From contig CALHUI010000006.1 in NCBI GenBank assembly GCA_938039675.1, forward strand, positions 1-64,000: DNA of 64,000 nucleotides, in the 5' to 3' direction. The position numbers were made by a program, and so were the translations under genes. The DNA is from an uncultured Cytophagales bacterium (GTDB lineage: Bacteria; Bacteroidota; Bacteroidia; Cytophagales; Thermoflexibacteraceae). Numbering within the stretch: the stretch's first letter is position 1; each line of letters starts with the position of its first letter. Shown here one piece after another: positions 1 to 64,000 of this stretch. The notes under the pieces are model-generated. The model was given only the letters and a program-made list of their open reading frames with translations. It did not search any database and was not told the origin of the DNA.

Positions 1-141
1 CGCATTATCAGCCGCCGGAGCATCAGCGGTTGCCATATGAACCTAACCATTGACCTGAGCCATATGGTGAGCGGGGTATATCTGCTGCAAATCCGTCAGG
101 CAGATGGTAAAGTTTGGACGGAGAAATTAGTGAAGCAATAA
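1..141 (+). CDS. C-terminal end of a protein with a type IX secretion sorting domain (partial)
   Basis: Frame 1 is open from the window edge to a TAA at 139-141, giving the last 46 residues of a protein whose start lies outside the window. The end has the type A T9SS C-terminal domain pattern: a beta strand, then DLSHMVSGVYLLQI, an acidic/Gly turn, and a final KLVKQ. In Bacteroidota this domain directs periplasmic cargo through the PorV/SprA translocon to the cell surface or medium and is cleaved off. The passenger domain is not visible, so the function of the mature protein is unknown. A strong terminator follows 30 bp downstream. Confidence 0.8.
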   Translation, partial: RIISRRSISGCHMNLTIDLSHMVSGVYLLQIRQADGKVWTEKLVKQ

Positions 142-171
142 GAAGCAATAAACTGAGTTTTGAGTAAAACT

Positions 172-208
172 AACCCCGACAGGACTTAATGTCCCGTCGG
201 GGTTTTTT
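172..208 (+). terminator. Rho-independent terminator
   Basis: AACCCCGAC (172-180) pairs with GTCGGGGTT (196-204), with an inner GGAC/GTCC stem, followed directly by a run of T. It ends transcription of the T9SS cargo gene. Confidence 0.85.
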
Positions 209-231
209 GTAAGGGCTTGCGGCATGGTCTG

Positions 232-1770
232 TTAAGTCAATTTTTCTCCCAGCCAGCGTCCCAAAGCTACGGCCGGTGTAAGCAACATGCCGCCGCAAAA
301 TACGTTGCCTGTTGTTGCGCCTGCACCCAGTATTTCGCCAACGGCATATAGGCCTTCAATGGGTTTGCCTGCTTTGTTTAATACTTGTAATACTCCGTTC
401 GTATGTAATCCTCCAAACGAGACAAGGCAGAAACCGTAAGTCAGCAGTGCGTAAAAGGGTGCTTGTTGCACGGGTAATTGTAGATTTTTCCTGCCAAACA
501 GTTCATCATTTCCTTTTTGCACTGCCTCATTGTATTGTGCAATGCTGTTCAGCAAAGCATTTTCGGGCAGTCCTGTTTTATGTGCCAGTTCGCTGATAGT
601 ATCGGCTTTCCAAAGGCACTGCCCTTTTTCGGCCTCCTCACGGATTTTTTCGACAGACCATGGCAGAACGAGGGATGCTCCTGCCGTGAGTGCTGTTTCG
701 TCAAAAATTAGCCAGCATTTTTGGTCGGGTTGTGCGGCGATGGCTTTTTCGCGCCTGTCCACCTCAGGTTCATCTTCGGCCATAAAGCGCTGCCCGTTAG
801 CATTAACATATACCTCGCGGGGGGGTCTTGTTGCGGGGCTGGAAATTCTTGCCCATGCCGTCCAAAAATCGGCACGCCCCGACTGCGGTTGCAGTTCTAT
901 CCCGCCAATGGTAAAGCCGTGTTTTTCTGCATTGCGGAAAGCCGCCCCTATTTCCATTGCCGCCTGAATACCTTCGCCCTGCGAACTGATACGCGCACTG
1001 CTGATGAGCCGCTTCACATTTGGCGTTACCTGTCGGAAAAAAGTGGGGTTGGCAGCATAGCCACCGGTAGCTAATACGGTATTGCGGGCAAATACCTTTT
1101 CCGTGCGACCGTTTTTATGCTGCACGACTGCGCCGCTCACTTTGCTGGCTTGAACTATCAGACGGCTCAAGGTAGTTTCTGTTAATAGTACGATATGCCC
1201 GCTTTGCAGGTGTTTTTCCCAGAGCGGCAGCAGCGTTTTTAACAGCGACTTGCCTGCATCTTCACCGGGTTTGGCGGGGTTGTAATCGGTTTTGCCCCAA
1301 TAGGTGCGGGCTCGGCTGTAAGCAGGATGGTTATAAACTACTGCCGGTGCTTCATCGGCCATCGGGTAGCCGACGCTTTCCAGCCAGTCTATCAGGCGCG
1401 GGGCTTCTGTAACAGCCAGCTTCACGATTGCGGGGTCGGCTGTGCCGTTGCTCAATCGCATGACTTCCTTAAAATGCTCCTCGGGGCTGTCTGTAATGCC
1501 TTTACTACGTTGGAGGCGTGTTCCAGCGGCACTCATTTGTCCGGCAGTGATGTTGAGTGTTCCGCCGATTTTACTGTCCTTTTCCACCACCAATACCCTT
1601 AGCCCGCGTTCAGCCGCTCCAATGGCACAAGGCATACCTGCCGAACCTGCACCAATAACGAGCACATCATAGCGCAATGCAGGTTTGCGTCGGGCACTGC
1701 TCAGTAGCATCTTAGCACTGATAATAGCAGATAAACGAAACAGAAAGCGGCGGCGGTTTTCTTTATTCAT
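232..1770 (-). CDS. FAD-binding dehydrogenase, fumarate reductase/flavocytochrome c flavoprotein family, with Tat-like N-terminus
   Basis: A 512-residue flavoprotein. The dinucleotide-binding GAGSAG motif is at about residues 40-45, a GG followed by ITAGQMSAAG comes next, and the C-terminal FAD motif includes GLYAVGEILGAG. Family members reduce or dehydrogenate alpha,beta-unsaturated acids or 3-ketosteroids; the substrate cannot be told from sequence. The N-terminus has RRRFLFR (residues 6-12), which resembles a Tat signal, so a periplasmic location is possible, although the following hydrophobic stretch is short. I chose the ATG at 1770; an upstream in-frame start at 1860 would run up to the divergent gene and adds non-conserved residues. 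No partner heme or membrane subunit lies nearby. Confidence 0.75.
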   Translation of the reverse strand: MNKENRRRFLFRLSAIISAKMLLSSARRKPALRYDVLVIGAGSAGMPCAIGAAERGLRVLVVEKDSKIGGTLNITAGQMSAAGTRLQRSKGITDSPEEHFKEVMRLSNGTADPAIVKLAVTEAPRLIDWLESVGYPMADEAPAVVYNHPAYSRARTYWGKTDYNPAKPGEDAGKSLLKTLLPLWEKHLQSGHIVLLTETTLSRLIVQASKVSGAVVQHKNGRTEKVFARNTVLATGGYAANPTFFRQVTPNVKRLISSARISSQGEGIQAAMEIGAAFRNAEKHGFTIGGIELQPQSGRADFWTAWARISSPATRPPREVYVNANGQRFMAEDEPEVDRREKAIAAQPDQKCWLIFDETALTAGASLVLPWSVEKIREEAEKGQCLWKADTISELAHKTGLPENALLNSIAQYNEAVQKGNDELFGRKNLQLPVQQAPFYALLTYGFCLVSFGGLHTNGVLQVLNKAGKPIEGLYAVGEILGAGATTGNVFCGGMLLTPAVALGRWLGEKLT

Positions 1771-1877
1771 ACAAAGTGTGCTAAATTTGCATGGAAATCT
1801 ATTCAATTCGCCGCATAAAACCTTTATTTTCAGATAGCTGTTGGATGGGCGACTTGTCATGCTGAAAGTCCTGACAT

Positions 1878-2927
1878 ATGAATTTTATCCCGCTTGTTAA
1901 AGGTATTCGCTTACGCAACTTGCTCATTAGCAGCATCTTGCTTTTTATAGTCTTTGCCTGTAAAGAAACACCGACAGAAAGCAATACGGCCGAAGAGCCG
2001 CGTATTACTTTACAGCCCATCCCTGAATTTAATCCCGATACAGCCTATCGCTTCATAGAACAACAGGTAGCGCTTGGCCCCCGCGTTCCGAATACCGAGC
2101 CGCACAGAAAAGCTGCAGAGATGTTTTTGGCCACATTCCGACGTTATGGCTGGGAGGTGCAATCGCAAGACTTTGAGGCAATTGCCTACAACGGAACTAT
2201 TCTCAAATCGCGTAATATCATTGCCTCTTATAACCCCGAAGCAAAGCGCAGAATCCTGCTGGGTGCGCATTGGGACACGCGCCCTTATGCAGACATGGAT
2301 GAGGACAAAAGCCGCCGCCGTGAACCCATCAACGGAGCCAATGACGGCGGAAGCGGCACAGGCGTGCTGTTGGAAGTTGCCCGCGTAATAGCTCAGGATA
2401 GCTTGAAAATCAAAAATATAGGCATTGATATCATCCTGTTTGACAGCGAGGATTACGGACAGCCCGAGGATGAGCAGCAAGTTGCTTTCAAAAAAGACAG
2501 TTGGTGCCTTGGCTCACAGTATTGGGCAAAAAATAAGCATAAAGAAGGCTATTCGGCCTACTACGGCATTTTGTTAGATATGGTGGGTGCTGCCAACGCC
2601 CGTTTTCTGCTGGAAGGCCACTCGATGGAATACGCGCCTACGGTAGTGAAAAAAGTATGGGACACGGCCCAAAAACTTGGTTTCGGAAAGTACTTTGTTT
2701 ATGAATCTACTGCTTCGCTGATTGATGACCACCTGTATGTCAATCAGTTGGCAGGTATTCCGATGATTGATATCATTCAATATGAAAACGGTGCATTTGG
2801 CAGTTTCTGGCATACACACAATGACAATATGGATATCATCAGTAAAGAAACGCTGTATGCCGTCGGGAAAACAATTTTGCAGGTGCTGTACAACGAAGAT
2901 TACGAAGCAGCCGCTGCACAACAGTAA
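1878..2927 (+). CDS. Glutaminyl-peptide cyclotransferase-like M28 lipoprotein
   Basis: A 349-residue protein with a lipoprotein signal ending VFAC (Cys28), so it is probably anchored in the periplasm or outer membrane. It has the zinc-dependent M28 fold: AHWDTRPYAD, GANDGGSGTG, a DSED acidic pair, then LLDMVGA, DDHLY and WHTHNDN. The last three match the glutaminyl cyclase branch better than true aminopeptidases. These enzymes cyclise N-terminal Gln to pyroglutamate on exported proteins. Lipoproteins of this type are common in Bacteroidota, where many mature surface proteins begin with Gln. The gene is divergent from the flavoprotein gene and stands alone. The next gene, pyrF, follows after a gap of about 220 bp that carries repeat copy A. 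Confidence 0.8.
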   Translation: MNFIPLVKGIRLRNLLISSILLFIVFACKETPTESNTAEEPRITLQPIPEFNPDTAYRFIEQQVALGPRVPNTEPHRKAAEMFLATFRRYGWEVQSQDFEAIAYNGTILKSRNIIASYNPEAKRRILLGAHWDTRPYADMDEDKSRRREPINGANDGGSGTGVLLEVARVIAQDSLKIKNIGIDIILFDSEDYGQPEDEQQVAFKKDSWCLGSQYWAKNKHKEGYSAYYGILLDMVGAANARFLLEGHSMEYAPTVVKKVWDTAQKLGFGKYFVYESTASLIDDHLYVNQLAGIPMIDIIQYENGAFGSFWHTHNDNMDIISKETLYAVGKTILQVLYNEDYEAAAAQQ

Positions 2928-2937
2928 CATCATTTAC

Positions 2938-3025
2938 ACACAAACCTAACGGGATTCAGAGCTTGTCAGGTTTAAATGCTTTTTTTCAACAAATTACATA
3001 AAAATTAAAAATTTTTGCGCTTTTG
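2938..3025 (+). repeat. Dispersed palindromic repeat, copy A
   Basis: ACACAAACCTAAC starts an imperfect hairpin (arms 2942-2950 and 2965-2973). An A/T-rich tail follows with TTTTTTTCAACAAATTACAT and a terminal TTTTTGCGCTTTTG. The same order of parts occurs at 40518-40608 (+) and 45237-45330 (-). Confidence 0.75.
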
Positions 3026-3082
3026 TGTGTAATTAGAATTGGCATTAGTTAAAAAAAATCGCTTTTTATTATACCTGTGCGC

Positions 3083-3090
3083 TGCATTTG
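3083..3090 (+). promoter_or_regulatory. Probable pyrF promoter -7 element
   Basis: TGCATTTG differs from the Bacteroidota consensus TAnnTTTG at one position and lies 60 bp before the chosen GTG start of pyrF. It supports the downstream start over the TTG at 3106. Confidence 0.4.
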
Positions 3091-3150
3091 CGCTAAATTG
3101 TTCAATTGTTCGCTTCTGTAAAAACAAACGTTACCAAAGAAAGAAAGAAA

Positions 3151-3972
3151 GTGAATCGCCAAGAGCTCAAAGAACAGATTTTCAGTAAAGGCAGCTACCT
3201 GTGTGTAGGGCTTGATACAGACATCGGAAAACTGCCTGCATCGGTGCGAGGTGAAAAAGACCCTGTATTTGCCTTTAACCGACGTATTATTGATGCTACG
3301 GCCGACTATTGCGTGGCTTATAAGCCCAATTTGGCATTTTATGAGAGCCTTGGTGCGTCAGGGTGGGAGAGTCTTGCCCGCACGGTGGAGTATATACCGA
3401 AAAATATTTTTACTATTGCCGATGCCAAACGCGGCGATATTGGCAATACATCAGCCATGTATGCCCGCACTTTTTTTGAACAATACGCATTTGATTCGGT
3501 AACGGTAACCCCTTACATGGGTAGCGACTCGGTGCAGCCGTTTTTGGGCTATGCAGGCAAATGGGTGATTTTGCTGGTGCTGACTTCCAACGACGGCAGC
3601 CGCGACTTTCAGCAACTCAGCGTTTCACCCGAGGGGCATCCGCTGTATCGCGTGGTGATGGAGCGCGCCATGCGGTGGGCTACTCCCGAGCAACTGATGT
3701 TTGTTGTGGGCGCAACGCAGGCCGAACATCTGGCAGAAATACGCAGTTTTGCACCCGACCATTTTCTGCTTGTGCCCGGCTACGGTGCGCAGGGAGGAGA
3801 TTTGCAGGCGGTCTCCCGTGCAGGGCTGACAAAAGACGGCGGCTTGCTTGTCAATTCTTCCCGCGCCATTATTTATGCCTCCGACGGCAGCAATTTTGAC
3901 AAAGAAGCCGGCAAGAAAGCAAAAGAAATAGCCGCTGAAATGCAGCACTATCTGGAATTGTATGGCCAATAG
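3151..3972 (+). CDS. pyrF: Orotidine 5'-phosphate decarboxylase, type 2
   Basis: Decarboxylates OMP to UMP, the last step of de novo pyrimidine synthesis, in the cytoplasm. The product is 273 residues, the usual size of the long type 2 (PyrF2) family. It has LCVGLDTDIGKLP near the N-terminus, AYKPNLAFYE, the catalytic DAKRGDIGNTS, TVTPYMG and a C-terminal VPGYGAQGGD phosphate-binding region. I start it at GTG 3151 (VNRQELKEQI), which fits the family N-terminus. The TTG at 3106 adds 15 unlikely residues and lies at the predicted transcription start. Its end overlaps the start of ogt by 11 bp, so the two are probably co-translated. Confidence 0.92.
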   Translation: MNRQELKEQIFSKGSYLCVGLDTDIGKLPASVRGEKDPVFAFNRRIIDATADYCVAYKPNLAFYESLGASGWESLARTVEYIPKNIFTIADAKRGDIGNTSAMYARTFFEQYAFDSVTVTPYMGSDSVQPFLGYAGKWVILLVLTSNDGSRDFQQLSVSPEGHPLYRVVMERAMRWATPEQLMFVVGATQAEHLAEIRSFAPDHFLLVPGYGAQGGDLQAVSRAGLTKDGGLLVNSSRAIIYASDGSNFDKEAGKKAKEIAAEMQHYLELYGQ

Positions 3973-4483
3973 TACGATGGAAAAAATAACCGCCTGCTAT
4001 CATTCCCCCATCGGTGATATGCTCATCGGTGCCACCGATACAGGTATTTGTGAACTGAGCATAGCGCCGCTCAACAGCCACGAACATCTTGCTTACTGCC
4101 GGCCGCCTATTGCCCACCACCTGTTGCACGAAGCGGTGAAGCAATTGACAGAATATTTTGAAAGCACCCGCAAACAGTTTGATTTGCCGCTCGATTTGCA
4201 AGGGACACCTTTTCAGCAGCGCGTATGGGAAGAACTGTGTCGCATCCCTTTTGGCCAAACCATCAGCTATGCCGATTTGGCACGGCGCATTCGGCAACCC
4301 GATGCTGTGCGAGCAGTAGCTGCTGCAAACGGGCGCAACCCCGTGTGGGTAATTGTTCCCTGCCACCGCGTCATTGGTGCAGACGGTAACTTGACGGGAT
4401 ATGCAGGCGGTTTGTGGCGCAAAGAGTGGCTGCTCAATCACGAACACTTGAATAGTGTTTATAGGCAACTGAGTATGTTTTAA
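3962..4483 (+). CDS. ogt: Methylated-DNA--protein-cysteine S-methyltransferase
   Basis: A suicide repair protein that moves alkyl groups from O6-alkylguanine to its own cysteine. The product is 173 residues, typical for the Ogt/MGMT single-domain form. It has the DNA-binding helix-turn-helix segment with FGQTISYADLARRI, the arginine-finger AVRAVAAANGRNP, and the active-site VPCHRVIG with the acceptor Cys, followed by the Tyr/Gly loop TGYAGGLWRKEWLL. The ATG at 3962 overlaps the pyrF stop; a second possible ATG is at 3977. Co-transcription with pyrF is likely from the overlap. Confidence 0.92.
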   Translation: MANSTMEKITACYHSPIGDMLIGATDTGICELSIAPLNSHEHLAYCRPPIAHHLLHEAVKQLTEYFESTRKQFDLPLDLQGTPFQQRVWEELCRIPFGQTISYADLARRIRQPDAVRAVAAANGRNPVWVIVPCHRVIGADGNLTGYAGGLWRKEWLLNHEHLNSVYRQLSMF

Positions 4484-4505
4484 ACCTTTGTCGGTTGAAG
4501 TTGCT

Positions 4506-4521
4506 CGATTGCCGGCAATCG
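4506..4521. repeat. 16-bp perfect palindrome between convergent genes
   Basis: CGATTGCCGGCAATCG is its own reverse complement and lies between the ends of ogt and the FGE-fold gene. It could help terminate transcription from either side, but no T tract follows. Confidence 0.4.
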
Positions 4522-4541
4522 GCTTGTAATCTGCGGTTGTG

Positions 4542-5375
4542 TTACTTTTTGGCGCTCATTGCCACGCGGAATCCAAAAAAAGGCCCTGTATCGTTAGGCA
4601 TGTTGCTGATTCGGATAGCTATGCGGTTGTCCTCCTCGTAGTTAATCCATGAGCCGCTGCGCATTACACGCATAGAACCTCTGGGAGGCCCTTGCGGGTC
4701 TTTCTCGGGGCTTTTGGCGTAATAATCGCTGTCAAACCAATCATTGACCCATTCCCAGGTATTGCCGCTCATGTCGTAGAGTCCTAACTCATTCGGTGCT
4801 TTTTTGCCTACGGGTTGAGCTCTTTTGCCAGCATTTTTGTCAAACCAACCAACTTCTTCCAATTTATTGGAGCCTGCAAATCGGAACTTTTTGGTCTTTA
4901 TTCCGCCGCGTGCAGCAAATTCCCACTCTGCCTCCGTAGGCAGTCGGAAGGGTTGCCCTGTTTTTTGCGCAAGCCACTTGCAATAGGCTTGTGCATCGTT
5001 CCAACTTACATTGACAATCGGTGCGGTGTCCTGCCAGCCCCATTTGGGTGTTTCCGGCATGGCACGTCCTGTTTCTTTGCAAAATTCGCGGTATTGAGCA
5101 ACCGTAACCTCATATTTGGCTATGTAGAAACTGCTTACGGTTACTTTGTGGATAGGTTGTTCTTCGGGTTCTCCATCTTCGCTGCCCATTAAAAAATTGC
5201 CGCCTTCTATAAACACCATTTCGGGAGGATTGGTAAGCAATGCGCTTTTGCTGTTGTCTTGTTTATATGATGCACTTGTAAGTAGTCCTTTGTCGTTAAT
5301 TTTTGAAGGCATCTGTGCTACTCCCGCACAGGCAAACAGCAGTGAAATACAGGCGAATGATATGTGTCTTCTCAT
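4542..5375 (-). CDS. Secreted formylglycine-generating-enzyme-fold (SUMF1) protein, probably non-catalytic
   Basis: A 277-residue protein with an N-terminal signal sequence; the segment LLFACAG may instead be a weak lipobox. The FGE-sulfatase domain covers about residues 50-275: MVFIEGGNFLMGS, EEQPIHKVTVSSFYI, EVTVAQYREFC, VNVSWNDAQAYCKWL, FRLPTEAEWEFAARG, GLYDMSGNTWEWVNDW and the terminal FFGFRVA. Catalytic FGEs carry a cysteine in the segment after RSGSW; here RSGSWINYEEDNRIAIR has none. It is therefore more likely a structural or binding member, like the GldK/GldJ-type proteins of the gliding and T9SS machinery. No sulfatase or gld gene adjoins it. Confidence 0.75.
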   Translation of the reverse strand: MRRHISFACISLLFACAGVAQMPSKINDKGLLTSASYKQDNSKSALLTNPPEMVFIEGGNFLMGSEDGEPEEQPIHKVTVSSFYIAKYEVTVAQYREFCKETGRAMPETPKWGWQDTAPIVNVSWNDAQAYCKWLAQKTGQPFRLPTEAEWEFAARGGIKTKKFRFAGSNKLEEVGWFDKNAGKRAQPVGKKAPNELGLYDMSGNTWEWVNDWFDSDYYAKSPEKDPQGPPRGSMRVMRSGSWINYEEDNRIAIRISNMPNDTGPFFGFRVAMSAKK

Positions 5376-5433
5376 AGATAGAAATATCTCCCGGTTGTAG
5401 CAGTAGCAATAAATATACCTAACCTAAAAATAG

Positions 5434-5441
5434 TACCTTTG
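5434..5441 (+). promoter_or_regulatory. guaA promoter -7 element
   Basis: TACCTTTG is a perfect TAnnTTTG. Only four bases separate it from the guaA ATG at 5446, so the predicted transcription start falls at or next to the start codon. Confidence 0.6.
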
Positions 5442-5445
5442 GGGC

Positions 5446-6972
5446 ATGACAGCAAAGATTCTTATCCTCGATTTTGGCTCGCAATATACCCAGTTGATTG
5501 CACGTCGGGTGCGCGAACTGAACGTTTATTGCGAAATCCATCCGTACAATCACTACCCTGCCATCGATACAGCGGTTAAAGGAATTATCCTATCGGGAAG
5601 CCCCTGCTCGGTTCGCGACGAGGGTGCGCCGGATGTCAATTTGGCTGATTTTGGCAACCTGCCCGTGTTAGGGATTTGCTACGGTGCGCAACTGATAGCG
5701 CAAAAAACAGGGGGCAATGTATTAGCTTCTACCATCCGCGAATATGGCAGAGCCAATTTGAGCTTTATCCATGAGCACGACCCGCTGTTTCGCTATTTGT
5801 CGCCGCAGTCGCAGGTGTGGATGTCGCACGGGGATACCATCTCTGCCATCTCTGACGATTTTGAAATTACTGCCGGCACTGCTACCATAAAAGTGGCTGC
5901 TTACAGGCACAAGACTGCTCCCGTTTACGGCATTCAATTTCACCCCGAAGTAACACACTCGCTCGAGGGGCGGCAGTTGCTGCGCAATTTTGTAGTAGAC
6001 ATTTGCGGCTGTTTGCAAGACTGGACTTCGGCAGCATTTATTGAGACAACCGTTGCAGAACTGCGCGAAAAACTGGGCAACGATAAGGTAGTGCTTGGTC
6101 TTTCAGGCGGTGTGGATTCTTCTGTTGCTGCACAATTGCTTCATCGTGCCATTGGTACCAATCTGCACTGTATTTTTGTGGACAATGGGTTGCTGCGCAA
6201 AGGAGAATTTGAGCAGGTATTACATTCGTATCAGGATATGGGGCTGAATGTGCGCGGCGTAGATGCCAAAGCACGCTTCTATGATGCCCTGAAAGGTTTG
6301 ACCGACCCCGAACAAAAACGCAAGGCTATTGGCAGGGTTTTTATAGAAGTTTTCGACCACGAAGCACATGCCATCAGCAATGTGAAATGGCTGGGGCAGG
6401 GAACTATTTACCCCGATGTGATAGAGTCGGTATCGGTAAAAGGTCCTTCTGTTACCATCAAAAGCCACCATAATGTGGGCGGCCTGCCCGAAACTATGAA
6501 GTTGAAAGTGGTAGAACCGCTGCGGCTGCTTTTCAAAGATGAGGTGCGTGCCGTGGGCCGTACGCTAGGTATGCCCGATAATCTGTTGAGCAGACATCCT
6601 TTTCCCGGTCCCGGATTGGCAATTCGCATTCTAGGGGAGGTTACAGCCGAAAAAGTAGCTGTTTTACAAGAGGTAGACCATATTTTCATCAACGGACTGC
6701 GCGAGCACGAACTCTACGACCAAGTATGGCAAGCGGGTGCTGTATTACTGCCCGTGCAAAGCGTCGGTGTAATGGGCGATGAACGCACTTACGAGAATGT
6801 GGTAGCTCTTCGCGCCGTAACCAGTGTAGATGGCATGACGGCCGATTGGAGTCATTTACCATATGAGTTTTTGGCAGAAATATCCAATCAAATCATCAAC
6901 CGCGTAAAAGGCGTTAATCGCGTGGTGTACGATATCAGCAGTAAACCGCCTGCAACCATTGAGTGGGAATAA
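5446..6972 (+). CDS. guaA: GMP synthase (glutamine-hydrolysing)
   Basis: Converts XMP to GMP using glutamine and ATP. The 508-residue product has the full two-domain form. The class I glutamine amidotransferase domain (about 1-190) has [17 protein letters not shown], the nucleophile loop LGICYGAQ and the catalytic FHPEV. The ATP pyrophosphatase domain has the P-loop [11 protein letters not shown]. The C-terminal dimerisation domain has [12 protein letters not shown] and ends PPATIEWE. The gene is a single unit with its own promoter and a strong terminator. There is no riboswitch in the short upstream region. Confidence 0.97.
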
Positions 6973-6977
6973 ACATA

Positions 6978-7017
6978 ACAGCCCTGAAAGCGTCGGTCGT
7001 TTTCAGGGCTGTTTTTT
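6978..7017 (+). terminator. guaA terminator
   Basis: ACAGCCCTGAAA (6978-6989) pairs perfectly with TTTCAGGGCTGT (7001-7012) and a T run follows. The minus-strand side lacks a clear T run, so it mainly serves guaA. Confidence 0.9.
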
Positions 7018-7034
7018 ATCAAAGTTTCCGATGC

Positions 7035-8561
7035 TTAAAACAACGGTACGCCGTCCATTTCGGCAGGCTGCGCAATGCCCATCAGTTTCAGAATCGTAGG
7101 GGCAATATCGGCTAATTTGCCATTTTGCAAACTGATTTTCCCGGCAAGTTCATCATCTGCCAAAATACAGGGTACAAGGTTAGTTGTATGTGCCGTGTTG
7201 GGCGTGCCGTCGGGGTTAATCATGATGTCAGCATTGCCGTGGTCGGCAATAATGATGGCAGTATAACCGTTGGCAAGAGCAGTTTCTACCACCTTCTGCG
7301 TGCAACTATCCACTGTTTCACAGGCTTTCACTGCCGCTTCAAACACACCCGTATGCCCTACCATATCGGGGTTGGCAAAGTTAAGGCAAATGAAGTCGGC
7401 GCTGCGGGCTTGCAGTTCGGGGAGGATGGCATCGCGGATGTCGGCGGCGCTCATTTCAGGTTTCAAATCGTAGGTAGCTACTTTGGGCGAAGGGCAAAGG
7501 ATGCGTTTTTCACCCGCAAAAGGTTCTTCTCTGCCCCCCGAGAAAAAGAAGGTAACGTGCGGATATTTTTCGGTTTCAGCAATGCGGATTTGGGTTTTGC
7601 CTGCCGCTGCCAGCACTTCGCCGAGCGTGTTTTGCATGTTGTCGTCTTCGTACATGATGTGTACGCCTTTGAAAGTATCGTCGTAGCGCGTCATGGTCAG
7701 GTAGTGCAGGGGCAAGGGCTGCATCCCTTGTTCGGGAAATGCCTGCTGGGTTAGTGCCATGGTGATTTCGCGCCCGCGGTCGGTGCGGAAGTTGAAGCAC
7801 AGCACTACATCGCCCTCGGCAATGGTAGCCCTTGGCTGACCGTTGGTATCGGTGCAGATAATCGGTTTGATAAACTCATCGGTAACGCCCGCAGCATAGG
7901 AAGCGCGGATACCTTCAGCTGCCGAGGCAAACTTTTCGCCCGTGCCGTGCACCATGGCATCGTAGGCCAGTTTGACGCGCTCCCAGCGTTTATCCCTATC
8001 CATGGCATAATAACGCCCTGTAATGGAGGCAATTACACCTGTGGTGGTTTTCAAATGTGCCTCCAATTCTTCTATGAAGCCTAAACCCGACTGTGGGTCG
8101 GTATCGCGTCCGTCGGTGAAAGCGTGGATGTACACTTCCGAAAGGCCGTATTTGTGTGCCGCTACGGTCAGTGCTTTGAGGTGGTTGATGTGCGAGTGGA
8201 TGCCCCCGTCGGATACCAACCCGATGAAGTGTACTTTTTTATGATTGGATTGAGCATATTGGAAAGCCTGCAACAGAACGGCATTTTCCTGGATTGAGCC
8301 GTTGGCAACGGCCTTGTTGAGTTTCACCAGTGTTTGATTGACCACGCGTCCCGCGCCGAGATTCATGTGGCCGACTTCGGAGTTGCCCATCTGCCCTTCG
8401 GGCAGCCCCACGGCAAGGCCTGATGCTTCTAACTTGCTGTGCGGATAGCACCCCAAAAGGCGGTCTATGAAAGGTGTTTGCGCTGCATCAATTGCCGAAA
8501 CAGCTTTATCGACGGCAATTCCCCAACCGTCCAAAATGATGAGAATGACTTTCTTATCCAT
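7035..8561 (-). CDS. gpmI: 2,3-bisphosphoglycerate-independent phosphoglycerate mutase
   Basis: Interconverts 3- and 2-phosphoglycerate in glycolysis, using two metal ions. The product is 508 residues, as expected for iPGM. It has IILDGWGIA at the N-terminus, the phosphoserine segment QMGNSEVGHMNLGAGR, VHFIGLVSDGGIHSH, FTDGRDTDP, FNFRTDRGRE, KYPHVTFFFSGG, NFANPDMVGHTG and IIADHGNAD. The ATG at 8561 starts MDKKVILI; an upstream in-frame start adds 24 residues that run into the divergent gene. No cofactor-dependent gpmA is seen here. Confidence 0.95.
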   Translation of the reverse strand: MDKKVILIILDGWGIAVDKAVSAIDAAQTPFIDRLLGCYPHSKLEASGLAVGLPEGQMGNSEVGHMNLGAGRVVNQTLVKLNKAVANGSIQENAVLLQAFQYAQSNHKKVHFIGLVSDGGIHSHINHLKALTVAAHKYGLSEVYIHAFTDGRDTDPQSGLGFIEELEAHLKTTTGVIASITGRYYAMDRDKRWERVKLAYDAMVHGTGEKFASAAEGIRASYAAGVTDEFIKPIICTDTNGQPRATIAEGDVVLCFNFRTDRGREITMALTQQAFPEQGMQPLPLHYLTMTRYDDTFKGVHIMYEDDNMQNTLGEVLAAAGKTQIRIAETEKYPHVTFFFSGGREEPFAGEKRILCPSPKVATYDLKPEMSAADIRDAILPELQARSADFICLNFANPDMVGHTGVFEAAVKACETVDSCTQKVVETALANGYTAIIIADHGNADIMINPDGTPNTAHTTNLVPCILADDELAGKISLQNGKLADIAPTILKLMGIAQPAEMDGVPLF

Positions 8562-8571
8562 GCCCAAATTT

Positions 8572-8865
8572 ATGGATATTTCAATTTCACCGACCGATTT
8601 TTTGCAATATCTGCAACCCAAAGATACCACCAAAAGAGAGCGTCAGAAACTGACGGTCATTAAAAAAGACGGCGACCGCTGCGATACTGTCGTAATAGAA
8701 GCAGACGAGATGATGGTAAATTTTGGTAACCGTGCTACAACCTTATTTTGTTGCAACATAACAACTCCCGATGCTGTTTTTTGCCATACCATGAAAACCA
8801 TTCCCTCGGAGACTGATAGATACCGCTTTTACGTACCCACCCACTACCGGCAACAACTTGAATAG
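8572..8865 (+). CDS. Hypothetical protein, 97 residues
   Basis: An open frame of 97 codons from an ATG only 10 bp from the gpmI start, transcribed divergently. The product is soluble, with no signal or membrane segment, and contains QKLTVIKKDGDRCDTVVIEA and the ending YRFYVPTHYRQQLE. I do not recognise the family. The amino-acid mix looks like a real protein rather than an antisense shadow, and no better reading exists for this stretch, but any promoter would have to lie inside gpmI coding sequence. Confidence 0.45.
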   Translation: MDISISPTDFLQYLQPKDTTKRERQKLTVIKKDGDRCDTVVIEADEMMVNFGNRATTLFCCNITTPDAVFCHTMKTIPSETDRYRFYVPTHYRQQLE

Positions 8866-8950
8866 ATAAGCAGGCATCTTTGCATGTTAATTTATTATTT
8901 TGTATATTTTAACAGTAGATTATTTTCGTCTTTTACCAACACATTATAAT

Positions 8951-9364
8951 ATGACTACTTTACTCAATAATCGGTTTGTAAAAGTTGAATTGGACGAAGC
9001 GCAGCACCTTTTGTGGGTAGAATGGATGCCACAAACTGCCGATATGTCCGAAGATGAATACAAGAAGATTCTGATAACACTGGTTGAATTTGTCAATAGA
9101 CATCAGGTAAAATACTGTCTGGACGATACGCTCAATTTTGCTTATGTCATTATGCCTGATTTACAGGAATGGACGGCAATTGAATTCAATACGCGCCTGA
9201 CATCTACCAACCTGCAAAAAGTGGCATTAATTACCCCCAAAGAATTGATTGTAAGCCTATCGATAGAACAAACAACCGACGAAATAGGGGTAACCGATAG
9301 GGGTAAATTTACAGTCAAATACTTCGACAACACAAACAAGGCCGTTCAGTGGCTGACTAAGTAA
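8951..9364 (+). CDS. STAS/SpoIIAA-like small protein
   Basis: A 137-residue soluble protein. Its layout is alternating beta and alpha segments, with a mid-chain TLNFAYVIMPDLQEW and an ending VKYFDNTNKAVQWLTK. The same ending pattern (VKYF-x-N, then A-x-x-WL) occurs in the protein at 48375-48779. Similar lone proteins are common in Cytophagales and are often labelled STAS or SpoIIAA-like, but their role is unknown. The ATG at 8951 is preferred over an earlier in-frame start at 8900. It stands between gpmI's divergent neighbour and recG. Confidence 0.55.
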   Translation: MTTLLNNRFVKVELDEAQHLLWVEWMPQTADMSEDEYKKILITLVEFVNRHQVKYCLDDTLNFAYVIMPDLQEWTAIEFNTRLTSTNLQKVALITPKELIVSLSIEQTTDEIGVTDRGKFTVKYFDNTNKAVQWLTK

Positions 9365-9394
9365 CGTCCCTTAGCCCGTAACACCGTTATTTTG

Positions 9395-9402
9395 TATTTT
9401 TG
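9395..9402 (+). promoter_or_regulatory. recG promoter -7 element
   Basis: TATTTTTG is a perfect TAnnTTTG. It overlaps the upstream candidate TTG start at 9400, which argues that recG begins at TTG 9451, some 45 bases downstream. Confidence 0.55.
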
Positions 9403-9450
9403 TGTGCCGGATTATCACATAATGGTACAAAACGTATAACTTCTGCCGCC

Positions 9451-11544
9451 TTGTCTGACATCTTAGACACCAAAATAGAATATCTCAAAGGCACAGGCCC
9501 CCAAAAAGCAGCCCTGCTGAATACAGAGTTGGGGATTTTCACCTATCGGGATTTGTTGGAGCACTATCCGCTTCGGCACGAAGACCGCACGAAGTTTTAC
9601 GACATTGCCGAAATCACGGAAGACTACCCCTATGTGCAACTGCGCGGCGTAATTGACAATGTGCAATTGCACGGCGCAGGCAACAAAAAACGCCTAACCG
9701 CGCAACTTTCCGATGCTACGGGCATGGTAGAACTTGTCTGGTTTCAGGGCATCCAATGGGTGATGCCCAAACTCAAACGCGGCGTTGAATACGTAGTTTT
9801 CGGCAAGCCCAATCTGTTTGGCAGAAGGTTCAATATTGCCCACCCCGAAATAGAGCCGTACATTGCGGGGCAAAGCGAAGCCACAGCGCTCACTCCCGTT
9901 TACCCTACCACGGAAAAACTCAAAAAGCGCTTTTTGGACAGCAAAGGCATTGCTTTGCTGCAAAAAAACCTGCTGGAAGCCGTTTACAACCAAATTGAGG
10001 AAAATCTGCCGCCGTCGGTGATGGAGAAATACAAACTTATGCCGCGCCGTCAGGCATTGCTCAATGTGCACTTTCCGAAAACGCCCGAACTGCTGCGCAA
10101 GGCTTTGGTGCGGATGAAGTTTGAAGAATTTTTCTTCATCCAATTGCGGTTACTAATGCAAATGGGCGCGCGCAAGCGGCAAAACGCAGGGCAGGTATTT
10201 CGCAATGTGGCGCTGCTAACCGAATTTTACAACAAACACCTGCCCTTTGACCTGACCGATGCACAAAAGCGCGTCATCAAAGAAATTTTTGGCGATATGA
10301 AGTCCGGCAGGCAGATGAACCGCCTGCTGCAAGGCGACGTAGGCAGCGGTAAAACCATTGTTGCCTTCATTTGTATGCTCATTGCGATAGACAACGGCGC
10401 ACAAGCCTGCCTGATGGCTCCTACGGAAATCCTTGCCGAACAGCACTACAACGGTCTGAAAGTCTTTGCCGACAAAATCGGCGTTCGCATTGCCAAACTG
10501 ACGGGCTCTACCAAAACCGCCGACCGCCGTGCCCTGCTGGAAGACCTGAAAAACGGCAGCCTGCACATTGTTGTCGGTACACACGCGCTGATTGAAGACG
10601 TAGTGCGGTTTAATAATCTAGGCCTTTGCGTGATTGACGAGCAACACCGCTTTGGCGTAGCACAACGCGCCAAACTCTGGGAGAAAAACCCGCAGGTGCT
10701 GCCCCACGTGCTGGTGATGACTGCTACGCCAATTCCTCGCACGCTAGCAATGACTCTCTACGGCGATTTAGACGTTTCAGTGATAGACCAACTCCCCGCG
10801 GGGCGCAAACCGATTCAGACCGTTCATTATTACGATGCCCACCGCTTGAAGGTCTTTGCCTTTATAAGGCAGCAAATTGCACTGGGTAGGCAGGTATACG
10901 TGGTCTATCCACTCATTGAGGAGTCGGAAAAAGTGGACTACAAAAACCTGATGGACGGCTACGAAAGCATCTGCCGTGCCTTCCCCGATGTGCCCGTGAG
11001 CATCATACACGGTAAAATGAAGCCGCAAGACAAAGACTTTGAAATGCAGCGTTTCGTGCGTGCCGAAACCAAAATTATGGTGGCTACTACCGTAATTGAG
11101 GTAGGCGTGAACGTTCCTAATGCCAGCGTGATGGTGATTGAAAATGCCGAAAAATTCGGCTTGGCACAACTCCACCAACTGCGTGGGCGCGTTGGGCGTG
11201 GTGCGGAGCAATCCTACTGTATCCTGATGACCGGCTTCAAACTCAGCAAGGAGGCCAAACTGCGCATAGAAACAATGGTGCGTACCAACAACGGCTTTGA
11301 AATTGCCGACGTGGATTTGCGGCTGCGTGGCCCCGGCGACTTGGAAGGCACTCAGCAAAGCGGCGTATTAGACCTCCGACTGGCTGACATCAGCCGCGAC
11401 CAGAAGATTTTGCAGGCAGCCCGCGAAACTGCCGCCGAGATGCTTGCAAAAGACCCCGAGCTTTCCTGCCCTGAGCATTTACCCGCCTACCAACAACTGC
11501 AACGCCAACGCAAACACCAAAAAGGCTGGGGGCAAATCAGTTGA
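9451..11544 (+). CDS. recG: ATP-dependent DNA helicase RecG
   Basis: A branch-migration helicase that remodels stalled forks and recombination intermediates. From TTG 9451 the product is 697 residues, close to the family norm. It has an N-terminal wedge/OB domain (IEYLKGTGPQKAALL, then the fork-binding region), then superfamily 2 helicase motifs: QGDVGSGKTIVA (Walker A), MAPTEILAEQH (Ia), VIDEQHRFG (II), TATPIPRT (III), VATTVIEVGVNVPNA (V) and QLRGRVGRG (VI). The C-terminal region includes ADVDLRLRGPGDLEGTQQSG. An earlier in-frame TTG at 9400 sits inside the promoter and is not likely to be used. Confidence 0.95.
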   Translation: MSDILDTKIEYLKGTGPQKAALLNTELGIFTYRDLLEHYPLRHEDRTKFYDIAEITEDYPYVQLRGVIDNVQLHGAGNKKRLTAQLSDATGMVELVWFQGIQWVMPKLKRGVEYVVFGKPNLFGRRFNIAHPEIEPYIAGQSEATALTPVYPTTEKLKKRFLDSKGIALLQKNLLEAVYNQIEENLPPSVMEKYKLMPRRQALLNVHFPKTPELLRKALVRMKFEEFFFIQLRLLMQMGARKRQNAGQVFRNVALLTEFYNKHLPFDLTDAQKRVIKEIFGDMKSGRQMNRLLQGDVGSGKTIVAFICMLIAIDNGAQACLMAPTEILAEQHYNGLKVFADKIGVRIAKLTGSTKTADRRALLEDLKNGSLHIVVGTHALIEDVVRFNNLGLCVIDEQHRFGVAQRAKLWEKNPQVLPHVLVMTATPIPRTLAMTLYGDLDVSVIDQLPAGRKPIQTVHYYDAHRLKVFAFIRQQIALGRQVYVVYPLIEESEKVDYKNLMDGYESICRAFPDVPVSIIHGKMKPQDKDFEMQRFVRAETKIMVATTVIEVGVNVPNASVMVIENAEKFGLAQLHQLRGRVGRGAEQSYCILMTGFKLSKEAKLRIETMVRTNNGFEIADVDLRLRGPGDLEGTQQSGVLDLRLADISRDQKILQAARETAAEMLAKDPELSCPEHLPAYQQLQRQRKHQKGWGQIS

Positions 11545-11582
11545 TATGGAGGAGGGTGTATTGAAAATTGCTTGCAAAACTT

Positions 11583-11612
11583 AGAGCAAAATGGTAGCCC
11601 TGTTGCTCTTTT
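11583..11612. terminator. Weak hairpin between recG and the SulP gene
   Basis: AGAGCAA (11583-11589) pairs with TTGCTCT (11603-11609), with a short T run on the plus side. It lies between convergent gene ends and may act in both directions. Confidence 0.4.
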
Positions 11613-13248
11613 AAGGCGATGCCTTTCCAACACCGATGTTTTTGCGTCCTGCCATCGGATGTGCTGAAAATGGTTGGTGATGTTCTATGCCGGTTAATTG
11701 TACTGAGCCGCCGTTTCGTTCATATTCATGCTGTAAATGATGTACCCGCTCAAAGAAAGTGTGGTCTATAATATGGGTTTTTGAAAAGTCTATGATAATT
11801 TTTTTACTTGCGGGAATTTGTTTAATTTTTTTCTTGAACGATAAATAGTTAGTGAACATCGAATCTCCCTCTACATGAACAACTACTTCATTGTCCGACT
11901 TATAATCTATATAAGCATGTGCTTGAAATACATTTTTTAGAGAAGCGCCTCGCAACCACAGGGTCAGGTATTTAACTAATATGCCTGCTGCTACACCTAA
12001 GAGTAAATCCGTAGCTAATGTTACTATAACGGTTACGACGAAAATGAGCAGTTGTTCTTTGCCGATTTTCCATGCATGCTTAAAATGGCTCGGTGCTGCT
12101 AAGCGATAACCTGTAACTACTAACATAGCTGCCAATGCTGCCAGTGGTATTTGGTGAATCAATTGGGGTAGCAAGGCTACAAAAAGGAGTAAAAATAAAC
12201 CGTGAAACCAGTTTGCCCATCGTGTTTTAGCTCCGTTGCTAACATTGGCCGAACTACGGACTACTTCGGCAATCATGGGCAGTCCGCCAATTAAGCCACA
12301 TACAACATTGCCTACTCCTACTGCCAGCAAATCTTTATTAGCATTCGATTTGCGTTTATAGGGGTCTAAATAGTCAATTGCTTCTACTGTCAATAAGGAC
12401 TCTAAACTGCCTACAAGTGCAAAAATAATTATGTATTGAACAGATGCGGCAGTAAAAATTTTAGAGAAATCGGGGAAGGTAATACCGCTCAAAATATTAT
12501 CGGGCAAATTAACTAAGAAATTTGTACCTACATGATAGCTATGATTGCTGAATATGTAATCATGCTCATGGTCAAGTTCAAAGAAGCGCCCTATAAGAAT
12601 GGCTATTATAACAACAACAAGTGGTGCAGGTATTTTTTTGATGAGGGGATGTTTAATCAGCTGCATTAAAATCAGTATAAGCAGACTAATAATACCTATA
12701 AATGCAATTTTAGGATTTAATGAGGCAATGCTCTCTGGAATTTCGCCCAATAATTCAAGGGGTTCTTTACCGTTGGGTTTCACACCAAGCATTATATGTA
12801 TTTGTTTGCTGATAATAATAATGCCGATAGCAGCAAGCATGCCATGTACGACAGAAGCAGGAAAAAACTCACCCAATGAACCTGCACGCAGTAGTCCGAA
12901 AATAATCTGTAAAATGCCTGCGACTACAACAATGGCCAATGTAAGCCTGTAGCCTGCCGTCATATCACCTTGGCCTAAGGAATCGACGGCACTGGCTGCT
13001 ATGGCTATTAATCCTGCGGCAGGGCCTTTAATAGTGAGGTATGAACCTGAAAAAAAACCAACAAGTAAACCGCCCACAATAGCCGTCAGCACCCCTGCTA
13101 AGGGGGGGAAACCACTTGCCATAGCAATGCCTAAACACAGTGGCAATGCAATTAAAAACACAAGGAAACCCGATGTTGCATCGGTCTTATAATATTTTAA
13201 CATTCCTGCTAAACCATCGGCGGGAGGTTGAATATAATGACTTTTCAT
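11611..13248 (-). CDS. SulP-family anion transporter with C-terminal STAS domain
   Basis: A 545-residue inner-membrane protein with roughly a dozen hydrophobic segments. It starts with the SulP signature region ATSGFLVFLIALPLCLGIA, followed by GPAAGLIAIAA, and has GNVVCGLIGGLPMIAEVVRSS in the middle. After about residue 440 a cytoplasmic STAS-like domain follows (VVVHVEGDSMFTNYLSF, IIIDFSKTHIIDHTFFE). SulP proteins carry sulfate, bicarbonate or other anions. No carbonic anhydrase or sulfate-assimilation gene is next to it, so the substrate is open. The start could also be the internal Met at 13203. By eye the gene is more A/T-rich than its neighbours. Confidence 0.85.
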   Translation of the reverse strand: MKSHYIQPPADGLAGMLKYYKTDATSGFLVFLIALPLCLGIAMASGFPPLAGVLTAIVGGLLVGFFSGSYLTIKGPAAGLIAIAASAVDSLGQGDMTAGYRLTLAIVVVAGILQIIFGLLRAGSLGEFFPASVVHGMLAAIGIIIISKQIHIMLGVKPNGKEPLELLGEIPESIASLNPKIAFIGIISLLILILMQLIKHPLIKKIPAPLVVVIIAILIGRFFELDHEHDYIFSNHSYHVGTNFLVNLPDNILSGITFPDFSKIFTAASVQYIIIFALVGSLESLLTVEAIDYLDPYKRKSNANKDLLAVGVGNVVCGLIGGLPMIAEVVRSSANVSNGAKTRWANWFHGLFLLLFVALLPQLIHQIPLAALAAMLVVTGYRLAAPSHFKHAWKIGKEQLLIFVVTVIVTLATDLLLGVAAGILVKYLTLWLRGASLKNVFQAHAYIDYKSDNEVVVHVEGDSMFTNYLSFKKKIKQIPASKKIIIDFSKTHIIDHTFFERVHHLQHEYERNGGSVQLTGIEHHQPFSAHPMAGRKNIGVGKASP

Positions 13249-13327
13249 AAAGGAATTAGGAAATTATTAAAAGGAACTGACACAAAAAATTTGGCTTTAT
13301 CTAATTTCAAAAAGCAGCAGTTGCCTT

Positions 13328-13696
13328 TTATAATCTCCAATTGCAGAATATTAAGAAGCGCTTGACATCATTCCATGCCTGTTTAGCTACTTTGCTACCA
13401 ATGCCAGATAAAAAAAGTAATGAATAAGAAGGGTATCTCACAAGCTGTACATGAAATAACCCCAAGTGATATTCATTAACTACTTCTCCTTCCTCTACAG
13501 ACGCTATCAGGCAATACTCTTGTAGATGCGTTGAAATAATGTTGCACTGTTCGAAGCGTACAAAGGAAACATGCGTACTTGCATTTATTTCTTCCGCTGT
13601 ACCTGCAATTGCAATAGGAGTACCTTTAGAAGAACTTAATGCGAAAAGCAGCAGTAAAATTGCAAAGACAGATAAAAGACTTTTGAATATACGCAT
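13328..13696 (-). CDS. Small exported protein of unknown function
   Basis: From the ATG at 13696 the product is 122 residues: a short basic start (MRIFK), a strongly hydrophobic segment (residues 6-20) typical of a signal peptide or membrane anchor, then a soluble domain with three Cys residues. I do not recognise the family. It is upstream of the SulP gene on the same strand, about 80 bp from it, so they may be co-transcribed. A longer start at 13744 would add 16 residues before the signal and is less likely. Confidence 0.5.
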   Translation of the reverse strand: MRIFKSLLSVFAILLLLFALSSSKGTPIAIAGTAEEINASTHVSFVRFEQCNIISTHLQEYCLIASVEEGEVVNEYHLGLFHVQLVRYPSYSLLFLSGIGSKVAKQAWNDVKRFLIFCNWRL

Positions 13697-13820
13697 ACCA
13701 CATATAAGCAATGACAAAATATGTGATTTAGTTTCTAATTTCAAAATTTTACTGCCAAATTGCAGGACATTTTCAGGGTTTTACCCCTTGGCTGTTATTG
13801 TGTCATAGTGTAGTATTCGA

Positions 13821-15131
13821 ATGAAAACAAAAAAGTTACCGCTGTACGTTCAGATTCTCATAGGGCTTGTGCTGGGGCTGTTTTGGGGGCTGGCGAGTGC
13901 TTGGTTTAAATTTCCCGCTTCTCTGACCATAGAGTTTATCAAACCATTAGGGACAATTTTTGTAACTTTATTGAAAATGATTGCCGTGCCGTTGGTATTG
14001 GCATCTCTGATTGTGGGGGTGGCAAGTTTGCACGACATTCGCAAACTGTCCCGCATTGGCGGTAAAACCATAGCCATTTACATAGGCACCACGATAGTTG
14101 CCATTACGATTGGCTTAACCATTGCCAACCTTGTAAAACCCGGTGAGCGCTTGCCAGAGGCTACACGGCAACAACTGATGAGCGTTTACACAGATAAGAC
14201 TTCAAACAGTGTAAATACGGTTGCCAAATTAAAAGAACGCCCAATTTTGCAGCCATTGGTAGATATTTTCCCCGACAACATCACCAGTGCGGCGGCTGAT
14301 AATACCCGCATGTTGCAAGTGGTGTTTTTTGCCATGATTATGGGGGTGGCACTTATCAAAATAGCGCCGGAGAAGCGCAATACACTTGTGGCATTTTTTG
14401 ATGCACTCAACGATGCCATCATTCAGATTGTGGATTTGATTATGCTGCTTGCTCCCGTAGGCGTTTTTGCACTCATCGGCTCACTGATTGTGGAAATTGC
14501 CGGCGATGATATTTCACAGGCAGCCAGTTTGTTAAGCGGGCTTGCATGGTACACGGCCTGCGTAATCATCGGGCTTTTTATTCATGCCTACCTGTTCTAT
14601 CCCCTACTGTTCCGCTCCGTAGCGAAAATCGGCTACATGCAATTTTTCCGTGCCATTCGCGCCGCACAGTTGGTAGGTTTCAGTACGAGCTCGAGCAATG
14701 CCACATTGCCCGTTACTATGAAACGTTGTCAGGAGAGTTTAGGCATTCCCGAAGAGATGACCAGTTTTATTCTGCCATTAGGTGCTACCATCAATATGGA
14801 CGGTACAAGTTTGTATCAGGGTGTAGCGGCTGTGTTTATTGCGCAGGCATTGGGCATAGACCTCACCATAACCGACCAGTTAATGATTCTGCTGACGGCG
14901 ACACTTGCTTCCATTGGCTCGGCGGGTGTACCCGGTGCAGGTATGGTAATGCTGGTAATTGTGTTGGAATCTATTCAGGTGCCTTCGGCAGGCATTGCGC
15001 TGATTGTGGCGGTGGATAGAATCTTGGATATGATACGTACTGTGGTGAATATTACCGGCGATGTTACTGTAGCGGCAGTAGTTACAGCCACCGAAGGCAA
15101 ATTTGAACCGGTAACGGCCACAGACGACTAA
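13821..15131 (+). CDS. Dicarboxylate/amino-acid:cation symporter (DAACS family)
   Basis: A 436-residue inner-membrane symporter that takes up glutamate/aspartate or C4-dicarboxylates with Na+ or H+. It has the family landmarks: an N-terminal hydrophobic region with PLGTIFVTLLKMIAVPLV, the serine-rich loop VGFSTSSSNATLPVT, PLGATINMDGTSLYQG in TM7 and GSAGVPGAGMVML in the second hairpin loop, followed by the substrate-binding helix with DRILDMIRTVVNITGD. The arginine in that last motif favours acidic substrates. The next gene, an ABC ATPase, starts 14 bp after its stop, so they form an operon. Confidence 0.92.
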   Translation: MKTKKLPLYVQILIGLVLGLFWGLASAWFKFPASLTIEFIKPLGTIFVTLLKMIAVPLVLASLIVGVASLHDIRKLSRIGGKTIAIYIGTTIVAITIGLTIANLVKPGERLPEATRQQLMSVYTDKTSNSVNTVAKLKERPILQPLVDIFPDNITSAAADNTRMLQVVFFAMIMGVALIKIAPEKRNTLVAFFDALNDAIIQIVDLIMLLAPVGVFALIGSLIVEIAGDDISQAASLLSGLAWYTACVIIGLFIHAYLFYPLLFRSVAKIGYMQFFRAIRAAQLVGFSTSSSNATLPVTMKRCQESLGIPEEMTSFILPLGATINMDGTSLYQGVAAVFIAQALGIDLTITDQLMILLTATLASIGSAGVPGAGMVMLVIVLESIQVPSAGIALIVAVDRILDMIRTVVNITGDVTVAAVVTATEGKFEPVTATDD

Positions 15132-15145
15132 CTAAAAAAATTCCC

Positions 15146-16156
15146 ATGCTACTGAGTTTTTTAGAAGTAGAACATCTTTATAAACAATATGCAGGGCAGG
15201 CACAGCCTGCACTTTCAGGCGTATCGTTTACTGCCAACCAGAGTGAAATCATCGTTATTCTGGGCGAAAGCGGCGCAGGGAAGAGCACGTTGCTGCGCAT
15301 TATGGCAGGTTTGGAGATGCCAGACAGCGGTCATGTATGGCTGGACGGACGACCTGTGCCCGACCCTTCCCAAAAATTAGTACCCGGCGACCCGCGCGTG
15401 GCACTGATTCAGCAAGACTTTGGTTTGTTCAATAAAATGAACATTGCCGACAATATTTCCTATCCGATTTTATCGCAGCCCGCTGCCAAACAACAGGCGC
15501 GAGTGAAGGAGTTGCTAGAACTGATTCGCCTACCCGGCATAGAGAAAAAACTGCCTGCCCAACTTTCGGGAGGTGAACGGCAGCGAGTGGCAGTGGCACG
15601 TGCGTTGGCAGCTAAACCGCGTTTGCTGCTGATGGACGAGCCTTTCAGCCAGATGGACTACCCCATGCGCCACAGCTTGCGCAAAGACCTCAAAAGAATC
15701 ATTTTGCATGAGCAAACAACCGTTGTAATGGTTACACACGAGCCGTTGCACGCACTTGCAGTAGCTGATAAATTAGCCGTTATGCGCAACGGTAAAATTT
15801 TGCAAATAGGCACTTCGGAGGAAATTTACCGCTATCCGAATACCGAATACGTGGCTATGGCTGCCGGCGAAGTAAATATTTTACCCGCTGAGGTGATGCC
15901 CTTGTCGCTGCGGGCTAATTTGGAACGTCCGTCAGCTAAAATTTGCCTGCGCCCCGAAGATTTGGAGTTAGTACCGGAAAAAGAGGCACTGATGCGCGGC
16001 ACTGTATTGAGCAACGAGTTTGCCGGTGCATACCGATTAGTAACCGTACTTTTGCCAAGCGCACACGAGGTCAAGGTGCTTTACACAGGTAAACCGCCCG
16101 TAAGCGGTTCGCAAACAGGCTTACTGATTCGCCGTATTCATTCGCTTAAATCATAA
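15146..16156 (+). CDS. Orphan ABC transporter ATP-binding protein (PotA/FbpC-like)
   Basis: A 336-residue ATPase. The nucleotide-binding domain (about 1-235) has Walker A GESGAGKST, Q-loop region LIQQDFGLFN, signature LSGGERQRVAVARAL, Walker B LLLMDEPFSQMD and the switch histidine in VMVTHEP. The C-terminal part (about 245-330) with KICLRPEDLELV matches the TOBE-type domain of importer ATPases for polyamines, iron or sulfate. No permease or binding-protein gene is adjacent. Its only operon partner is the DAACS symporter, which does not need an ATPase. The end overlaps the tail of hemW on the opposite strand by 19 bp. Confidence 0.85.
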   Translation: MLLSFLEVEHLYKQYAGQAQPALSGVSFTANQSEIIVILGESGAGKSTLLRIMAGLEMPDSGHVWLDGRPVPDPSQKLVPGDPRVALIQQDFGLFNKMNIADNISYPILSQPAAKQQARVKELLELIRLPGIEKKLPAQLSGGERQRVAVARALAAKPRLLLMDEPFSQMDYPMRHSLRKDLKRIILHEQTTVVMVTHEPLHALAVADKLAVMRNGKILQIGTSEEIYRYPNTEYVAMAAGEVNILPAEVMPLSLRANLERPSAKICLRPEDLELVPEKEALMRGTVLSNEFAGAYRLVTVLLPSAHEVKVLYTGKPPVSGSQTGLLIRRIHSLKS

Positions 16157-17283
16157 TTGTCGGGCAGAAATAATTCCAGAGCGATGCTGTCGGCAAGTAG
16201 CCTGCCTTTGTTGGTCAGTATCAGCTGATTATCTTTGATAAAAGCCTGCCCCGATGCCGTCAGCCGAAGCAGATAATCGCTTTGCGATGCCATTAAATCG
16301 TAACCGTAAGCCGTTGAAAGCCACTGCAAATCGGCCCCCCACTGCGTTCTTAGCGAGGTCATCAGGTATTCGTTGATGTGGTCGCGGCGGGTGAGCATTT
16401 CTGTTTCTGCAGGCAACTGACCCGATAGAATGGCTTTGATGTATTTTGCATTATTGGCTACGTTGTAGCTGCGCTGTGTGCCGTTATAGCTGTGTGCCGA
16501 AGGGCCTATGCCAATGTAAGTTCCTTTTTTCCAGTAGTTAGAGTTGTGGCGCGAATAGTATCCCGGGCGGGCAAAATTAGAGATTTCATAGTGCTCAAAA
16601 CCCGCGGCTGTGAGTCGTTCGGTCATTATCTCAAACTGTCGGGCAGCAAATTCATCATCTACGGACTGTATGCGCCCTTTTTTCAGCCAGTTGCCAAACG
16701 CCGTTCCTTCTTCAATCGTCAGGCAGTAGGCTGAAATATGCGTAACACCCAAGTGAATGGCTGTCTGTAAATCTTGTTCCCAGAGGCTATGATTTTCTGC
16801 GGGCAGTGCATAAATCAGGTCGATACTGATGTTGTCAAAACCTGCCTGCTGAGCCCATGTAACGCATGCAAGCGCTTCCTGCGCATTATGTGCCCGATTC
16901 ATCCGGCGGAGGTGCGCTTCGTGAAAACTCTGAATACCAATGCTCAGGCGGTTGATACCTAACTGCCGCAATTGCCGCAATTTTTCAGGTGAAAGGTCGT
17001 CGGGGTTGGCTTCCAGCGTAATTTCGGCATCGGGCAAGATACCGAAAACCTGACGGGTTTTGGCTAACAATTGCGCCAAGTCGCCGGCGGGTAGGAGGGA
17101 GGGAGTGCCTCCGCCAAAATAAACACTGGCGGCGGGTATTGAGTGTTCGGCAGTGCGTAGTTCCATTTCGCGCAACAGCGCTTCCGACATTGCCGCCATT
17201 CCTTGCAACGAGGTGCTAAAATGAAAGTTGCAGTAGTGGCAGGCCTGTTTGCAAAAAGGAATATGAAAGTAGATAGCAGACAT
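16138..17283 (-). CDS. hemW: Radical SAM protein HemW (heme chaperone, HemN-like)
   Basis: A 381-residue radical SAM protein. The cluster-binding CKQACHYC (about residues 10-17) provides the three Cys ligands. It is followed by YFGGGTPSLL, ITLEANPDDLSPE, GINRLSIGIQSF, DNISIDLIYALP and the HemN C-terminal domain with HYEISNFARPGYYSRHNSNYW. Lack of the second HemN N-terminal extension, and the length, fit HemW, which inserts heme into client proteins, rather than coproporphyrinogen dehydrogenase HemN. The start codon is 9 bases from a perfect -7 element, so the leader is very short. Confidence 0.88.
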   Translation of the reverse strand: MSAIYFHIPFCKQACHYCNFHFSTSLQGMAAMSEALLREMELRTAEHSIPAASVYFGGGTPSLLPAGDLAQLLAKTRQVFGILPDAEITLEANPDDLSPEKLRQLRQLGINRLSIGIQSFHEAHLRRMNRAHNAQEALACVTWAQQAGFDNISIDLIYALPAENHSLWEQDLQTAIHLGVTHISAYCLTIEEGTAFGNWLKKGRIQSVDDEFAARQFEIMTERLTAAGFEHYEISNFARPGYYSRHNSNYWKKGTYIGIGPSAHSYNGTQRSYNVANNAKYIKAILSGQLPAETEMLTRRDHINEYLMTSLRTQWGADLQWLSTAYGYDLMASQSDYLLRLTASGQAFIKDNQLILTNKGRLLADSIALELFLPDNYDLSE

Positions 17284-17291
17284 GGATAAAG

Positions 17292-17299
17292 CAAAATTA
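17292..17299 (-). promoter_or_regulatory. hemW promoter -7 element
   Basis: Read on the minus strand, TAATTTTG is a perfect TAnnTTTG, ending 8 bases before the hemW ATG. A leader of only a few bases is predicted. Confidence 0.5.
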
Positions 17300-17340
17300 A
17301 AAAAACATGGACAAAAGTTTGGAAATAAAATGGTGCTTTG

Positions 17341-17348
17341 TAACTTTG
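17341..17348 (+). promoter_or_regulatory. tRNA-Arg promoter -7 element
   Basis: TAACTTTG is a perfect TAnnTTTG, 14 bases upstream of the mature tRNA 5' end. Confidence 0.6.
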
Positions 17349-17362
17349 CACGCTCAAGTGCT

Positions 17363-17436
17363 GTTTTCGTAGCTTAATTGGATAGAGCATCTGACTACGG
17401 ATCAGAAGGTTGCAGGTTCGAGTCCTGCCGAGAACA
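17363..17436 (+). tRNA. tRNA-Arg (anticodon ACG)
   Basis: A cloverleaf of 74 nt can be drawn. Acceptor strands GTTTTCG and CGAGAAC pair with one G-U. The anticodon stem TCTGA/TCAGA encloses loop CTACGGA with anticodon ACG, presumably read as ICG for CGN arginine codons. The T-arm GCAGG-TTCGAGT-CCTGC is perfect. The discriminator base is A and CCA is not encoded. It has its own promoter and terminator. Confidence 0.95.
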
Positions 17437-17444
17437 CGGGCACA

Positions 17445-17477
17445 GACAGGCAGTTTTCAGCTGCCTGTCCTTTTTTT
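17445..17477 (+). terminator. tRNA-Arg terminator
   Basis: GACAGGCAG (17445-17453) pairs with CTGCCTGTC (17461-17469) over a 7-nt loop and a run of T follows. Confidence 0.9.
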
Positions 17478-17605
17478 ATGTCTTCTGCCGACATTTTATC
17501 TATCAAATCGATGCAACTTTGAGCATTTGTTTTGCATTATTGTTCTTAAAAGCAGTATCTCAATCAGCTATTTTTTCGTAACTTAAACAGACTATAGAGT
17601 ACTTT

Positions 17606-20146
17606 ATGGCGTTGAAGACTTTTATTACGGCACTACTTTTTTTGTTGGTTTCGAGCACGCATCATTTGTATGGTCAAGCGCTTACCCGCGTTTCGGGGAA
17701 AGTTACCGATGTGGAAACCGGTGATGCTATACCATTTGTGAATATCTTTTTCAAGGGCACTACGATTGGCACCACGACCGATTTTGAGGGTAATTTCAGC
17801 CTGCAAACACAAGCGCCGGTAGATTCGTTAATAGCCTCTTATTTGGGCTACCAAGTACTGGTGAAGGCTGTTCAACAAGGTAAAACACAGGTAATTAATT
17901 TACAACTGAGGCCTGTTGCAACCGTTTTACAGGCTGTTGTTGTGCGCCCGGGCGACTATGAAAACCCTGCTTGGGAAATTTTAAGGGGGGTGATGGCCCA
18001 CAAAGACCGTTACAACTACGACCGCCTTACCGCCTACCAGTACGAAAGCTATACCAAGATTGAGCTTGCTTTGGACAATATCTCTGATAATTTCCGACGC
18101 AAGAAAGTAATTCAACAAGCATTAAGAGCGATTGACAGCGCCAAAACGGCACAAGGAGATGACGGCAAACCTATCTTGCCCGTTTTCTTTTCCGAAACCA
18201 TTTCTGACTACTTCTACCGCAAATCCCCCGAACGGAAACGTGAATTTATCCACAAAACACAAGTCAGCGGCATTGGTGTTACCGATGGCAGCGTGGTGTC
18301 GCAAGTGATTGGTAGCACGTTTCAACAATACAATTTTTATCACAATTGGCTGCGTATTGCGGGTAAAGACTTTATTTCGCCCATAGCCGATGGCTGGAAG
18401 GGTTTTTATGAATACGAACTGAAAAAATCGGACGACCAATTCAACGGCAAGCGTTGTTTCCGCATAGAGTTTCAGCCCAAACGACCGCAGGATTTGGCTT
18501 TCAGCGGGGTAATGTGGATAGCAGATTCCTTAGATGCTGTTTCGCCTTATGCATTGTTGCAAATTGATGCCAGCATTAACAAAACTGCTAATTTAAATTT
18601 TATCGACAAAATTAAAATTCAGCAGGAAATGGCACTCGCCGACTCAGCCACAGGCGTATGGTTGCCTGCCAAAAGCAGAATTTTGGTAGATATCGGAGAT
18701 ATTAAAGACGATTGGGCAGGTTTGTTGGCTAAGTCCTATTCTTCCAATAAAAACTTCAAAGTCAATTTTCCGCATCCTCTAAAATTTTATGAAGACAATG
18801 TAACATTGGCAGAAGATGCACTGCAACCTGATGCGCGCTATTGGGACAAACGCCGCCATGATTCGCTCAGCATTGTAGAGAAGCAAACCTACCAGATGAT
18901 TGATACTATCAAAAATCTGCCGGCGGTGAAAAGCTATGTAGAAATTGCTGACCTGCTCATCAATGGTTTTCACCGTGTAGGTAAGATAGATTTAGGGCTC
19001 AACAGTGCTACTTATGCCTTCAACGATTTGGAAGGTCACCGCATCAGGCTGCAATTGAATACCAATTATTTGTTGAGTCGGAAAATTATTTTACATGGCG
19101 CATTGGCCTACGGCACTTCTGACCGACGTTGGAAGTTCAGCACAGGGTTTGACTACATTCTCAGCCGCAAGCCATGGACACAGTTCGGTTTTTTGCACAT
19201 GGAAGACTACAACCAGTTGGCGCTTGTTTCCGAAAATTTTCTGGATAAAAACAACGCTCTTTTTATGGCCTTTACCCGTTGGGGCAGCCTGAGCACTCGC
19301 CGACCATTCTTTCAAATTAGCAATCAGGCCTATTTCCAAACCGATATAGCCCGTGGATTTACGCAACGCATCCTATTCAATCGCCAATTTACCGACCCAC
19401 TGTTTGATTTTGAATTTATTGACCTGAAAAACGATGCCATCCGCCGCCGAGAGTTTATTACCTCTGAACTGGCTTTTGAATCGCGCATTGCATTTGGAGA
19501 GCAATACATACAGAGTGAGAATAGGCGACTGATTACCAACTTTACAACCAAACCGATTATCACCCTGCGCTATGTACTGGGTTTAGACAATGTAATGGGC
19601 AGCGACTTTGGCTATCAGAAATTTCAGGCAAACATTACACAAAGTTTTCCGTTAGGCGCATTGGGCAACACTACTTACTCTGCCACGCTGGGCTATATTC
19701 CCTCACGCGTGCCGTACCCGCTGCTGGCCGTTCACTTGGGCAATGAAACTATTTTTTACAATGCGCAGGCATTTAATATGATGCGTTTTTTTGAATTTGT
19801 CAGCGACCGTTACGCTGCATTGAATTTTACGCACCGCTTTGAGGGGTTGATGTTCAACCGCATTCCACTAATGCGCCGCCTCAAATGGCGAACGCTGGTA
19901 ACCGCCAACCTGCTTTATGGCAGCCTGAGCGAAACCAACCGCCGCCTTACGCCTTCGCAACGACTAAACGGGATGCCCCTGCCCAATGTAAACGGCATGG
20001 GTGCGATGCCTTATGTGGAGGTAGGCTACGGTATTGAAAATATTTTTCGCTTTATCAGGATAGATTTTATTCACCGCCTTACCTACTTAGATGACCCTGC
20101 TACAAGGCGTTTCGGCGTAAAAATTTCAGCGCAGTTTAGGTTATGA
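17606..20146 (+). CDS. DUF5686 family outer-membrane protein with carboxypeptidase-like regulatory domain
   Basis: An 846-residue protein with a signal peptide (cleavage near YGQA, residue 24). A CarboxypepD_reg-like beta-sandwich follows (about 28-110: SGKVTDVETGDAIPFVNIFF, GTTTDFEGNFSL). Then comes the long DUF5686 region, rich in alternating beta segments that look like an outer-membrane barrel and ending in FRL with a terminal hydrophobic residue. This architecture is very common in Bacteroidota and its function is unknown, although the plug-like domain and barrel resemble TonB-dependent or surface-assembly proteins. No SusC/SusD pair is nearby. Confidence 0.8.
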   Translation: MALKTFITALLFLLVSSTHHLYGQALTRVSGKVTDVETGDAIPFVNIFFKGTTIGTTTDFEGNFSLQTQAPVDSLIASYLGYQVLVKAVQQGKTQVINLQLRPVATVLQAVVVRPGDYENPAWEILRGVMAHKDRYNYDRLTAYQYESYTKIELALDNISDNFRRKKVIQQALRAIDSAKTAQGDDGKPILPVFFSETISDYFYRKSPERKREFIHKTQVSGIGVTDGSVVSQVIGSTFQQYNFYHNWLRIAGKDFISPIADGWKGFYEYELKKSDDQFNGKRCFRIEFQPKRPQDLAFSGVMWIADSLDAVSPYALLQIDASINKTANLNFIDKIKIQQEMALADSATGVWLPAKSRILVDIGDIKDDWAGLLAKSYSSNKNFKVNFPHPLKFYEDNVTLAEDALQPDARYWDKRRHDSLSIVEKQTYQMIDTIKNLPAVKSYVEIADLLINGFHRVGKIDLGLNSATYAFNDLEGHRIRLQLNTNYLLSRKIILHGALAYGTSDRRWKFSTGFDYILSRKPWTQFGFLHMEDYNQLALVSENFLDKNNALFMAFTRWGSLSTRRPFFQISNQAYFQTDIARGFTQRILFNRQFTDPLFDFEFIDLKNDAIRRREFITSELAFESRIAFGEQYIQSENRRLITNFTTKPIITLRYVLGLDNVMGSDFGYQKFQANITQSFPLGALGNTTYSATLGYIPSRVPYPLLAVHLGNETIFYNAQAFNMMRFFEFVSDRYAALNFTHRFEGLMFNRIPLMRRLKWRTLVTANLLYGSLSETNRRLTPSQRLNGMPLPNVNGMGAMPYVEVGYGIENIFRFIRIDFIHRLTYLDDPATRRFGVKISAQFRL

Positions 20147-20239
20147 TGCAATATGATTTGGCGTAATGAAGCATTTCCGCTATTTTTAGACTTATCATTA
20201 CGGACATTACAAAACACATAAAACACCTGCTTACGCATC

Positions 20240-21514
20240 ATGGAACTGTACGGTCAAATTCTACTGATTGCAATGCCTGTTTTTCTGGTGGCTGTTCTGC
20301 TGGAAAAATGGTACGGATGGTACAAAGGTAAAGATACCTATCGCAACATGGACATGATTTCCAGTTTAAGTTCGGGTATCACCAATGTAGTAAAAGATGT
20401 GCTTGGCCTGAGCGTTTCTATCATCACGTATAGTTGGATGGTGGAGCATCTGGCCGTGTTCAAAATTGAATCCACCGTATTAACAGTTGTTGTAGCATTT
20501 GTAGCCCTTGATTTCAGCGGCTACTGGGTACACCGCATTGCGCATCAGGTCAATTTCTTTTGGAACAAACACGCCATTCATCACAGCAGCGAAGATTTCA
20601 ACCTTGCCTGTGCTTTGCGCCAAAGCATCTCCTCATTTGTCAATTTGTTTACATTCTTTTTATTGCCGGCAGCTATTGTGGGAGTTCCTGCCAATGTAAT
20701 CTCCATTGTAGCCCCTATTCATTTGTTTGCTCAGTTTTGGTATCATACACAGCATATCGGCAAAATGGGATGGCTGGAACATATCATTGTAACCCCTTCG
20801 CACCACCGTGTACACCATGCTATCAATCCTGAATATATAGACAAAAATCATTCACAGATTTTTATCATTTGGGATAAATTATTCGGCACATTTCAGGAAG
20901 AACTTCCCAATGTTCCGGCAGTGTATGGTATTACGCGCCCTGCTGCTACATGGAATCCGATTAAAATTAATTTTCAGCACTTATGGTTGCTTGCAAAAGA
21001 TGCATGGCGCACCAAAAGTTGTTGGGATAAAGTGCGCATATGGTTTATGCCAACAGGATGGCGGCCGGCTGATGTAGCAGCCAAATATCCGGTGCAAAAA
21101 ATTGAAGACATTTACCACTACCAAAAATACGAACCTGAAAGCTCGGTAGCTTTAAAAACATGGGCATGGGTACAATTTACAGCCGTTACCGTTCTGGTGT
21201 TTTACATGTTCGGCAATTTGGCAGCCATTGGTATGCCGATGCTTTTCTATTACGGCGGCTTTGTATTTTTAAGCATTTATGCCTATACAGAATTGATGGA
21301 TAAAAATCCGTATGCGCTTATTTGGGAAGGGCTGAAAGTTGCTTACGGCATGGGGGTAATTCTTATTACGGGCGACTGGTTCAACATGAGCAATGTATTT
21401 CCTCTCGGAAAATACCCCATCGTTGCTTATTTTGTTCTTTCGCTGGCTGTTACGGCATGGTTTGTAGCCATAGACTTTAAGCGCGAAACATCCGAAAAAA
21501 TTGTAACGGCCTAA
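20240..21514 (+). CDS. Sterol desaturase / fatty acid hydroxylase family membrane protein
   Basis: A 424-residue inner-membrane protein with hydrophobic segments near the N-terminus, in the middle and in a C-terminal block of about four. The di-iron histidine motifs are present in order: HRIAH (about residue 98), HAIHHS (about 112) and HHRVHHA (about 195). This set defines the fatty acid hydroxylase superfamily, whose members hydroxylate or desaturate lipids using O2. The C-terminal extension after about residue 300 resembles the alkylglycerol monooxygenase-type members. The lipid substrate cannot be inferred. The gene is alone, ending in a strong terminator. Confidence 0.85.
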   Translation: MELYGQILLIAMPVFLVAVLLEKWYGWYKGKDTYRNMDMISSLSSGITNVVKDVLGLSVSIITYSWMVEHLAVFKIESTVLTVVVAFVALDFSGYWVHRIAHQVNFFWNKHAIHHSSEDFNLACALRQSISSFVNLFTFFLLPAAIVGVPANVISIVAPIHLFAQFWYHTQHIGKMGWLEHIIVTPSHHRVHHAINPEYIDKNHSQIFIIWDKLFGTFQEELPNVPAVYGITRPAATWNPIKINFQHLWLLAKDAWRTKSCWDKVRIWFMPTGWRPADVAAKYPVQKIEDIYHYQKYEPESSVALKTWAWVQFTAVTVLVFYMFGNLAAIGMPMLFYYGGFVFLSIYAYTELMDKNPYALIWEGLKVAYGMGVILITGDWFNMSNVFPLGKYPIVAYFVLSLAVTAWFVAIDFKRETSEKIVTA

Positions 21515-21539
21515 CAAGATTCGCTGAAAGTTTCCAAAA

Positions 21540-21576
21540 AATAGCCTGTGTTTCATGGCAGGCTATTTTTATTTTT
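21540..21576 (+). terminator. Terminator of the sterol-desaturase-like gene
   Basis: AATAGCCTG (21540-21548) pairs with CAGGCTATT (21559-21567) over a 10-nt loop, and a T-rich stretch follows. Confidence 0.85.
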
Positions 21577-21601
21577 CTCGGCTAAATATTGCTAACCTGT
21601 T

Positions 21602-21898
21602 TTATACTATTTCCTGTACTTGAAAATGACTAAATGCCAGTGGTTTATCTGCGAATAAGGCTTTGGTTGCTGTCCATGTATTTTGGAATAATTCCGACTG
21701 TCGGTACTTTTCCAGATGGTCAGGGCTTTCCCAAAAGCTGTAAGTGGTGTAAATTGCAGGGTTTTGTGCATCTCGCAGCAGTGCCAAATAGCGACAACCG
21801 TCAAAGTGGCGGATTTTGTGTTTAGAGGCTTAAAAAATTGCCAAAAAGTCGGTTATTTTATCAGGTTGAAAAGTCATGCGTACAATGCGGATAAGCAT
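21602..21898 (-). pseudogene. Antibiotic biosynthesis monooxygenase (ABM) domain gene, interrupted by one in-frame stop
   Basis: Reading the minus strand from ATG 21898 gives MLIRIVRMTFQPDKITDFLAIF, then TAA at 21832-21830, then the same frame continues ASKHKIRHFDGCRYLALLRD to YSFWESPDHLEKYRQSELF and a normal stop. Together this makes a full-length ABM-fold protein of about 98 residues, a small dimeric ferredoxin-like barrel. The stop sits where family members usually have Glu, so one G-to-T change (GAA to TAA) explains it. The gene follows pdxJ after 15 bp and was probably co-transcribed. It may be a recent pseudogene, a sequence error, or re-initiated at the internal TTG. Confidence 0.75.
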
Positions 21899-21913
21899 AG
21901 CAATGATGTTAAA

Positions 21914-22630
21914 TTAGTTTTCCAATTGTCTTCTGTAAAGGCGTATCGTATTTTCCAAACCGTAGTAAAGCGCATCACAAATCAGCGCATGGCCAATGGA
22001 AACTTCATCCAAAAAAGGAATCTGCTGCTGCAAATAGCGAAGGTTATGCAAATCAAGGTCATGGCCGGCATTTACTCCTAAACCTAATTTTTTGGCAATT
22101 TGGGCGCAGCGTACATATGGTGCAACAGCTTCCGCAGGATTGCCATAGAACTGCTTTGCATACTGCTCCGTGTAAAGCTCGATGCGGTCGGTACCGGTTT
22201 TGGCCGCTCCCTCAATCATGGCTTCTACGGGGTCAACAAAAATAGAGGTACGGATGCCGTGTTTTTTCAACTCGCTGATAACATCGGTCAAAAATGCCTG
22301 ATATTCAACTGTATTCCAACCTGCATTAGAAGTAAGCACGTTTTCGGCATCGGGTACAAGGGTTGCCTGATGCGGCTTAACTTGCAAAACCAAGTCCATG
22401 TAACGGTCTTGCGGATTGCCTTCAATGTTAAATTCTGTTGTCAGCACAGGTTTGAGGTCTAACACGTCTTGGTAGCGAATATGGCGCTCGTCGGGGCGCG
22501 GATGAACCGTAATGCCCTGTGCGCCAAAGCGTTCGCAATCTAAAGCAACTTGCAGTACATTGGGGTTATTGCCACCGCGCGCATTGCGCAAAGTAGCTAC
22601 CTTGTTGATATTTACACTTAGTCGTGTCAT
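21914..22630 (-). CDS. pdxJ: Pyridoxine 5'-phosphate synthase
   Basis: Condenses 1-deoxyxylulose 5-phosphate with 3-amino-2-oxopropyl phosphate to make PNP in DXP-dependent vitamin B6 synthesis. The product is 238 residues, the usual size. It has the N-terminal [79 protein letters not shown] and [17 protein letters not shown] start at ATG 22630 (MTRLSVN); the earlier in-frame start adds 15 residues not found in the family. The PdxA partner is not in the window. Confidence 0.95.
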
Positions 22631-22768
22631 TGCTTTTCTAATTGATTTTGTTACATTTGCAATGGAAAGGTTCAATTAAAACTTGAACATAAGCTACCCA
22701 AAACAAATTTTTGACAGTTGCAGATGGCACAAATTTAAGTGATGATTGTGCGCTTTAAAGCATCTGTC

Positions 22769-22776
22769 TAACTTTG
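22769..22776 (+). promoter_or_regulatory. Promoter -7 element of the yqeY-to-ppa gene run
   Basis: TAACTTTG is a perfect TAnnTTTG, 32 bases before the yqeY ATG. Confidence 0.6.
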
Positions 22777-22808
22777 TTACACTGTATTGACTGATTTTTA
22801 TTTGGGTT

Positions 22809-23258
22809 ATGAGTCTGAAAAAACGTATAGAAGAAGACATTAAAAATGCCATGAAGGCGCAAGACAAGGATAAACTCCGTGCTTTGCGTGCTATTAAATC
22901 GCTGATTTTATTAGCAGAAACCGCAGAAGGCAAAAGCGGCGAACTGACCGCCGAAGAAGAACTCAAGCTACTCGTTAAAGCTGCCAAACAGCGCCGCGAA
23001 TCGGCTGAAATTTACGCTCAGCAAGGCAGAGCCGACTTGCAAGCCGTTGAACTGGGCGAACTTGCCGTTATTGAAGAATATTTACCGAAAAGATTATCAC
23101 TCGAAGAGCTTAAAGACCGTTTACGTGAAATTATTCAGCGTGTAGGGGCTGCCTCTGCCAAAGATATGGGCAAAGTAATGGGCGTGGCAAACAAAGAGCT
23201 GAGCGGTCGGGCAGACGGTAAAGACATAGCCACAACAGTAAGAGAATTGCTTAGCTGA
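22809..23258 (+). CDS. yqeY: GatB/YqeY domain protein
   Basis: A 149-residue soluble protein that begins SLKKRIEEDIKNAMKAQDKD and continues LRAIKSLI, LKLLVKAAKQRRESAEIYAQ, ELAVIEEYLPKRLS, and a C-terminal KDMGKVMGVANKELSGRADGK. This is the standard YqeY family, related to the tail domain of the amidotransferase GatB. It is thought to act on tRNA-dependent processes, but its exact role is unsettled. It heads a plus-strand run of seven closely spaced genes. Confidence 0.9.
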   Translation: MSLKKRIEEDIKNAMKAQDKDKLRALRAIKSLILLAETAEGKSGELTAEEELKLLVKAAKQRRESAEIYAQQGRADLQAVELGELAVIEEYLPKRLSLEELKDRLREIIQRVGAASAKDMGKVMGVANKELSGRADGKDIATTVRELLS

Positions 23259-23278
23259 AAGTTAAAATAATTCACACT

Positions 23279-23836
23279 ATGGTATTACTTGCCAGCCTGC
23301 TTGCCGAAAAATTTTCACTACTCGATGTTATCGTATTGTTTATTATCGGCTGGGGTGGCTACAAGGGGTTTCAGAAAGGTTTTTTCATAGAGTTGCTGTC
23401 GTTGTTTACATTTATTCTGCTGTTGTTTCTCGTATTTTGGAGTATCTCTGCAACTTTTCAACTCAGTGCAGACCGCATCGGATTTGTCCCGCCTAAGGCT
23501 GGTGCATTTATTGCTTTTGTCTTGTTGTATGTGCTGATTGCGCTTGGGGTCAGTTGGTTTGACAAAACAGTCAAAGACAAGATAAATCTTGAAATTTTTG
23601 AAGGTTTTGATAGTTTCGTTGGTCTGATTTTCGGCATTATTAAATATGCGCTCGGTCTCAGTATCGGTTTGGAATTGATTGTAAGTGCGGGTATTACCAG
23701 CCGCAACGAATTGATGAATAACACCGTTACCTACTCTTATTTGAACGGACTGTTCAATTATATGCTCGACATTGGCAGAGCCCTTGCACCTTCGGTAGCC
23801 GAATTGGTGCAAAATATCCGATATTTGCTGCGCTAA
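23279..23836 (+). CDS. CvpA family membrane protein
   Basis: A 185-residue inner-membrane protein with about four hydrophobic segments. It has the family start SLLDVIVLFIIGWGGYKGFQKGF and the following ELLSLFTFILLLFLVFW. CvpA proteins are needed for colicin V export in E. coli and more generally affect envelope integrity; the molecular role is not known. It begins 20 bp after yqeY and ends 11 bp before rpe, so it belongs to the same transcript. Confidence 0.85.
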   Translation: MVLLASLLAEKFSLLDVIVLFIIGWGGYKGFQKGFFIELLSLFTFILLLFLVFWSISATFQLSADRIGFVPPKAGAFIAFVLLYVLIALGVSWFDKTVKDKINLEIFEGFDSFVGLIFGIIKYALGLSIGLELIVSAGITSRNELMNNTVTYSYLNGLFNYMLDIGRALAPSVAELVQNIRYLLR

Positions 23837-23847
23837 ATATCGCTCAT

Positions 23848-24498
23848 ATGCCTTTAATTGCTCCCTCGGTACTTGCTGCCGATTTTGCCAACTTGCAACG
23901 CGATGTGGAAATGCTCAATACCAGCCGCGCCGACTGGCTGCATATAGACATCATGGATGGCATTTTTGTGCCAAATTTGTCTTTTGGTTTGCCTGTTTGC
24001 CATGCCATTAAACGCCATGCGGAAAAGCCGATGGATGTGCACCTGATGATTGTGCAACCCGAACGCTACTTGGAAGCCTTCTGCGATGCAGGTGCTGCCG
24101 TACTGACGGTGCATTACGAAGCCTGTACACATTTGCACCGCACCATCGGGCAAATCAAAGAGTTGGGTTGCAAAGCAGGTGTTGCCATCAATCCGCATAC
24201 TTCCGTTCATTTGTTGGGCGATATTTTGGCGGATATTGATTTAGTTTGCCTGATGTCGGTCAATCCGGGTTTTGGCGGGCAAAAATTCATTGAAAACAGC
24301 TACCGCAAGGTGCAGCAGTTGCGCCAAATGGCAGATGCGCTCAATCCTAAGTTGCATATAGAAGTAGATGGCGGCGTAAACAGCCAAAACGCGCCGTTGT
24401 TGGTGGCGGCAGGCGCGGATGTGCTGGTAGCAGGTAATTTTGTATTCAGTTCGCCTGACCCGCTGCAAACCATCGCCGATTTGAAAAATATTGAATAA
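23848..24498 (+). CDS. rpe: Ribulose-phosphate 3-epimerase
   Basis: Interconverts ribulose 5-phosphate and xylulose 5-phosphate in the pentose phosphate pathway. A 216-residue TIM barrel of normal length. It has APSVLAADFANL, WLHIDIMDGIFVPNLSFG, PMDVHLMIVQPERYL, LTVHYEAC, LMSVNPGFGGQKFI, IEVDGGVN and the phosphate-binding ADVLVAGNFVF. The metal-binding His and Asp residues (HIDIMDG, MDVHLM, VDGG) are all present. It begins 11 bp after the CvpA gene. Confidence 0.96.
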   Translation: MPLIAPSVLAADFANLQRDVEMLNTSRADWLHIDIMDGIFVPNLSFGLPVCHAIKRHAEKPMDVHLMIVQPERYLEAFCDAGAAVLTVHYEACTHLHRTIGQIKELGCKAGVAINPHTSVHLLGDILADIDLVCLMSVNPGFGGQKFIENSYRKVQQLRQMADALNPKLHIEVDGGVNSQNAPLLVAAGADVLVAGNFVFSSPDPLQTIADLKNIE

Positions 24499-24545
24499 TT
24501 TCAATTTCGGAATCATAAAATCCTAAGTCTGCAATTTTTACTGCC

Positions 24546-25358
24546 ATGTACACGCATTTTTATTTACATATTGCCGATTATATCGCCGAAGTGGTAATTA
24601 ATCGCCCCGACAAAGCCAATGCGCTTGACCGCGCAGCTTGGGACGAAATGCGCACCATTTTTACCGAACTTTCTCAGCGGAACGATGTGCGCGCGGTTAT
24701 CCTGCGCGGTGAAGGCAAGCACTTTTGTTCGGGTATTGACATCAGCTTGCTGGGCGGCATTCAGCAACAAATGCAAGGCGTAAGCACCGACGAAGGTCGC
24801 CGTCGCGAACAGTTGCGCCGCTTAGTGCTTGATTTACAGGCATGTGTAAATGCCGTTGAGCAATGCGAAAAGCCCGTGTTGGCTGCCATCCACGGCGGTT
24901 GCATCGGCGGCGGTGTGGATATTGCCTGCGCTGCCGACATGCGCTATTGCACCGACTTAACCCTGTTTTGCATCCGCGAAATAGACATGGGCATGGTGGC
25001 AGACTTGGGGACGCTGCAACGAATGCCCAAACTGATTGCGCCGGGCATTGTTGCCGAACTTTCCTACACGGGCAGAAACATGTCGGGGGCAGAGGCAGCC
25101 GCCAACGGTTTTGCCAACCGCTGTTTTGCTTCGGAAGAGGAAATGCTGGCAGGCGTGCGCGAAATTGCCCGCCAAATCGCCGCCAAGTCGCCGCTGAGCA
25201 TCCGCGGCACGAAGGAAATGCTGCGCTACACCCGCGACCACAGCACCGCCGACGCACTGAACTATATCGCCACATGGAACGCCGCCATGCTGCTTTCCAC
25301 CGATTTACAGGAAGCCATAACCGCGCAAATGCAAAAAAGAAAGCCGTCGTTTGAATGA
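24546..25358 (+). CDS. Crotonase, probable delta(3,5)-delta(2,4)-dienoyl-CoA isomerase
   Basis: A 270-residue crotonase-fold enzyme. The oxyanion-hole regions are GKHFCSGIDISLLGG and HGGCIGGGVDIACAADMRYC. The segment IREIDMGMVADLGTLQRMP carries the Glu and the second Asp that mark dienoyl-CoA isomerases (ECH1 type) rather than hydratases, which have a second Glu there. The predicted role is shifting double bonds during beta-oxidation of unsaturated fatty acids. It ends with ATGA overlapping the start of sua5. The E/D pattern supports the isomerase call, but a hydratase or another crotonase activity cannot be excluded. Confidence 0.82.
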   Translation: MYTHFYLHIADYIAEVVINRPDKANALDRAAWDEMRTIFTELSQRNDVRAVILRGEGKHFCSGIDISLLGGIQQQMQGVSTDEGRRREQLRRLVLDLQACVNAVEQCEKPVLAAIHGGCIGGGVDIACAADMRYCTDLTLFCIREIDMGMVADLGTLQRMPKLIAPGIVAELSYTGRNMSGAEAAANGFANRCFASEEEMLAGVREIARQIAAKSPLSIRGTKEMLRYTRDHSTADALNYIATWNAAMLLSTDLQEAITAQMQKRKPSFE

Positions 25359-26308
25359 TTGGAACTTCCATAGAAACTGCCGCAGCGCACTTGCAGGCGG
25401 GCGAAGTGGTCGCCATCCCGACGGAAACTGTTTACGGGCTGGCGGGCAATGCCCTTTCCGAAAAGGCACTTGCCACCATTTTTGAAGTAAAAAATCGTCC
25501 GCAATTTGACCCGCTCATTGTACACATTGCCGAGGTGAGCCACATCAGCCGATATGCAACGGACTTTCCTGAAAAGGCGCAACAATTGGCAGCGGAATTT
25601 ATGCCCGGACCGCTGACGCTGCTATTGCCCAAACGGGACATCATCCCCGACCTTTGCACAAGCGGGTTGCCGCGTGTGGCACTGCGCGTACCGAACCATC
25701 CGCTCACGCTGGAATTGTTGAAAAAGTTATCCTTTCCGCTGGCAGCACCGAGTGCCAATCCCTTCGGCTACATCAGCCCGACCACTGCGCAACACGTCGC
25801 CGACCAATTGGGTGATAAAATTCCTTACATTTTGGATGGCGGGGCTTGCCGCGTAGGGCTGGAATCTACCATTGTGGGGTTTGAGGGCGAGGAAGCGGTT
25901 ATTTATCGCAAAGGGGGGCTTTCGGTGGAAGCCATCGAGGAGGCTATTGGCAAGGTGCGCCTGATGCAACATTCCTCTTCGCAGCCTGCTGCCCCCGGGA
26001 TGCTCAAAAGCCACTATGCGCCGCGCATTCCGTTGGTTTTGGGCAATTTGGACGAACTGGTTGCACAAGCCGACCCGAAAACAACAGGGGTTTTGTCATT
26101 TAAGAAAAAGTTTTTACAAATTCCTGAAAATCATCAGGTTGTACTTTCTTCAACGGGTGATTATGCCGAGGCTGCGCAAAGACTTTTTGCCGCCTTGCGC
26201 CATTTAGACGGTTTACCGATTCACGTTATATTTGCCGAACTGCTGCCCGAAGAGAGCTTGGGCAGAGCCATCAACGACCGCTTGCGACGGGCTGCGGCGT
26301 TGCGGTGA
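25355..26308 (+). CDS. sua5: L-threonylcarbamoyladenylate synthase, Sua5 type
   Basis: Makes threonylcarbamoyl-AMP from threonine, bicarbonate and ATP for the t6A37 modification of ANN-decoding tRNAs. The product is 317 residues: an N-terminal YrdC domain (GEVVAIPTETVYGLAGNA, FEVKNRPQFDPLIVHI, FMPGPLTLLL, PLAAPSANPFGYISPT, GLESTIVGF) and the extra C-terminal Sua5 domain (AAPGMLKSHYAPRIPL). The two-domain form separates it from short TsaC. Its start overlaps the preceding stop by four bases (ATGA), a sign of translational coupling. Confidence 0.95.
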   Translation: MIGTSIETAAAHLQAGEVVAIPTETVYGLAGNALSEKALATIFEVKNRPQFDPLIVHIAEVSHISRYATDFPEKAQQLAAEFMPGPLTLLLPKRDIIPDLCTSGLPRVALRVPNHPLTLELLKKLSFPLAAPSANPFGYISPTTAQHVADQLGDKIPYILDGGACRVGLESTIVGFEGEEAVIYRKGGLSVEAIEEAIGKVRLMQHSSSQPAAPGMLKSHYAPRIPLVLGNLDELVAQADPKTTGVLSFKKKFLQIPENHQVVLSSTGDYAEAAQRLFAALRHLDGLPIHVIFAELLPEESLGRAINDRLRRAAALR

Positions 26309-26376
26309 TGGGGTTTGCACGGACGGCAGGGATAGCACATGTACTGTCCTTACAAAACAATATCTTTTAAAATAAC

Positions 26377-27642
26377 ATGCTGAAGACCAACAAAATAGAA
26401 CAAATCCCCCTGCTGGCGGACACTTTCAAATGGCTGTTCTTTGCGCTATTAGTGGGTATTTCGGCGGGGTCGGCTTCGGCATTCTTTCTGGTTGCCTTGG
26501 ATTGGGCAACCCACTTTCGGGAAAATCATTTGTGGGTGATTGCCTTTTTGCCGCTTGGCGGGTTTGTCATTGGTTGGTTGTATCATCACTACGGGCAGGA
26601 AGTAGCAGGCGGCAACAATCAGATTATTGACGAGTTTCATCAGCCGCGCCGCGTGATTCCCTTCAAAATGGCACCCTTAGTGCTGTTCGGTACGGTTGCT
26701 ACGCACTTTTTCGGCGGCTCTGCAGGGCGCGAAGGAACGGCGGTGCAAATGGGTGCTGCCATCGCCGACCAATTCACGCACTTTTTCAGGCTCAAACCGC
26801 GCGACCGCCGCATGTTTTTGGTCATGGGTATCGGTGCGGGTTTTGCATCGGTTTTCGGTACGCCGCTGGCGGGTGCCGTTTTTGCGCTGGAAGTCCTGAT
26901 TTTGGGCAGGATGCGCTATGAGGCTATTTTGCCCGCTTTTTTTGCCGCCGTCATTGCCGACCATACTTGCCATGCATGGCAGGTGGCGCATACGCATTAC
27001 GTCATCCTAACTGTGCCGCCAATGAATCCGCAAAACTTTTTGTGGACTATTCCAGCAGGTATTTGTTTCGGGCTGACGGCATTGCTGTTTTCCAAAATGG
27101 CGCATTTTTGGCAAAATTTATTTAAAAATCACATTTCTTACGCGCCGCTTCGTCCCGTTGTCGGCGGGTCAGTGATTGCCCTTTCGGTGTGGGCTTCAGG
27201 AACGACTAAATACATCGGCTTGGGCGTGCCTACCATAGTAGCGGCATTCAGCGAAGATTTACCGTTTTACGATTTTCTTGTCAAAACGCTGGCGACTACT
27301 TTTACTCTCGGCGCAGGTTTCAAAGGCGGCGAGGTAACACCACTGTTTTTCGTAGGCGCAACCTTGGGCAATGCACTTAGTGAACTCATTCCGTTGCCCG
27401 TTGCTTTGCTGGCAGGTATGGGCTTTGTGGGCGTATTTGCAGGGGCAACCAATACCCCGATTGCATGTACGCTGATGGGGATTGAACTGTTCGGTGCGGA
27501 AAGCAGCGTTTTCATTGCGCTTGCCTGTGTGGTAGCCTATCTTTTTTCGGGGCATACGGGCATTTACGGTTCGCAGATTGTCGGCAGTACTAAACATCAG
27601 ATATTTCTTCGCAAAAAAACGCGCCGAATCGGGGAGTTATAG
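26377..27642 (+). CDS. CLC-family anion transporter, probably the fluoride/proton antiporter (CLC-F) type
   Basis: A 421-residue inner-membrane protein with many hydrophobic segments and the CLC signatures. The selectivity loop reads GGNNQIIDEFH where chloride CLCs have GSGIP. The gating-glutamate motif is GSAGREGTAVQMG (GREGT rather than GREGP), and the third region is GAGFKGGEVTPLFFVGATLG. From knowledge of the family, GREGT and loss of the Ser in the first loop are typical of the CLC-F clade that expels fluoride. The next gene is a pyrophosphatase, an enzyme inhibited by fluoride. No fluoride riboswitch is visible in the 68-bp upstream gap. The clade assignment is an inference. Confidence 0.8.
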   Translation: MLKTNKIEQIPLLADTFKWLFFALLVGISAGSASAFFLVALDWATHFRENHLWVIAFLPLGGFVIGWLYHHYGQEVAGGNNQIIDEFHQPRRVIPFKMAPLVLFGTVATHFFGGSAGREGTAVQMGAAIADQFTHFFRLKPRDRRMFLVMGIGAGFASVFGTPLAGAVFALEVLILGRMRYEAILPAFFAAVIADHTCHAWQVAHTHYVILTVPPMNPQNFLWTIPAGICFGLTALLFSKMAHFWQNLFKNHISYAPLRPVVGGSVIALSVWASGTTKYIGLGVPTIVAAFSEDLPFYDFLVKTLATTFTLGAGFKGGEVTPLFFVGATLGNALSELIPLPVALLAGMGFVGVFAGATNTPIACTLMGIELFGAESSVFIALACVVAYLFSGHTGIYGSQIVGSTKHQIFLRKKTRRIGEL

Positions 27643-27678
27643 GCTAACTTTACGCTCTTTTAAATTTTTTTATACAGC

Positions 27679-28218
27679 ATGAACTCATTCAATCCTTGGC
27701 ATCACGTTCATCCGGGCGAAAACAGCCCCCGGTTGGTGAACGGCATCATAGAAATTCCCAAAGGAATACGCGCCAAATACGAGTTGGACAAAGAAAGCGG
27801 CTTGATTAAGTTAGACCGCGTGTTGTATTCGTCGGTTTACTATCCTGCCAACTATGGCTTCATTCCGCAAACCTATTGCGACGACAAAGACCCATTGGAC
27901 ATCCTCATTTTTTCACAAATTGCAATTGTTCCCTTGTGCATCGTGGAAGCAAAGCCCATCGGGGTGATGCGCATGTTAGACAACGGCGAGGCTGACGATA
28001 AAATCATCGCCGTAGCGGCGGGCGACCCAAGCATAAACCACGTGGAAGATATTACATCGCTACCCAAATACTACATTTCCGAAATGCGCAACTTTTTTGA
28101 GGATTACAAAAAGTTGGAAAATAAGACCGTAGTGGTAGAAGACTTTTTGAATCGCCAAATGGCAGAGCAAATCATTGTCGAAAGCATTGAACTGTATAAA
28201 AAAGTATTTGTGAAATAA
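27679..28218 (+). CDS. ppa: Inorganic pyrophosphatase, family I
   Basis: Hydrolyses pyrophosphate to phosphate in the cytoplasm with Mg2+. The product is 179 residues, normal for the bacterial family I enzyme. It has [18 protein letters not shown], the [20 protein letters not shown] stretch with the signature acidic cluster, [21 protein letters not shown] and a C-terminal [19 protein letters not shown] sequence at 27645-27652, one base off the -7 consensus, might provide a separate promoter. It lies 36 bp after the CLC gene. Confidence 0.95.
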
Positions 28219-28294
28219 ATAGCTGTTGCGTAACCAAAGTAACACAGCTATTGCCCGTTTTTTCGTAGTTTGTGTTTCAAATGCAAACCAAAAT

Positions 28295-28507
28295 ATGAAA
28301 AAGAATATGGGAACTATTGACCGTATCATCAGGGTGTTGATAGCGGTCGTTGTTGGCATGTTGTACTACATGCAAATTATCACGGGCGCAATAGGCATCG
28401 TATTGCTTGTGGTGGCGGGCGTATTTGTGCTGACAAGCGTAGTAAGTTTTTGCCCGCTATATGCACCTTTGGGGATTAACACCTGCCCTCGTAAGCAAGG
28501 CAACTGA
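28295..28507 (+). CDS. DUF2892 (YgaP transmembrane) small membrane protein
   Basis: A 70-residue protein with MGTIDRIIRVLIAVVVGMLY at the start, then a second hydrophobic segment VLLVVAGVFVLTSVVSFCPL and the ending APLGINTCPRK. This two-helix hairpin with a conserved FCPLYxxxGxxTC end is the DUF2892 family, found alone or fused to rhodanese domains. The Cys pair at the end suggests a thiol or sulfur role, but none is proven. The ATG at 28295 is preferred over an earlier start that adds 23 residues. Confidence 0.85.
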   Translation: MKKNMGTIDRIIRVLIAVVVGMLYYMQIITGAIGIVLLVVAGVFVLTSVVSFCPLYAPLGINTCPRKQGN

Positions 28508-28537
28508 AATTTATATCAAGATTTTACTACTGTAAAC

Positions 28538-28576
28538 AAAAACAGCCGCCCCGGAGAGGAGACGGCTGTTTTATTT
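28538..28576. terminator. Bidirectional terminator
   Basis: AAAAACAGCCG (28538-28548) pairs with CGGCTGTTTTAT (28563-28574) between convergent genes, with A and T runs on both sides so that either strand gives a hairpin followed by U-rich RNA. Confidence 0.8.
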
Positions 28577-28592
28577 TGACATATTTTTTGGC

Positions 28593-28919
28593 TTAAACTG
28601 CAAAACTTTCACCGCATCCGCAGGTGCGCGAAGCATTGGGATTGATAAATTGGAAGCCTTTGCCGTTCAAACCGTCGGAAAAATCGAGTGTAGTGCCTGC
28701 TAAATACAGCAGACTTTTCTTATCTACCATAATTTTAATGCCTTTATCCTCAAAAATTTGGTCGTTAGGGCGGGTGGTATCGTCAAATACAAGGTCATAC
28801 ATCAACCCTGAGCATCCTCCGCCTTTTACGGCAACGCGGATATTATGATTATCGGTTTTGCCTTCTTGCGAACGCAGTTCGGTTATTTTATTTTTGGCTT
28901 TTTCAGTAACGCTTATCAT
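28593..28919 (-). CDS. A-type iron-sulfur carrier (IscA/ErpA/SufA family)
   Basis: A 108-residue protein with the three conserved cysteines of A-type carriers: GGGCSGLMYDL in the middle and CGCGESF at the C-terminus. It begins MISVTEKAKNKITELRSQEG, typical of the HesB/IscA family. Such proteins pass 2Fe-2S or 4Fe-4S clusters from the scaffold to apo-enzymes. It is alone here, with no suf or isc genes beside it. I start at ATG 28919; an upstream ATG at 28952 would add 11 residues. Confidence 0.92.
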   Translation of the reverse strand: MISVTEKAKNKITELRSQEGKTDNHNIRVAVKGGGCSGLMYDLVFDDTTRPNDQIFEDKGIKIMVDKKSLLYLAGTTLDFSDGLNGKGFQFINPNASRTCGCGESFAV

Positions 28920-28998
28920 ACAAACAGGATGTATTTTTTGCTGTGAAACCATTCAGGTATCTATAGTAACAGCAAAATTATGCAAATAGTTCGTCTCT

Positions 28999-30249
28999 AT
29001 GGCTGAAATCGGGAATTATCGCTGGCGCATTCTGGCACTGTTGTTTTTTGCCACTACTATTAACTACATCGACCGTCAAGTTATCGGCATTTTAGCCCCC
29101 GTGCTGCAAACCGAAATTGGCTGGAACGAGATAGATTACAGCCGCATTGTGATGGCGTTTCAGATTGCCTATGCAATCGGGATGGCATCTACGGGCTACT
29201 TTTTAGACCGATTTGGCACGCGCATCGGTTTTGTCGTTGCCATTGTGGTGTGGAGTTTGGCAGGAATCGGGCACGCTTTGGCACGCAGCGTGGCGGGTTT
29301 TGCCTTGGCGCGTTTTGTACTGGGCATCGGTGAGGCTGCCAACTTCCCTGCTTGCCTAAAAACGGTTTCCGAGTGGTTTCCCCAAAAAGAACGGGCATTG
29401 GCAACAGGCATTTTCAATTCGGGGTCAAATATTGGGGCTATCCTTGCGCCGCTGACGGTGCCGTTTATTGCCACACAATACGGCTGGCAATGGGCATTTA
29501 TTATTACGGGCGCTATGGGTTTTATATGGCTGATTTTTTGGTGGCGGATGTACACCAAACCCGAATTGCACCCCGTTTTAAGTCAGGGCGAACTTGCTTA
29601 TATCCAATCGGGCAACCAAGCGGCGGCTTCACCCGTTCGTTGGGGGCAGTTGCTGGCGTTCCGTCAGACGTGGGCACTGTGTCTGATGCGCTTCATCACA
29701 GACCCCGTTTGGTGGTTTTTCCTGTTTTGGGTGCCCAAGTTTTTATATGCGCAGTACGGTTTGCAATTGCAGGCACTCAGCTTGCCGCTGATTGTGCTTT
29801 TTTTGGTAGCCGATGCAGGCAGCATATCGGGCGGTTGGCTGTCGTCGTTTTGGTTGAAGCGGGGGCGTTCGCTTAATTTTGCGCGCCGCAATACATTGCT
29901 TGTATGCGCATTGTTAGCCATGCCCGTTGCGCTGGCTGCGCAAATGCCGTCCGCTGCCGGAGCAGTAGCATTGGTTGCGCTGGCTGCCGCTGCTTATCAG
30001 GGCTGGTCTGCCAATATTTTCACAATTGTTACCGATTTGTATCCCAAAAATGCCGTAGCCTCTATGTCGGGGCTGGCAGGTATGAGTGGGGCAATCGGTG
30101 GCACGCTGTTTTCTTCATTGATAGGCTACGTGCTGGAATCTACAGGTAACTATGCGCTGATTTTCGGCGGTGCAGGATTTATTTTTATTAGCGCGTGGCT
30201 GCTGCTTCGGACAATGCTTCCTTCGCTGCAAATAATCAAAAATAAGTAG
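28999..30249 (+). CDS. MFS transporter, hexuronate/anion:cation symporter (ACS) type
   Basis: A 416-residue inner-membrane protein with 12 predicted hydrophobic segments. It has the ACS-family start FFATTINYIDRQVIGILAPV, GYFLDRFGTRIGF between TM2 and TM3, FVLGIGEAANFPACLKTVSE in TM4, and RALATGIFNSGSNIGAILAP in TM5. This pattern is shared with ExuT/GudP/DgoT sugar-acid carriers. The likely cargo is a hexuronate or aldonate, but no sugar-acid catabolic gene adjoins it. It stands divergent from the A-type carrier gene. Confidence 0.85.
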   Translation: MAEIGNYRWRILALLFFATTINYIDRQVIGILAPVLQTEIGWNEIDYSRIVMAFQIAYAIGMASTGYFLDRFGTRIGFVVAIVVWSLAGIGHALARSVAGFALARFVLGIGEAANFPACLKTVSEWFPQKERALATGIFNSGSNIGAILAPLTVPFIATQYGWQWAFIITGAMGFIWLIFWWRMYTKPELHPVLSQGELAYIQSGNQAAASPVRWGQLLAFRQTWALCLMRFITDPVWWFFLFWVPKFLYAQYGLQLQALSLPLIVLFLVADAGSISGGWLSSFWLKRGRSLNFARRNTLLVCALLAMPVALAAQMPSAAGAVALVALAAAAYQGWSANIFTIVTDLYPKNAVASMSGLAGMSGAIGGTLFSSLIGYVLESTGNYALIFGGAGFIFISAWLLLRTMLPSLQIIKNK

Positions 30250-30345
30250 TCATACCTATTTTGCGTTACTTAGTAGTGGTGAAACTACAACATTTTTGCT
30301 TTTATCATGTTAAAATTAGTTAATAGGTTTAATGTAAAAATCTGC

Positions 30346-30353
30346 TATCTTTA
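30346..30353 (+). promoter_or_regulatory. Probable promoter -7 element of the SpoIIE phosphatase gene
   Basis: TATCTTTA matches TAnnTTTG at all but the last base and lies 47 bases before the ATG. Confidence 0.4.
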
Positions 30354-30399
30354 CAGACCTTACCCAATAGCGATGTTTCAGTTCTTACTATGATTTCCG

Positions 30400-32460
30400 A
30401 TGAGCAGCATTTCGTTTAAGATGGTGGTGCTTTGTGTGGCAATGGTTCTGCTTGGCAGTATGCCGGCCTTTTACTTTGCCTACACTGAAGCCCGTCAGAA
30501 AACGGAATTAGATATTAAGGAGTCGTTGCTAAAAGAAACAGCGCTTACCATTACCGGAATTGATAGATTTTTGTATGAAAGAATAAAAGATCTCTTCTCA
30601 ATAGCAAAAGACCCTGCTTTCATCGCTCCGTTTACTGTCAATGCATTCAAAAAACAGGAGCGCACGGCACTCATCCAACGCCGCTTAAATGAACTCATTA
30701 TCGCTTTTCCATTGTATCAAAGTCTCACTTATTTTGATACACTGCGCAATTACATAGCTGATACCCGTATAGAGAATATAGGTAAGAAGCACAACTACTC
30801 TAAATACTGGCTGGAGTTGAAATACAAAGAGTTTGCCATGGATGTTTCTAAATCTGAGTCATTGCGAATACCTGTCATACATTTTGCAAAAAAGATTCGT
30901 GATGAAAAAGGGCATTACGTAGGTGTGCTCGTAGCGCGAGTATCTATGGACAAGTTACACGAGCTGTTCAATGAAATCATCAGCGGGCCGGGCAGGCAAG
31001 ATGAATTGCGCAATAATCTGGAAATTGTACTGGTAGATAACGACGGCTACATCCTATTTTCCAATAAAAACAAATTTGCAGCTCTTACCAAACGCTATCC
31101 GGACATCAAATACATCAAAAAAATTATTGAATCTCCCACATTCGGCCGGCAAAACCGATTTGTGAATATGGAGAAAGAAATTTTCGTATTAGATACGCAA
31201 AAAGGATATTTGGACTATGCAGGCAGCGGATGGATTATTATTGCTAAAGCATCTAAGGAGGTTATTTTCAAGCCAATTTTATTCTTGGGCGATCGCTACG
31301 CACGCATTGCATTGATTATTTGCGTTATAGGTATTATCATTGCTATTAGTGTGGGAAGATATTTTGCACAACCTATAATTTCCCTCAATCAGGCTGTCGA
31401 AGAAATGGCAGAAGGCGAATGGAATGAAATTCTATCCGACGGAAGAATGTTCAGACGGCATGATGAAATTGGGGAACTCGCTCGTAGTTTCCGCAACATG
31501 TCGCAGCAGTTGGACAAAAAAATCAAGGAGCAGAAAGAACTGAATACACAACTTGTTTTCAAGTACGAAGAAATTCAGCAGAAAACCGAAGAAATACAAA
31601 GTCAGAACGAAAAAATCGCGCAGCAAAAAAGCGAGATAGAAAAGGTGCTTGCCGAGATTAAGCTGAAAAATAAGAACATTACATCAAGCATCAACTACGC
31701 GCAGCGCATCCAAGCAGCGTTACTGCCTGAAAAAGAGGCTATTGCGCGCTGTTTTAATCAGTCGTTCATATTATACAAGCCCAAGGATATTGTTAGTGGC
31801 GACTTTTACTGGTTTCGCCAAATGATAAACGACCAAGGTGATCCTATTGCCATCATGGCTGTTGTTGATTGTACCGGACATGGTGTACCGGGGGCTCTTA
31901 TGTCTGTAATTGGCAGTAATCTACTGTATCAGATTGTTGTGATGGAGCGCCTTTTAGATCCTGCCCAAATCATCAAAAAAATGGATTTGGGGGTAATCAA
32001 GGTACTAAAACAGAACGAGCCTTCCTCCAACCGTCAAGATGGGATGGATATTTCTATTTTTGTTTACAATCAGCACACTAAGGAATTGATAATTGCCGGC
32101 ACACATCAGTCTGCATACATGTTGCGCAACAATACATTGTATGAAATTAAAGGTGATAAGTTCTCGGTAGGCGGCATTATTAATACCAAAGCTATTCGTA
32201 CAGTGAACAATCACACATGGCATTGTATGCGTGGTGATATGTTGTATCTCTGCACCGATGGTTACACAGACCAGTTTGGCAATGCCGATGGAGGACAGCC
32301 TCCCGTAAAATTCGGTAAGAAATTCTTACGTCAGTTGCTAAAGGATATTTCCTGCGCCGATACTTGCCGTCAAGAGAGTATTTTGTTGGAAACACACGAA
32401 ATGTGGCGCGGCAAGGAAACGCAAACCGATGACATTACTATTATCGGTATTCGCTTCTAA
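30400..32460 (+). CDS. Membrane sensor with HAMP domain and SpoIIE-type PP2C phosphatase
   Basis: A 686-residue protein. TM1 is at about residues 7-27, followed by a periplasmic sensory domain of about 270 residues of Cache-like layout (VGVLVARVSMDKL, IVLVDNDGYILFSNKNK). TM2 is at about 302-322, then a HAMP linker (QPIISLNQAVEEMAEGEW, HDEIGELARSFRNM), a coiled coil (about 370-440) and a C-terminal SpoIIE domain (about 450-685). The phosphatase has KPKDIVSGDFYWF, VVDCTGHGVPGALMSVIG and TDGYTDQFG with metal-binding aspartates. In Bacteroidota such proteins control partner-switching anti-sigma systems; no cognate STAS/kinase pair is adjacent. Its stop abuts the HDAC stop with no gap. Confidence 0.88.
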   Translation: MSSISFKMVVLCVAMVLLGSMPAFYFAYTEARQKTELDIKESLLKETALTITGIDRFLYERIKDLFSIAKDPAFIAPFTVNAFKKQERTALIQRRLNELIIAFPLYQSLTYFDTLRNYIADTRIENIGKKHNYSKYWLELKYKEFAMDVSKSESLRIPVIHFAKKIRDEKGHYVGVLVARVSMDKLHELFNEIISGPGRQDELRNNLEIVLVDNDGYILFSNKNKFAALTKRYPDIKYIKKIIESPTFGRQNRFVNMEKEIFVLDTQKGYLDYAGSGWIIIAKASKEVIFKPILFLGDRYARIALIICVIGIIIAISVGRYFAQPIISLNQAVEEMAEGEWNEILSDGRMFRRHDEIGELARSFRNMSQQLDKKIKEQKELNTQLVFKYEEIQQKTEEIQSQNEKIAQQKSEIEKVLAEIKLKNKNITSSINYAQRIQAALLPEKEAIARCFNQSFILYKPKDIVSGDFYWFRQMINDQGDPIAIMAVVDCTGHGVPGALMSVIGSNLLYQIVVMERLLDPAQIIKKMDLGVIKVLKQNEPSSNRQDGMDISIFVYNQHTKELIIAGTHQSAYMLRNNTLYEIKGDKFSVGGIINTKAIRTVNNHTWHCMRGDMLYLCTDGYTDQFGNADGGQPPVKFGKKFLRQLLKDISCADTCRQESILLETHEMWRGKETQTDDITIIGIRF

Positions 32461-33363
32461 TTAAAAGAAAATTTCCTGTGCCAGCCTGTAAGTATTGCTG
32501 TGCGCTTCGATAATGTCGGCAATTCGCGGCGAATAGCCGCCCCCCATGCTCACAGCTACGGGAATGCGATTGTCTTTACAAGTTTGCAGCACAAATCGGT
32601 CGCGCTCCTTACAGCCTTGCCGACTCACAGCAAGTTTGCCCAACTTATCGGTTGCCAAAATATCTGCGCCGGCAATGTAAAAAATGAAGTCCGGTTCTAC
32701 GCTATCTATCAGGCGGGGCAGTGTGTCGTACAAAGTTTTCAGATATAAACTGTCGTCTGTCCCATCGGGCAGACCAATATCAAGGTTGGATTGTTCTTTT
32801 TTCAGCGGATAATTTCTTTCCCCATGCATACTGAAAGTAAACACGCGGTCGTCGCTTGCAAAAATCTGTGCGGTGCCATTGCCCTGATGCACGTCCAAAT
32901 CCACTATTAGAATACGCTTTGCCAACTGTCGGCTGAGCAGGTAATGTGCCCCTACGGCCACATCGTTGAGCAGGCAAAAACCTTCGCCGCGATTAGTAAA
33001 AGCATGGTGTGTTCCCCCGGCAATATTCATGGCAATGCCGTATTGCAAGGCAAAAAGTGCTGCTTGAATAGTTCCCTGCAAAATGACTACTTCGCGCTGT
33101 ACCAAACTTTCCGATAGTGGGAAACCGGTTCGGCGCACTTCGCTTGCCGAAAGTTGCTGCGTTTTCAGTTTTTGCCACCATTCTGCATCGTGGCTTGCCA
33201 AAATATCCGCTTCGCAGGCAGGTGATGGAGCAAAAAAATTATCGGGATTGGCAGTTCCTTCGTATAAGAGTTGTTCGGGCAACAGTGTGTATTTCTCCAT
33301 CGGGAAGCGGTGTCCCTGTGGCAGCGGGTGATGATAAACAGGCGACCATGCGATTTTTAACAT
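32461..33363 (-). CDS. Histone-deacetylase-family (acetoin utilisation type) hydrolase
   Basis: A 300-residue zinc-dependent deacylase of the arginase/deacetylase fold. It has AGGTHHAFTNRGEGFCLLND with the paired catalytic histidines, the metal-binding LIVDLDVHQGNGTAQIF, FIFYIAGADILATDKLG with the third metal ligand, and SMGGGYSP near the end. In bacteria these act on acetyl-lysine, acetylpolyamines or other amides. The single-domain form and the lack of an acuB or polyamine gene nearby leave the substrate open. It is divergent from the BatC-like gene. Confidence 0.88.
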   Translation of the reverse strand: MLKIAWSPVYHHPLPQGHRFPMEKYTLLPEQLLYEGTANPDNFFAPSPACEADILASHDAEWWQKLKTQQLSASEVRRTGFPLSESLVQREVVILQGTIQAALFALQYGIAMNIAGGTHHAFTNRGEGFCLLNDVAVGAHYLLSRQLAKRILIVDLDVHQGNGTAQIFASDDRVFTFSMHGERNYPLKKEQSNLDIGLPDGTDDSLYLKTLYDTLPRLIDSVEPDFIFYIAGADILATDKLGKLAVSRQGCKERDRFVLQTCKDNRIPVAVSMGGGYSPRIADIIEAHSNTYRLAQEIFF

Positions 33364-33451
33364 ACCTCAATATCTGTTTGTGGCGACATAATGTTTGCCG
33401 TATGCGCAAAGCTACTCTCTTAAATTTAGTACATTCGCATTATCTAATCGC

Positions 33452-34252
33452 ATGGATATGATAAGGAAGCTTTTGTTGGGTGTACTCTTACTGATAACGG
33501 CAAATGCATTTGCCGACATAGGCGATATTGCTGCCATCAATCAGTTGAAACGCGAGGCAGAAACTGCTTTTCGCAATAAATTTTGGAACGTAGCCATTAA
33601 TAAGTATGAGCAACTGATAGATAAGTATCAAGTAAAAGAATCTGCCGTATTGTTGAATCTGGCACATGCTTATTTCAATGCCGGCGAAATGTCTATGGCA
33701 TTGATGCAGTATGAGCAAGCTGCAAAAACAGGCAATAAGGCCGTTCAGACTGTGGCTTACCAACAGGCTGCCATCATAAAAGCACAAAGCGGACAATTGG
33801 AAGATGCGCTTAAATACCTGCGCAACAGTTTGCGCGCCTCGCCCGGCAATCAGGCTGCACGCTATAATTATGAGGTTGTGTATGCTTTGCTGATAAAAAA
33901 GCAACAGCAACAAGGGCAAAGCGAACAGAACAACGCTGACCAATCGCAACAAAATAAAAATCAGCAGCAACAGCAGCAAAATGCCGATAAACAACAACAG
34001 CAGCAGAAAGGGCAGCAAAGCAAAGAAGATACACAAAGCGGCGAGCAGGATGAGCAAAGCTCTGAGCAAGGAAAAATGGAAGACAAGAGCAGCAACAGCA
34101 AATTGCGCAGCAAAAAGTTAGAACAGATTAAAATGACGGAAGAACAGGCAAAAGCCATACTGGATGCTATCCGCAACAATGAGGTGCAGTACCTGCAACA
34201 AATGCAACGACAACCAAGCCGCCGCACCGACCGCAGCAAGCCCGACTGGTAA
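33452..34252 (+). CDS. BatC-like TPR protein with Gln-rich linker
   Basis: A 266-residue exported protein with a signal peptide (MIRKLLLGVLLLITANAFA). TPR-type helical repeats follow (about residues 30-150: AFRNKFWNVAINKYEQLI, AVLLNLAHAYFNAGEMSMAL, EDALKYLRNSLRASPGNQAA), then a very Gln/Lys/Ser-rich low-complexity linker (about 155-225). The conserved tail has MTEEQAKAILDAIRNNE and ends KPDW. That layout and the xxDW ending match BatC of the MoxR-BatABCDE aerotolerance operon, but none of batA, batB, batD or moxR is beside it. Plus-strand expression may start at the near-consensus TACATTCG at 33430. Confidence 0.78.
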   Translation: MDMIRKLLLGVLLLITANAFADIGDIAAINQLKREAETAFRNKFWNVAINKYEQLIDKYQVKESAVLLNLAHAYFNAGEMSMALMQYEQAAKTGNKAVQTVAYQQAAIIKAQSGQLEDALKYLRNSLRASPGNQAARYNYEVVYALLIKKQQQQGQSEQNNADQSQQNKNQQQQQQNADKQQQQQKGQQSKEDTQSGEQDEQSSEQGKMEDKSSNSKLRSKKLEQIKMTEEQAKAILDAIRNNEVQYLQQMQRQPSRRTDRSKPDW

Positions 34253-34409
34253 GCACATTGTTAAGTTTGGATAATAAAAGGTTATCTCGTGCGTGTGAGA
34301 ATTGGGGCAGATAATACAGATGGGCGATGATTACGGCATACAGTGCGAATACATCTACGTAAACTGCATTATCCGCATTCAAAAAAACCAACGTAAAAAT
34401 TTGCTTACT

Positions 34410-35102
34410 TTAATCGTACACGTTGCTGATGTGTATCAGCATTTGTGGATTGAGAATGCGAATCTTTCGCTTATCAATGCTGATGATATTAGCATCGCGT
34501 AGTTCTGAAATGACACGAATGGCTGTTTCTTTTACTGTACCAACAAAACTTGCCAAGTCTTCTCTGGTTAAAGAGATGGCATGTTCCTCATCGGTGGAGG
34601 AATTGGCTAATAGCAACAGGGCTTCGGCAATGCGGCTGCGTACAGGTTTATGCGCTAAATCACTCAACTTGGCTTCTGCTTCATCTGCCTCTCTGCATAT
34701 CATCTCCATCAGTGCCTGATAGAAATCATTATTGTTTCGCAGCAAAGCAAAGAAATCTGCTTTGGGAATCACGCAAACTCTGCACTCTTCTAAGGCAACA
34801 GCCGAGTAGGTATAGCGGCTTTTCAGTATCAGCGAACGATACCCTAAGAAATGGCCTTCCTGCGCTATGCGCATGATTTGCTCTTTCCCGTTGGAACTTA
34901 GTTTGCTGATTTTTACTGTACCGCTATTAATACAATAAAGCGCGGCCGGCACGCCGTTTTCAAGGAAAATATGTTCTCCCTTGCGAAAGGTTTGAGTCGA
35001 TTTAGTAGAATTAATATGTTCAGTTTCGGCTATTTGGCAAAAACTGAACAATGATTGCCCTCTACTTTTGCAATTACGGCAAATAGGAGCTGCTGATTTC
35101 AT
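34410..35102 (-). CDS. Crp/Fnr family transcriptional regulator, Fnr-like
   Basis: A 230-residue regulator. The N-terminus has CRNC and a third Cys in LFSFC (about residues 8, 11 and 22), a pattern compatible with an oxygen-sensing cluster. A cyclic-nucleotide-binding-like beta roll follows (FRKGEHIFLENGVPAALYCI, GHFLGYRSLI), then a long dimer helix and a C-terminal winged helix (SLTREDLASFVGTVKETAIRVISELRD) with the recognition helix. I start at the ATG at 35102, because the upstream ATG at 35132 overlaps the promoter. The UspA gene lies next to it and has a Crp/Fnr-like dyad in its promoter. Confidence 0.85.
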   Translation of the reverse strand: MKSAAPICRNCKSRGQSLFSFCQIAETEHINSTKSTQTFRKGEHIFLENGVPAALYCINSGTVKISKLSSNGKEQIMRIAQEGHFLGYRSLILKSRYTYSAVALEECRVCVIPKADFFALLRNNNDFYQALMEMICREADEAEAKLSDLAHKPVRSRIAEALLLLANSSTDEEHAISLTREDLASFVGTVKETAIRVISELRDANIISIDKRKIRILNPQMLIHISNVYD

Positions 35103-35129
35103 GATTTTGTATTGTGAAGTTTGTTGTTT

Positions 35130-35137
35130 CAAATATA
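35130..35137 (-). promoter_or_regulatory. Promoter -7 element of the Crp/Fnr gene
   Basis: On the minus strand TATATTTG is a perfect TAnnTTTG, 27 bases upstream of the ATG at 35102. Confidence 0.55.
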
Positions 35138-35159
35138 CAAAATCACGAGAAAATTATGC

Positions 35160-36062
35160 TTATTTTTTTAGAATTAACAGCGGAATATCGGATGTAAAAG
35201 TAAACTCCTTGCTGACACTTGGGTCAAAAATGCGCTCAATAAAACTGCGCTGTTGGTTAAGCAGTACCAACATATCAGTCGGATTGTCGTGGATATAGCG
35301 GCGAATACCGCTGGTGGCGCTGTCTGCTGTTTGCAATACAAAACCTATATTGGCTGCCGATATGTGCCAATAAGTATCTTTCAAAGTGTCTAACAGCAAC
35401 TTGTCCGATTCGGCACGGCTGCTGTCGGTAGTGATGTGCAGGCAGGTAAGTTTGCTGTCAAACAATTGACAAAACTCCAAAAGCCCGTTTATCACTGCGG
35501 TATCGGTGCGGTCAAAATCGGTAGCATACACAATGTTGCGCAAGCCATTGTAAACTGCTTTTTGCGGCACAATTAGAATGGGGCAGGTTACTTGGTCGGC
35601 TACTGCTCCGGCAATAGAACCCAGTACTATTCGCTCTAAACCGCTCGCACCTTTCGTACCCATAACTACCAACTGATATTCGCCGCGGCGCACCATTTCA
35701 CCGACATCATCGGCCACTAAGCCCATTTTGACCAATACTTTTACCGAAACAGGCGTGCCGTCAGCATATTTTTTATCGCTGATTTTTTCTTTTAATCCTT
35801 CCAAACGCTCATTCCAGTAAAGTTCCTGATTGTCTATCTGCATATTCAGATAGCTTGGATCTATGGTGGCAAACTGCACCTCTGTCATTACATAAAAACC
35901 ATGATACAAGGTGATTTCGGCACTGACTTTGGCAGCAATGGCTACGGCATAATCCAATGCGGCCAATGAGTTCTCGGAGAAATCAATAGGGACAATTATT
36001 TGCGTGCGTTCCTGAGTGGCATTAGTGGCAGACGCGTTGGCATTTGTTTGCAGGATATTCAT
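35160..36062 (-). CDS. Tandem universal stress protein (two UspA domains)
   Basis: A 300-residue cytoplasmic protein with two UspA folds. The first (about 20-165) has IIVPIDFSENSLAALDYAV and the ATP-binding VVMGTKGASGLERIVLGSIA with CPILIVP. The second (about 175-299) begins NIVYATDFDRTDTAVING and lacks the glycine-rich nucleotide motif. Such two-domain Usps accompany anaerobic or stress adaptation in Bacteroidota. Its start is preceded by a perfect -7 element and by a perfect dyad centred about 34 bp further upstream; the Fnr-like gene lies immediately downstream. Control by that regulator is a reasonable inference. Confidence 0.9.
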   Translation of the reverse strand: MNILQTNANASATNATQERTQIIVPIDFSENSLAALDYAVAIAAKVSAEITLYHGFYVMTEVQFATIDPSYLNMQIDNQELYWNERLEGLKEKISDKKYADGTPVSVKVLVKMGLVADDVGEMVRRGEYQLVVMGTKGASGLERIVLGSIAGAVADQVTCPILIVPQKAVYNGLRNIVYATDFDRTDTAVINGLLEFCQLFDSKLTCLHITTDSSRAESDKLLLDTLKDTYWHISAANIGFVLQTADSATSGIRRYIHDNPTDMLVLLNQQRSFIERIFDPSVSKEFTFTSDIPLLILKK

Positions 36063-36090
36063 GGCTATCGGTGAAGAATGTTTGTGAAAT

Positions 36091-36098
36091 CAAAGATA
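36091..36098 (-). promoter_or_regulatory. UspA promoter -7 element
   Basis: On the minus strand TATCTTTG is a perfect TAnnTTTG, 28 bases upstream of the UspA start codon. Confidence 0.6.
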
Positions 36099-36121
36099 AA
36101 CATACAATCTATATCAATTTA

Positions 36122-36135
36122 ATGACTTTCGTCAT
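36122..36135 (-). promoter_or_regulatory. Crp/Fnr-like dyad operator upstream of UspA
   Basis: ATGAC-TTTC-GTCAT is a perfect 5+4+5 dyad. Its centre lies 34 bp upstream of the centre of the -7 element, that is near -41, the class II activator position of Crp/Fnr proteins. The half-site resembles TTGAT/TTGAC-type Fnr half-sites only partly. Confidence 0.45.
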
Positions 36136-36186
36136 CGTTTTGCTAAATTTCGGAAAATCAATCCGGTAAATATGATGTACAATGCA

Positions 36187-37471
36187 ATGTTTGATGAATC
36201 CAGAAGGGATTTTTTTAAAGTCGCAGGTCTGCTGACGGTAGGTACGGCGACTATTCCTTGGACGGTTCAAGGATTTAGCCCCAGCAGCGATACTCTGCGC
36301 CTTGGGTTGGTAGTTGTGGCGGACGCGGAACCGGCGCTGCAAGCCAAGCCCTCAAAGCGGATAAAAACACAGTGCTGGTAGCTATGGCAGATATTTTTGA
36401 AGACTATTTGGAAGAATCTTACAAAAATCTTGCTGCTAAGCACGGTGATAAAGTACAAGTACCTAAAAAACAACGCTTTGTGGGATTGGATGCCTATTGC
36501 AAACTGCTCAATTCAGGCGTGGAAGCGGTTATTTTAGCCTCTCCGCCTGCTTTTCGCCCGCAGCATATGGAAGAGGCTGTGGCGGCAGGCAAACATATAT
36601 TCACTGAAAAACCGAATGGCGGTAGATGTGTCGGGGTTGAAGCGAGTATTGGATGCTGCCCGCAAAGCATATGAAAAAGATTGGCAGTCGTTTCAGGGTT
36701 TTGCCGGCGCTACGATTTCCTTAAACGTGCCATTTTCTCAAAAATCGTAAATGGCGAAATCGGTAAAGTAATCTCTATTCTTAACACTTACAATACAGGC
36801 TCGGCATGGCAAAAAGACTGCAAGAACGAGTCGAGTGGAGCGATGCGGAGTTTGTATTGCGCAACTGGCCGCATTACACTTGGCTTTCGGGTGATTCCAT
36901 TGCCGAACAGGCCGTTCTCAGCCTTGATATGATGAGTTGGGTGCTGGGCGATAAATCCCCGTCCCCGTTCGGGTATTTGGAACAGGCGGACGGCAGGTTA
37001 ATACAGGCAAAGAATTAGGCAATATTTTTGACCATTTCGCCATTGTATATGAGTACGAAAACGGTGTAAAAGGTTATCATTACAGCTGCAAGCAGTCGGG
37101 ATGTTCTAACAGCTATCTGATTGAGGTTTCAGGAACTAAAGGCCATGCACTGATTGACTGTATGAAAAGCAAACACATTATCACACTGCATGAAGGGTAG
37201 CCTTGGGAATATCGCGGCGATAAAAACGACATGTACCAAACCGAGCATAATGAACTTTTTGCTTCCATTGGCAAAGGGCAACCCATCAACGACGGGGCAA
37301 ATGGATGATGCAAAGCACCATGCTGGCACTCATCGAACGGATTACACCGGCCAAACCATTACATGGGAAGAGGCTTGGGCGTCAAAAGAAGTGTTAGTAC
37401 CCGACAATTTGCAATGGGGGCAAACCCTGCCTGCCCCTATGGCGGTGCCAGGCATTACCAAACTGTTATGA
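36187..37471 (+). pseudogene. Tat-exported Gfo/Idh/MocA oxidoreductase gene, broken by several frameshifts
   Basis: Conserved segments of one full-length oxidoreductase (about 428 codons) are spread over all three frames. It starts with a textbook Tat motif SRRDFFK. The NAD-binding loop becomes GCGGRGTG only after a shift near 36312. GKHIFTEKP continues as MAVDVSGLKRVLDAARKA after a shift near 36612. Further shifts lie near 36676 and 36813 (both in A runs), 36980, 37300 and 37340, and there is an in-frame TAG at 37198-37200. The end TITWEEAWASKEVLVPDNLQ is family-like. Similarity between breaks is high, so decay is recent or the sequence has local errors. Confidence 0.85.
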
Positions 37472-37652
37472 TGAGTCAGTAATCACATGAGAGCTTAACT
37501 TTTTACCGCAGCTTTTGCAAGGGCTTAATCGCATAAGTACGCTTTAAACTGCTTGCCCAGCTTGTCATTGCGGCATTTTATGTCGGATTTTTTTAGCATG
37601 TGCTTGTTGGAGAACTCCTCCGACAGGTACAGTTTTTATTTTCTCTTAAACA

Positions 37653-40064
37653 TCAGAACGGATAGCCAATGCCCACGTTAAAGGTAGGGTTTCGGAAGGC
37701 TTCGCGGCCTAATACGAAGCGCTGTTGCAGCGGGAAGGCAGGGTCCCAAACGCGCAGGCCTATATCAAAACGCAAAATCACGATAGAAAAATCCATGCGT
37801 AAACCTGCCCCTGTTCCAACGGCTATTTCCTGTACAAATCGGTTCAGTTTGAAGTCGGAACCAGGGCGCGAGTCGGGCGTAAGCATCCATACGTTACCTG
37901 CATCAATAAACAATGCGCCATTGACAAAGCTGAACAGTTTGGTGCGCAGTTCCATGTTCATTTCCAGTAAAAGCTCGCCGGGTTGTTCAAAACGGAGGTC
38001 AAAGAGTCCAGTATTTTCATTGAAAGGCGGGGTATAGCTGCCGGGCCCGAGGCGGCGCGGTCGCCAAGCGCGTATGCTGTTGCTGCCACCTGTGAAAAAG
38101 TATTTTTCGTAGGGCAATACTGTGCTGCGTGCATCTTCGGTTTTGCCGTAAGGGTTCGCAATGCCCAGATTGGCGCGCATAGTAAGGGTAGTTTCTTTGC
38201 TCAGGGGCAAGTAGTAACGGCCTTCGGCATTGAGCTTGAAAAACCGAAAATATTCCAGCCCGAAAATGGTGCTGCTGCTCCGTAAAAATTTGTCGCTCAA
38301 TAAGTTAAGCGTAGTTCCTCCTGACTCTCCAAATAGCCTGAAATAAACGGCGTCCTGTCTTTTGGTGTTGGAATAAACAAAATTAGCCGAAATACTTGAC
38401 ACAAGAAGCCTGCTGAAACTGCGCAATAAGGTATTGCCCCCGGCTGCCAATTGCAACAGGTACTCAATGAAAGCGTCCTGATAGCGCGGTGTATTGACAA
38501 TAGTCAAGTCTAAGGGGGTTAGTGTAAACTGCTTGTCGTGCAGGTTTGTCCATTCGTAGTTAAAGGTGGACTGGAAATTCAGGCGGTCATACTCCGGCCT
38601 TCTGATAAAGGTATAGCCCGTAGTCAGCTTTGTTTTCGGAGAAAAAATGTTCAAAGCGCGTTTTTTGTCCAAACTGATAGGAAAAATCAATTTGGGGAAA
38701 CTGATACTTGCATTTAGGCTGAGTTCTTGCGAATTATAGGTGTTTTGTACCTCTGCGGCGCTGCCTTGTGCTTCCAAAGAGCCCCGCGCCCTAAACTCTA
38801 TGATTTCGCAATCGTGGAAAATATTGCGGTTGCGCCACGAAGCACTGAAAAACGGGCCGGGTAGTGCCTGTGCCACGTTTAAGCCTCCTTCCAAACTGAC
38901 CTCATTGATAGGCAGTGGACTTACAAAAATGCGGGGGTTCAGTATGCCGCCGCTTGTGTCTTGCACAATATTGACAAACTTGAACATATCCAGCCCTGCC
39001 AATGCCCGTTGGGTTTCCTCTGCATTGGCCTGACTGCTCAACTGAAAAGGTTTCAACCAAATGCGGTCTTCTAATAGTTTGGGGGAATAACGCTCTGTAT
39101 TGAAAGAAACGATGCGCAAGCCTTTGTAATTCAGCGTATCACGTGCAGGACGCTCGCTTTCCGTATTGACATCCGTAACGATTTCAACCTGACCGATTGT
39201 AAACTGCCGATGCGGTGTTTTTTCATCAATGGTCTCGATGGTAATGCGCAAATCGGCACGGCGCGGTTTGCCGATTGCTGTATCTACGTCAAAAAAAATG
39301 AAGTCCCGAGTAAACTCATAGTAACCGTTGTTGCGAAGGTGGCGGGTAATGCGGTCGCGTTCCTGTGCGAACACACCCTCATCGTAGCGCATATTGCTTC
39401 GCAGCAGGCTGTTGAGTGTATCCTGACGAACAATTTTAAGCAGTACAGAGTCGCTGCTGCTGTAAAAAATGCGGTTAATTGTATGCGAGGCTCCCTCCGT
39501 TACCTGATAGGTAACGGTTGCCAACCTGTTTTTGATGTGGTATGACGGTTTTACCTGTGCGGCAAAAAAACCGCGCTGCCGGATAGCTAATTGCATTTGC
39601 CGGGCAGTGTGATACATCAGTACAGAATCGAAAATGACGGGCTTCTCGCCAACAGAGCGCATGAGCCAGTTGCCTTCATCTATCCAACGGCGAAGGTTGC
39701 CTAATTCCTTATCGCGTTTGACCAAAATTTTCCGCTCTTGCCTGAAATCCAATGTCGTATCCTGCAAAAGTTGCTCGTAGTAGCTTTCCCGTTTTGCCAA
39801 CTCCGCTTGCTTTTCAGGCAGTTTGCGCTCGTAGAGTTTTTTGCCTTCATAATAAGCAATAACATAAGGTGAAAAAGCAAAGAGCAACAATTTGCGATTA
39901 GGGCGCTGCCTGTAAAAGGCTTCCAGTTCATCAGTAGCAACCTGCCGGTTGCCCTTGATACTTTGCGTATATAGCAATTGCTCTCCTTCCTGCAAGTAGC
40001 GCACACCCGTACAACTCATCACGGTGGTACAAACAATTATGAGCAATAAGCAGCGGCGAATCAT
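37653..40064 (-). CDS. tamL: TamL-type outer-membrane lipoprotein of the BamA/TamA (Omp85) family
   Basis: An 803-residue protein with a lipoprotein signal ending VMSC, POTRA-type domains (about 25-370; GNRQVATDELEAFYRQRPNR, VTYQVTEGASHTINRIFY, RHLRNNGYYEF) and a 16-strand-type barrel. The Omp85 signature region YFFTGGSNSIRAWRPRRLGPG sits in the barrel, and it ends NPTFNVGIGYPF with the terminal Phe of outer-membrane barrels. In Bacteroidota TamL is the lipidated TamA homologue that pairs with TamB in barrel assembly or lipid transport. No tamB is adjacent. A second in-frame ATG lies three codons upstream. Confidence 0.85.
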   Translation of the reverse strand: MIRRCLLLIIVCTTVMSCTGVRYLQEGEQLLYTQSIKGNRQVATDELEAFYRQRPNRKLLLFAFSPYVIAYYEGKKLYERKLPEKQAELAKRESYYEQLLQDTTLDFRQERKILVKRDKELGNLRRWIDEGNWLMRSVGEKPVIFDSVLMYHTARQMQLAIRQRGFFAAQVKPSYHIKNRLATVTYQVTEGASHTINRIFYSSSDSVLLKIVRQDTLNSLLRSNMRYDEGVFAQERDRITRHLRNNGYYEFTRDFIFFDVDTAIGKPRRADLRITIETIDEKTPHRQFTIGQVEIVTDVNTESERPARDTLNYKGLRIVSFNTERYSPKLLEDRIWLKPFQLSSQANAEETQRALAGLDMFKFVNIVQDTSGGILNPRIFVSPLPINEVSLEGGLNVAQALPGPFFSASWRNRNIFHDCEIIEFRARGSLEAQGSAAEVQNTYNSQELSLNASISFPKLIFPISLDKKRALNIFSPKTKLTTGYTFIRRPEYDRLNFQSTFNYEWTNLHDKQFTLTPLDLTIVNTPRYQDAFIEYLLQLAAGGNTLLRSFSRLLVSSISANFVYSNTKRQDAVYFRLFGESGGTTLNLLSDKFLRSSSTIFGLEYFRFFKLNAEGRYYLPLSKETTLTMRANLGIANPYGKTEDARSTVLPYEKYFFTGGSNSIRAWRPRRLGPGSYTPPFNENTGLFDLRFEQPGELLLEMNMELRTKLFSFVNGALFIDAGNVWMLTPDSRPGSDFKLNRFVQEIAVGTGAGLRMDFSIVILRFDIGLRVWDPAFPLQQRFVLGREAFRNPTFNVGIGYPF

Positions 40065-40251
40065 GTTGCACATGGGTAATTTATTCGGCAGACAAAAGTA
40101 CCAATTTAGATTTTTTATCCGGCCAATATTTGGCAGTATGAATAGGCAATCTGTTTACCGCCTGTGCAATGGCAACTGATTTTTTTCAAAAATCGGGTAA
40201 CGTTTGAGGTATTGAGGCAATTAAACCACGAAACCAACTTACAATAAGAAC

Positions 40252-40431
40252 ATGCTAACCTTCATTGCAGTCATCATCGGCTATTTCGCAGGCGAATTTC
40301 TTATCGGTGGCATATTGTTTGCCTTGTTCGGCAAAATTGGAAGTGACCCTAACGCTCCCGAAAATGCTATCTATTCGTGGATAGGTAAAATTGCAGGCCT
40401 GTTACTTGCTATTGGGCTTACGTCTAATTAA
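40252..40431 (+). CDS. Small two-helix membrane protein, 59 residues
   Basis: A short gene that length cut-offs would miss. The product starts MLTFIAVIIGYFAGEFLIGG with a first hydrophobic helix to about residue 27, then a polar loop (SDPNAPENAIYS) and a second hydrophobic helix AGLLLAIGLTS. The codon choice and the clean two-helix layout support a real gene. The family is not recognised. It is divergent from tamL and is followed by repeat copy B. Confidence 0.55.
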   Translation: MLTFIAVIIGYFAGEFLIGGILFALFGKIGSDPNAPENAIYSWIGKIAGLLLAIGLTSN

Positions 40432-40517
40432 TTGCTCAACATCGGAAAAGCAGGTGGGGGCAATTCCATCCGCTTTCCATGAAATTTGCAACCAACTTGA
40501 ACCGCTAAGAAAATTAT

Positions 40518-40608
40518 ACACAAACCTAACAAGTCTTCAAGACCTGTTAGGTTTAAATAGTTATTTTTCAATAATTTACACGAAAAATTTGCAAATTTTC
40601 TACTTTTG
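40518..40608 (+). repeat. Dispersed palindromic repeat, copy B
   Basis: ACACAAACCTAACA begins a near-perfect 33-bp palindrome: AAACCTAACA at 40522-40531 and TGTTAGGTTT at 40545-40554, with an inner GTCTT/AAGAC. The conserved A/T tail follows (TTATTTTTCAATAATTTACA), ending in TACTTTTG, a perfect TAnnTTTG. It lies between the small membrane gene and the convergent HAD gene. Confidence 0.85.
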
Positions 40609-40657
40609 CATATTTGCAAAAAACAACTTTTTCTTGGCAGAATTTCTTTCTATGTGG

Positions 40658-41350
40658 CTACAAATGCCGCTGTAATTCGCTGAGGCAGTGAATTTCGAGC
40701 GTAACTTCTGTTTCGTGGGCAATTCGTTCGGGATTGTAGAAGATGGTATCCAGCCCCAGCACCTTTGCACCGCCGATGTCTGTTTCCAAATTATCGCCAA
40801 TCATGGCCGAATTGTGTGTGCCTGCGCCTGTTTGAGCGAGCGCATAGTCAAAAATTGCCCGATGCGGTTTCTTGTGTCCCGAATTTTGGGAAGTAACCAA
40901 AACCTCAAAATAGTGCGCAATGTCAGCACTGCGGATTTTGGTTTGCTGAATATCATCAAAACCGTTGGTAATGATGTGCAGGCGATAACGGGCGGCTAAG
41001 TAATCTAGTGTTTCGCGGGCGTGTGGCAGCAGGTGCGGCTTGGTTGGGCAGATAGCCAGATAGTCTTCGCCTAATTGGGGTGGGGGAGTACCAGCTGCCC
41101 CGAGTCGCTCCCAAATGCGGATAAAGCGCTGAGCGCGAAGGGTTTGCCGGTCTATTTTATCGTGGTTGTACAAATCCCACAACTGCCGATTAACTTCGCT
41201 GAATGCGTTAAGAAAGTCGGCAACAGAAAAGTTGCCCCACTGCTGCAATCGGTAGGTTTCGTACAAATTGGCAAGTGTTTCATTAGAGTTGCGCTCAAAA
41301 TCCCACAGCGTATGGTCTAAATCAAAGAAAAGATGCTTGTAAGCAGCCAT
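40658..41350 (-). CDS. HAD phosphatase, YjjG-like
   Basis: A 230-residue HAD-superfamily hydrolase. Motif I is HLFFDLDHTLWDFERN with the nucleophile Asp. It is followed by a helical cap (LQQWGNFSVADFLNAF), motif II LHIITNGFDDIQQTK, motif III Lys in NSGHKKPHRAIF, and motif IV AMIGDNLETDIGGAK. LWDFERNS and GFDDIQQ are features of the YjjG branch, nucleotidases active on dUMP and non-canonical pyrimidine nucleotides. It likely acts as a house-cleaning nucleotide phosphatase. The gene stands alone. Confidence 0.88.
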   Translation of the reverse strand: MAAYKHLFFDLDHTLWDFERNSNETLANLYETYRLQQWGNFSVADFLNAFSEVNRQLWDLYNHDKIDRQTLRAQRFIRIWERLGAAGTPPPQLGEDYLAICPTKPHLLPHARETLDYLAARYRLHIITNGFDDIQQTKIRSADIAHYFEVLVTSQNSGHKKPHRAIFDYALAQTGAGTHNSAMIGDNLETDIGGAKVLGLDTIFYNPERIAHETEVTLEIHCLSELQRHL

Positions 41351-41432
41351 TAAAGCTAAAGTTGTAGTTTCTCAAAAATACGGCAGATTTAGTAAATTGC
41401 GGTTAAGCGATTGCAAATATCCTGATACCACG

Positions 41433-42698
41433 ATGACACTCAAACGACGTTCGTTTCTCAATCTGGCGGCGCTGACCCCTGCGTTGGCACTACCGCAATG
41501 GTCATTTGCCCATCCGCAAAACGATGAATTGCCGGCTGCCATCCGTGCCTTAAAACCCATGACCGACGGCATTGTACCTATCAGCCGCCAAGAGCGGCAA
41601 GCGCGAATTGCCAAAGTGCAAAGCCTGATGCAGGCAAATAAAATAGATGCCGTATTCTTAGAGCCGGGCACTACCATGCGCTATTTTCTTGATTTTGATT
41701 TCTTTACGTCTGAGCGCATGGTGGCGGCCGTTATACCTGCCAAAGGTGAAATTGTTTACATCTGTCCTAAATTTGAAGAAGGAAAGGTCGGCGAATTAGT
41801 CAAGTTTGGCAAAGAAATTCGCACATGGGAAGAGCATGAAAGCCCTTACAAGGTAGTAGCCGGCATCCTGAAAGACCGAGGAACACCCAACAATACGGTT
41901 GGCATAGAAGAACGCACCCGATTTTTCCTCTTTGAAGGTATCCGTCAGGAAGTACCGCACCTGAAATTTGTTTTGGCTGACCCTGTAACGGCAGGTTGTC
42001 GTATGTTCAAATCACCTGCCGAGCTTGCTTTGATGCAAAAGGCTAACGACGTTACTATTGCCGCCTACAAAGCCGTATTTGATTCACTTTATGAAGGCAT
42101 GACACAAGCCGATTTCAGCCGTTTGGCGGCAGCTGCTCATCGTGCTTTGGGTATCCCCGGAGCTATCGGTGCCAACTTTGCCGAAGCCTCTGCTTTTCCG
42201 CACGGCAGCAGCAAGCCGCAGCAATTGAAGGAGGGCGATATTATTTTAGCCGACGGCGGCTGTACGGTAGAGGGTTACAAGTCCGACATCAGCCGAACCA
42301 TCGTATTTGGCAAGCCCTCTGCCCGACAGTTGCAAGTGTGGAATATAGAAAAAGAAGCACAAATGGCTGCCTTTGAAGCTGCCAAGTTAGGTGCACCTTG
42401 CGAGGCTGTAGATGCTGCCGCACGTGCCGTTATTACAAAGGCCGGCTTTGGCCCGGACTACAAATACTTCAGCCATCGCACCGGGCACGGTATCGGTATG
42501 GACGGGCATGAGTGGACAAATTTGGTGCGCGGCAACAAAACACCATTGCAAGAGGGCATGTGCTTTAGCAATGAGCCGGGTATTTACATTGTCGGGGAGT
42601 TTGGGGTTCGTTTGGAAGATTGTTTTTATATGACCGCCTCAGGGCCGAAATATTTCAGCGAGCCGAGCCCCTCGTTGGACAAGCCCTTTGCCGTGTGA
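41433..42698 (+). CDS. Tat-exported M24 family Xaa-Pro peptidase
   Basis: A 421-residue exported peptidase. The N-terminus LKRRSFLNLAALTPALALP is a Tat signal. The creatinase-like N-terminal domain (about 60-190) is followed by the catalytic pita-bread domain. All five metal ligands of the dinuclear M24 site are visible: ADGGC, SDISRT, HRTGHGIG, CFSNEPG and RLEDC. It is predicted to cleave Xaa-Pro dipeptides or trim Pro-containing N-termini in the periplasm. I start at ATG 41433; an upstream in-frame start adds 12 residues before the signal. The downstream neighbour, on the opposite strand, is proC; a role in proline salvage is only a suggestion. Confidence 0.9.
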   Translation: MTLKRRSFLNLAALTPALALPQWSFAHPQNDELPAAIRALKPMTDGIVPISRQERQARIAKVQSLMQANKIDAVFLEPGTTMRYFLDFDFFTSERMVAAVIPAKGEIVYICPKFEEGKVGELVKFGKEIRTWEEHESPYKVVAGILKDRGTPNNTVGIEERTRFFLFEGIRQEVPHLKFVLADPVTAGCRMFKSPAELALMQKANDVTIAAYKAVFDSLYEGMTQADFSRLAAAAHRALGIPGAIGANFAEASAFPHGSSKPQQLKEGDIILADGGCTVEGYKSDISRTIVFGKPSARQLQVWNIEKEAQMAAFEAAKLGAPCEAVDAAARAVITKAGFGPDYKYFSHRTGHGIGMDGHEWTNLVRGNKTPLQEGMCFSNEPGIYIVGEFGVRLEDCFYMTASGPKYFSEPSPSLDKPFAV

Positions 42699-42933
42699 GA
42701 TTATCTGAGGTAACCGCAAATGATTGGTTGCCCGTTTGATAACAGGGACAGGCCCAGTTGCAACGAATATATTTATCGCATGGTGTTTGTCCCTGAATTA
42801 TCGGTTCAATTATTAGGGCATAGACATATACGCAGCCTTGAATCAACCAAAACTTTTCCGAGCGTTCATTTGATTTGTGCGGCATCACTATTCTGTTTGC
42901 ATGCCAATCAGACAGTTTGTTCTGAGCAATTGC

Positions 42934-43734
42934 TTACTTGCCCAACTCAATAGCGCGCTGCCAAGCTGCGTGCAGGCCGTCGCCTATCAGGCTGCGCAGG
43001 TCGTGTGCGTGAAACCGGTGCAAAGCGGCTTCGGTTGTGCCTCCGCGAGAGGCTACTTTGCCTATCCAGTCGCTGCAACTGAGGTTATAGGTATTCAACA
43101 GGTGTACAGCACCCATAAAAGTCTGTTCTACCATCATTTCGGCCTGTACTTGGGTAAACCCCATTTCTATAGCGGTTGCAATCATCGCATCCATGAAATA
43201 GAAAACATAGGCAGGGCCGCTGCCCGAAATAGCCGTAACGGCATCCAACTTATTTTCATCGTCAAAATACAGCGTTTTACCGGTTGTATTTAACAGGTTT
43301 TGGATATTAAAGACTTCTTCTTTGCTAACCGCATCGGTAGAAGTAAAGCCCGTCATCCCCATCCCTATCTGGGCGGGTAAATTGGGCATGGCACGTACGA
43401 TTTTAGGCGAGGGTACTGCCTCTGCAATGCTTTGCATCTTAACCCCTGCCATAATGGAAAGAATAATTTGGTGCGGCTTTACTAATGGTGCCAGCCTTGG
43501 AAACAGCGCTTTTGTATCTTGAGGTTTAATCGCCAGAATAATCACGTCCATTTCGCCTACGTAGTCACCAACCTCAAAAAATACATTTTCAAAGCCCAGT
43601 GATTTAAAAAAGGTTACTTTTTCAGGATAATGTTCCAAAATATATAGGTCTTCCTTTGAGATGGCGTGATTGGCTATAAAGGCATCTGCATAGGTTTTAC
43701 CCATATTGCCGCCGCCTGCAATGAGTATTTTCAT
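42934..43734 (-). CDS. proC: Pyrroline-5-carboxylate reductase
   Basis: Reduces P5C to proline with NAD(P)H, the last step of proline synthesis. The product is 266 residues, the usual size. It has the Rossmann start MKILIAGGGNMGKTYADAFI, VIILAIKPQD, ILSIMAGVKMQSIAEAV, VRAMPNLPAQIGMGMTGF and the P5CR signature beginning AISGSGPAYVFYFMDAM, with GGTTEAAL toward the end. The ATG at 43734 is clear; the longer in-frame reading runs through the CBS promoter. It is divergent from the CBS gene across about 75 bp. Confidence 0.95.
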   Translation of the reverse strand: MKILIAGGGNMGKTYADAFIANHAISKEDLYILEHYPEKVTFFKSLGFENVFFEVGDYVGEMDVIILAIKPQDTKALFPRLAPLVKPHQIILSIMAGVKMQSIAEAVPSPKIVRAMPNLPAQIGMGMTGFTSTDAVSKEEVFNIQNLLNTTGKTLYFDDENKLDAVTAISGSGPAYVFYFMDAMIATAIEMGFTQVQAEMMVEQTFMGAVHLLNTYNLSCSDWIGKVASRGGTTEAALHRFHAHDLRSLIGDGLHAAWQRAIELGK

Positions 43735-43779
43735 AGAAATGCAATGGTTCGAACAACCAAAAATAGCAGAAAAACCGAG

Positions 43780-43787
43780 TAACTTTG
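43780..43787 (+). promoter_or_regulatory. Promoter -7 element of the cystathionine beta-synthase gene
   Basis: TAACTTTG is a perfect TAnnTTTG, 23 bases before the ATG at 43811. Confidence 0.6.
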
Positions 43788-43810
43788 TTTTTAACTTTCT
43801 AAATCGACAC

Positions 43811-45184
43811 ATGAAGTACTATCAGTCTATTATCGATACTATCGGACATACGCCGCTCATTAAGCTCAACAAGGTTACGCAAGGCATCAAAGGCACGGTG
43901 CTTGCTAAGGTAGAGTATTTTAATCCGGGCAACTCTGTAAAAGACCGCATCGCCTTGCGCATGATTGAAGATGCCGAGCGCGAAGGCCGCCTCAAACCGG
44001 GCGGAACAATTATTGAAGGTACTTCCGGTAATACAGGAATGGGGCTTGCACTCACTGCCATTGCCAAAGGCTACAAATGTATTTTCACCGTTTCCGACAA
44101 GCAATCGCAGGAAAAAATCAACATTTTGCGTGCCTTAGGCGCAGAGGTAGTAGTTTGCCCTACCAACGTAGAACCCGATGACCCCCGTTCTTACTATTCG
44201 GTGGCGCGTCGCCTGAACCAAGAAATTCCTAACTCGATTTACCCCAACCAGTACGACAACCTCTCTAATACGGCGGCGCACTACGCAACCACAGCCCCCG
44301 AAATTTGGGAAGATACCGAAGGCAAAATCACGCACCTTGTGGCGGGCGTAGGCACGGGCGGCACTATTTGCGGCACTTCCAAGTATTTAAAAGAACGCAA
44401 CCCTAAGTTAGTTACTATTGGTATTGACACTTACGGTTCTGTTTTCAAGAAATACAAAGAAACAGGCATTTTTGACGAAAAAGAAATTTATCCGTACCTG
44501 ACCGAAGGCATCGGCGAGGATATTTTGCCCAAAAACGTGGACTTTGATGTGATTGACTTGTTTATCAAAGTAACCGATAAAGATGCGGCCATCATGGCGC
44601 GTCGTATGGCACGTGAGGAAGGCTTGTTTATTGGTTGGAGCTGTGGTTCTGCTGTGTATGGCGCATTGGAATATGCCCGCCAACATCTCGAAGAAGATGA
44701 TGTGATGGTGGTAATTCTGCCCGACCACGGCACGCGCTATCTCAATAAAATTTACAACGATGTATGGATGAAAGACCATGGATTCTTGGAACAGCGTCAT
44801 TTTGCTACTGCGCGCGACATTATCCGTGCCCGCAATGGTGCTACTCCGCTGATTACTGTGAACAAGAACGATACCATTGGTTTTGCAATTAAAATGCTCA
44901 ATAAGGCGGGTATTTCGCAGTTGCCGGTAACAGACGGGGACAATATTGTCGGCAGCCTAAACGACAGCACGCTGTTGAATATGTTGATTGATAACCCTTC
45001 GGCCAAAGATTTGCCGGTTGCAGAAGTAATGAGCCCTCCTTTCCGCTTTGTAGGCATTGACAATACGGTGGATACGCTTTCAGGATTGATAGATAAAGAA
45101 AATAAAGCCCTGCTGGTTCGCGATGAAGCCAATCAGGTGCATATCATTACCCAACACGATTTGCTGGTAGCGCTGACCAATTAA
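43811..45184 (+). CDS. cbs: Cystathionine beta-synthase with C-terminal CBS domains
   Basis: A 457-residue PLP enzyme that condenses serine (or a related donor) with homocysteine to cystathionine, or forms cysteine and H2S. The fold type II domain (about 1-330) has IGHTPLIKLNKV, the PLP-lysine region NPGNSVKDRIA, the phosphate loop GTSGNTGMGLAL, VAGVGTGGTICGTSKYL and GWSCGSAVYG. Two CBS domains follow (about 335-455; ISQLPVTDGDNIVG, ALLVRDEANQVHIITQHDLL) and probably respond to SAM or nucleotides. The CBS domains separate it from plain cysteine synthase. It ends in the convergent gap that carries repeat copy C. Confidence 0.92.
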   Translation: MKYYQSIIDTIGHTPLIKLNKVTQGIKGTVLAKVEYFNPGNSVKDRIALRMIEDAEREGRLKPGGTIIEGTSGNTGMGLALTAIAKGYKCIFTVSDKQSQEKINILRALGAEVVVCPTNVEPDDPRSYYSVARRLNQEIPNSIYPNQYDNLSNTAAHYATTAPEIWEDTEGKITHLVAGVGTGGTICGTSKYLKERNPKLVTIGIDTYGSVFKKYKETGIFDEKEIYPYLTEGIGEDILPKNVDFDVIDLFIKVTDKDAAIMARRMAREEGLFIGWSCGSAVYGALEYARQHLEEDDVMVVILPDHGTRYLNKIYNDVWMKDHGFLEQRHFATARDIIRARNGATPLITVNKNDTIGFAIKMLNKAGISQLPVTDGDNIVGSLNDSTLLNMLIDNPSAKDLPVAEVMSPPFRFVGIDNTVDTLSGLIDKENKALLVRDEANQVHIITQHDLLVALTN

Positions 45185-45236
45185 AAGCTTTGCAACGACG
45201 GCGTGCAACTTTCTGAAACAACGCAACAAATTTATA

Positions 45237-45330
45237 CCAAAGCGCAAGAGGTTTGTGAAATTTTTTGTGTAAACTACCGAAAAACAGTCGCTTAAACCTG
45301 ACAGGTCTAAAAGTTCTGTCAGGTTTGTGT
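45237..45330 (-). repeat. Dispersed palindromic repeat, copy C
   Basis: On the minus strand: ACACAAACC, perfect 11-bp arms AAACCTGACAG (45294-45304 on plus) and CTGTCAGGTTT (45316-45326), then GTTTTTCGGTAGTTTACACA and TTGCGCTTTGG. Same order of parts as copies A and B. It lies in the gap between convergent genes and may help end both transcripts. Confidence 0.85.
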
Positions 45331-45404
45331 ATATATAGGGCTTTCGGTCAGCCTTACACAGACCGACCAAAAGTTTTTTTACAGGTTTAGATTATATCGC
45401 TACC

Positions 45405-47483
45405 TTAATAATGCAAATCAATCACAATATTGCGGTAGTTGTCCATGCGGATGGTGCTGTTGCTGCCAATAATGGTGGTTGATTCCATTTCCTCAATTAC
45501 GGCAGGGCCGGCGAAACTGTCGCCCGGGTTGAGTAGGTAACGGGCATACACGCGGCATTGCTGCGGCACAGGCTTGCCACCTTCCATGAAATACAGCGTT
45601 CGTTCGCCGTTGAGCGCTTGGCTGCCCGTTGTGCTGACCACCTGCCGCGGCTGAATCTGCGGTACGGGTGCACTCACTACTACGCGCCATGTTACGGTTT
45701 CCATGCCGATGTCATCAATGCTTCTGCCATAGCGCAGTTCATATTCGGCAATAAATCGCTTGTGGATTTCGGGAATGCTGTCCACACTCAATGTGCCGTT
45801 GGGTATGCGCACTGAAATTTCATGTCCTTGACCTGTGTAGCGCATATCGGCAATGCGGGTAATTTGAGCTTCTGAGCGGCTAATACCCGACTTTTCAAGG
45901 AATTTGAAGCCTTCTTCTTCCATTTCCGCCAGCATGGTATTGAGTTTGTGCCAATCCATTTCGTCAATCGGGCAAACCAAGCTGCGGATTTGTTCACTTG
46001 CCACAGGCGATACCAGAAAGCCCAGCGCCGATACCACACCTGCCCCGACGGGAATAATCAGTTGGGGTGAATTGAGCAAGCGTGCCACCTGAAAAGCGTG
46101 CACAGGACCCGCTCCGCCAAAAGCGAGCATAGAATAGCCGCGAGGGTCGCGCCCTTTTTCCAAAATATGCACACGAGCGGCATTTGCCATGTTCTCGTTC
46201 ACAATGAGATGCACGCCCATGGCAGCCTCTTCTATGCTGATTCCCAGCGGTTGGGCAATGTGCGTTTCAATGGCTTTACGGGCAGCGGCGATGTCTAACT
46301 GCATGGTTCCACCCAGAAAATAATCGGGATTGAGGTAGCCCAGCACAAGGTCGCAGTCAGTAACGGTGGGTTTTTCGCCGCCGCGCCCGTAGCAGGCAGG
46401 GCCGGGCTCAGAGGCTGCACTTTCCGGTCCGACTTTGAGCAGCCCGAGATTGTCTATGTGTGCAATGCTGCCGCCTCCCGCGCCAATCTCAATCATGTCA
46501 ATCACGGGAATGCGAACGGGCAAACCACTGCCTTTTTTGAAGCGACGCACACGGGCAGCCTCAAATTGGTTGGTAATTTCGGGTTCGTTGTGGTTAATGA
46601 GTGAGGCTTTGGCAGTCGTTCCGCCCATGTCAAATGCCAGCAAGTCGGGCTTGCCTATCAGTTTGCCGTAGAAAACCCCTGCCATAGTACCGCCTGCGGG
46701 GCCTGATTCGAGCAACTGAATGGGCGTGTGGCGCGCACCTTCGATAGTGGTTAAGCGGCCACTGGAAATCATAATGTTAATAACGCCGTTAAAGCCCAAA
46801 TCGCGCAACCGTTTTTCCAAGTGCCTGAGGTATTGGTCGGTAATAGGCTGTACGTAGGCATTCATTGCCGTTGCCGAACTGCGCTCATACTCGCGAATTT
46901 CGGGCATCACTTCGCAGGAAAGGCTCACGTAAATATCGGGGTGGTGCTTTCTGATGTATTCGCCGACGGCCTTTTCGTGCGTAGGATTAACAAAAGAGTG
47001 CAGAAAACAAACGGCAATGGACTTGACTCCTGCCTGTATTAATGCATCAACCACAGTGGCAATTTCGTCGGTAGCAATGGGTGATACAATTTCACCCTTG
47101 TAGTTAATGCGTTCGGTAATGCCTTTGCGCAGATTGCGCGGTACAAGTGGTTCAGGCACAGACAGTTTAATATCGTAAATATCGTAGCGCAGCTCGCGAC
47201 CGATTTCCAGTACATCTTCAAAACCTTTGGTAGTAATCAGACCTGTTAGTGAGCCGCGCCGCTCAATTACGGCGTTTGTTACCAGCGTTGTGCCGTGTAC
47301 AATTGTGCTGACTTGGCTTGCTTGCACACCCACACGCGCTAGCAGTTCGGTTGTTCCTTTGATAATACCATTGGAGGGGTCGTCGTAGGTAGTGAGTGTT
47401 TTGCCAAAGTGTAATTCGCCCGTTGCTTCATTGAGTAGTACAAGGTCGGTAAAAGTGCCGCCAATGTCTATGCCAAGTTTCAT
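45405..47483 (-). CDS. Hydantoinase/oxoprolinase A-like protein (HyuA family)
   Basis: A 692-residue protein of the hydantoinase A/5-oxoprolinase/acetone-carboxylase beta family. The Hydant_A_N domain has LGIDIGGTFTDLVL, VHGTTLVTNAVIERRG and PRNLRKGITERI. The ASKHA-type ATPase core has LLAFDMGGTTAKASL, EIGAGGGSIAHID and SMLAFGGAGPVHA. The C-terminal region ends with an acyl-site domain (FAGPAVIEEMESTTII). These proteins use ATP to open lactam rings (hydantoins, 5-oxoproline) or to activate ketones. The usual HyuB partner is absent, which is unusual. It is the last gene of a nine-gene minus-strand cluster, 19 bp after the SDR. Confidence 0.85.
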   Translation of the reverse strand: MKLGIDIGGTFTDLVLLNEATGELHFGKTLTTYDDPSNGIIKGTTELLARVGVQASQVSTIVHGTTLVTNAVIERRGSLTGLITTKGFEDVLEIGRELRYDIYDIKLSVPEPLVPRNLRKGITERINYKGEIVSPIATDEIATVVDALIQAGVKSIAVCFLHSFVNPTHEKAVGEYIRKHHPDIYVSLSCEVMPEIREYERSSATAMNAYVQPITDQYLRHLEKRLRDLGFNGVINIMISSGRLTTIEGARHTPIQLLESGPAGGTMAGVFYGKLIGKPDLLAFDMGGTTAKASLINHNEPEITNQFEAARVRRFKKGSGLPVRIPVIDMIEIGAGGGSIAHIDNLGLLKVGPESAASEPGPACYGRGGEKPTVTDCDLVLGYLNPDYFLGGTMQLDIAAARKAIETHIAQPLGISIEEAAMGVHLIVNENMANAARVHILEKGRDPRGYSMLAFGGAGPVHAFQVARLLNSPQLIIPVGAGVVSALGFLVSPVASEQIRSLVCPIDEMDWHKLNTMLAEMEEEGFKFLEKSGISRSEAQITRIADMRYTGQGHEISVRIPNGTLSVDSIPEIHKRFIAEYELRYGRSIDDIGMETVTWRVVVSAPVPQIQPRQVVSTTGSQALNGERTLYFMEGGKPVPQQCRVYARYLLNPGDSFAGPAVIEEMESTTIIGSNSTIRMDNYRNIVIDLHY

Positions 47484-47501
47484 GGATTTTCCGATAAAAT
47501 A

Positions 47502-48341
47502 TTAATGATATTCTTCCCCGCCGCTAACGTTCATTGCCTCGCCGGTGATGTAAGCCGCCATGTCTGAGGCAAGGAAAAGGCAGGCTTTGGCGATGTCTTC
47601 CACAAATCCGGTGCGCCCCAGCGGGTTGCGGTCGCGGATGCCTTGCAGGTAGGTTTCGTAGTCCAAGCCGAACTTTTCGCTGAAAAACTTATTCTGCCAA
47701 TGCCCCAGCCCCGTGGTGATATGGTTCGGGCAAACTGCATTGACGCGAATACCGAACTTGCCCAATTCAACGGCATTGGAGCGTGTTAGACCGACTAAGC
47801 CATGTTTGGAAGCCGTATAAGCCGCCGCATACGGAAAGCCCGATTTAGCTGCCTGACTGGCAATATTGATAATGTTGCCGCCTCTGCCTTGTTCTATCAT
47901 GCGGATGGCTGCCTGTTGGCTGCACAGGAACGCACCTTTCAGGTTTACGTCTAATACTGCATCCCAACTTGACTCCTTAAATTCGGTAAAAGGCTCCATC
48001 AAGTAGCCTACACCTGCATTGTTAATCAGTACGTCAATACTGCCAAAGGTTTCTACAGCCTTGTCTATCAGGTTTTTACAGTCGGCGGCTATTCGCACAT
48101 CGCACGGTACGGCAATGGCTTTTCCGCCACGAGCGATACATTCTTCCGCAATGCCGTTCATTTCATCGGTTACGCCGATGTGTTCTGCACTGAATTCGCT
48201 GCCTTTGGGCTGTCCAAGGTCGGAAATGACAATATTGCAACCCATTTCCGAGAAGGCATAGGCAATAGCCTCACCAATGCCCTTGCGCCTGCCCGAACCG
48301 GTGATGACTACTGTTTTGCCTGTTAAGTCATTCATTTTCAT
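47502..48341 (-). CDS. Short-chain dehydrogenase/reductase
   Basis: A 279-residue classical SDR. It has the cofactor loop VVITGSGRRKGIGEAIAYAF, the acidic residue in VISDLGQ that favours NAD(H), the NNAG in VLINNAGVGYL, and catalytic Ser, Tyr and Lys in NIASQAAKSGFPYAAAYTAS followed by KHG. The end reads ITGEAMNVSGG. The insertion RRKG in the glycine loop and an extra acidic stretch after the second strand are uncommon. It probably oxidises a hydroxy intermediate in the pathway encoded by the cluster. It lies 19 bp upstream of the HyuA-like gene. Confidence 0.88.
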   Translation of the reverse strand: MKMNDLTGKTVVITGSGRRKGIGEAIAYAFSEMGCNIVISDLGQPKGSEFSAEHIGVTDEMNGIAEECIARGGKAIAVPCDVRIAADCKNLIDKAVETFGSIDVLINNAGVGYLMEPFTEFKESSWDAVLDVNLKGAFLCSQQAAIRMIEQGRGGNIINIASQAAKSGFPYAAAYTASKHGLVGLTRSNAVELGKFGIRVNAVCPNHITTGLGHWQNKFFSEKFGLDYETYLQGIRDRNPLGRTGFVEDIAKACLFLASDMAAYITGEAMNVSGGEEYH

Positions 48342-48374
48342 ATGCTTGCATGTTTTAACTTACAAGAAAAGTTT

Positions 48375-48779
48375 TCAACTTTTCAATAACCAGTTCTTTG
48401 CGTCTTCCTTATTGGAAAAATACTTGACCGACATGTTACCCGATTTTTCAAGTTTGCTGTTTGCTATTTTGATGGAAAACTCACTGAAAAGATTTTTGGC
48501 AGGAATGATGGCTACTTTTCTGCTGTCGGGCATTGCTTTGTCAAATGCCGGCTGCCATTCGGTAAAAAACCATTTGTGGTCGCTGGGGTGCAGGTTCATG
48601 TTGCGCTGGTCGAGTAGCCATAAAATTATGCGATTGGCAATTGCAAATTCGCCTGCCTTCGATACAGCAGTTCTGAACTCTTCCGATTTGGTAATGTTAC
48701 CAAAATAGGAAGTTTCAATCATCTGATTGTCGTCGTTAAACAACACTTCAATCGTTGTACCTTTAAAAATCGTTTGCAT
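48375..48779 (-). CDS. STAS/SpoIIAA-like small protein
   Basis: A 134-residue soluble protein. The segment order is alternating beta and alpha, with IILWLLDQRNMNLHPSDHKW in the middle, SRKVAIIPAK, and the ending MSVKYFSNKEDAKNWLLKS. That ending matches the protein at 8951-9364. The family is often labelled STAS/SpoIIAA-like; the molecular function is unknown. It sits inside the catabolic cluster between the HapK-like and SDR genes, with gaps of 58 and 33 bp, so it is probably co-transcribed. Confidence 0.55.
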   Translation of the reverse strand: MQTIFKGTTIEVLFNDDNQMIETSYFGNITKSEEFRTAVSKAGEFAIANRIILWLLDQRNMNLHPSDHKWFFTEWQPAFDKAMPDSRKVAIIPAKNLFSEFSIKIANSKLEKSGNMSVKYFSNKEDAKNWLLKS

Positions 48780-48836
48780 GAGAAGTTAACAGCAATGATA
48801 AGTAGCCATGTTGCAAAAATTAGTATGTATGCCTGC

Positions 48837-49148
48837 CTAAATTTCATCGGTAAGTATGAAAACCGGATTGTCCGCAAGTTGCTGAAATTTTGCGGGAATT
48901 TCTGCCATTTTAGGCTCTGCAGCCATATCTGCTACCAAACTGTCCACCGATTCAAAATGAATCACCTCAAAGTATTTGTATGGAGGTGCAGCATCCGAAC
49001 CGAATAAGCCTGATGCTTTGTAAACCTTAAAATCGCTGACGGATTTCAAGCTCTTAACGGTCGGGATGTCTAATTCTTTGGCGAAAGCCTCATATTCAGC
49101 CTCCGATACACCGGCTTTCAGGTTGAAAAGTACGATTAGTGTTTTCAT
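48837..49148 (-). CDS. HapK-like (REDY-like) dimeric alpha/beta-barrel protein
   Basis: A 103-residue protein beginning MKTLIVLFNLKAGVSEAEYE, then LDIPTVKSLKSVSDFKVYKA, LFGSDAAPPYKYFEVIHFES and ending ADNPVFILTDEI. This pattern matches the REDY-like/HapK family, a small ferredoxin-like dimer first noted next to prodigiosin-type genes. Its activity is not known; relatives with this fold act as isomerases, monooxygenases or EthD-like helpers. It lies between the aldolase and STAS-like genes in the cluster. Confidence 0.7.
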   Translation of the reverse strand: MKTLIVLFNLKAGVSEAEYEAFAKELDIPTVKSLKSVSDFKVYKASGLFGSDAAPPYKYFEVIHFESVDSLVADMAAEPKMAEIPAKFQQLADNPVFILTDEI

Positions 49149-49202
49149 ATTTTGTGTAATTTTTATTTGTGTTTTGCAATAAGGACAGGGTACACCCTTC
49201 CC

Positions 49203-49967
49203 CTACAAGTTTCCTGCACCTGCAAAGGCTTTTGCTGCGCCGCCCAACATTCCGCCCGTATAGTTCATAATGATTTTTGCACCTTTGGTAATCAGTGTTT
49301 TTGCCTGTTCGGCATTGCCTGCCGTTGTACCGATGATGAGGTTATGGGCAAGCACAATTTCAAAAATGCGGTCAATGGTTTGCTGCACTTCGGGGTGTGC
49401 CGGACCATCGTAGAAGCCCATGCTCATTGCCAAGTCGCGGGGGCCGATGATGAATCCGTCCACGCCGGGCACTTTGCACAATTGCTCCAAATTTTCAACA
49501 GCTTGCATATCTTCTACCTGCGGCAGCACCAGCGTTTGCTCGTTGGCAAAATGCACATAGTCTGCCTGCGGCATTGACCCCAGCCCAAAATCCCACGAAC
49601 GAACGGGACCTAAGCCGCGCTCGCCTACAGGTGGATATTTGACGGCTTTGACCAGTGCCTCGACCTCTGCAATGGTACTCACGCCGGGCATCATTACACC
49701 CATAACTCCCGCATCCATGAATTGCAGGATGAGTTTGGCATCGGTGCTGCGGATGCGTGCCATCGGGGTGATCCCCGTTGCCTCGCAAGCGCGTATGATT
49801 TCCAACGCCTGCGCTACGGTAATGGCTCCGTGTTCGCAGTCAATGATATAATAATCAAGCCCTGCATGGGCGCAGATTTCGGCTGTCATTGGGTCGGCAA
49901 AGTTGGAAATAACGCCTAAGGCGGCCTTTCCTTGTTGTATTTTGGCTTTTATTGCGTTTGTCTTCAT
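49203..49967 (-). CDS. HpcH/HpaI-family class II pyruvate aldolase
   Basis: A 254-residue metal-dependent aldolase. It has the N-terminal ALGVISNFADPMTAEICAHA, the catalytic region YYIIDCEHGAIT with the general-base His, the substrate-binding Arg in PMARIRSTDAKLI, the metal ligands Glu in PQVEDMQAV and Asp in IIGPRDLAMSMG, and GLGPVR. This family cleaves 4-hydroxy-2-oxo acids to pyruvate and an aldehyde, or the reverse. It has the expected length and intact active-site residues. In the cluster it follows the LeuD-like subunit after about 98 bp, which contains repeat copy D. Confidence 0.88.
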   Translation of the reverse strand: MKTNAIKAKIQQGKAALGVISNFADPMTAEICAHAGLDYYIIDCEHGAITVAQALEIIRACEATGITPMARIRSTDAKLILQFMDAGVMGVMMPGVSTIAEVEALVKAVKYPPVGERGLGPVRSWDFGLGSMPQADYVHFANEQTLVLPQVEDMQAVENLEQLCKVPGVDGFIIGPRDLAMSMGFYDGPAHPEVQQTIDRIFEIVLAHNLIIGTTAGNAEQAKTLITKGAKIIMNYTGGMLGGAAKAFAGAGNL

Positions 49968-50014
49968 GCTGAGGTTCTTAGCGGTTTGCGATTGTAGATT
50001 GGTGGTTGGGAATC

Positions 50015-50048
50015 AAACCTGACAAGTTTTTGGAAACCTGTCAGGTTT
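50015..50048. repeat. Dispersed palindromic repeat, hairpin part only (copy D)
   Basis: AAACCTGACA (50015-50024) and TGTCAGGTTT (50039-50048) are perfect inverted arms, with an inner GTTT/AAAC. No A/T tail follows. It lies between the LeuD-like and aldolase genes and could act as an intercistronic hairpin. Confidence 0.75.
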
Positions 50049-50064
50049 TTTGTCTAAAAATTCA

Positions 50065-50607
50065 TCAGCGCAGCATGTGCGCAGTGCCGTCGGCGATTTT
50101 TTGTTTGACAAACTCAACCAAGCCGCCAGCCTCGGCTACTTCCAACACGAAAGGTGCCAGCGGTGCGGTTTCGCGTGTTTCGCCCGTGCGCAGGTTTTTA
50201 ACTGTGTTGGTTTCCATGTTGAACTCCAACTCATCGCCGGTTTGGCAAATGGAAACCAAGTCTTTCACGGTAATGAAAGGCAGCCCGTAGTTGGTGGCAT
50301 TGCGGAATTGCAAGCGCGAAAAGGAATCGGCGAAAACAGCTTTGATACCTGCGCCCATCAGCCCTGTTACAACGTGCTCAATGCTTTTGCCGCCGCCGGC
50401 AAAGTTGTGCCCAGCTACGATGAAGGTGTAGCCCGCATCTTTAAAGGCATTTTCTTTGTCAAATTCAGGCGAAACGCCGCTCATGATGAACTTGCTGTTG
50501 AGTGCCTTGTCAATAGGGTCTGTCCAGAATTTTTGTACGACAATATCGTATGCCATCACGTAGCCCGAAGCTACCCAGCATTTGCCGCGAATAATTTTGT
50601 CTGACAT
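50065..50607 (-). CDS. LeuD-like small subunit of an aconitase-superfamily hydro-lyase, altered substrate loop
   Basis: A 180-residue protein of the swivelling domain family. It has VAGHNFAGGGKSIEHV and AVFADSFSRLQFRNATNYGLP, which align with the LeuD/homoaconitase small subunit. The usual substrate loop NFGCGSSREH is replaced by NFAGGGKSIEH, one residue longer and without the Ser-Ser-Arg trio that binds the substrate carboxylate in isopropylmalate isomerase and aconitase. It therefore likely works on a different acid. It starts 7 bp after the triple-repeat membrane protein gene; the large subunit is the gene before that. Confidence 0.8.
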   Translation of the reverse strand: MSDKIIRGKCWVASGYVMAYDIVVQKFWTDPIDKALNSKFIMSGVSPEFDKENAFKDAGYTFIVAGHNFAGGGKSIEHVVTGLMGAGIKAVFADSFSRLQFRNATNYGLPFITVKDLVSICQTGDELEFNMETNTVKNLRTGETRETAPLAPFVLEVAEAGGLVEFVKQKIADGTAHMLR

Positions 50608-50614
50608 AGTTTTT

Positions 50615-51928
50615 TCATTTTACAATTTCAAAATTTCTTTCTGCCATTAGCAGATTGCCCGCCCACAATTCCATCACATACTTGCCTGCTGCTGCGTCGT
50701 TAGGCTCTACTAATTTGCGATAAGCCCACCAGTCGGTGCCGCCTTTGTTGCTCAGGGCTTGGTCTATGCTGCGGATGATGTTGCCTTTGCTGTCCTTGAC
50801 TTTCCACGTCAGTACGACTTTGCGCTGGTTAATCTTAGGCCAGAATACGTAGCCGTAAACAGGTGATGTACTTTTGAAAATAGAAACACGGTCGGCAGGT
50901 TTGTCGTCTTTCATGCCGGTAGTCATGATGACCTCTGCATCCCCTACTCCAATGTCAAAAGAACGCTGATTGATAACCTCGCCGTTCACCGACAGTTTGA
51001 CTGTCCATTTGCCTGTTTTGATAGAGCGATAATCAATTCTCATCGGGCTGTACACGTTATAAATTGCTGCATTGGGCTTCATATCCAAACTGTTGGAATA
51101 GGACATCTCGCCGTCGGGGTCGTAGTATTGCCAATTTACCTTAAAGTTCTGCCCGGGTGTCATATCCCGAAAGGCAACGTGGCAAATCGCTATTGTATCG
51201 GTCAGTGCTTGAAAACCCGATAAATTTTGCACAGGCTTGTAGTTATCATCCACTTGCCTTGTAAGCGTCATTTTTGCGTCATAAGTGCCTTTGGCAAATA
51301 TGAACCTGCGCTCTGCAACGGGCTTATCAAAGATTTTCAACACGGCTTTCCACTCACCCAAAGGCATGGTCGGCGCAAAACTGAACAGTTGGTAAGCTAC
51401 AGCCCCCTCCTGATTATTGGCATAAACAATTTTTTGGGCAATAATCGGGTCGCTGCCATTGGGCGGGTACAGCTCCCATGCTACTGCATCTCCATACTTG
51501 CCTTTAATCAGCGCATGGGCAAAGAATGCCCCTTTGGTAGTTGTAACCGTATCGGTAGTTGCCAAGGGCATATAACTTGTGCCGTCTAAGGTAGTGGCAA
51601 TGGAAATTTTCGTTGTTCCACTGAATGTACTCGGACGAAATATCCAGACAATCAGTGCGACAACGGCAACTCCGGCAGCTATCCACATCCACATTCTTTT
51701 TCGCTGTTCGGCACGCACTGCTTCAGCTTCTTTCTCCTGAAGCATTTGTTGATAGGCTTCTTCCAACTTATCGGAAGGAATGCCCATTTCGGCGGCTACT
51801 TGTTTAACTGCCTCAAAGTCATGCTCATGCGTATCGGCATGCATATGCTCCTGATTGGTAAGGTAGTAAGCCTTTTCAATCAGTTTGTTGAAATCCTTGT
51901 CTGAAATTTTTCGCACAGGTTTAGCCAT
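50615..51928 (-). CDS. Single-pass membrane protein with three tandem Ig-like repeats, unknown function
   Basis: A 437-residue protein with a cytoplasmic N-terminal part of about 78 residues (KISDKDFNKLIEKAYYLTNQ, a His-rich stretch, and a helical segment), one transmembrane helix at about 80-97, and a large periplasmic part. The latter holds three similar units of about 85-100 residues; each ends with a GxWx or GKYx strand, L-x-x-x followed by R-x-F-x-I/F (AERRFIF, NQRSFDI, AERNFEI). This suggests three beta-sandwich domains. I do not recognise the family. Its place between the large and small subunit genes of the hydro-lyase is unusual, and it overlaps neither. Confidence 0.7.
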   Translation of the reverse strand: MAKPVRKISDKDFNKLIEKAYYLTNQEHMHADTHEHDFEAVKQVAAEMGIPSDKLEEAYQQMLQEKEAEAVRAEQRKRMWMWIAAGVAVVALIVWIFRPSTFSGTTKISIATTLDGTSYMPLATTDTVTTTKGAFFAHALIKGKYGDAVAWELYPPNGSDPIIAQKIVYANNQEGAVAYQLFSFAPTMPLGEWKAVLKIFDKPVAERRFIFAKGTYDAKMTLTRQVDDNYKPVQNLSGFQALTDTIAICHVAFRDMTPGQNFKVNWQYYDPDGEMSYSNSLDMKPNAAIYNVYSPMRIDYRSIKTGKWTVKLSVNGEVINQRSFDIGVGDAEVIMTTGMKDDKPADRVSIFKSTSPVYGYVFWPKINQRKVVLTWKVKDSKGNIIRSIDQALSNKGGTDWWAYRKLVEPNDAAAGKYVMELWAGNLLMAERNFEIVK

Positions 51929-52012
51929 GGCAGTCAGTGTTTATCATCAACCGAATACAATAGTTGAGGATAAGGAAAAGGATTGCAATTTTATCATGCC
52001 GAACCGAGCCGC

Positions 52013-53278
52013 TTACAGCAATCGGGGGTCGGAGATAACACCCGATAAGGCAGAGGCAGCTACTACTGCAGGGGAAGTCAAATAAATTTGTGCGTTTTTG
52101 CTGCCCATGCGGCCTTTCATGTTCCGATTGCCCGCGCTGAGTACAATATCGCCGTCGCCTGCTACGCCCGTGTGAATGCCCGCACAAGAGGCGCAACTCG
52201 GAGTATCTACTGCCACGCCCGCTTCCACGAGGTCGGTGATGTAGCCTGCCCGCAGCGCATCTAAGTAAACCTGCTGACTGGCTGGGACCAAAATAAAGTT
52301 TACGTCGGGGTGTACTTGTTTACCTTTCAGAATTTGCGAAAGGACGGCGATGTCTTCCAGCCTGCCATTGGTACAAGTGCCGACAAAGGCTTTATTGAAC
52401 TTCCTGCCAACTACTTTTTCCACTGGTACAACGTTATCCAACTTATCGGGCAAGGCTACCGTCGGGCCAATGTTGGTAACATCCACCTCATAAACTGCAT
52501 CGTAATGTGCATCGGGGTCGCTGGCAATCATTTCCCAGTTGCCTTTTTGCACGGGGCGCAGGTAATCAATGGTTTTTTGGTCGGGTGCAATAATGCCGTT
52601 TTTCGCGCCCAAATCTACGGTCATATTGCAGAGCGTCATGCGGCCTGCAATATCCAAGGCCTCAATGGCAGGGCCGGCGTATTCCAATGCTTTGTAAATC
52701 AGGTGGCCGTTCCAGTGCATCATGCCCATAATGTGCAAGCTAAGGTCTTTTGCCATCACATAGGGCTGCCATTTGCCTGTGATATGAAACTTTACCGACT
52801 CCGGCACGCGAAACCAGCACTTGCCGATAGCCATTGCCACGGCAGCATCGGTTACGGAAACGGCATTGCCAACTGCACCAACAGCTCCGTAGGTATTGGC
52901 GTGGCTGTCCGTTCCAACGCTGATTTTGCCGGGTAATACGTGGCCGTTCTCCACCATAATCTGATGGGCAATGCCTTGTCTGCCCAAATCGTAGAAATAT
53001 TTGATGTTGTGTTCCTTAACAACCTGCCGCCATTCGTTCAGCATGGTAGCAAAAGCAGGCGTAGGGGGGGGGACCAAATGGTCGGAAACACAGATAACTC
53101 GCTCACGGTCAAATACTTCTGTTTTGCCTAATTCGTGTAGGCTTTTAAAGGTAGATTTGCCGAGATAGTCCATTGTCATAACGGAAAAAACATCTGTCCA
53201 GACCAATTCTCCCGGTTTCACCTTGTCGCGGCCACTGTTGTAGGCCATAATTTTTTCAGTGATGGTCATTCCTGCCAT
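52013..53278 (-). CDS. LeuC-like large subunit of an aconitase-superfamily hydro-lyase
   Basis: A 421-residue protein of the archaeal-type LeuC/HacA branch. All three 4Fe-4S ligands are seen: Cys in GTCTNGRLEDI and the pair in PSCASCAGIHTG. Other landmarks are ISVGTDSHANTYGAVGA, VWTDVFSVMTMD and GNRNMKGRMGS. It should dehydrate and rehydrate a hydroxy di- or tricarboxylic acid, together with the LeuD-like subunit two genes downstream. No leuA, leuB or other leucine gene is near, and the partner's substrate loop is altered, so isopropylmalate is unlikely. The natural substrate is unknown. Confidence 0.85.
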   Translation of the reverse strand: MAGMTITEKIMAYNSGRDKVKPGELVWTDVFSVMTMDYLGKSTFKSLHELGKTEVFDRERVICVSDHLVPPPTPAFATMLNEWRQVVKEHNIKYFYDLGRQGIAHQIMVENGHVLPGKISVGTDSHANTYGAVGAVGNAVSVTDAAVAMAIGKCWFRVPESVKFHITGKWQPYVMAKDLSLHIMGMMHWNGHLIYKALEYAGPAIEALDIAGRMTLCNMTVDLGAKNGIIAPDQKTIDYLRPVQKGNWEMIASDPDAHYDAVYEVDVTNIGPTVALPDKLDNVVPVEKVVGRKFNKAFVGTCTNGRLEDIAVLSQILKGKQVHPDVNFILVPASQQVYLDALRAGYITDLVEAGVAVDTPSCASCAGIHTGVAGDGDIVLSAGNRNMKGRMGSKNAQIYLTSPAVVAASALSGVISDPRLL

Positions 53279-53516
53279 AGTATGCAGTGGGGTTTAGTTT
53301 TTTTCATATTTACTTTTTGCTGAGCAACGTCGCCGCAAAATGCGCTATGAGAGTTTATGCAACTTTCCTGCGTGCGCATATGACAAACAGTTGAGCAAAG
53401 GAATCACATTACATCAGAGCACATAGCACACGTCATTACACTACGACTTTTGCTGATTTTTTGCGTCCGAAATTTCGACCTGTTTTGCCCATTTACGGCT
53501 CCGCACCTAATCTCTG

Positions 53517-54017
53517 TCAGGCATTTACGGTTGCTTCCCGCACTTCGCTTGGAATATTGTACTGCCCGATGGCATCATAGTCGGTTTGTTCTTGTGTGGA
53601 AACTTGCCGTTCTTCAATCATTGTCAGTCCTTCAAAGCGTCCGTTGTGGCTCCATTGCCAAACGCGCATCCGATGGCCGGGACCGATGGTGTTGATAATT
53701 TCGTAGAGTTTGCTGCCCGGGTCGGCCTTGTAAGTCCACTCCAAAATAATGGAGTCGCCACTTTCCCATGCGGTACCGTAAATACGGTCATTGTCGAAGG
53801 TCATAATACCGGCTTCGTTGAAATAGTTTTTGCCGAAGTTGTGTCGCTCATAGCGACCGTTGTCCCAAAAGTATTCGTTGAGTTGTTCCCAACAGTTGCC
53901 GTTTAGGCGTAGTGTCAAACGGCTTTTGTGATGGTCGAGCACCTTCCCGTCAGGAGCAATGCGTGTGTAGGTGCCTTCCCATACGCCGGTGTGGAGCGGA
54001 AATAGTTTCAGATTCAT
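53517..54017 (-). CDS. Lipocalin-like protein (DUF3598-type)
   Basis: A 166-residue soluble protein rich in beta strands and Trp/Tyr: LHTGVWEGTYTRIAPDGKV, LTLRLNGNCWEQLNEYFWDN, GIMTFDNDRIYGTAWESGDS and MRVWQWSHNGRFEGLTMIEE. The pattern resembles the fatty-acid-binding/lipocalin-like DUF3598 domain, and the assignment is tentative. It has no signal peptide. It is the first gene of the minus-strand cluster but is separated from the LeuC-like gene by about 240 bp, so it may be a separate transcript. Function unknown; it may bind the hydrophobic substrate of the pathway. Confidence 0.6.
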   Translation of the reverse strand: MNLKLFPLHTGVWEGTYTRIAPDGKVLDHHKSRLTLRLNGNCWEQLNEYFWDNGRYERHNFGKNYFNEAGIMTFDNDRIYGTAWESGDSIILEWTYKADPGSKLYEIINTIGPGHRMRVWQWSHNGRFEGLTMIEERQVSTQEQTDYDAIGQYNIPSEVREATVNA

Positions 54018-54182
54018 ACAATCAAATATGTTAGTTGTGAAAAGTTTCCGAATAGGGTATTACTTCAAATGTAGTAAAAAAACAGTTAATTACATTAACT
54101 ATCTCCTCGTAAAAAAGTTTGATACATACAATGGAGCAGCCCTGTTCTTTGTGCCTGTTTATACAAAAGCCGAAGTGATTTT

Positions 54183-54246
54183 GCGAAAATTTTTAGTTAT
54201 TAAAAAACAAGTATGTGTATCTAACAGGTCTCTGAAACCTGTCAGG
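54183..54246 (-). repeat. Dispersed palindromic repeat, diverged copy E
   Basis: On the minus strand CTGACAGGT and ACCTGTTAG form the hairpin (plus 54237-54245 and 54221-54229), followed by a T-rich segment and TAACTAAAAATTTTCGC, which resembles the conserved tail of copies A to C. The rest of the gap between the flanking genes (54018-54308) shows nothing else recognisable. Confidence 0.6.
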
Positions 54247-54308
54247 TGCTATTTATTATAAGGCACACAGCGCGCATGTATGAGTTGATACTGTTTGGTT
54301 TGGCTTAC

Positions 54309-55067
54309 TCAACACATCCCGCGCCCAATGAGGTTATCGCAAAAGATGGCCGTAGCAATGCCTGCATTCAGCGATTCGGCATTGCCGATGCGTGGAATGG
54401 TGAGCGCATGGGTAATCATTGGCAGCAGGTCGTCGGCAATGCCTTGCGACTCGTTGCCAATCAGGATAGCCCCTTTGACTTTTGCTTGAAATTGGTGGAT
54501 GTTGCTACCGTTGAGCAAAGCGCCGTATACGGGTGACGGGTAGATGCTGAAAAATTGTTTCAGGTCTGTATAGAAAGGTTTTACACGCAAGAAAGACCCC
54601 ATGGAAGCGGCTATTACTTTGGGGTTGTACCAGTCGGCGGTGGTAGGTGAGCATACAATGCGGCGGATACCGTACCAGTCGGCAATGCGAATCATAGTGC
54701 CTAAATTGCCCGGGTCGCGGATGTCGGAAAGTGCCAGCAGCCACTCGTCGGTCGGTATATTATTGCTTGGTGCAGGTATTTCTACCACTGCCAGCGCAGC
54801 GTTGTTGCTTTGAATCGTTCCTGCCTGCTCCAACTCGTCAGGTGAGGCAGTTTCCAATAAAAAACGAACTTTGTGCTGACCTATTGCAGTAGCAATGAAC
54901 TCTTCGGTGGCAAATACAGCTACTATCCGAAAACCGTTCGGTGTACCTTCTGCCATGAGTTCGGAAACGCTTTTAGCCCCTTCTACCAGAAAAAGTTGCT
55001 CTTCCTGTCGGTATTTTTTTTGGTGCAGCGAGCGGCACAGTTTGAGCCATTTTTTAGAGATTGCCAT
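54309..55067 (-). CDS. TrmH/SpoU-family RNA 2'-O-methyltransferase
   Basis: A 252-residue SPOUT methyltransferase. The N-terminal substrate-binding domain (RSLHQKKYRQEEQLFLVEG) is followed by the trefoil-knot catalytic domain with ALSDIRDPGNLGTMIRIADW, LIGNESQGIADDLL and IPRIGNAESLNAGIATAIF (motifs 1-3 of the family). It probably 2'-O-methylates rRNA or tRNA; the exact target is not clear. I start at the ATG at 55067 (MAISKKWLKL); an upstream start adds nine residues. It is divergent from fmt across 77 bp that hold a 21-bp palindrome. Confidence 0.9.
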   Translation of the reverse strand: MAISKKWLKLCRSLHQKKYRQEEQLFLVEGAKSVSELMAEGTPNGFRIVAVFATEEFIATAIGQHKVRFLLETASPDELEQAGTIQSNNAALAVVEIPAPSNNIPTDEWLLALSDIRDPGNLGTMIRIADWYGIRRIVCSPTTADWYNPKVIAASMGSFLRVKPFYTDLKQFFSIYPSPVYGALLNGSNIHQFQAKVKGAILIGNESQGIADDLLPMITHALTIPRIGNAESLNAGIATAIFCDNLIGRGMC

Positions 55068-55098
55068 TGTGCAAAATTGCCCGACTTCTGCCAAAATA

Positions 55099-55119
55099 AA
55101 AACCCTGCCGCAGGGTTTT
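55099..55119. promoter_or_regulatory. 21-bp palindrome in the divergent gap before fmt
   Basis: AAAACCCTG (55099-55107) and CAGGGTTTT (55111-55119) are perfect inverted arms with a 3-nt spacer. It overlaps the expected -33 region of fmt and lies 32 bp from the methyltransferase start codon, so it could be an operator for either gene; it also reads as a hairpin. Confidence 0.4.
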
Positions 55120-55131
55120 ATACCAATAGTA

Positions 55132-55139
55132 TATCTTTG
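55132..55139 (+). promoter_or_regulatory. fmt promoter -7 element
   Basis: TATCTTTG is a perfect TAnnTTTG, with only five bases between it and the fmt ATG; the transcript is predicted to be leaderless or nearly so. Confidence 0.6.
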
Positions 55140-55144
55140 CCGCC

Positions 55145-56059
55145 ATGCGCATCGTATTTATGGGTACGCCCGATTTTGCCGTACCGTCTTTGGAAATATT
55201 GGTTAAAAACGGTTATGAGGTAGTAGCAGTAATTACTGCCCCCGACAAACCCGCAGGCAGAGGGCTGAAATTACAGCCTTCTGCCGTAAAAGTAGCTGCC
55301 GAACGCTTGGGCTTGCCTGTGTTACAACCCGAAAAACTCAAAAATGAAGGTTTTTTAAACCAACTGCGAGCCTTGAACGCCGACCTGCAAATTGTGGTAG
55401 CATTTCGTATGTTGCCTGAGGCAGTCTGGGCAATGCCGCGTTTGGGTACATTCAACCTTCACGCATCGCTACTGCCCCAATATCGCGGTGCAGCGCCCAT
55501 CAATTGGGTAATTATCAACGGGGAAACCGAAACAGGCGTTACTACTTTTTTCCTGCAACACGAGATAGATACGGGCGATTTGATTATGCAGGCAAAAGAA
55601 CCCATCCATCGCAGCGATACAGCGGGTACACTCTACGAGCGACTGATGCATAAAGGTGCGGAACTTGTGTTACAAACCGTTCAGGCTATTGAAAAGGGCA
55701 ACGTAAAAACTACTCCGCAGCAGCAAATTGCGGTGGAAAAACTGAAAAATGCCCCCAAAATTTTTAAAGAAACCTGTGAAATCAATTTTCATCAGTCATC
55801 GGAAGCTGTATTTAACTTTGTGCGCGGCATGAACCCTTTTCCAACAGCATGGGCACGCCACAACGGTTATACGTATAAAATCCACAAGGTAGTACCCGTG
55901 CACAACGGCAACCGATACCAACCTGCAGAGTGGCACACCGATAACAAAACTTTTTTGCACATTGGTACCATAGATGGCTATGTGATTGTAGAAGAGTTGC
56001 AGGCTGAAGGTAAAAAACGCATGGGCATTGCCGAGTTTCTGCGCGGAAACAGACTCTGA
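55145..56059 (+). CDS. fmt: Methionyl-tRNA formyltransferase
   Basis: Formylates Met-tRNAi with 10-formyltetrahydrofolate for translation initiation. The product is 304 residues, typical length. It has MRIVFMGTPDFAVPSLEILV at the start, VITAPDKPAGRG, the catalytic region FNLHASLLPQYRGAAPINW with the Asn and His, TTFFLQHEIDTGDLIMQ with the third catalytic residue (Asp), and a C-terminal OB-like domain from about residue 205 (VFNFVRGMNPFPTAW). No def gene is adjacent. Confidence 0.97.
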   Translation: MRIVFMGTPDFAVPSLEILVKNGYEVVAVITAPDKPAGRGLKLQPSAVKVAAERLGLPVLQPEKLKNEGFLNQLRALNADLQIVVAFRMLPEAVWAMPRLGTFNLHASLLPQYRGAAPINWVIINGETETGVTTFFLQHEIDTGDLIMQAKEPIHRSDTAGTLYERLMHKGAELVLQTVQAIEKGNVKTTPQQQIAVEKLKNAPKIFKETCEINFHQSSEAVFNFVRGMNPFPTAWARHNGYTYKIHKVVPVHNGNRYQPAEWHTDNKTFLHIGTIDGYVIVEELQAEGKKRMGIAEFLRGNRL

Positions 56060-56159
56060 CAGTATCGGGAATGCGTTTGGCTGTATTGTACACCAATGCA
56101 CTTGTTCTTATTATTAGCCTTGCTGAATACTGGTTGAAATTCTTTTGAAAACAATCTGA

Positions 56160-56194
56160 TTATTTTTAAATAATTTACACAAAATTTACCTTGC
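56160..56194 (+). repeat. Tail fragment of the dispersed repeat (copy F)
   Basis: TTATTTTTAAATAATTTACA (56160-56179) matches the tail of copy B (40561-40580) at 19 of these 20 positions, and AAAATTTACCTTGC continues it. The palindromic head is missing or too diverged to see. It lies in the convergent gap after fmt. Confidence 0.55.
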
Positions 56195-56270
56195 CAATCA
56201 CCTGCGATTTTGTATAATTGGCATGTTAGGCGGGTATCCCAACGAATTTGCTGTAGCTCATCGGAGATTT

Positions 56271-56789
56271 TCAGGCTGTCTTGTTTTTGTCTATCACCTC
56301 TTTTTTAAAATTCTGCACTACTTCTTGGGTCTTTTTCAGCGACTGAAAAACCATTTGGAGTTTTTCTATGGTTTCCATATCTTCTGTCGAGTTGAATTTG
56401 GCTTTCAGTTGGCTTTCAATTTTCTGAAACTCTTGAAGAGCAATCATTGCCTGGTGCATACCTTCTGAAATGCGGGTAGTGGTTGCTGCCATCACCTGAC
56501 GGATGTTCTGCACATCTGCCGTAATTTCGCCAAGTTCGGTTGTCAGGCGGCGCAACTCTGCGCTGCGAGCCTGTATGTTTTTAATCGAGCCGTCAATAAT
56601 GGCTGCCGACAAATCTTCTTTGAATGTTTTGGCAATGCTCAGCATGTCGGTAGGAACTTCAGGGTTTTGCATAAACTCCCGCAACTCCTGACGCACTTTC
56701 ATTTGCTCATCCAAATTTTTACTGCTGACCGCTTCTTCGGCTTTTTCGGTAAGGGCTAATAATTTAGCTGCCCAACTGGCTCTGCTCAT
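56271..56789 (-). CDS. Cytoplasmic coiled-coil protein, unknown function
   Basis: A 172-residue, almost wholly helical protein with no signal peptide. Long heptad-like stretches (LLALTEKAEEAVSSKNLDEQ, IKNIQARSAELRRLTTELGE, MVFQSLKKTQEVVQNFKKE) suggest coiled coils. I do not recognise a family; it faintly resembles toxic-anion-resistance-type helical proteins but the similarity is too weak for a call. Its ATG overlaps the stop of the upstream lipoprotein gene by four bases, so the two are translated together and probably work together. Confidence 0.65.
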   Translation of the reverse strand: MSRASWAAKLLALTEKAEEAVSSKNLDEQMKVRQELREFMQNPEVPTDMLSIAKTFKEDLSAAIIDGSIKNIQARSAELRRLTTELGEITADVQNIRQVMAATTTRISEGMHQAMIALQEFQKIESQLKAKFNSTEDMETIEKLQMVFQSLKKTQEVVQNFKKEVIDKNKTA

Positions 56790-57841
56790 CTTCTTGATGG
56801 GTTAAAAGGTCTTTCGTAGGCTTGGTGAATTTGCTGAATATTTTGCACGGCCGTCACAAATTCGGCAAAACTGAATGATTTACCGACAGTATCTATTTTT
56901 TTAAGTGAAGCATGTGTTTGTGCCCATGCCTGCAAGGCTGCTACCGTATTGCGATGCAGCATGTCCGATTGCACCAACTGCGCATTAATGGTAGCGCTGC
57001 CCTGTATGTATTCTTTGTAGATAGATTCGTTATTTTTCAAAAATTCCTGATTGGCATTATATATCTGCAAAATATCAGCCTCGCGGCGTTTGACCAACTC
57101 TTCTTCGGAAGCAGGTTGTGCAGGGTTGCGGTCTATATTGATTTCCTGCAATAAATTGGCCTTTCGGGCTTGCAGTTTGGCTTGTTTGTACTCGGCGATG
57201 GCCAGCATTTCAGGCATTAGCGATTCGTTGATTTTCAGCCGTTCTTCGTATTGTCGGGCTGTTTTGGCATATTTTATGAACAAGTCGTCAAGATTATCTT
57301 CCAATACTATGCGATGCACGCGCTGCAAATCGGTTAGGTTTTCTTGTATGAGCACAGCCATGCGTTGAATGACTACGTCGGAGTCGTCTAAGAGTAAGCC
57401 CAATTTGCGGCGGGTAGCGGCCAATTGTGCCTGTTTAATCAAGAAAGTAGCCAGTGTAGCTATTTCACTCGCCGCCCTGCCTTGTACGGGTGCGAAACTG
57501 CGAGCAGTGGTTGCAAGGCGAGTGAGTTGAGTCCCTAACTGAGTGAGTGCTTTGGGGTCGTTGTTGGAGGCTGTGCATTTGGCAAGCGCATCGGTATAGG
57601 CTGCCATAGCGGCGAGTGCTTGCTGAGTAGGCTGCCAAGCATTGCGCAGTGTGTCAATGATATATCTGCGATTGGTTCTGATATAGCGCTGGGTTACGTC
57701 GGTTTCGGTTTGGGTGTAAGATTTATTGACCGCCGCCGACAATTCCTTTGTTTGCCGAGCGTATTCCGAAAGGTCGGGCAGCGCAGCGCAACTGCTAAGC
57801 AAATACAGACATATAAGCCCTGCTATGAGTCTGTTCATCAT
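56786..57841 (-). CDS. Helical lipoprotein, unknown function
   Basis: A 351-residue lipoprotein with a signal ending LLSSC (Cys at about 17), so it is anchored in the inner or outer membrane. The mature part is mainly alpha-helical and low in aromatic residues: LAAMAAYTDALAKCTASNND, LATFLIKQAQLAATRRKLGL, ADILQIYNANQEFLKNNESI. The family is not recognised. I start at the ATG at 57841 (MMNRLIAGL); a longer reading would run over the divergent HAD gene's promoter. It is coupled (ATGA overlap) to the coiled-coil gene that follows. Confidence 0.7.
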   Translation of the reverse strand: MMNRLIAGLICLYLLSSCAALPDLSEYARQTKELSAAVNKSYTQTETDVTQRYIRTNRRYIIDTLRNAWQPTQQALAAMAAYTDALAKCTASNNDPKALTQLGTQLTRLATTARSFAPVQGRAASEIATLATFLIKQAQLAATRRKLGLLLDDSDVVIQRMAVLIQENLTDLQRVHRIVLEDNLDDLFIKYAKTARQYEERLKINESLMPEMLAIAEYKQAKLQARKANLLQEINIDRNPAQPASEEELVKRREADILQIYNANQEFLKNNESIYKEYIQGSATINAQLVQSDMLHRNTVAALQAWAQTHASLKKIDTVGKSFSFAEFVTAVQNIQQIHQAYERPFNPSRR

Positions 57842-57918
57842 TTCGTTTAGTGAAAACTTTGGCGAAGATGCTAAAAAGTTTCCCAATTTCAGCCAAATTT
57901 GGTACAAAAAAGAAAGCC

Positions 57919-58539
57919 ATGCGACCAACCGATTTTCCTAACATTATTTTCGACCTAGGCGGTGTAATTCTCAACTTGGATATTTCGCGTACGATTCGGG
58001 CATTTTCGGAAATTTCAGGTAAAAATTTTGCCCAATGGCACAGCCAGCACGAGCAAAAAGCCTTGTTTGATGCATTTGAGGCGGGGCAAATCAGTTCCGA
58101 AGAGTTTCGCCATGCCATTCGCGCAGAGCTTGAGTGCCCGCTGACCGATGAGGCAATAGATAATTGCTGGAATGCCATGTTGTTAGATTTGCCTTTGGAA
58201 CGGCTGCAACTGCTCGAGCGGCTCAAATTGCAAAAGCGAACGTTTTTGTTGAGTAATACCAACGCCATTCATAAAACTGCTTTTGAGCAAATTATTGAAA
58301 ATCAGCATGGTATCTCATCATTGAGCCACTTATTCGAGCGCGATTATTACTCTCATCTGCTGGGAATGCGCAAACCGCATCCGGAAGTTTTTCATTACAT
58401 CCTGCAAACACATGGGTTGCAACCCGAGGAAACGCTTTTTATAGACGATTCCATTCAGCACATCGAGGGCGCTAAGCAAGTGGGTTTACATGCGTTACAT
58501 ATTGCAGGAGATACAGATATTATTCGTATTTTTGACTAG
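57919..58539 (+). CDS. HAD-superfamily hydrolase, subfamily IA
   Basis: A 206-residue phosphatase-like enzyme. It has motif I IIFDLGGVILNLD (nucleophile Asp), a small helical cap (FDAFEAGQISSEEFRHAI), motif II FLLSNTNAIH, motif III Lys in GMRKPHPEVFHYIL, and motif IV TLFIDDSIQHIEGAK. This is the family of epoxide-hydrolase-like/YihX-type phosphatases; sugar phosphates such as alpha-glucose-1-phosphate are possible substrates. The start at 57919 puts the motif at the usual distance from the N-terminus. It is divergent from the lipoprotein gene. Confidence 0.85.
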   Translation: MRPTDFPNIIFDLGGVILNLDISRTIRAFSEISGKNFAQWHSQHEQKALFDAFEAGQISSEEFRHAIRAELECPLTDEAIDNCWNAMLLDLPLERLQLLERLKLQKRTFLLSNTNAIHKTAFEQIIENQHGISSLSHLFERDYYSHLLGMRKPHPEVFHYILQTHGLQPEETLFIDDSIQHIEGAKQVGLHALHIAGDTDIIRIFD

Positions 58540-58565
58540 TACCATTCACTCAAGCCGATTGTTGT

Positions 58566-59195
58566 ATACAAATCAATTGTCCACCCTGCGGAGCACCGCT
58601 CGAGCTGAGTTATCGGGCTGCTAAAGTAGTGGTCTGCAACTATTGCGGTCAGACAAGTTTTATCAATGCCGGCCAATTGGAGGCGTATGGCGGAGCAAAG
58701 GTGCTGCTGGCCGATTACGGTTCGCTGTTTGAGTTGCACCAACGCGGAAAAATCAAAAATCTGTCTTTTGAAATCATGGGCAGGTTGCGCTTTGCGTGAA
58801 GGCCTCTGGGATGAGTGGCTGGTGCTGCTCAACGGCCAAGAAGAAGCTTGGTTGCAGGAAGATGAGGGTGAACTTACGCTGTTTCGCAAGGCACAGATAA
58901 GCGGGCAAACACCTGCTTTTGATACTATCAAAGTCAGCCAAACCGTTACGCTGCAACTGCACCCCCCAGAAAAACGGCAAAGTGGGTAATTATCCAATAT
59001 TTATCATTGAAAAACGCAAAGCCACCATTCAGGGCGGCGAAGGCGAACTGCCCTTCCTTATTGAGCCGGGCGAGCAGGCCGATTATGCGGATGGTATCTG
59101 CAACGGTGCACCTGTCAGCATTGACTATTACCGTAGAAGGAATTTCCGTCAGTTGGGGGCTGCCGCTGACCATAAAGAACATCAACTTTGTTTAA
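58566..59195 (+). pseudogene. DUF4178 zinc-ribbon protein gene, broken by frameshifts and missing its start codon
   Basis: The frame from 58566 encodes a zinc ribbon (INCPPCGAPLELSYRAAKVV, then CNYCG) and the DUF4178 start LFELHQRGKIKNLSFEIMGR, up to TGA at 58797. The next frame continues with GLWDEWLVLLNGQEEAWLQE, a third carries GEGELPFLIEPGEQADYADG, and a fourth segment ends WGLPLTIKNINFV. At least three indels are needed to join them. At the expected start there is ATA where an ATG would fit, so the start codon may also be lost. Its last 14 bases overlap the end of the histidine kinase gene. In other genomes such genes are often near polyamine or SpoIIE-linked genes; none is seen here. 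Confidence 0.75.
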
Positions 59196-61431
59196 GTGCC
59201 ATTGCAGACTCTGCCTCTAATGCCTTGGGGCTTAACGACGGGTCTTTGGGAAGTACTACTGTAAATTCAGACCCTTTGCCTTCTACGCTGTTTACAATGA
59301 TGCGACCGCCCAACCGTTCGGTCAGCAGTTTAACGATGGAAAGTCCCAACCCAGTGGAACTTTCTCCACCGGTTGGACGGGCTGACAATCGCTGAAATTT
59401 TTTGAACAGCCGCTTATGGTCTTCTTCGCTAATACCCGGGCCTTCATCTTTCACTGAAATATACAGTTGCATGTTAGTCTCTTTGACTTTCAGATAAATA
59501 TTGCTGCCGTATGGCGAAAACTTAATGGCATTAGACACCAGATTTTCCATGATGCGCTTCAAGTATTCGCGGTCTGTGCTAATCATGGCATCGTCTGCTT
59601 TGTTTTGGAAATGCAAACGAATGGATTTCATATCAGCTTGATGGCGGAAACTTCTTAATAATTCGGGTAAGAAAATGGCTAAACTTATTTCCTCATGCGA
59701 AGTTTCGATGGTTTGTCCCTGTTCAATGGCATTGATATCGAGCAAATTGTCAATAAACCGCGTACCTTCCAATGCCGACTTGCGAATGATGGTTACATAG
59801 TTGCGCTGTTCTTCGTTGAGTTCGCCCACTACAGGCAGCAATTGGGCAATGTTCACTACCTTGCTCAAAGGCGATTTGAGGTCATGTGCCACAATATCCA
59901 TCAAACTGTTTTTCTCATTGTTCAACTCTTCCAATCGGAGATTTTTACGTGCAATTTCTTCCTGTTGTATCATCAGCAACTCATTTTGCGAACGGATTTT
60001 GTCGTTTTGTCGGTTGATTTCTTCCATTCGCAAAGCGAGTTCCTCTTTCTTGCGGTTGATGCTTTTATTAACAATGAAGAATACCAACACCACTAAAAAC
60101 AGGAAACCTGCTACGCTGAGGGCTGCCAACAGTTGAATGCGCGATTTTTCTCTGTTGGCTTGCTGCTCTTGTAAGATACGCTCTTTGTCCTCTTCGGCTT
60201 TGCGCAATCTCTCATTAGCCAAAGTAAGCTCTTTTTCCATAAGCGTATCGGCCGAAGGTCGCTTGCCTATTTGCTTTAAAATGCTTTTGATTTCCAAATG
60301 AGCTTTTTTGTAGGCTTCATCATTCTTGTCGGTGATGTTTTCCAGTATTTGAATTTGTCGGGTCAGTCTTTCGCGTTGCTCCCTGGTAAAACTGCGGTCA
60401 GCATTGATACGCAGTTTAATTTTTTCAATTTCTTGTTCCATCAGGCTGTTGCGGTCGCCTAACATGCGGATGAGACTCTCCAATTGAGCTTCTAGCGTAA
60501 GAGCATCACCTGAAATATCTACGGATTTGACAACAGGCTTAACAAATACTTTAACCATGTAGTTGTTGTCATCAACCAGTTGATTTTCAATATTATAGCC
60601 TTCTATGTCGAGCTCATTACCGATTTTTAGCGCAACAATGCCTTTTGCATCGGTTGTAACCGATTGTCCGCCGATAACAAAGTGTTTATTGGCCAAAGCC
60701 TGTTTAGTAGCGTAATTAAGCAACATCAAACGGGTTTCATCGGTCGCGCGTTTTTCTGCTATCGGCTGTTTCTGTTCGGCGACTTTGGCGCGCGCCGCTA
60801 TAATGCGCACAATACCGTTCCGTTCCGACACGACATTAGCCGGCAGCCCGTCCACAAAAAAGCTATAGTTCTTATCTCCTACAACATCTGCTTGATAGGG
60901 AAGATTGAGCTTGATAAGCCCCCATTGCGAGGCTTTGATTTGCAATGTATCATTGTTTTTAGGCCCTTTGAAAACGATGGTTGCATTGCCGCAGGGTTGC
61001 CCGTCGGGATAATTAATAGAAAGAGTAACAGGCTTTACTTTTTGTAACTTAACCGTGATTTTTCCTGCCTCCTTATCTATCGTCCACCCCTTATAAACAG
61101 GCTGATAGAGTGCGTCTCCATCCGATTGCAGGTTGGTTTTTACATCAAATATCCACTGGGCATTGCGAGGCAGCAGCAGCAGACCTTTTCCTTTGAAAAC
61201 GCTTGCCTTTTCCTTTTTGTTAAAAATGACCGTGCCTTTTTCTGCGACAAGAGTGCCTTCTTCGTCGGTTAATTCTACTCTGTACTCGGCTTTTTTTTGC
61301 GCATATGTGCTAAGGGCTGCTCCTAAACACAAACAGCAATACAGAAAAACCTGTAATATCTTTTTTACAGGTGCTTTTGCTATGTGTGTGTTAAACACAG
61401 GCAAGATTTGCATATGTTGGGATACAACCAT
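59182..61431 (-). CDS. Membrane histidine kinase with a large periplasmic domain
   Basis: A 749-residue sensor kinase. A signal sequence or anchor lies near residues 24-45, followed by an extracytoplasmic region rich in beta strands (about 45-310; PVTLSINYPDGQPCGNATIV, IEGYNIENQLVDDNNYM). A helical stretch, a TM helix at about 440-460 (LLAALSVAGFLFLVVLVFFI) and a coiled coil follow, then HisKA with the phosphorylatable His in DIVAHDLKSPLSKVV and HATPase motifs N (NLVSNAIKFS), G1 (KDEGPGIS) and G2 (GLGLSIVK). It has no receiver domain, and no response-regulator gene is adjacent, so its partner is unlinked. The start is uncertain; a GTG lies 24 bp upstream. Confidence 0.85.
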   Translation of the reverse strand: MVVSQHMQILPVFNTHIAKAPVKKILQVFLYCCLCLGAALSTYAQKKAEYRVELTDEEGTLVAEKGTVIFNKKEKASVFKGKGLLLLPRNAQWIFDVKTNLQSDGDALYQPVYKGWTIDKEAGKITVKLQKVKPVTLSINYPDGQPCGNATIVFKGPKNNDTLQIKASQWGLIKLNLPYQADVVGDKNYSFFVDGLPANVVSERNGIVRIIAARAKVAEQKQPIAEKRATDETRLMLLNYATKQALANKHFVIGGQSVTTDAKGIVALKIGNELDIEGYNIENQLVDDNNYMVKVFVKPVVKSVDISGDALTLEAQLESLIRMLGDRNSLMEQEIEKIKLRINADRSFTREQRERLTRQIQILENITDKNDEAYKKAHLEIKSILKQIGKRPSADTLMEKELTLANERLRKAEEDKERILQEQQANREKSRIQLLAALSVAGFLFLVVLVFFIVNKSINRKKEELALRMEEINRQNDKIRSQNELLMIQQEEIARKNLRLEELNNEKNSLMDIVAHDLKSPLSKVVNIAQLLPVVGELNEEQRNYVTIIRKSALEGTRFIDNLLDINAIEQGQTIETSHEEISLAIFLPELLRSFRHQADMKSIRLHFQNKADDAMISTDREYLKRIMENLVSNAIKFSPYGSNIYLKVKETNMQLYISVKDEGPGISEEDHKRLFKKFQRLSARPTGGESSTGLGLSIVKLLTERLGGRIIVNSVEGKGSEFTVVLPKDPSLSPKALEAESAMALKQS

Positions 61432-61479
61432 TGATGACAGCAATTTATATAGCACAATTCTAACGAAAAATGTATGAAT

Positions 61480-62568
61480 TTATTGAGTGTTCATGCTGTC
61501 GGCTATCAATTGATGAAAATGATGCACGCCCGTTTCATAGCGCGGCGAGTAGCGCCCCGACTTGTAGAAGCGTGAGCGAACCCCCAGTTGCACGCTTTCC
61601 ACCACTGCCTCATCTTCGCGCTCTACCTTGTCGATCTGGGCGGCTGTTTGCTGACTAAATCGCTGAGGGTCATACACATAGGTGATAAAACGCACCTTGC
61701 ATAAGTCGGGCTGCAAGGGTTTGACCACATTCACGGACAGCCCCCAAGGATAGAAATTCAGCATCAAATTCGGGAAAATCCAGAAGTAATAGGCGGCTAT
61801 TTCCTTGCCTTTGTCGGGGTGTCCTTCGGGCAGTGCAAAACTGTCCGAACCTTTGCTTGCATAGCCTACTTGCAAATTCATAAAACCATGAATTTCAGTA
61901 GTATATGTAGCAAAATCCAGCAGTACGTTTAGGTCGGGATGCACGAAGGGGATATGGAAACCTTCCAGATAATTTTCACAATACAGTGCCCAGTGTGCTC
62001 GCACGAGGTAGTCGCGAGAGGTCAGCGGCTCGTAGCGGAAACGCTCAAAGTCCAGAAAACCGATGCGCCTGTCCATTTCGGCAAGCACGGGTGCTAAATC
62101 CCACTGCGGATTGAGTGCGGCAAACAAAAACCGATGCCATTTTTGCAGCGGCACCTGCGCAAGGTTATCGGCTTCCGACGGGAAATCGCAAACGTCTTTA
62201 AATTCGGGCATGTGTTCAAACTTCCCGTTGAGGGCAAACCGCCGCCCATGATACCCGCAGATGATTTTGCAGCACTTGCCCGACCGCTGCACCAACACCT
62301 TGCCCCGATGCGTGCAAACATTGCTCAAACAGCGAATTTCGCCCTGTTCGTCGGAGGCAAGCAGCAGCGGTTCGTTCAAATAGCCGTCTAACAGCATCAG
62401 TGGCTGTACGTGCTGCGGCAGTTGCACCGCGGCATCATCGCCGAGCCATTGCCACGAGCGGGCAAATATTTTCTCTTTCGCCGCCTCAAAGTACAACGGT
62501 TCGGTATAAAACTGCGTAGGGAGGGTGTGTGCCTTGCAAATATCCGAAGAGATGTTAAAAATTTCCAT
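61480..62568 (-). CDS. Rieske-type aromatic-ring/quaternary-amine oxygenase alpha subunit
   Basis: A 362-residue non-heme iron oxygenase. The Rieske 2Fe-2S ligands are in CTHRGK and CGYHGRRF. The mononuclear iron site has the conserved NYLEGFHIPFVHPDL pattern with two histidines, and a later Asp is expected from DFATYT onward. The length and motif spacing resemble choline/carnitine monooxygenase-type subunits more than benzoate or biphenyl dioxygenases, but the substrate cannot be fixed. No ferredoxin reductase or small subunit is nearby, so the electron donor must be encoded elsewhere. It has a perfect -7 element 40 bases upstream. Confidence 0.85.
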   Translation of the reverse strand: MEIFNISSDICKAHTLPTQFYTEPLYFEAAKEKIFARSWQWLGDDAAVQLPQHVQPLMLLDGYLNEPLLLASDEQGEIRCLSNVCTHRGKVLVQRSGKCCKIICGYHGRRFALNGKFEHMPEFKDVCDFPSEADNLAQVPLQKWHRFLFAALNPQWDLAPVLAEMDRRIGFLDFERFRYEPLTSRDYLVRAHWALYCENYLEGFHIPFVHPDLNVLLDFATYTTEIHGFMNLQVGYASKGSDSFALPEGHPDKGKEIAAYYFWIFPNLMLNFYPWGLSVNVVKPLQPDLCKVRFITYVYDPQRFSQQTAAQIDKVEREDEAVVESVQLGVRSRFYKSGRYSPRYETGVHHFHQLIADSMNTQ

Positions 62569-62575
62569 TTTTTAG

Positions 62576-62633
62576 ATTCGTTCGTAACGTTTGGTATGAT
62601 TCGTTAATCAAAGATATGCGAATGAAAACGAAT
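62576..62633. promoter_or_regulatory. Repeated ATTCGTT boxes around the Rieske promoter
   Basis: ATTCGTT occurs at 62576-62582 and 62599-62605, and its inverse AACGAAT at 62627-62633, with a related GCGAATG at 62618-62624. Two boxes lie downstream and two upstream of the -7 element at 62609-62616, an arrangement that suggests a regulator-binding region. Confidence 0.4.
62609..62616 (-). promoter_or_regulatory. Promoter -7 element of the Rieske oxygenase gene
   Basis: On the minus strand TATCTTTG is a perfect TAnnTTTG, 40 bases upstream of the ATG. Confidence 0.55.
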
Positions 62634-62725
62634 AAACATTTCGGGATACGGGACATACGTCGCATGTCGCTGCAAGCCGTCAATTATCACATTTTTCGTA
62701 ATTTACTCACAAACTAACATCGCCA

Positions 62726-64000
62726 TGAGCTTACTGCCTGTTTTTTGGAGCTTGCTTTCTCTTTGGTTAGCACCGGCTTCCGTGCAAACACATCAACAAA
62801 CTTCTGACCGTCAAATTGTTACAAACATGCCGCCCGATTCGCTCTATTACCGCCGCCTGTGGAAATCGGTGGATTCGCTTTTACAAAAAAGCCTTGAAAA
62901 ACAGGCACTTGTAAAGGTTACGGAAATCTACAAACGCGCCGCCGCCGAGCAAAACCATCCGCAGCAAATCAAGGCATTTGTACAGCAAATCGCACTGCGC
63001 AGCACCACCGAAGAGGAGGAGCAAAAACTCTTCAAAACCCTTGGCGAAGAAGCCGAACGGCAACCCACCCCCGCCAAACAGGTCTTGCGTTATTTTTTGG
63101 CAAAAAACTATGCCGACTATTTGAGCAACAACTTATGGCGCATAGAAGACCGCACCGCCACTGCCAATGAAGGCAGTTCGGACGACCCCGAAACGTGGAG
63201 CATACGCAAGTGGCGTGCTGAAATCCGTCGGCTTTACTTGGCTTCGTTGGAAGATGCGCCCATATTGCAAAAAATCCGCATAGAAGAGTGGCGCGAGCTG
63301 TTCAGTGCCAGCCTCAACCCTAACCAATCGGAGTTGGAAGGTAGCCCTAACCGTCGCTATCGCCCTACGCTCTACGACTTTTTGGCACATGCCGCCGTTG
63401 ATTACCTTATCAATTCGGAGAGCATCTATGAAAAAACGGCGCAACCTTTTGAAATCGGTTCTGCGGAGTTTTTTGTACCACTGCCCGACTTTGAAAAGCT
63501 CACGTTCAACACCCGCGACACGGCAAACACCCAATTGGCAGCCGTGCGCATTTTGCAGCAGTTGGCAGCTTTCCACAGGCAGGCTAACCGCATGGACGCA
63601 CTGGCTGATTTAGACCTCAAACGCCTTGACCTCATGTATCGGCACGCCACCTTTGCCGATAAGGACAACGCCTACGAGCAGGCACTTGTTGCAGCCGAAA
63701 AAACCTATGCCGCCACGCCCGTCGCTGCCGATTTTGCCTACGAGCAGGCGGTTTTATATCGGGAGCAGGGGCAAAAGTTCAACCGCCTGATGCCCGACGA
63801 CCCCAACCGCTTCATGCTGAAAAAATCGCTGGAAATTGCCGAAGCAACTGTCAAAAAATACCCCAAAACACAAGGGGCAAACAATTGCCAACAACTGATT
63901 CAGCGGCTGAAAATGAGCAGTTTTTCGGTCAAAGCCGAAGCCGTGAATCCGCCGCAGCAGCCCTTCCGAATCTTGCTGACGCATCAAAACTTGCCGCAAG
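62726..64000 (+). CDS. Alpha-2-macroglobulin family protein, N-terminal part (partial)
   Basis: The frame from ATG 62726 is open to the window end (425 codons). It starts with a hydrophobic signal-like segment (LLPVFWSLLSLWLAPASV) and contains the helical repeat-like N-terminal region typical of Bacteroidota alpha-2-macroglobulins: LYYRRLWKSVDSLLQKSLEK, ALVKVTEIYKRAAAEQNHPQ, DDPETWSIRKWRAEIRRLYL and RPTLYDFLAHAAVDYL. The bait region and any thioester (CxEQ) lie beyond the window. Such proteins trap foreign proteases or act in the cell envelope as colonisation factors. It is divergent from the Rieske gene. Confidence 0.75.

Follow-up and report, generated by a model that had tools for sequence, protein, structure and literature searches.

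A conserved putative operon of seven genes, probably the core of a cyclic-amide breakdown pathway, in an uncultured Cytophagales bacterium

Introduction

Nine neighbouring genes on one contig of an uncultured Cytophagales bacterium raise the question of whether they work together, and on which compound. The window, meaning the whole stretch of 64,000 nucleotides that was analysed, contains them as nine minus-strand ORFs at positions 45405-54017. A preliminary description had read them as a single cluster that may encode an undescribed degradation pathway. The layout it gave, with most gaps under 100 bp, agrees with the ORF positions (Table 1): measured between ORF ends from low to high coordinate, the gaps are 18, 33, 57, 54, 97, 7, 84 and 238 bp, seven of the eight being below 100 bp. 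The Pfam matches in the cluster are Hydantoinase_A, adh_short, SpoIIAA-like, HapK, HpcH_HpaI, Aconitase_C, Aconitase and DUF3598_N.

Table 1. Features of the cluster and one possible distant member, with the basis of each assignment
Feature	Position	Strand	Basis
HyuA, ATP-binding subunit of predicted ATP-dependent cyclic-amide hydrolase	45405..47483	-	Pfam, structure match, ATP motifs
SDR, short-chain dehydrogenase	47502..48341	-	Pfam, Ser-Tyr-Lys residues
STAS/SpoIIAA-like protein, genus-specific passenger	48375..48779	-	Marginal Pfam match, locus comparison
HapK/REDY-like small protein	48837..49148	-	PF11639
HpcH/HpaI-type pyruvate aldolase	49203..49967	-	PF03328, active-site residues
LeuD-like small subunit, non-canonical catalytic loop	50065..50607	-	Loop FAGGGKSIEH, residues 69-78
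LeuD Lys74 codon	50386..50388	-	Alignment with 3vba
Membrane-anchored protein, three similar-looking C-terminal segments, genus-specific passenger	50615..51928	-	Locus comparison
LeuC-like large subunit with three cluster cysteines	52013..53278	-	hacA_fam profile, residue alignment
DUF3598 lipocalin-type barrel	53517..54017	-	PF12204, structure model
FAD flavoprotein (flavocytochrome-c-like), possible distant member	232..1860	-	74% identity to L065 flavoprotein

Conserved synteny

Orthologous loci were defined by a LeuD at least 60% identical to that of the window (n = 28). HpcH, HapK, SDR and HyuA are each present in 24 of them. Synteny in related genomes, which the preliminary description had proposed as a check, was found: 17 of the 28 loci keep LeuC-LeuD-HpcH-HapK-SDR-HyuA-HyuB in a single order and on one strand. 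These loci belong to Saprospiraceae, Maribacter, Sediminibacterium and other Chitinophagales, Kapaibacterium and Marinimicrobia, the named relatives being mostly MAGs. Because the order is kept across other families and phyla, it lies above chance. Among 17 control loci having only a distant LeuD, of which 12 extend at least 5 kb past that gene, relatives of HpcH, HapK, SDR, HyuA or HyuB were found in none; the synteny and these controls together rule out a chance neighbourhood. Pairwise distances among the seven core proteins are correlated (r 0.59 to 0.90), as shared ancestry would also make them. Matches occur in 44 plasmid records, all below 60% identity. Promoter and terminator scans gave no excess over shuffles (12 versus 12.1 and 12 versus 12.4, respectively).

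The conserved, putative operon consists of seven window genes (lipocalin, LeuC, LeuD, HpcH, HapK, SDR and HyuA), with HyuB encoded elsewhere in the genome. The claim that all nine genes form one cluster therefore stands for these seven and fails for the STAS-like and triple-repeat genes, each of which occurs in one of the 28 orthologous loci, of the window's own genus. Their absence from every orthologous locus beyond the genus rules them out as pathway members. In G023, LeuC and LeuD are directly adjacent, without the triple-repeat gene between them. The STAS-like protein matches the SpoIIAA-like Pfam family marginally (25.6 bits, cut-off 25), and its match in G081 falls into two separate pieces. 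The sole Pfam match of the triple-repeat protein, to DUF3859, is below threshold (20.2 bits, cut-off 24); a threefold repeat can be made out by eye, but scores of one segment against another are at most 0.4 bits.

Proteins of the operon

HyuA carries the Hydant_A_N, Hydantoinase_A and Hydant_A_C domains, and its closest solved relative is N-methylhydantoinase (7hk5, 438 bits). HyuA-type proteins occur in carboxylases too, which counts against a ring-opening reading. The preliminary description did not cover the HyuB partner, which lies outside the window in the same genome (G000:C3:41875-43497), nor several further families. The genes for HyuA and HyuB lie close together in G259 and G271 and on separate contigs in the window's genus; in G271, HpcH-HyuA-HyuB stands as its own unit. 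The ATP motifs of HyuA and the Asp-His-Asp-His metal set of HyuB follow the caprolactamase paper (PMC8453981). The motif DxGGT is found in 25 of 27 rows, the other two being gapped, and the DMGGT-type motif in all 27; the metal set D43, H104, D107 and H129 is kept in 26 of 26. Both subunits of the CapAB and N-methylhydantoinase type are thus present with their ATP motifs and metal set. However, HyuA (549 bits) and HyuB (213 bits) do not reach the CapA and CapB equivalog cut-offs of 1000, and they stand alongside LeuCD, HpcH and SDR. Because they score so far under these cut-offs, they do not reveal which type of ring is opened, and the caprolactam route is ruled out. Caprolactam degradation is an aminotransferase-type route.

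The hydro-lyase pair resembles LeuCD, homoaconitase and DmdAB in that LeuC retains the cluster cysteines C302, C362 and C365 (30 of 30 rows) and all other checked active-site residues except one, position 222, which is Asp here and Glu in distant LeuC. It differs most clearly in LeuD, where the loop reads FAGGGKSIEH (residues 69-78) in place of the FGCGSSREH of aconitases. AGGGKSIEH occurs in all 37 ORFs of 60-100% identity to LeuD, whereas 27 LeuD ORFs of 27-40% identity have a GxGSSRE-type loop. In the alignment with 3vba, Lys74 falls on the position of the catalytic serine of aconitases. LeuC exceeds the cut-offs of hacA_fam (483.7 bits against 385.7) and of the IPMI_arch subfamily, and does not reach that of the LEU2 equivalog (421 against 611). 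LeuD stays under both the leud equivalog (83.6 against 245.9) and LEUD_arch (92.3 against 108.95). Leucine synthesis was dropped because a long-form LeuC is encoded elsewhere in the window's own genome and the cluster LeuD lacks the SSRE loop. Judged from these sequence features, the pair is predicted not to be a leucine enzyme; loop, cut-offs and second LeuC together bear out the earlier suggestion that it serves something else.

The remaining enzymes keep their active sites. In HpcH, residues D43, E45, H46, R71, E152 and D178 are present in 30 of 30 rows and Q150 in 17 of 30; H46 and R71 are presumably the active-site His and Arg, and E152 and D178 the metal-binding Glu and Asp. The protein thus resembles the HpcH/HpaI class II pyruvate aldolases in its active-site residues. 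It scores below the equivalog cut-offs for HpaI, GarL-type and rhamnonate aldolases, which therefore assign it no substrate. In SDR, Ser162, Tyr175 and Lys179 are kept in all 31 rows. HapK, a family named from prodigiosin synthesis, matches PF11639 with 37.8 bits (cut-off 25). A REDY-like HapK gene is reported as up-regulated 1.9-fold on a lignin dimer (PMC4609964).

The lipocalin matches DUF3598 (PF12204) with 37.1 bits (cut-off 22). Its structure model (pLDDT 92.5) is similar to BFA1 (Z 16.4), nitrobindins (13.4 to 13.9) and the phycobiliprotein lyase CpeS (12.7). The match to the DUF3598 structure 2o62 has a Z of 14.7 and an rmsd of 2.9 over 130 residues, and Z ranges from 14.7 to 11.4 across DUF3598, nitrobindin, CpeS and the bilirubin-binding UnaG.

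The wider gene set

The pathway is probably larger than the seven-gene operon. In relatives, the operon has as neighbours DUF1838, CpeT, a methyltransferase, a CaiB CoA-transferase, an HMG-CoA-lyase-like enzyme and a second LeuCD, which has the canonical loop; all of these are present, scattered, in the window's genome. HyuA, HyuB, CaiB, the HMG-CoA-lyase-like enzyme, the methyltransferase, DUF1838 and CpeT are present, largely scattered over contigs, in all five LeuD-bearing genomes found in the taxonomic order, four of which are of one genus and the fifth G259, where the methyltransferase match reads through one stop. G271, without LeuD, has no CaiB, HMG-CoA-lyase-like enzyme (sole match 29%), methyltransferase, DUF1838 or CpeT. 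CpeT occurs in 15 of 26 genomes and in one of 14 control genomes, DUF1838 in 10 of 11, the single miss being a genome without this LeuD, and in none of the 14 controls.

Several C-N hydrolases adjoin the operon in some relatives: a CN_hydrolase, an allantoinase-like protein, two PuuE-like proteins and one like N-carbamoylsarcosine amidohydrolase. Among 32 contexts compared, ureide-type neighbours comprise eight allantoinase-like (one 30% identical), three N-carbamoylsarcosine-amidohydrolase-like and two PuuE-like proteins. The AllB allantoinase-like neighbour scores 236 bits, under the cut-off of 358, and the PuuE allantoinase-like one 113 bits. For the N-carbamoylsarcosine-amidohydrolase-like neighbour (116 bits), a PDB search ranks that enzyme first and the maleamate amidohydrolase entry 3ot4/3uao lower. 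Cyclic imide hydrolases are PuuE-like, a point for which the literature searched gave no backing. One Marinimicrobia contig carries urate oxidase, HIU hydrolase and allantoicase genes beside the cluster. Gene sizes had hinted at an adjacent kynurenine pathway, an idea dropped once the sequences themselves were inspected.

Proposed pathway and alternative readings

The genes probably encode the central steps in the breakdown of a cyclic-amide compound (lactam, imide or cyclic ureide). Underpinning this are the conserved synteny, the co-occurrence of the scattered parts, the kept catalytic residues of HyuA, HyuB, HpcH and SDR, and the altered LeuD. HyuA, with the HyuB encoded elsewhere, is predicted to open the cyclic amide with ATP. 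LeuC/LeuD would then add water to the resulting branched acid or remove it, SDR would oxidise or reduce an alcohol or ketone, and the HpcH aldolase would split off pyruvate, while HapK and the lipocalin may hold or isomerise an apolar intermediate. We infer a common compound for all steps, as well as their order and the substrate class. The earlier degradation proposal survives insofar as a conserved multi-gene unit does combine ring-opening, (de)hydration, oxidation and retro-aldol families; two of its nine genes are foreign and it had missed HyuB. Its remark that no described pathway with this gene set was known to it is matched by one full-text literature search on the gene set, which found no paper with four of its five terms. 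A parallel is the nicotinate fermentation of Eubacterium barkeri, in which a LeuCD-type dimethylmaleate hydratase is followed by a pyruvate-forming lyase; that lyase, however, belongs to another family than HpcH, and the fermentation includes a cobalamin mutase step.

Among the more specific substrates, a hydantoin or other cyclic ureide from purines, creatinine-like or imidazole compounds is possible but unlikely. The N-methylhydantoinase nearest to HyuA, the three kinds of ureide-type neighbours and the purine genes on the Marinimicrobia contig argue for it. However, such neighbours are found in a minority of the contexts compared, and ureides lead to glyoxylate or glutamate-type products, for which two LeuCD pairs, HpcH, CaiB and HMG-CoA lyase would be superfluous. 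A tetrapyrrole fragment is rather unlikely: bilins or breakdown products of chlorophyll or haem would be cut outside the cell or in the periplasm. HyuAB or imide hydrolases would then open the resulting pyrrolinones or dialkylmaleimides, the two LeuCD pairs would carry out the hydration, and HpcH together with the HMG-CoA-lyase-like enzyme would cleave the product to pyruvate. This reading was considered because the operon is accompanied by CpeT, of the phycobilin-lyase family, and by further barrel proteins. The counts of CpeT and DUF1838 against controls, the modelled lipocalin fold, the weak likeness of the DUF1838 model to some of these barrels (Z 7.6 to 8.9), and the CaiB, HMG-CoA-lyase-like and second, canonical-loop LeuCD genes are consistent with it; LeuCD-type enzymes hydrate 2,3-dialkylmaleates in nicotinate fermentation. 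Against it, the ORFs that were read include no recognisable pigment-cleaving oxygenase, and haem oxygenase, limited to 5 of 13 genomes and absent from the window's own, is ruled out as a feeder. Moreover, the barrel fold includes fatty-acid binders and spirocyclases, porins score about as high as lipocalins for DUF1838, and CpeT is missing from 11 of 26 genomes. A literature search for bilin and haematinic-acid degradation found no paper on such a pathway among the best-ranked results of long lists. It is a speculative and quite improbable extension that bacteria mineralise linear tetrapyrroles, or maleimide and pyrrolinone fragments of chlorophyll, haem and phycobilins, with CpeT, DUF3598 and DUF1838 barrels capturing and processing pigment, HyuAB and imide hydrolases opening rings, the Lys-for-Ser LeuCD hydrating a dialkyl acid, and pyruvate and acyl-CoA being released through HpcH and the HMG-CoA-lyase-like enzyme.

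It is very unlikely that the genes build rather than degrade a small molecule. The methyltransferase, SnoaL-like proteins, spirocyclase-like barrels and HapK would suit biosynthesis; however, polyketide, peptide and terpene synthases were not recognised by eye in the loci read, and the TonB receptor, MFS transporters, CoA-transferase, aldehyde dehydrogenase and amidases there suit uptake and breakdown. A second isopropylmalate isomerase with chance neighbours is extremely improbable and already strongly contradicted: LeuC does pass the hacA_fam and IPMI_arch subfamily cut-offs, but the genome has its long-form LeuC elsewhere, none of the 37 close LeuD ORFs has the SSRE loop, and the synteny spans phyla.

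That the genes follow the same order in Bacteroidota, Kapaibacteria and Marinimicrobia, and stay associated as a set even where they are dispersed, suggests a compound on which many lineages draw, here distantly related water and hot-spring bacteria. The set also makes DUF1838, DUF3598, HapK and the CpeT of non-phototrophs, families without known function, probable members of a single pathway, and its LeuD is an aconitase relative without the usual serine and arginine. At the far end of the window, the flavoprotein of Table 1 has its counterpart in an ORF 3.4 kb from the lipocalin gene of L065, and related flavoproteins occur in 10 of the 28 orthologous loci.

Composition and Conservation of the Operon

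The placement of nine ORFs on one strand, claimed in the preliminary description, was borne out by the ORF listing. Pfam and NCBIfam name HyuA, SDR, HapK, the HpcH/HpaI aldolase, the LeuD-like and LeuC-like proteins and the DUF3598 barrel (lipocalin); the SpoIIAA/STAS-like assignment is marginal, and the triple-repeat protein matches no family above threshold in either database. A scan of the genome collection for LeuD yielded 45 loci. In 28 of these (L065-L092) the encoded LeuD shows at least 60% identity, and in the remaining 17 only a distant LeuD (31-40%) is found. The close loci come from Bernardetiaceae, Saprospiraceae, Maribacter, Sediminibacterium and other Chitinophagales, a Cytophagales MAG, Kapaibacterium and Marinimicrobia. 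LeuC occurs in 26 of them, the two exceptions beginning within or just ahead of LeuD. HpcH, HapK, SDR and HyuA are each present in at least 24 (the sets of 24 differ), HyuB in at least 21, the lipocalin in at least 20, and the STAS-like and triple-repeat genes in one each; these counts are lower bounds because 5 of the 28 span less than 20 kb.

All seven core genes occur together in 18 loci, and in 17 of these they lie on a single strand in the order LeuC-LeuD-HpcH-HapK-SDR-HyuA-HyuB, the exception being L082, where HyuA and HyuB are inverted. No relatives of HpcH, HapK, SDR, HyuA or HyuB were found in the 17 distant-LeuD loci, of which 14 are shorter than 20 kb and 12 extend at least 5 kb beyond LeuD, where the partners would be expected. 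With the window's own genome counted, this LeuD is rare both in the order (5/291 genomes, E 1e-15 or better) and in the phylum (6/395, E 1e-40 or better). Pairwise-distance correlations between core proteins, uncorrected for species relatedness, range from 0.59 to 0.90 and are compatible with joint inheritance.

Active Sites and Possible Substrate

Alignments show that HyuA retains its ATP motifs, HpcH and SDR their catalytic residues, and HyuB the metal tetrad described for the caprolactamase subunit CapB (PMC8453981). The closest solved protein to HyuA is the N-methylhydantoinase 7hk5 (438 bits), ahead of 6yra, labelled 5-oxoprolinase (350). LeuC retains the cluster cysteines and carries Asp in 33 close ORFs (71-100% identity) versus Glu in 16 distant ones (30-42%), while 13 more do not show the motif. 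The LeuD loop reads AGGGKSIEH in 37 close ORFs, some possibly repeated through overlapping loci, versus a GxGSSRE-type loop in 27 distant ORFs. Aligned with the structure 3vba, it has an Ala insertion after Phe and Lys where the first Ser would stand, while the second position is Ser and the Arg is replaced by Ile. In aconitase, the first of these Ser residues acts as the catalytic base, and a substrate carboxylate is bound by the Arg. Given these roles, the LeuD-like enzyme probably acts on an acid without that carboxylate, such as an amide or alkyl-substituted acid, and the Lys may serve as the base.

Split Units and the Wider Gene Set

In the 3.28 Mb source genome, HyuB lies apart from the cluster. 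Its orthologues in three other genomes of the genus (98, 97 and 87% identity) are likewise on contigs other than that of HyuA, and in G081, which like G023 belongs to this genus, LeuC/LeuD and HpcH-HyuA are on separate contigs. In the related genomes G259 and G271, a single ORF, acetyltransferase-like by eye, separates HyuB from the nearby HyuA. Because G271 has its own HpcH-HyuA-HyuB unit but no LeuD match at E 1e-15, the HyuAB and HpcH genes can occur together without LeuCD; this unit is a separable module. Matches to CaiB, methyltransferase, DUF1838 and CpeT are all absent from G271, and that to the HMG-CoA-lyase-like protein is just 29%.

The pathway extends beyond the operon core. Clustering of all ORFs in the 28 close loci gave as recurrent neighbours DUF1838 (17 loci), a TonB receptor and a SAM methyltransferase (14 each), a small unknown protein (11), a flavocytochrome-c-like flavoprotein, an MFS transporter, an ADH_N_2 oxidoreductase and a SnoaL-like protein (10 each), and CaiB and CpeT (7 each). 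Wider stretches from ten relatives, several being genomes of already counted loci, add a second LeuC/LeuD pair, CN_hydrolase, aldehyde dehydrogenase and an HMG-CoA-lyase-like gene (293 bits versus a cut-off of 246). In G323 and G344, both of one genus, they also show two PuuE-like genes; an isochorismatase-family amidase occurs in three contexts. In the window's genome, homologues of this wider set are dispersed over contigs. The HMG-CoA-lyase-like, CaiB, methyltransferase, DUF1838 and CpeT genes occur in all five LeuD-bearing genomes of the order; because four of these share one genus, the co-occurrence represents few independent events. The fifth, G259, belongs to another family, and its methyltransferase match crosses one stop. 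DUF1838 is present in 10/11 genomes and 0/14 controls. The flavoprotein of the window is probably a displaced pathway member, and the split STAS-like match in G081 fits a dispensable gene.

Coordinates of features in the window, its genome (G000) and related loci
Feature	Location	Coordinates	Remark
Flavocytochrome-c-like flavoprotein	window	232-1860 (-)	74% identity to one beside lipocalin-LeuC-LeuD of L065
SUMF1 (formylglycine-generating-enzyme-type)-like	window	4542-5375 (-)	by eye
MFS transporter	window	28999-30249 (+)	38% identity to one upstream of the Maribacter cluster (L072, L073)
Pyrroline-5-carboxylate reductase-like	window, flank	42934-43812	by eye
Cystathionine-synthase-type	window, flank	43706-45184	by eye
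Nine-ORF cluster	window	45405-54017 (-)	
23S rRNA methyltransferase-like	window, flank	54309-55094	by eye
Rieske-type ring-hydroxylating oxygenase alpha subunit-like	window	61480-62568 (-)	by eye
HyuB, 541 aa	G000:C3	41875-43497	
Second LeuC	L055 (on G000:C3)	10031-11272	no adjoining LeuD
Canonical LeuD-like	G000:C15		contig other than second LeuC's
HMG-CoA-lyase-like	G000:C26		59%
CaiB	G000:C33		66%
Methyltransferase	G000:C7		62%
DUF1838	L129 (on G000:C7)	9014-9922	
Phytoene-synthase-/desaturase-like	G000 (L129)	116-2522	by eye; 6 to 9 kb from DUF1838
CpeT	G000:C13		SusC/SusD-like ORFs alongside (by eye)
STAS-like match	G081 (L049)	9509-9855	two separate pieces
HpcH-HyuA-(acetyltransferase-like)-HyuB	G271 (L052)	4927-10074	
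SUMF1-type look-alike	Maribacter cluster (L125)	2609-3553	looks similar to the window's ORF
Urate oxidase, HIU hydrolase, allantoicase	Marinimicrobia (L135)	15609-19699	adjoin cluster

Pathway Readings

A cyclic-amide catabolic pathway best accounts for HyuAB and the extra amidases, and likewise for the importers and the CoA branch. A putative tetrapyrrole breakdown would additionally account for CpeT and the barrels, and for why two differing LeuCD pairs are needed. However, no pigment-cleaving enzyme was recognised among the ORFs examined, haem oxygenase occurs in just 5/13 genomes, and CpeT, present in 15/26 genomes (1/14 controls), is missing in 11. Bilin or pigment binding by the barrels is a prediction from fold and family resemblance. 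Structural matches of the lipocalin model (pLDDT 92.5) are BFA1 (Z 16.4, rmsd 2.5, 133 aligned), DUF3598 2o62 (14.7), nitrobindins (13.4 to 13.9), a spirocyclase (13.7) and CpeS (12.7), with fatty-acid-binding proteins at 11 to 12. They suggest a ligand-binding or cyclase barrel but do not prove that it takes haem or bilin. For DUF1838, the model (pLDDT 89.8) gives weak matches only (Z: BFA1 8.9, Rv2717c 8.1, porin-type OpcA 8.1, CpeS 7.8, DUF3598 7.6), close to the level common by chance.

Ureide degradation accounts for the allantoinase-like neighbours but leaves the carbon-chain enzymes unaccounted for.
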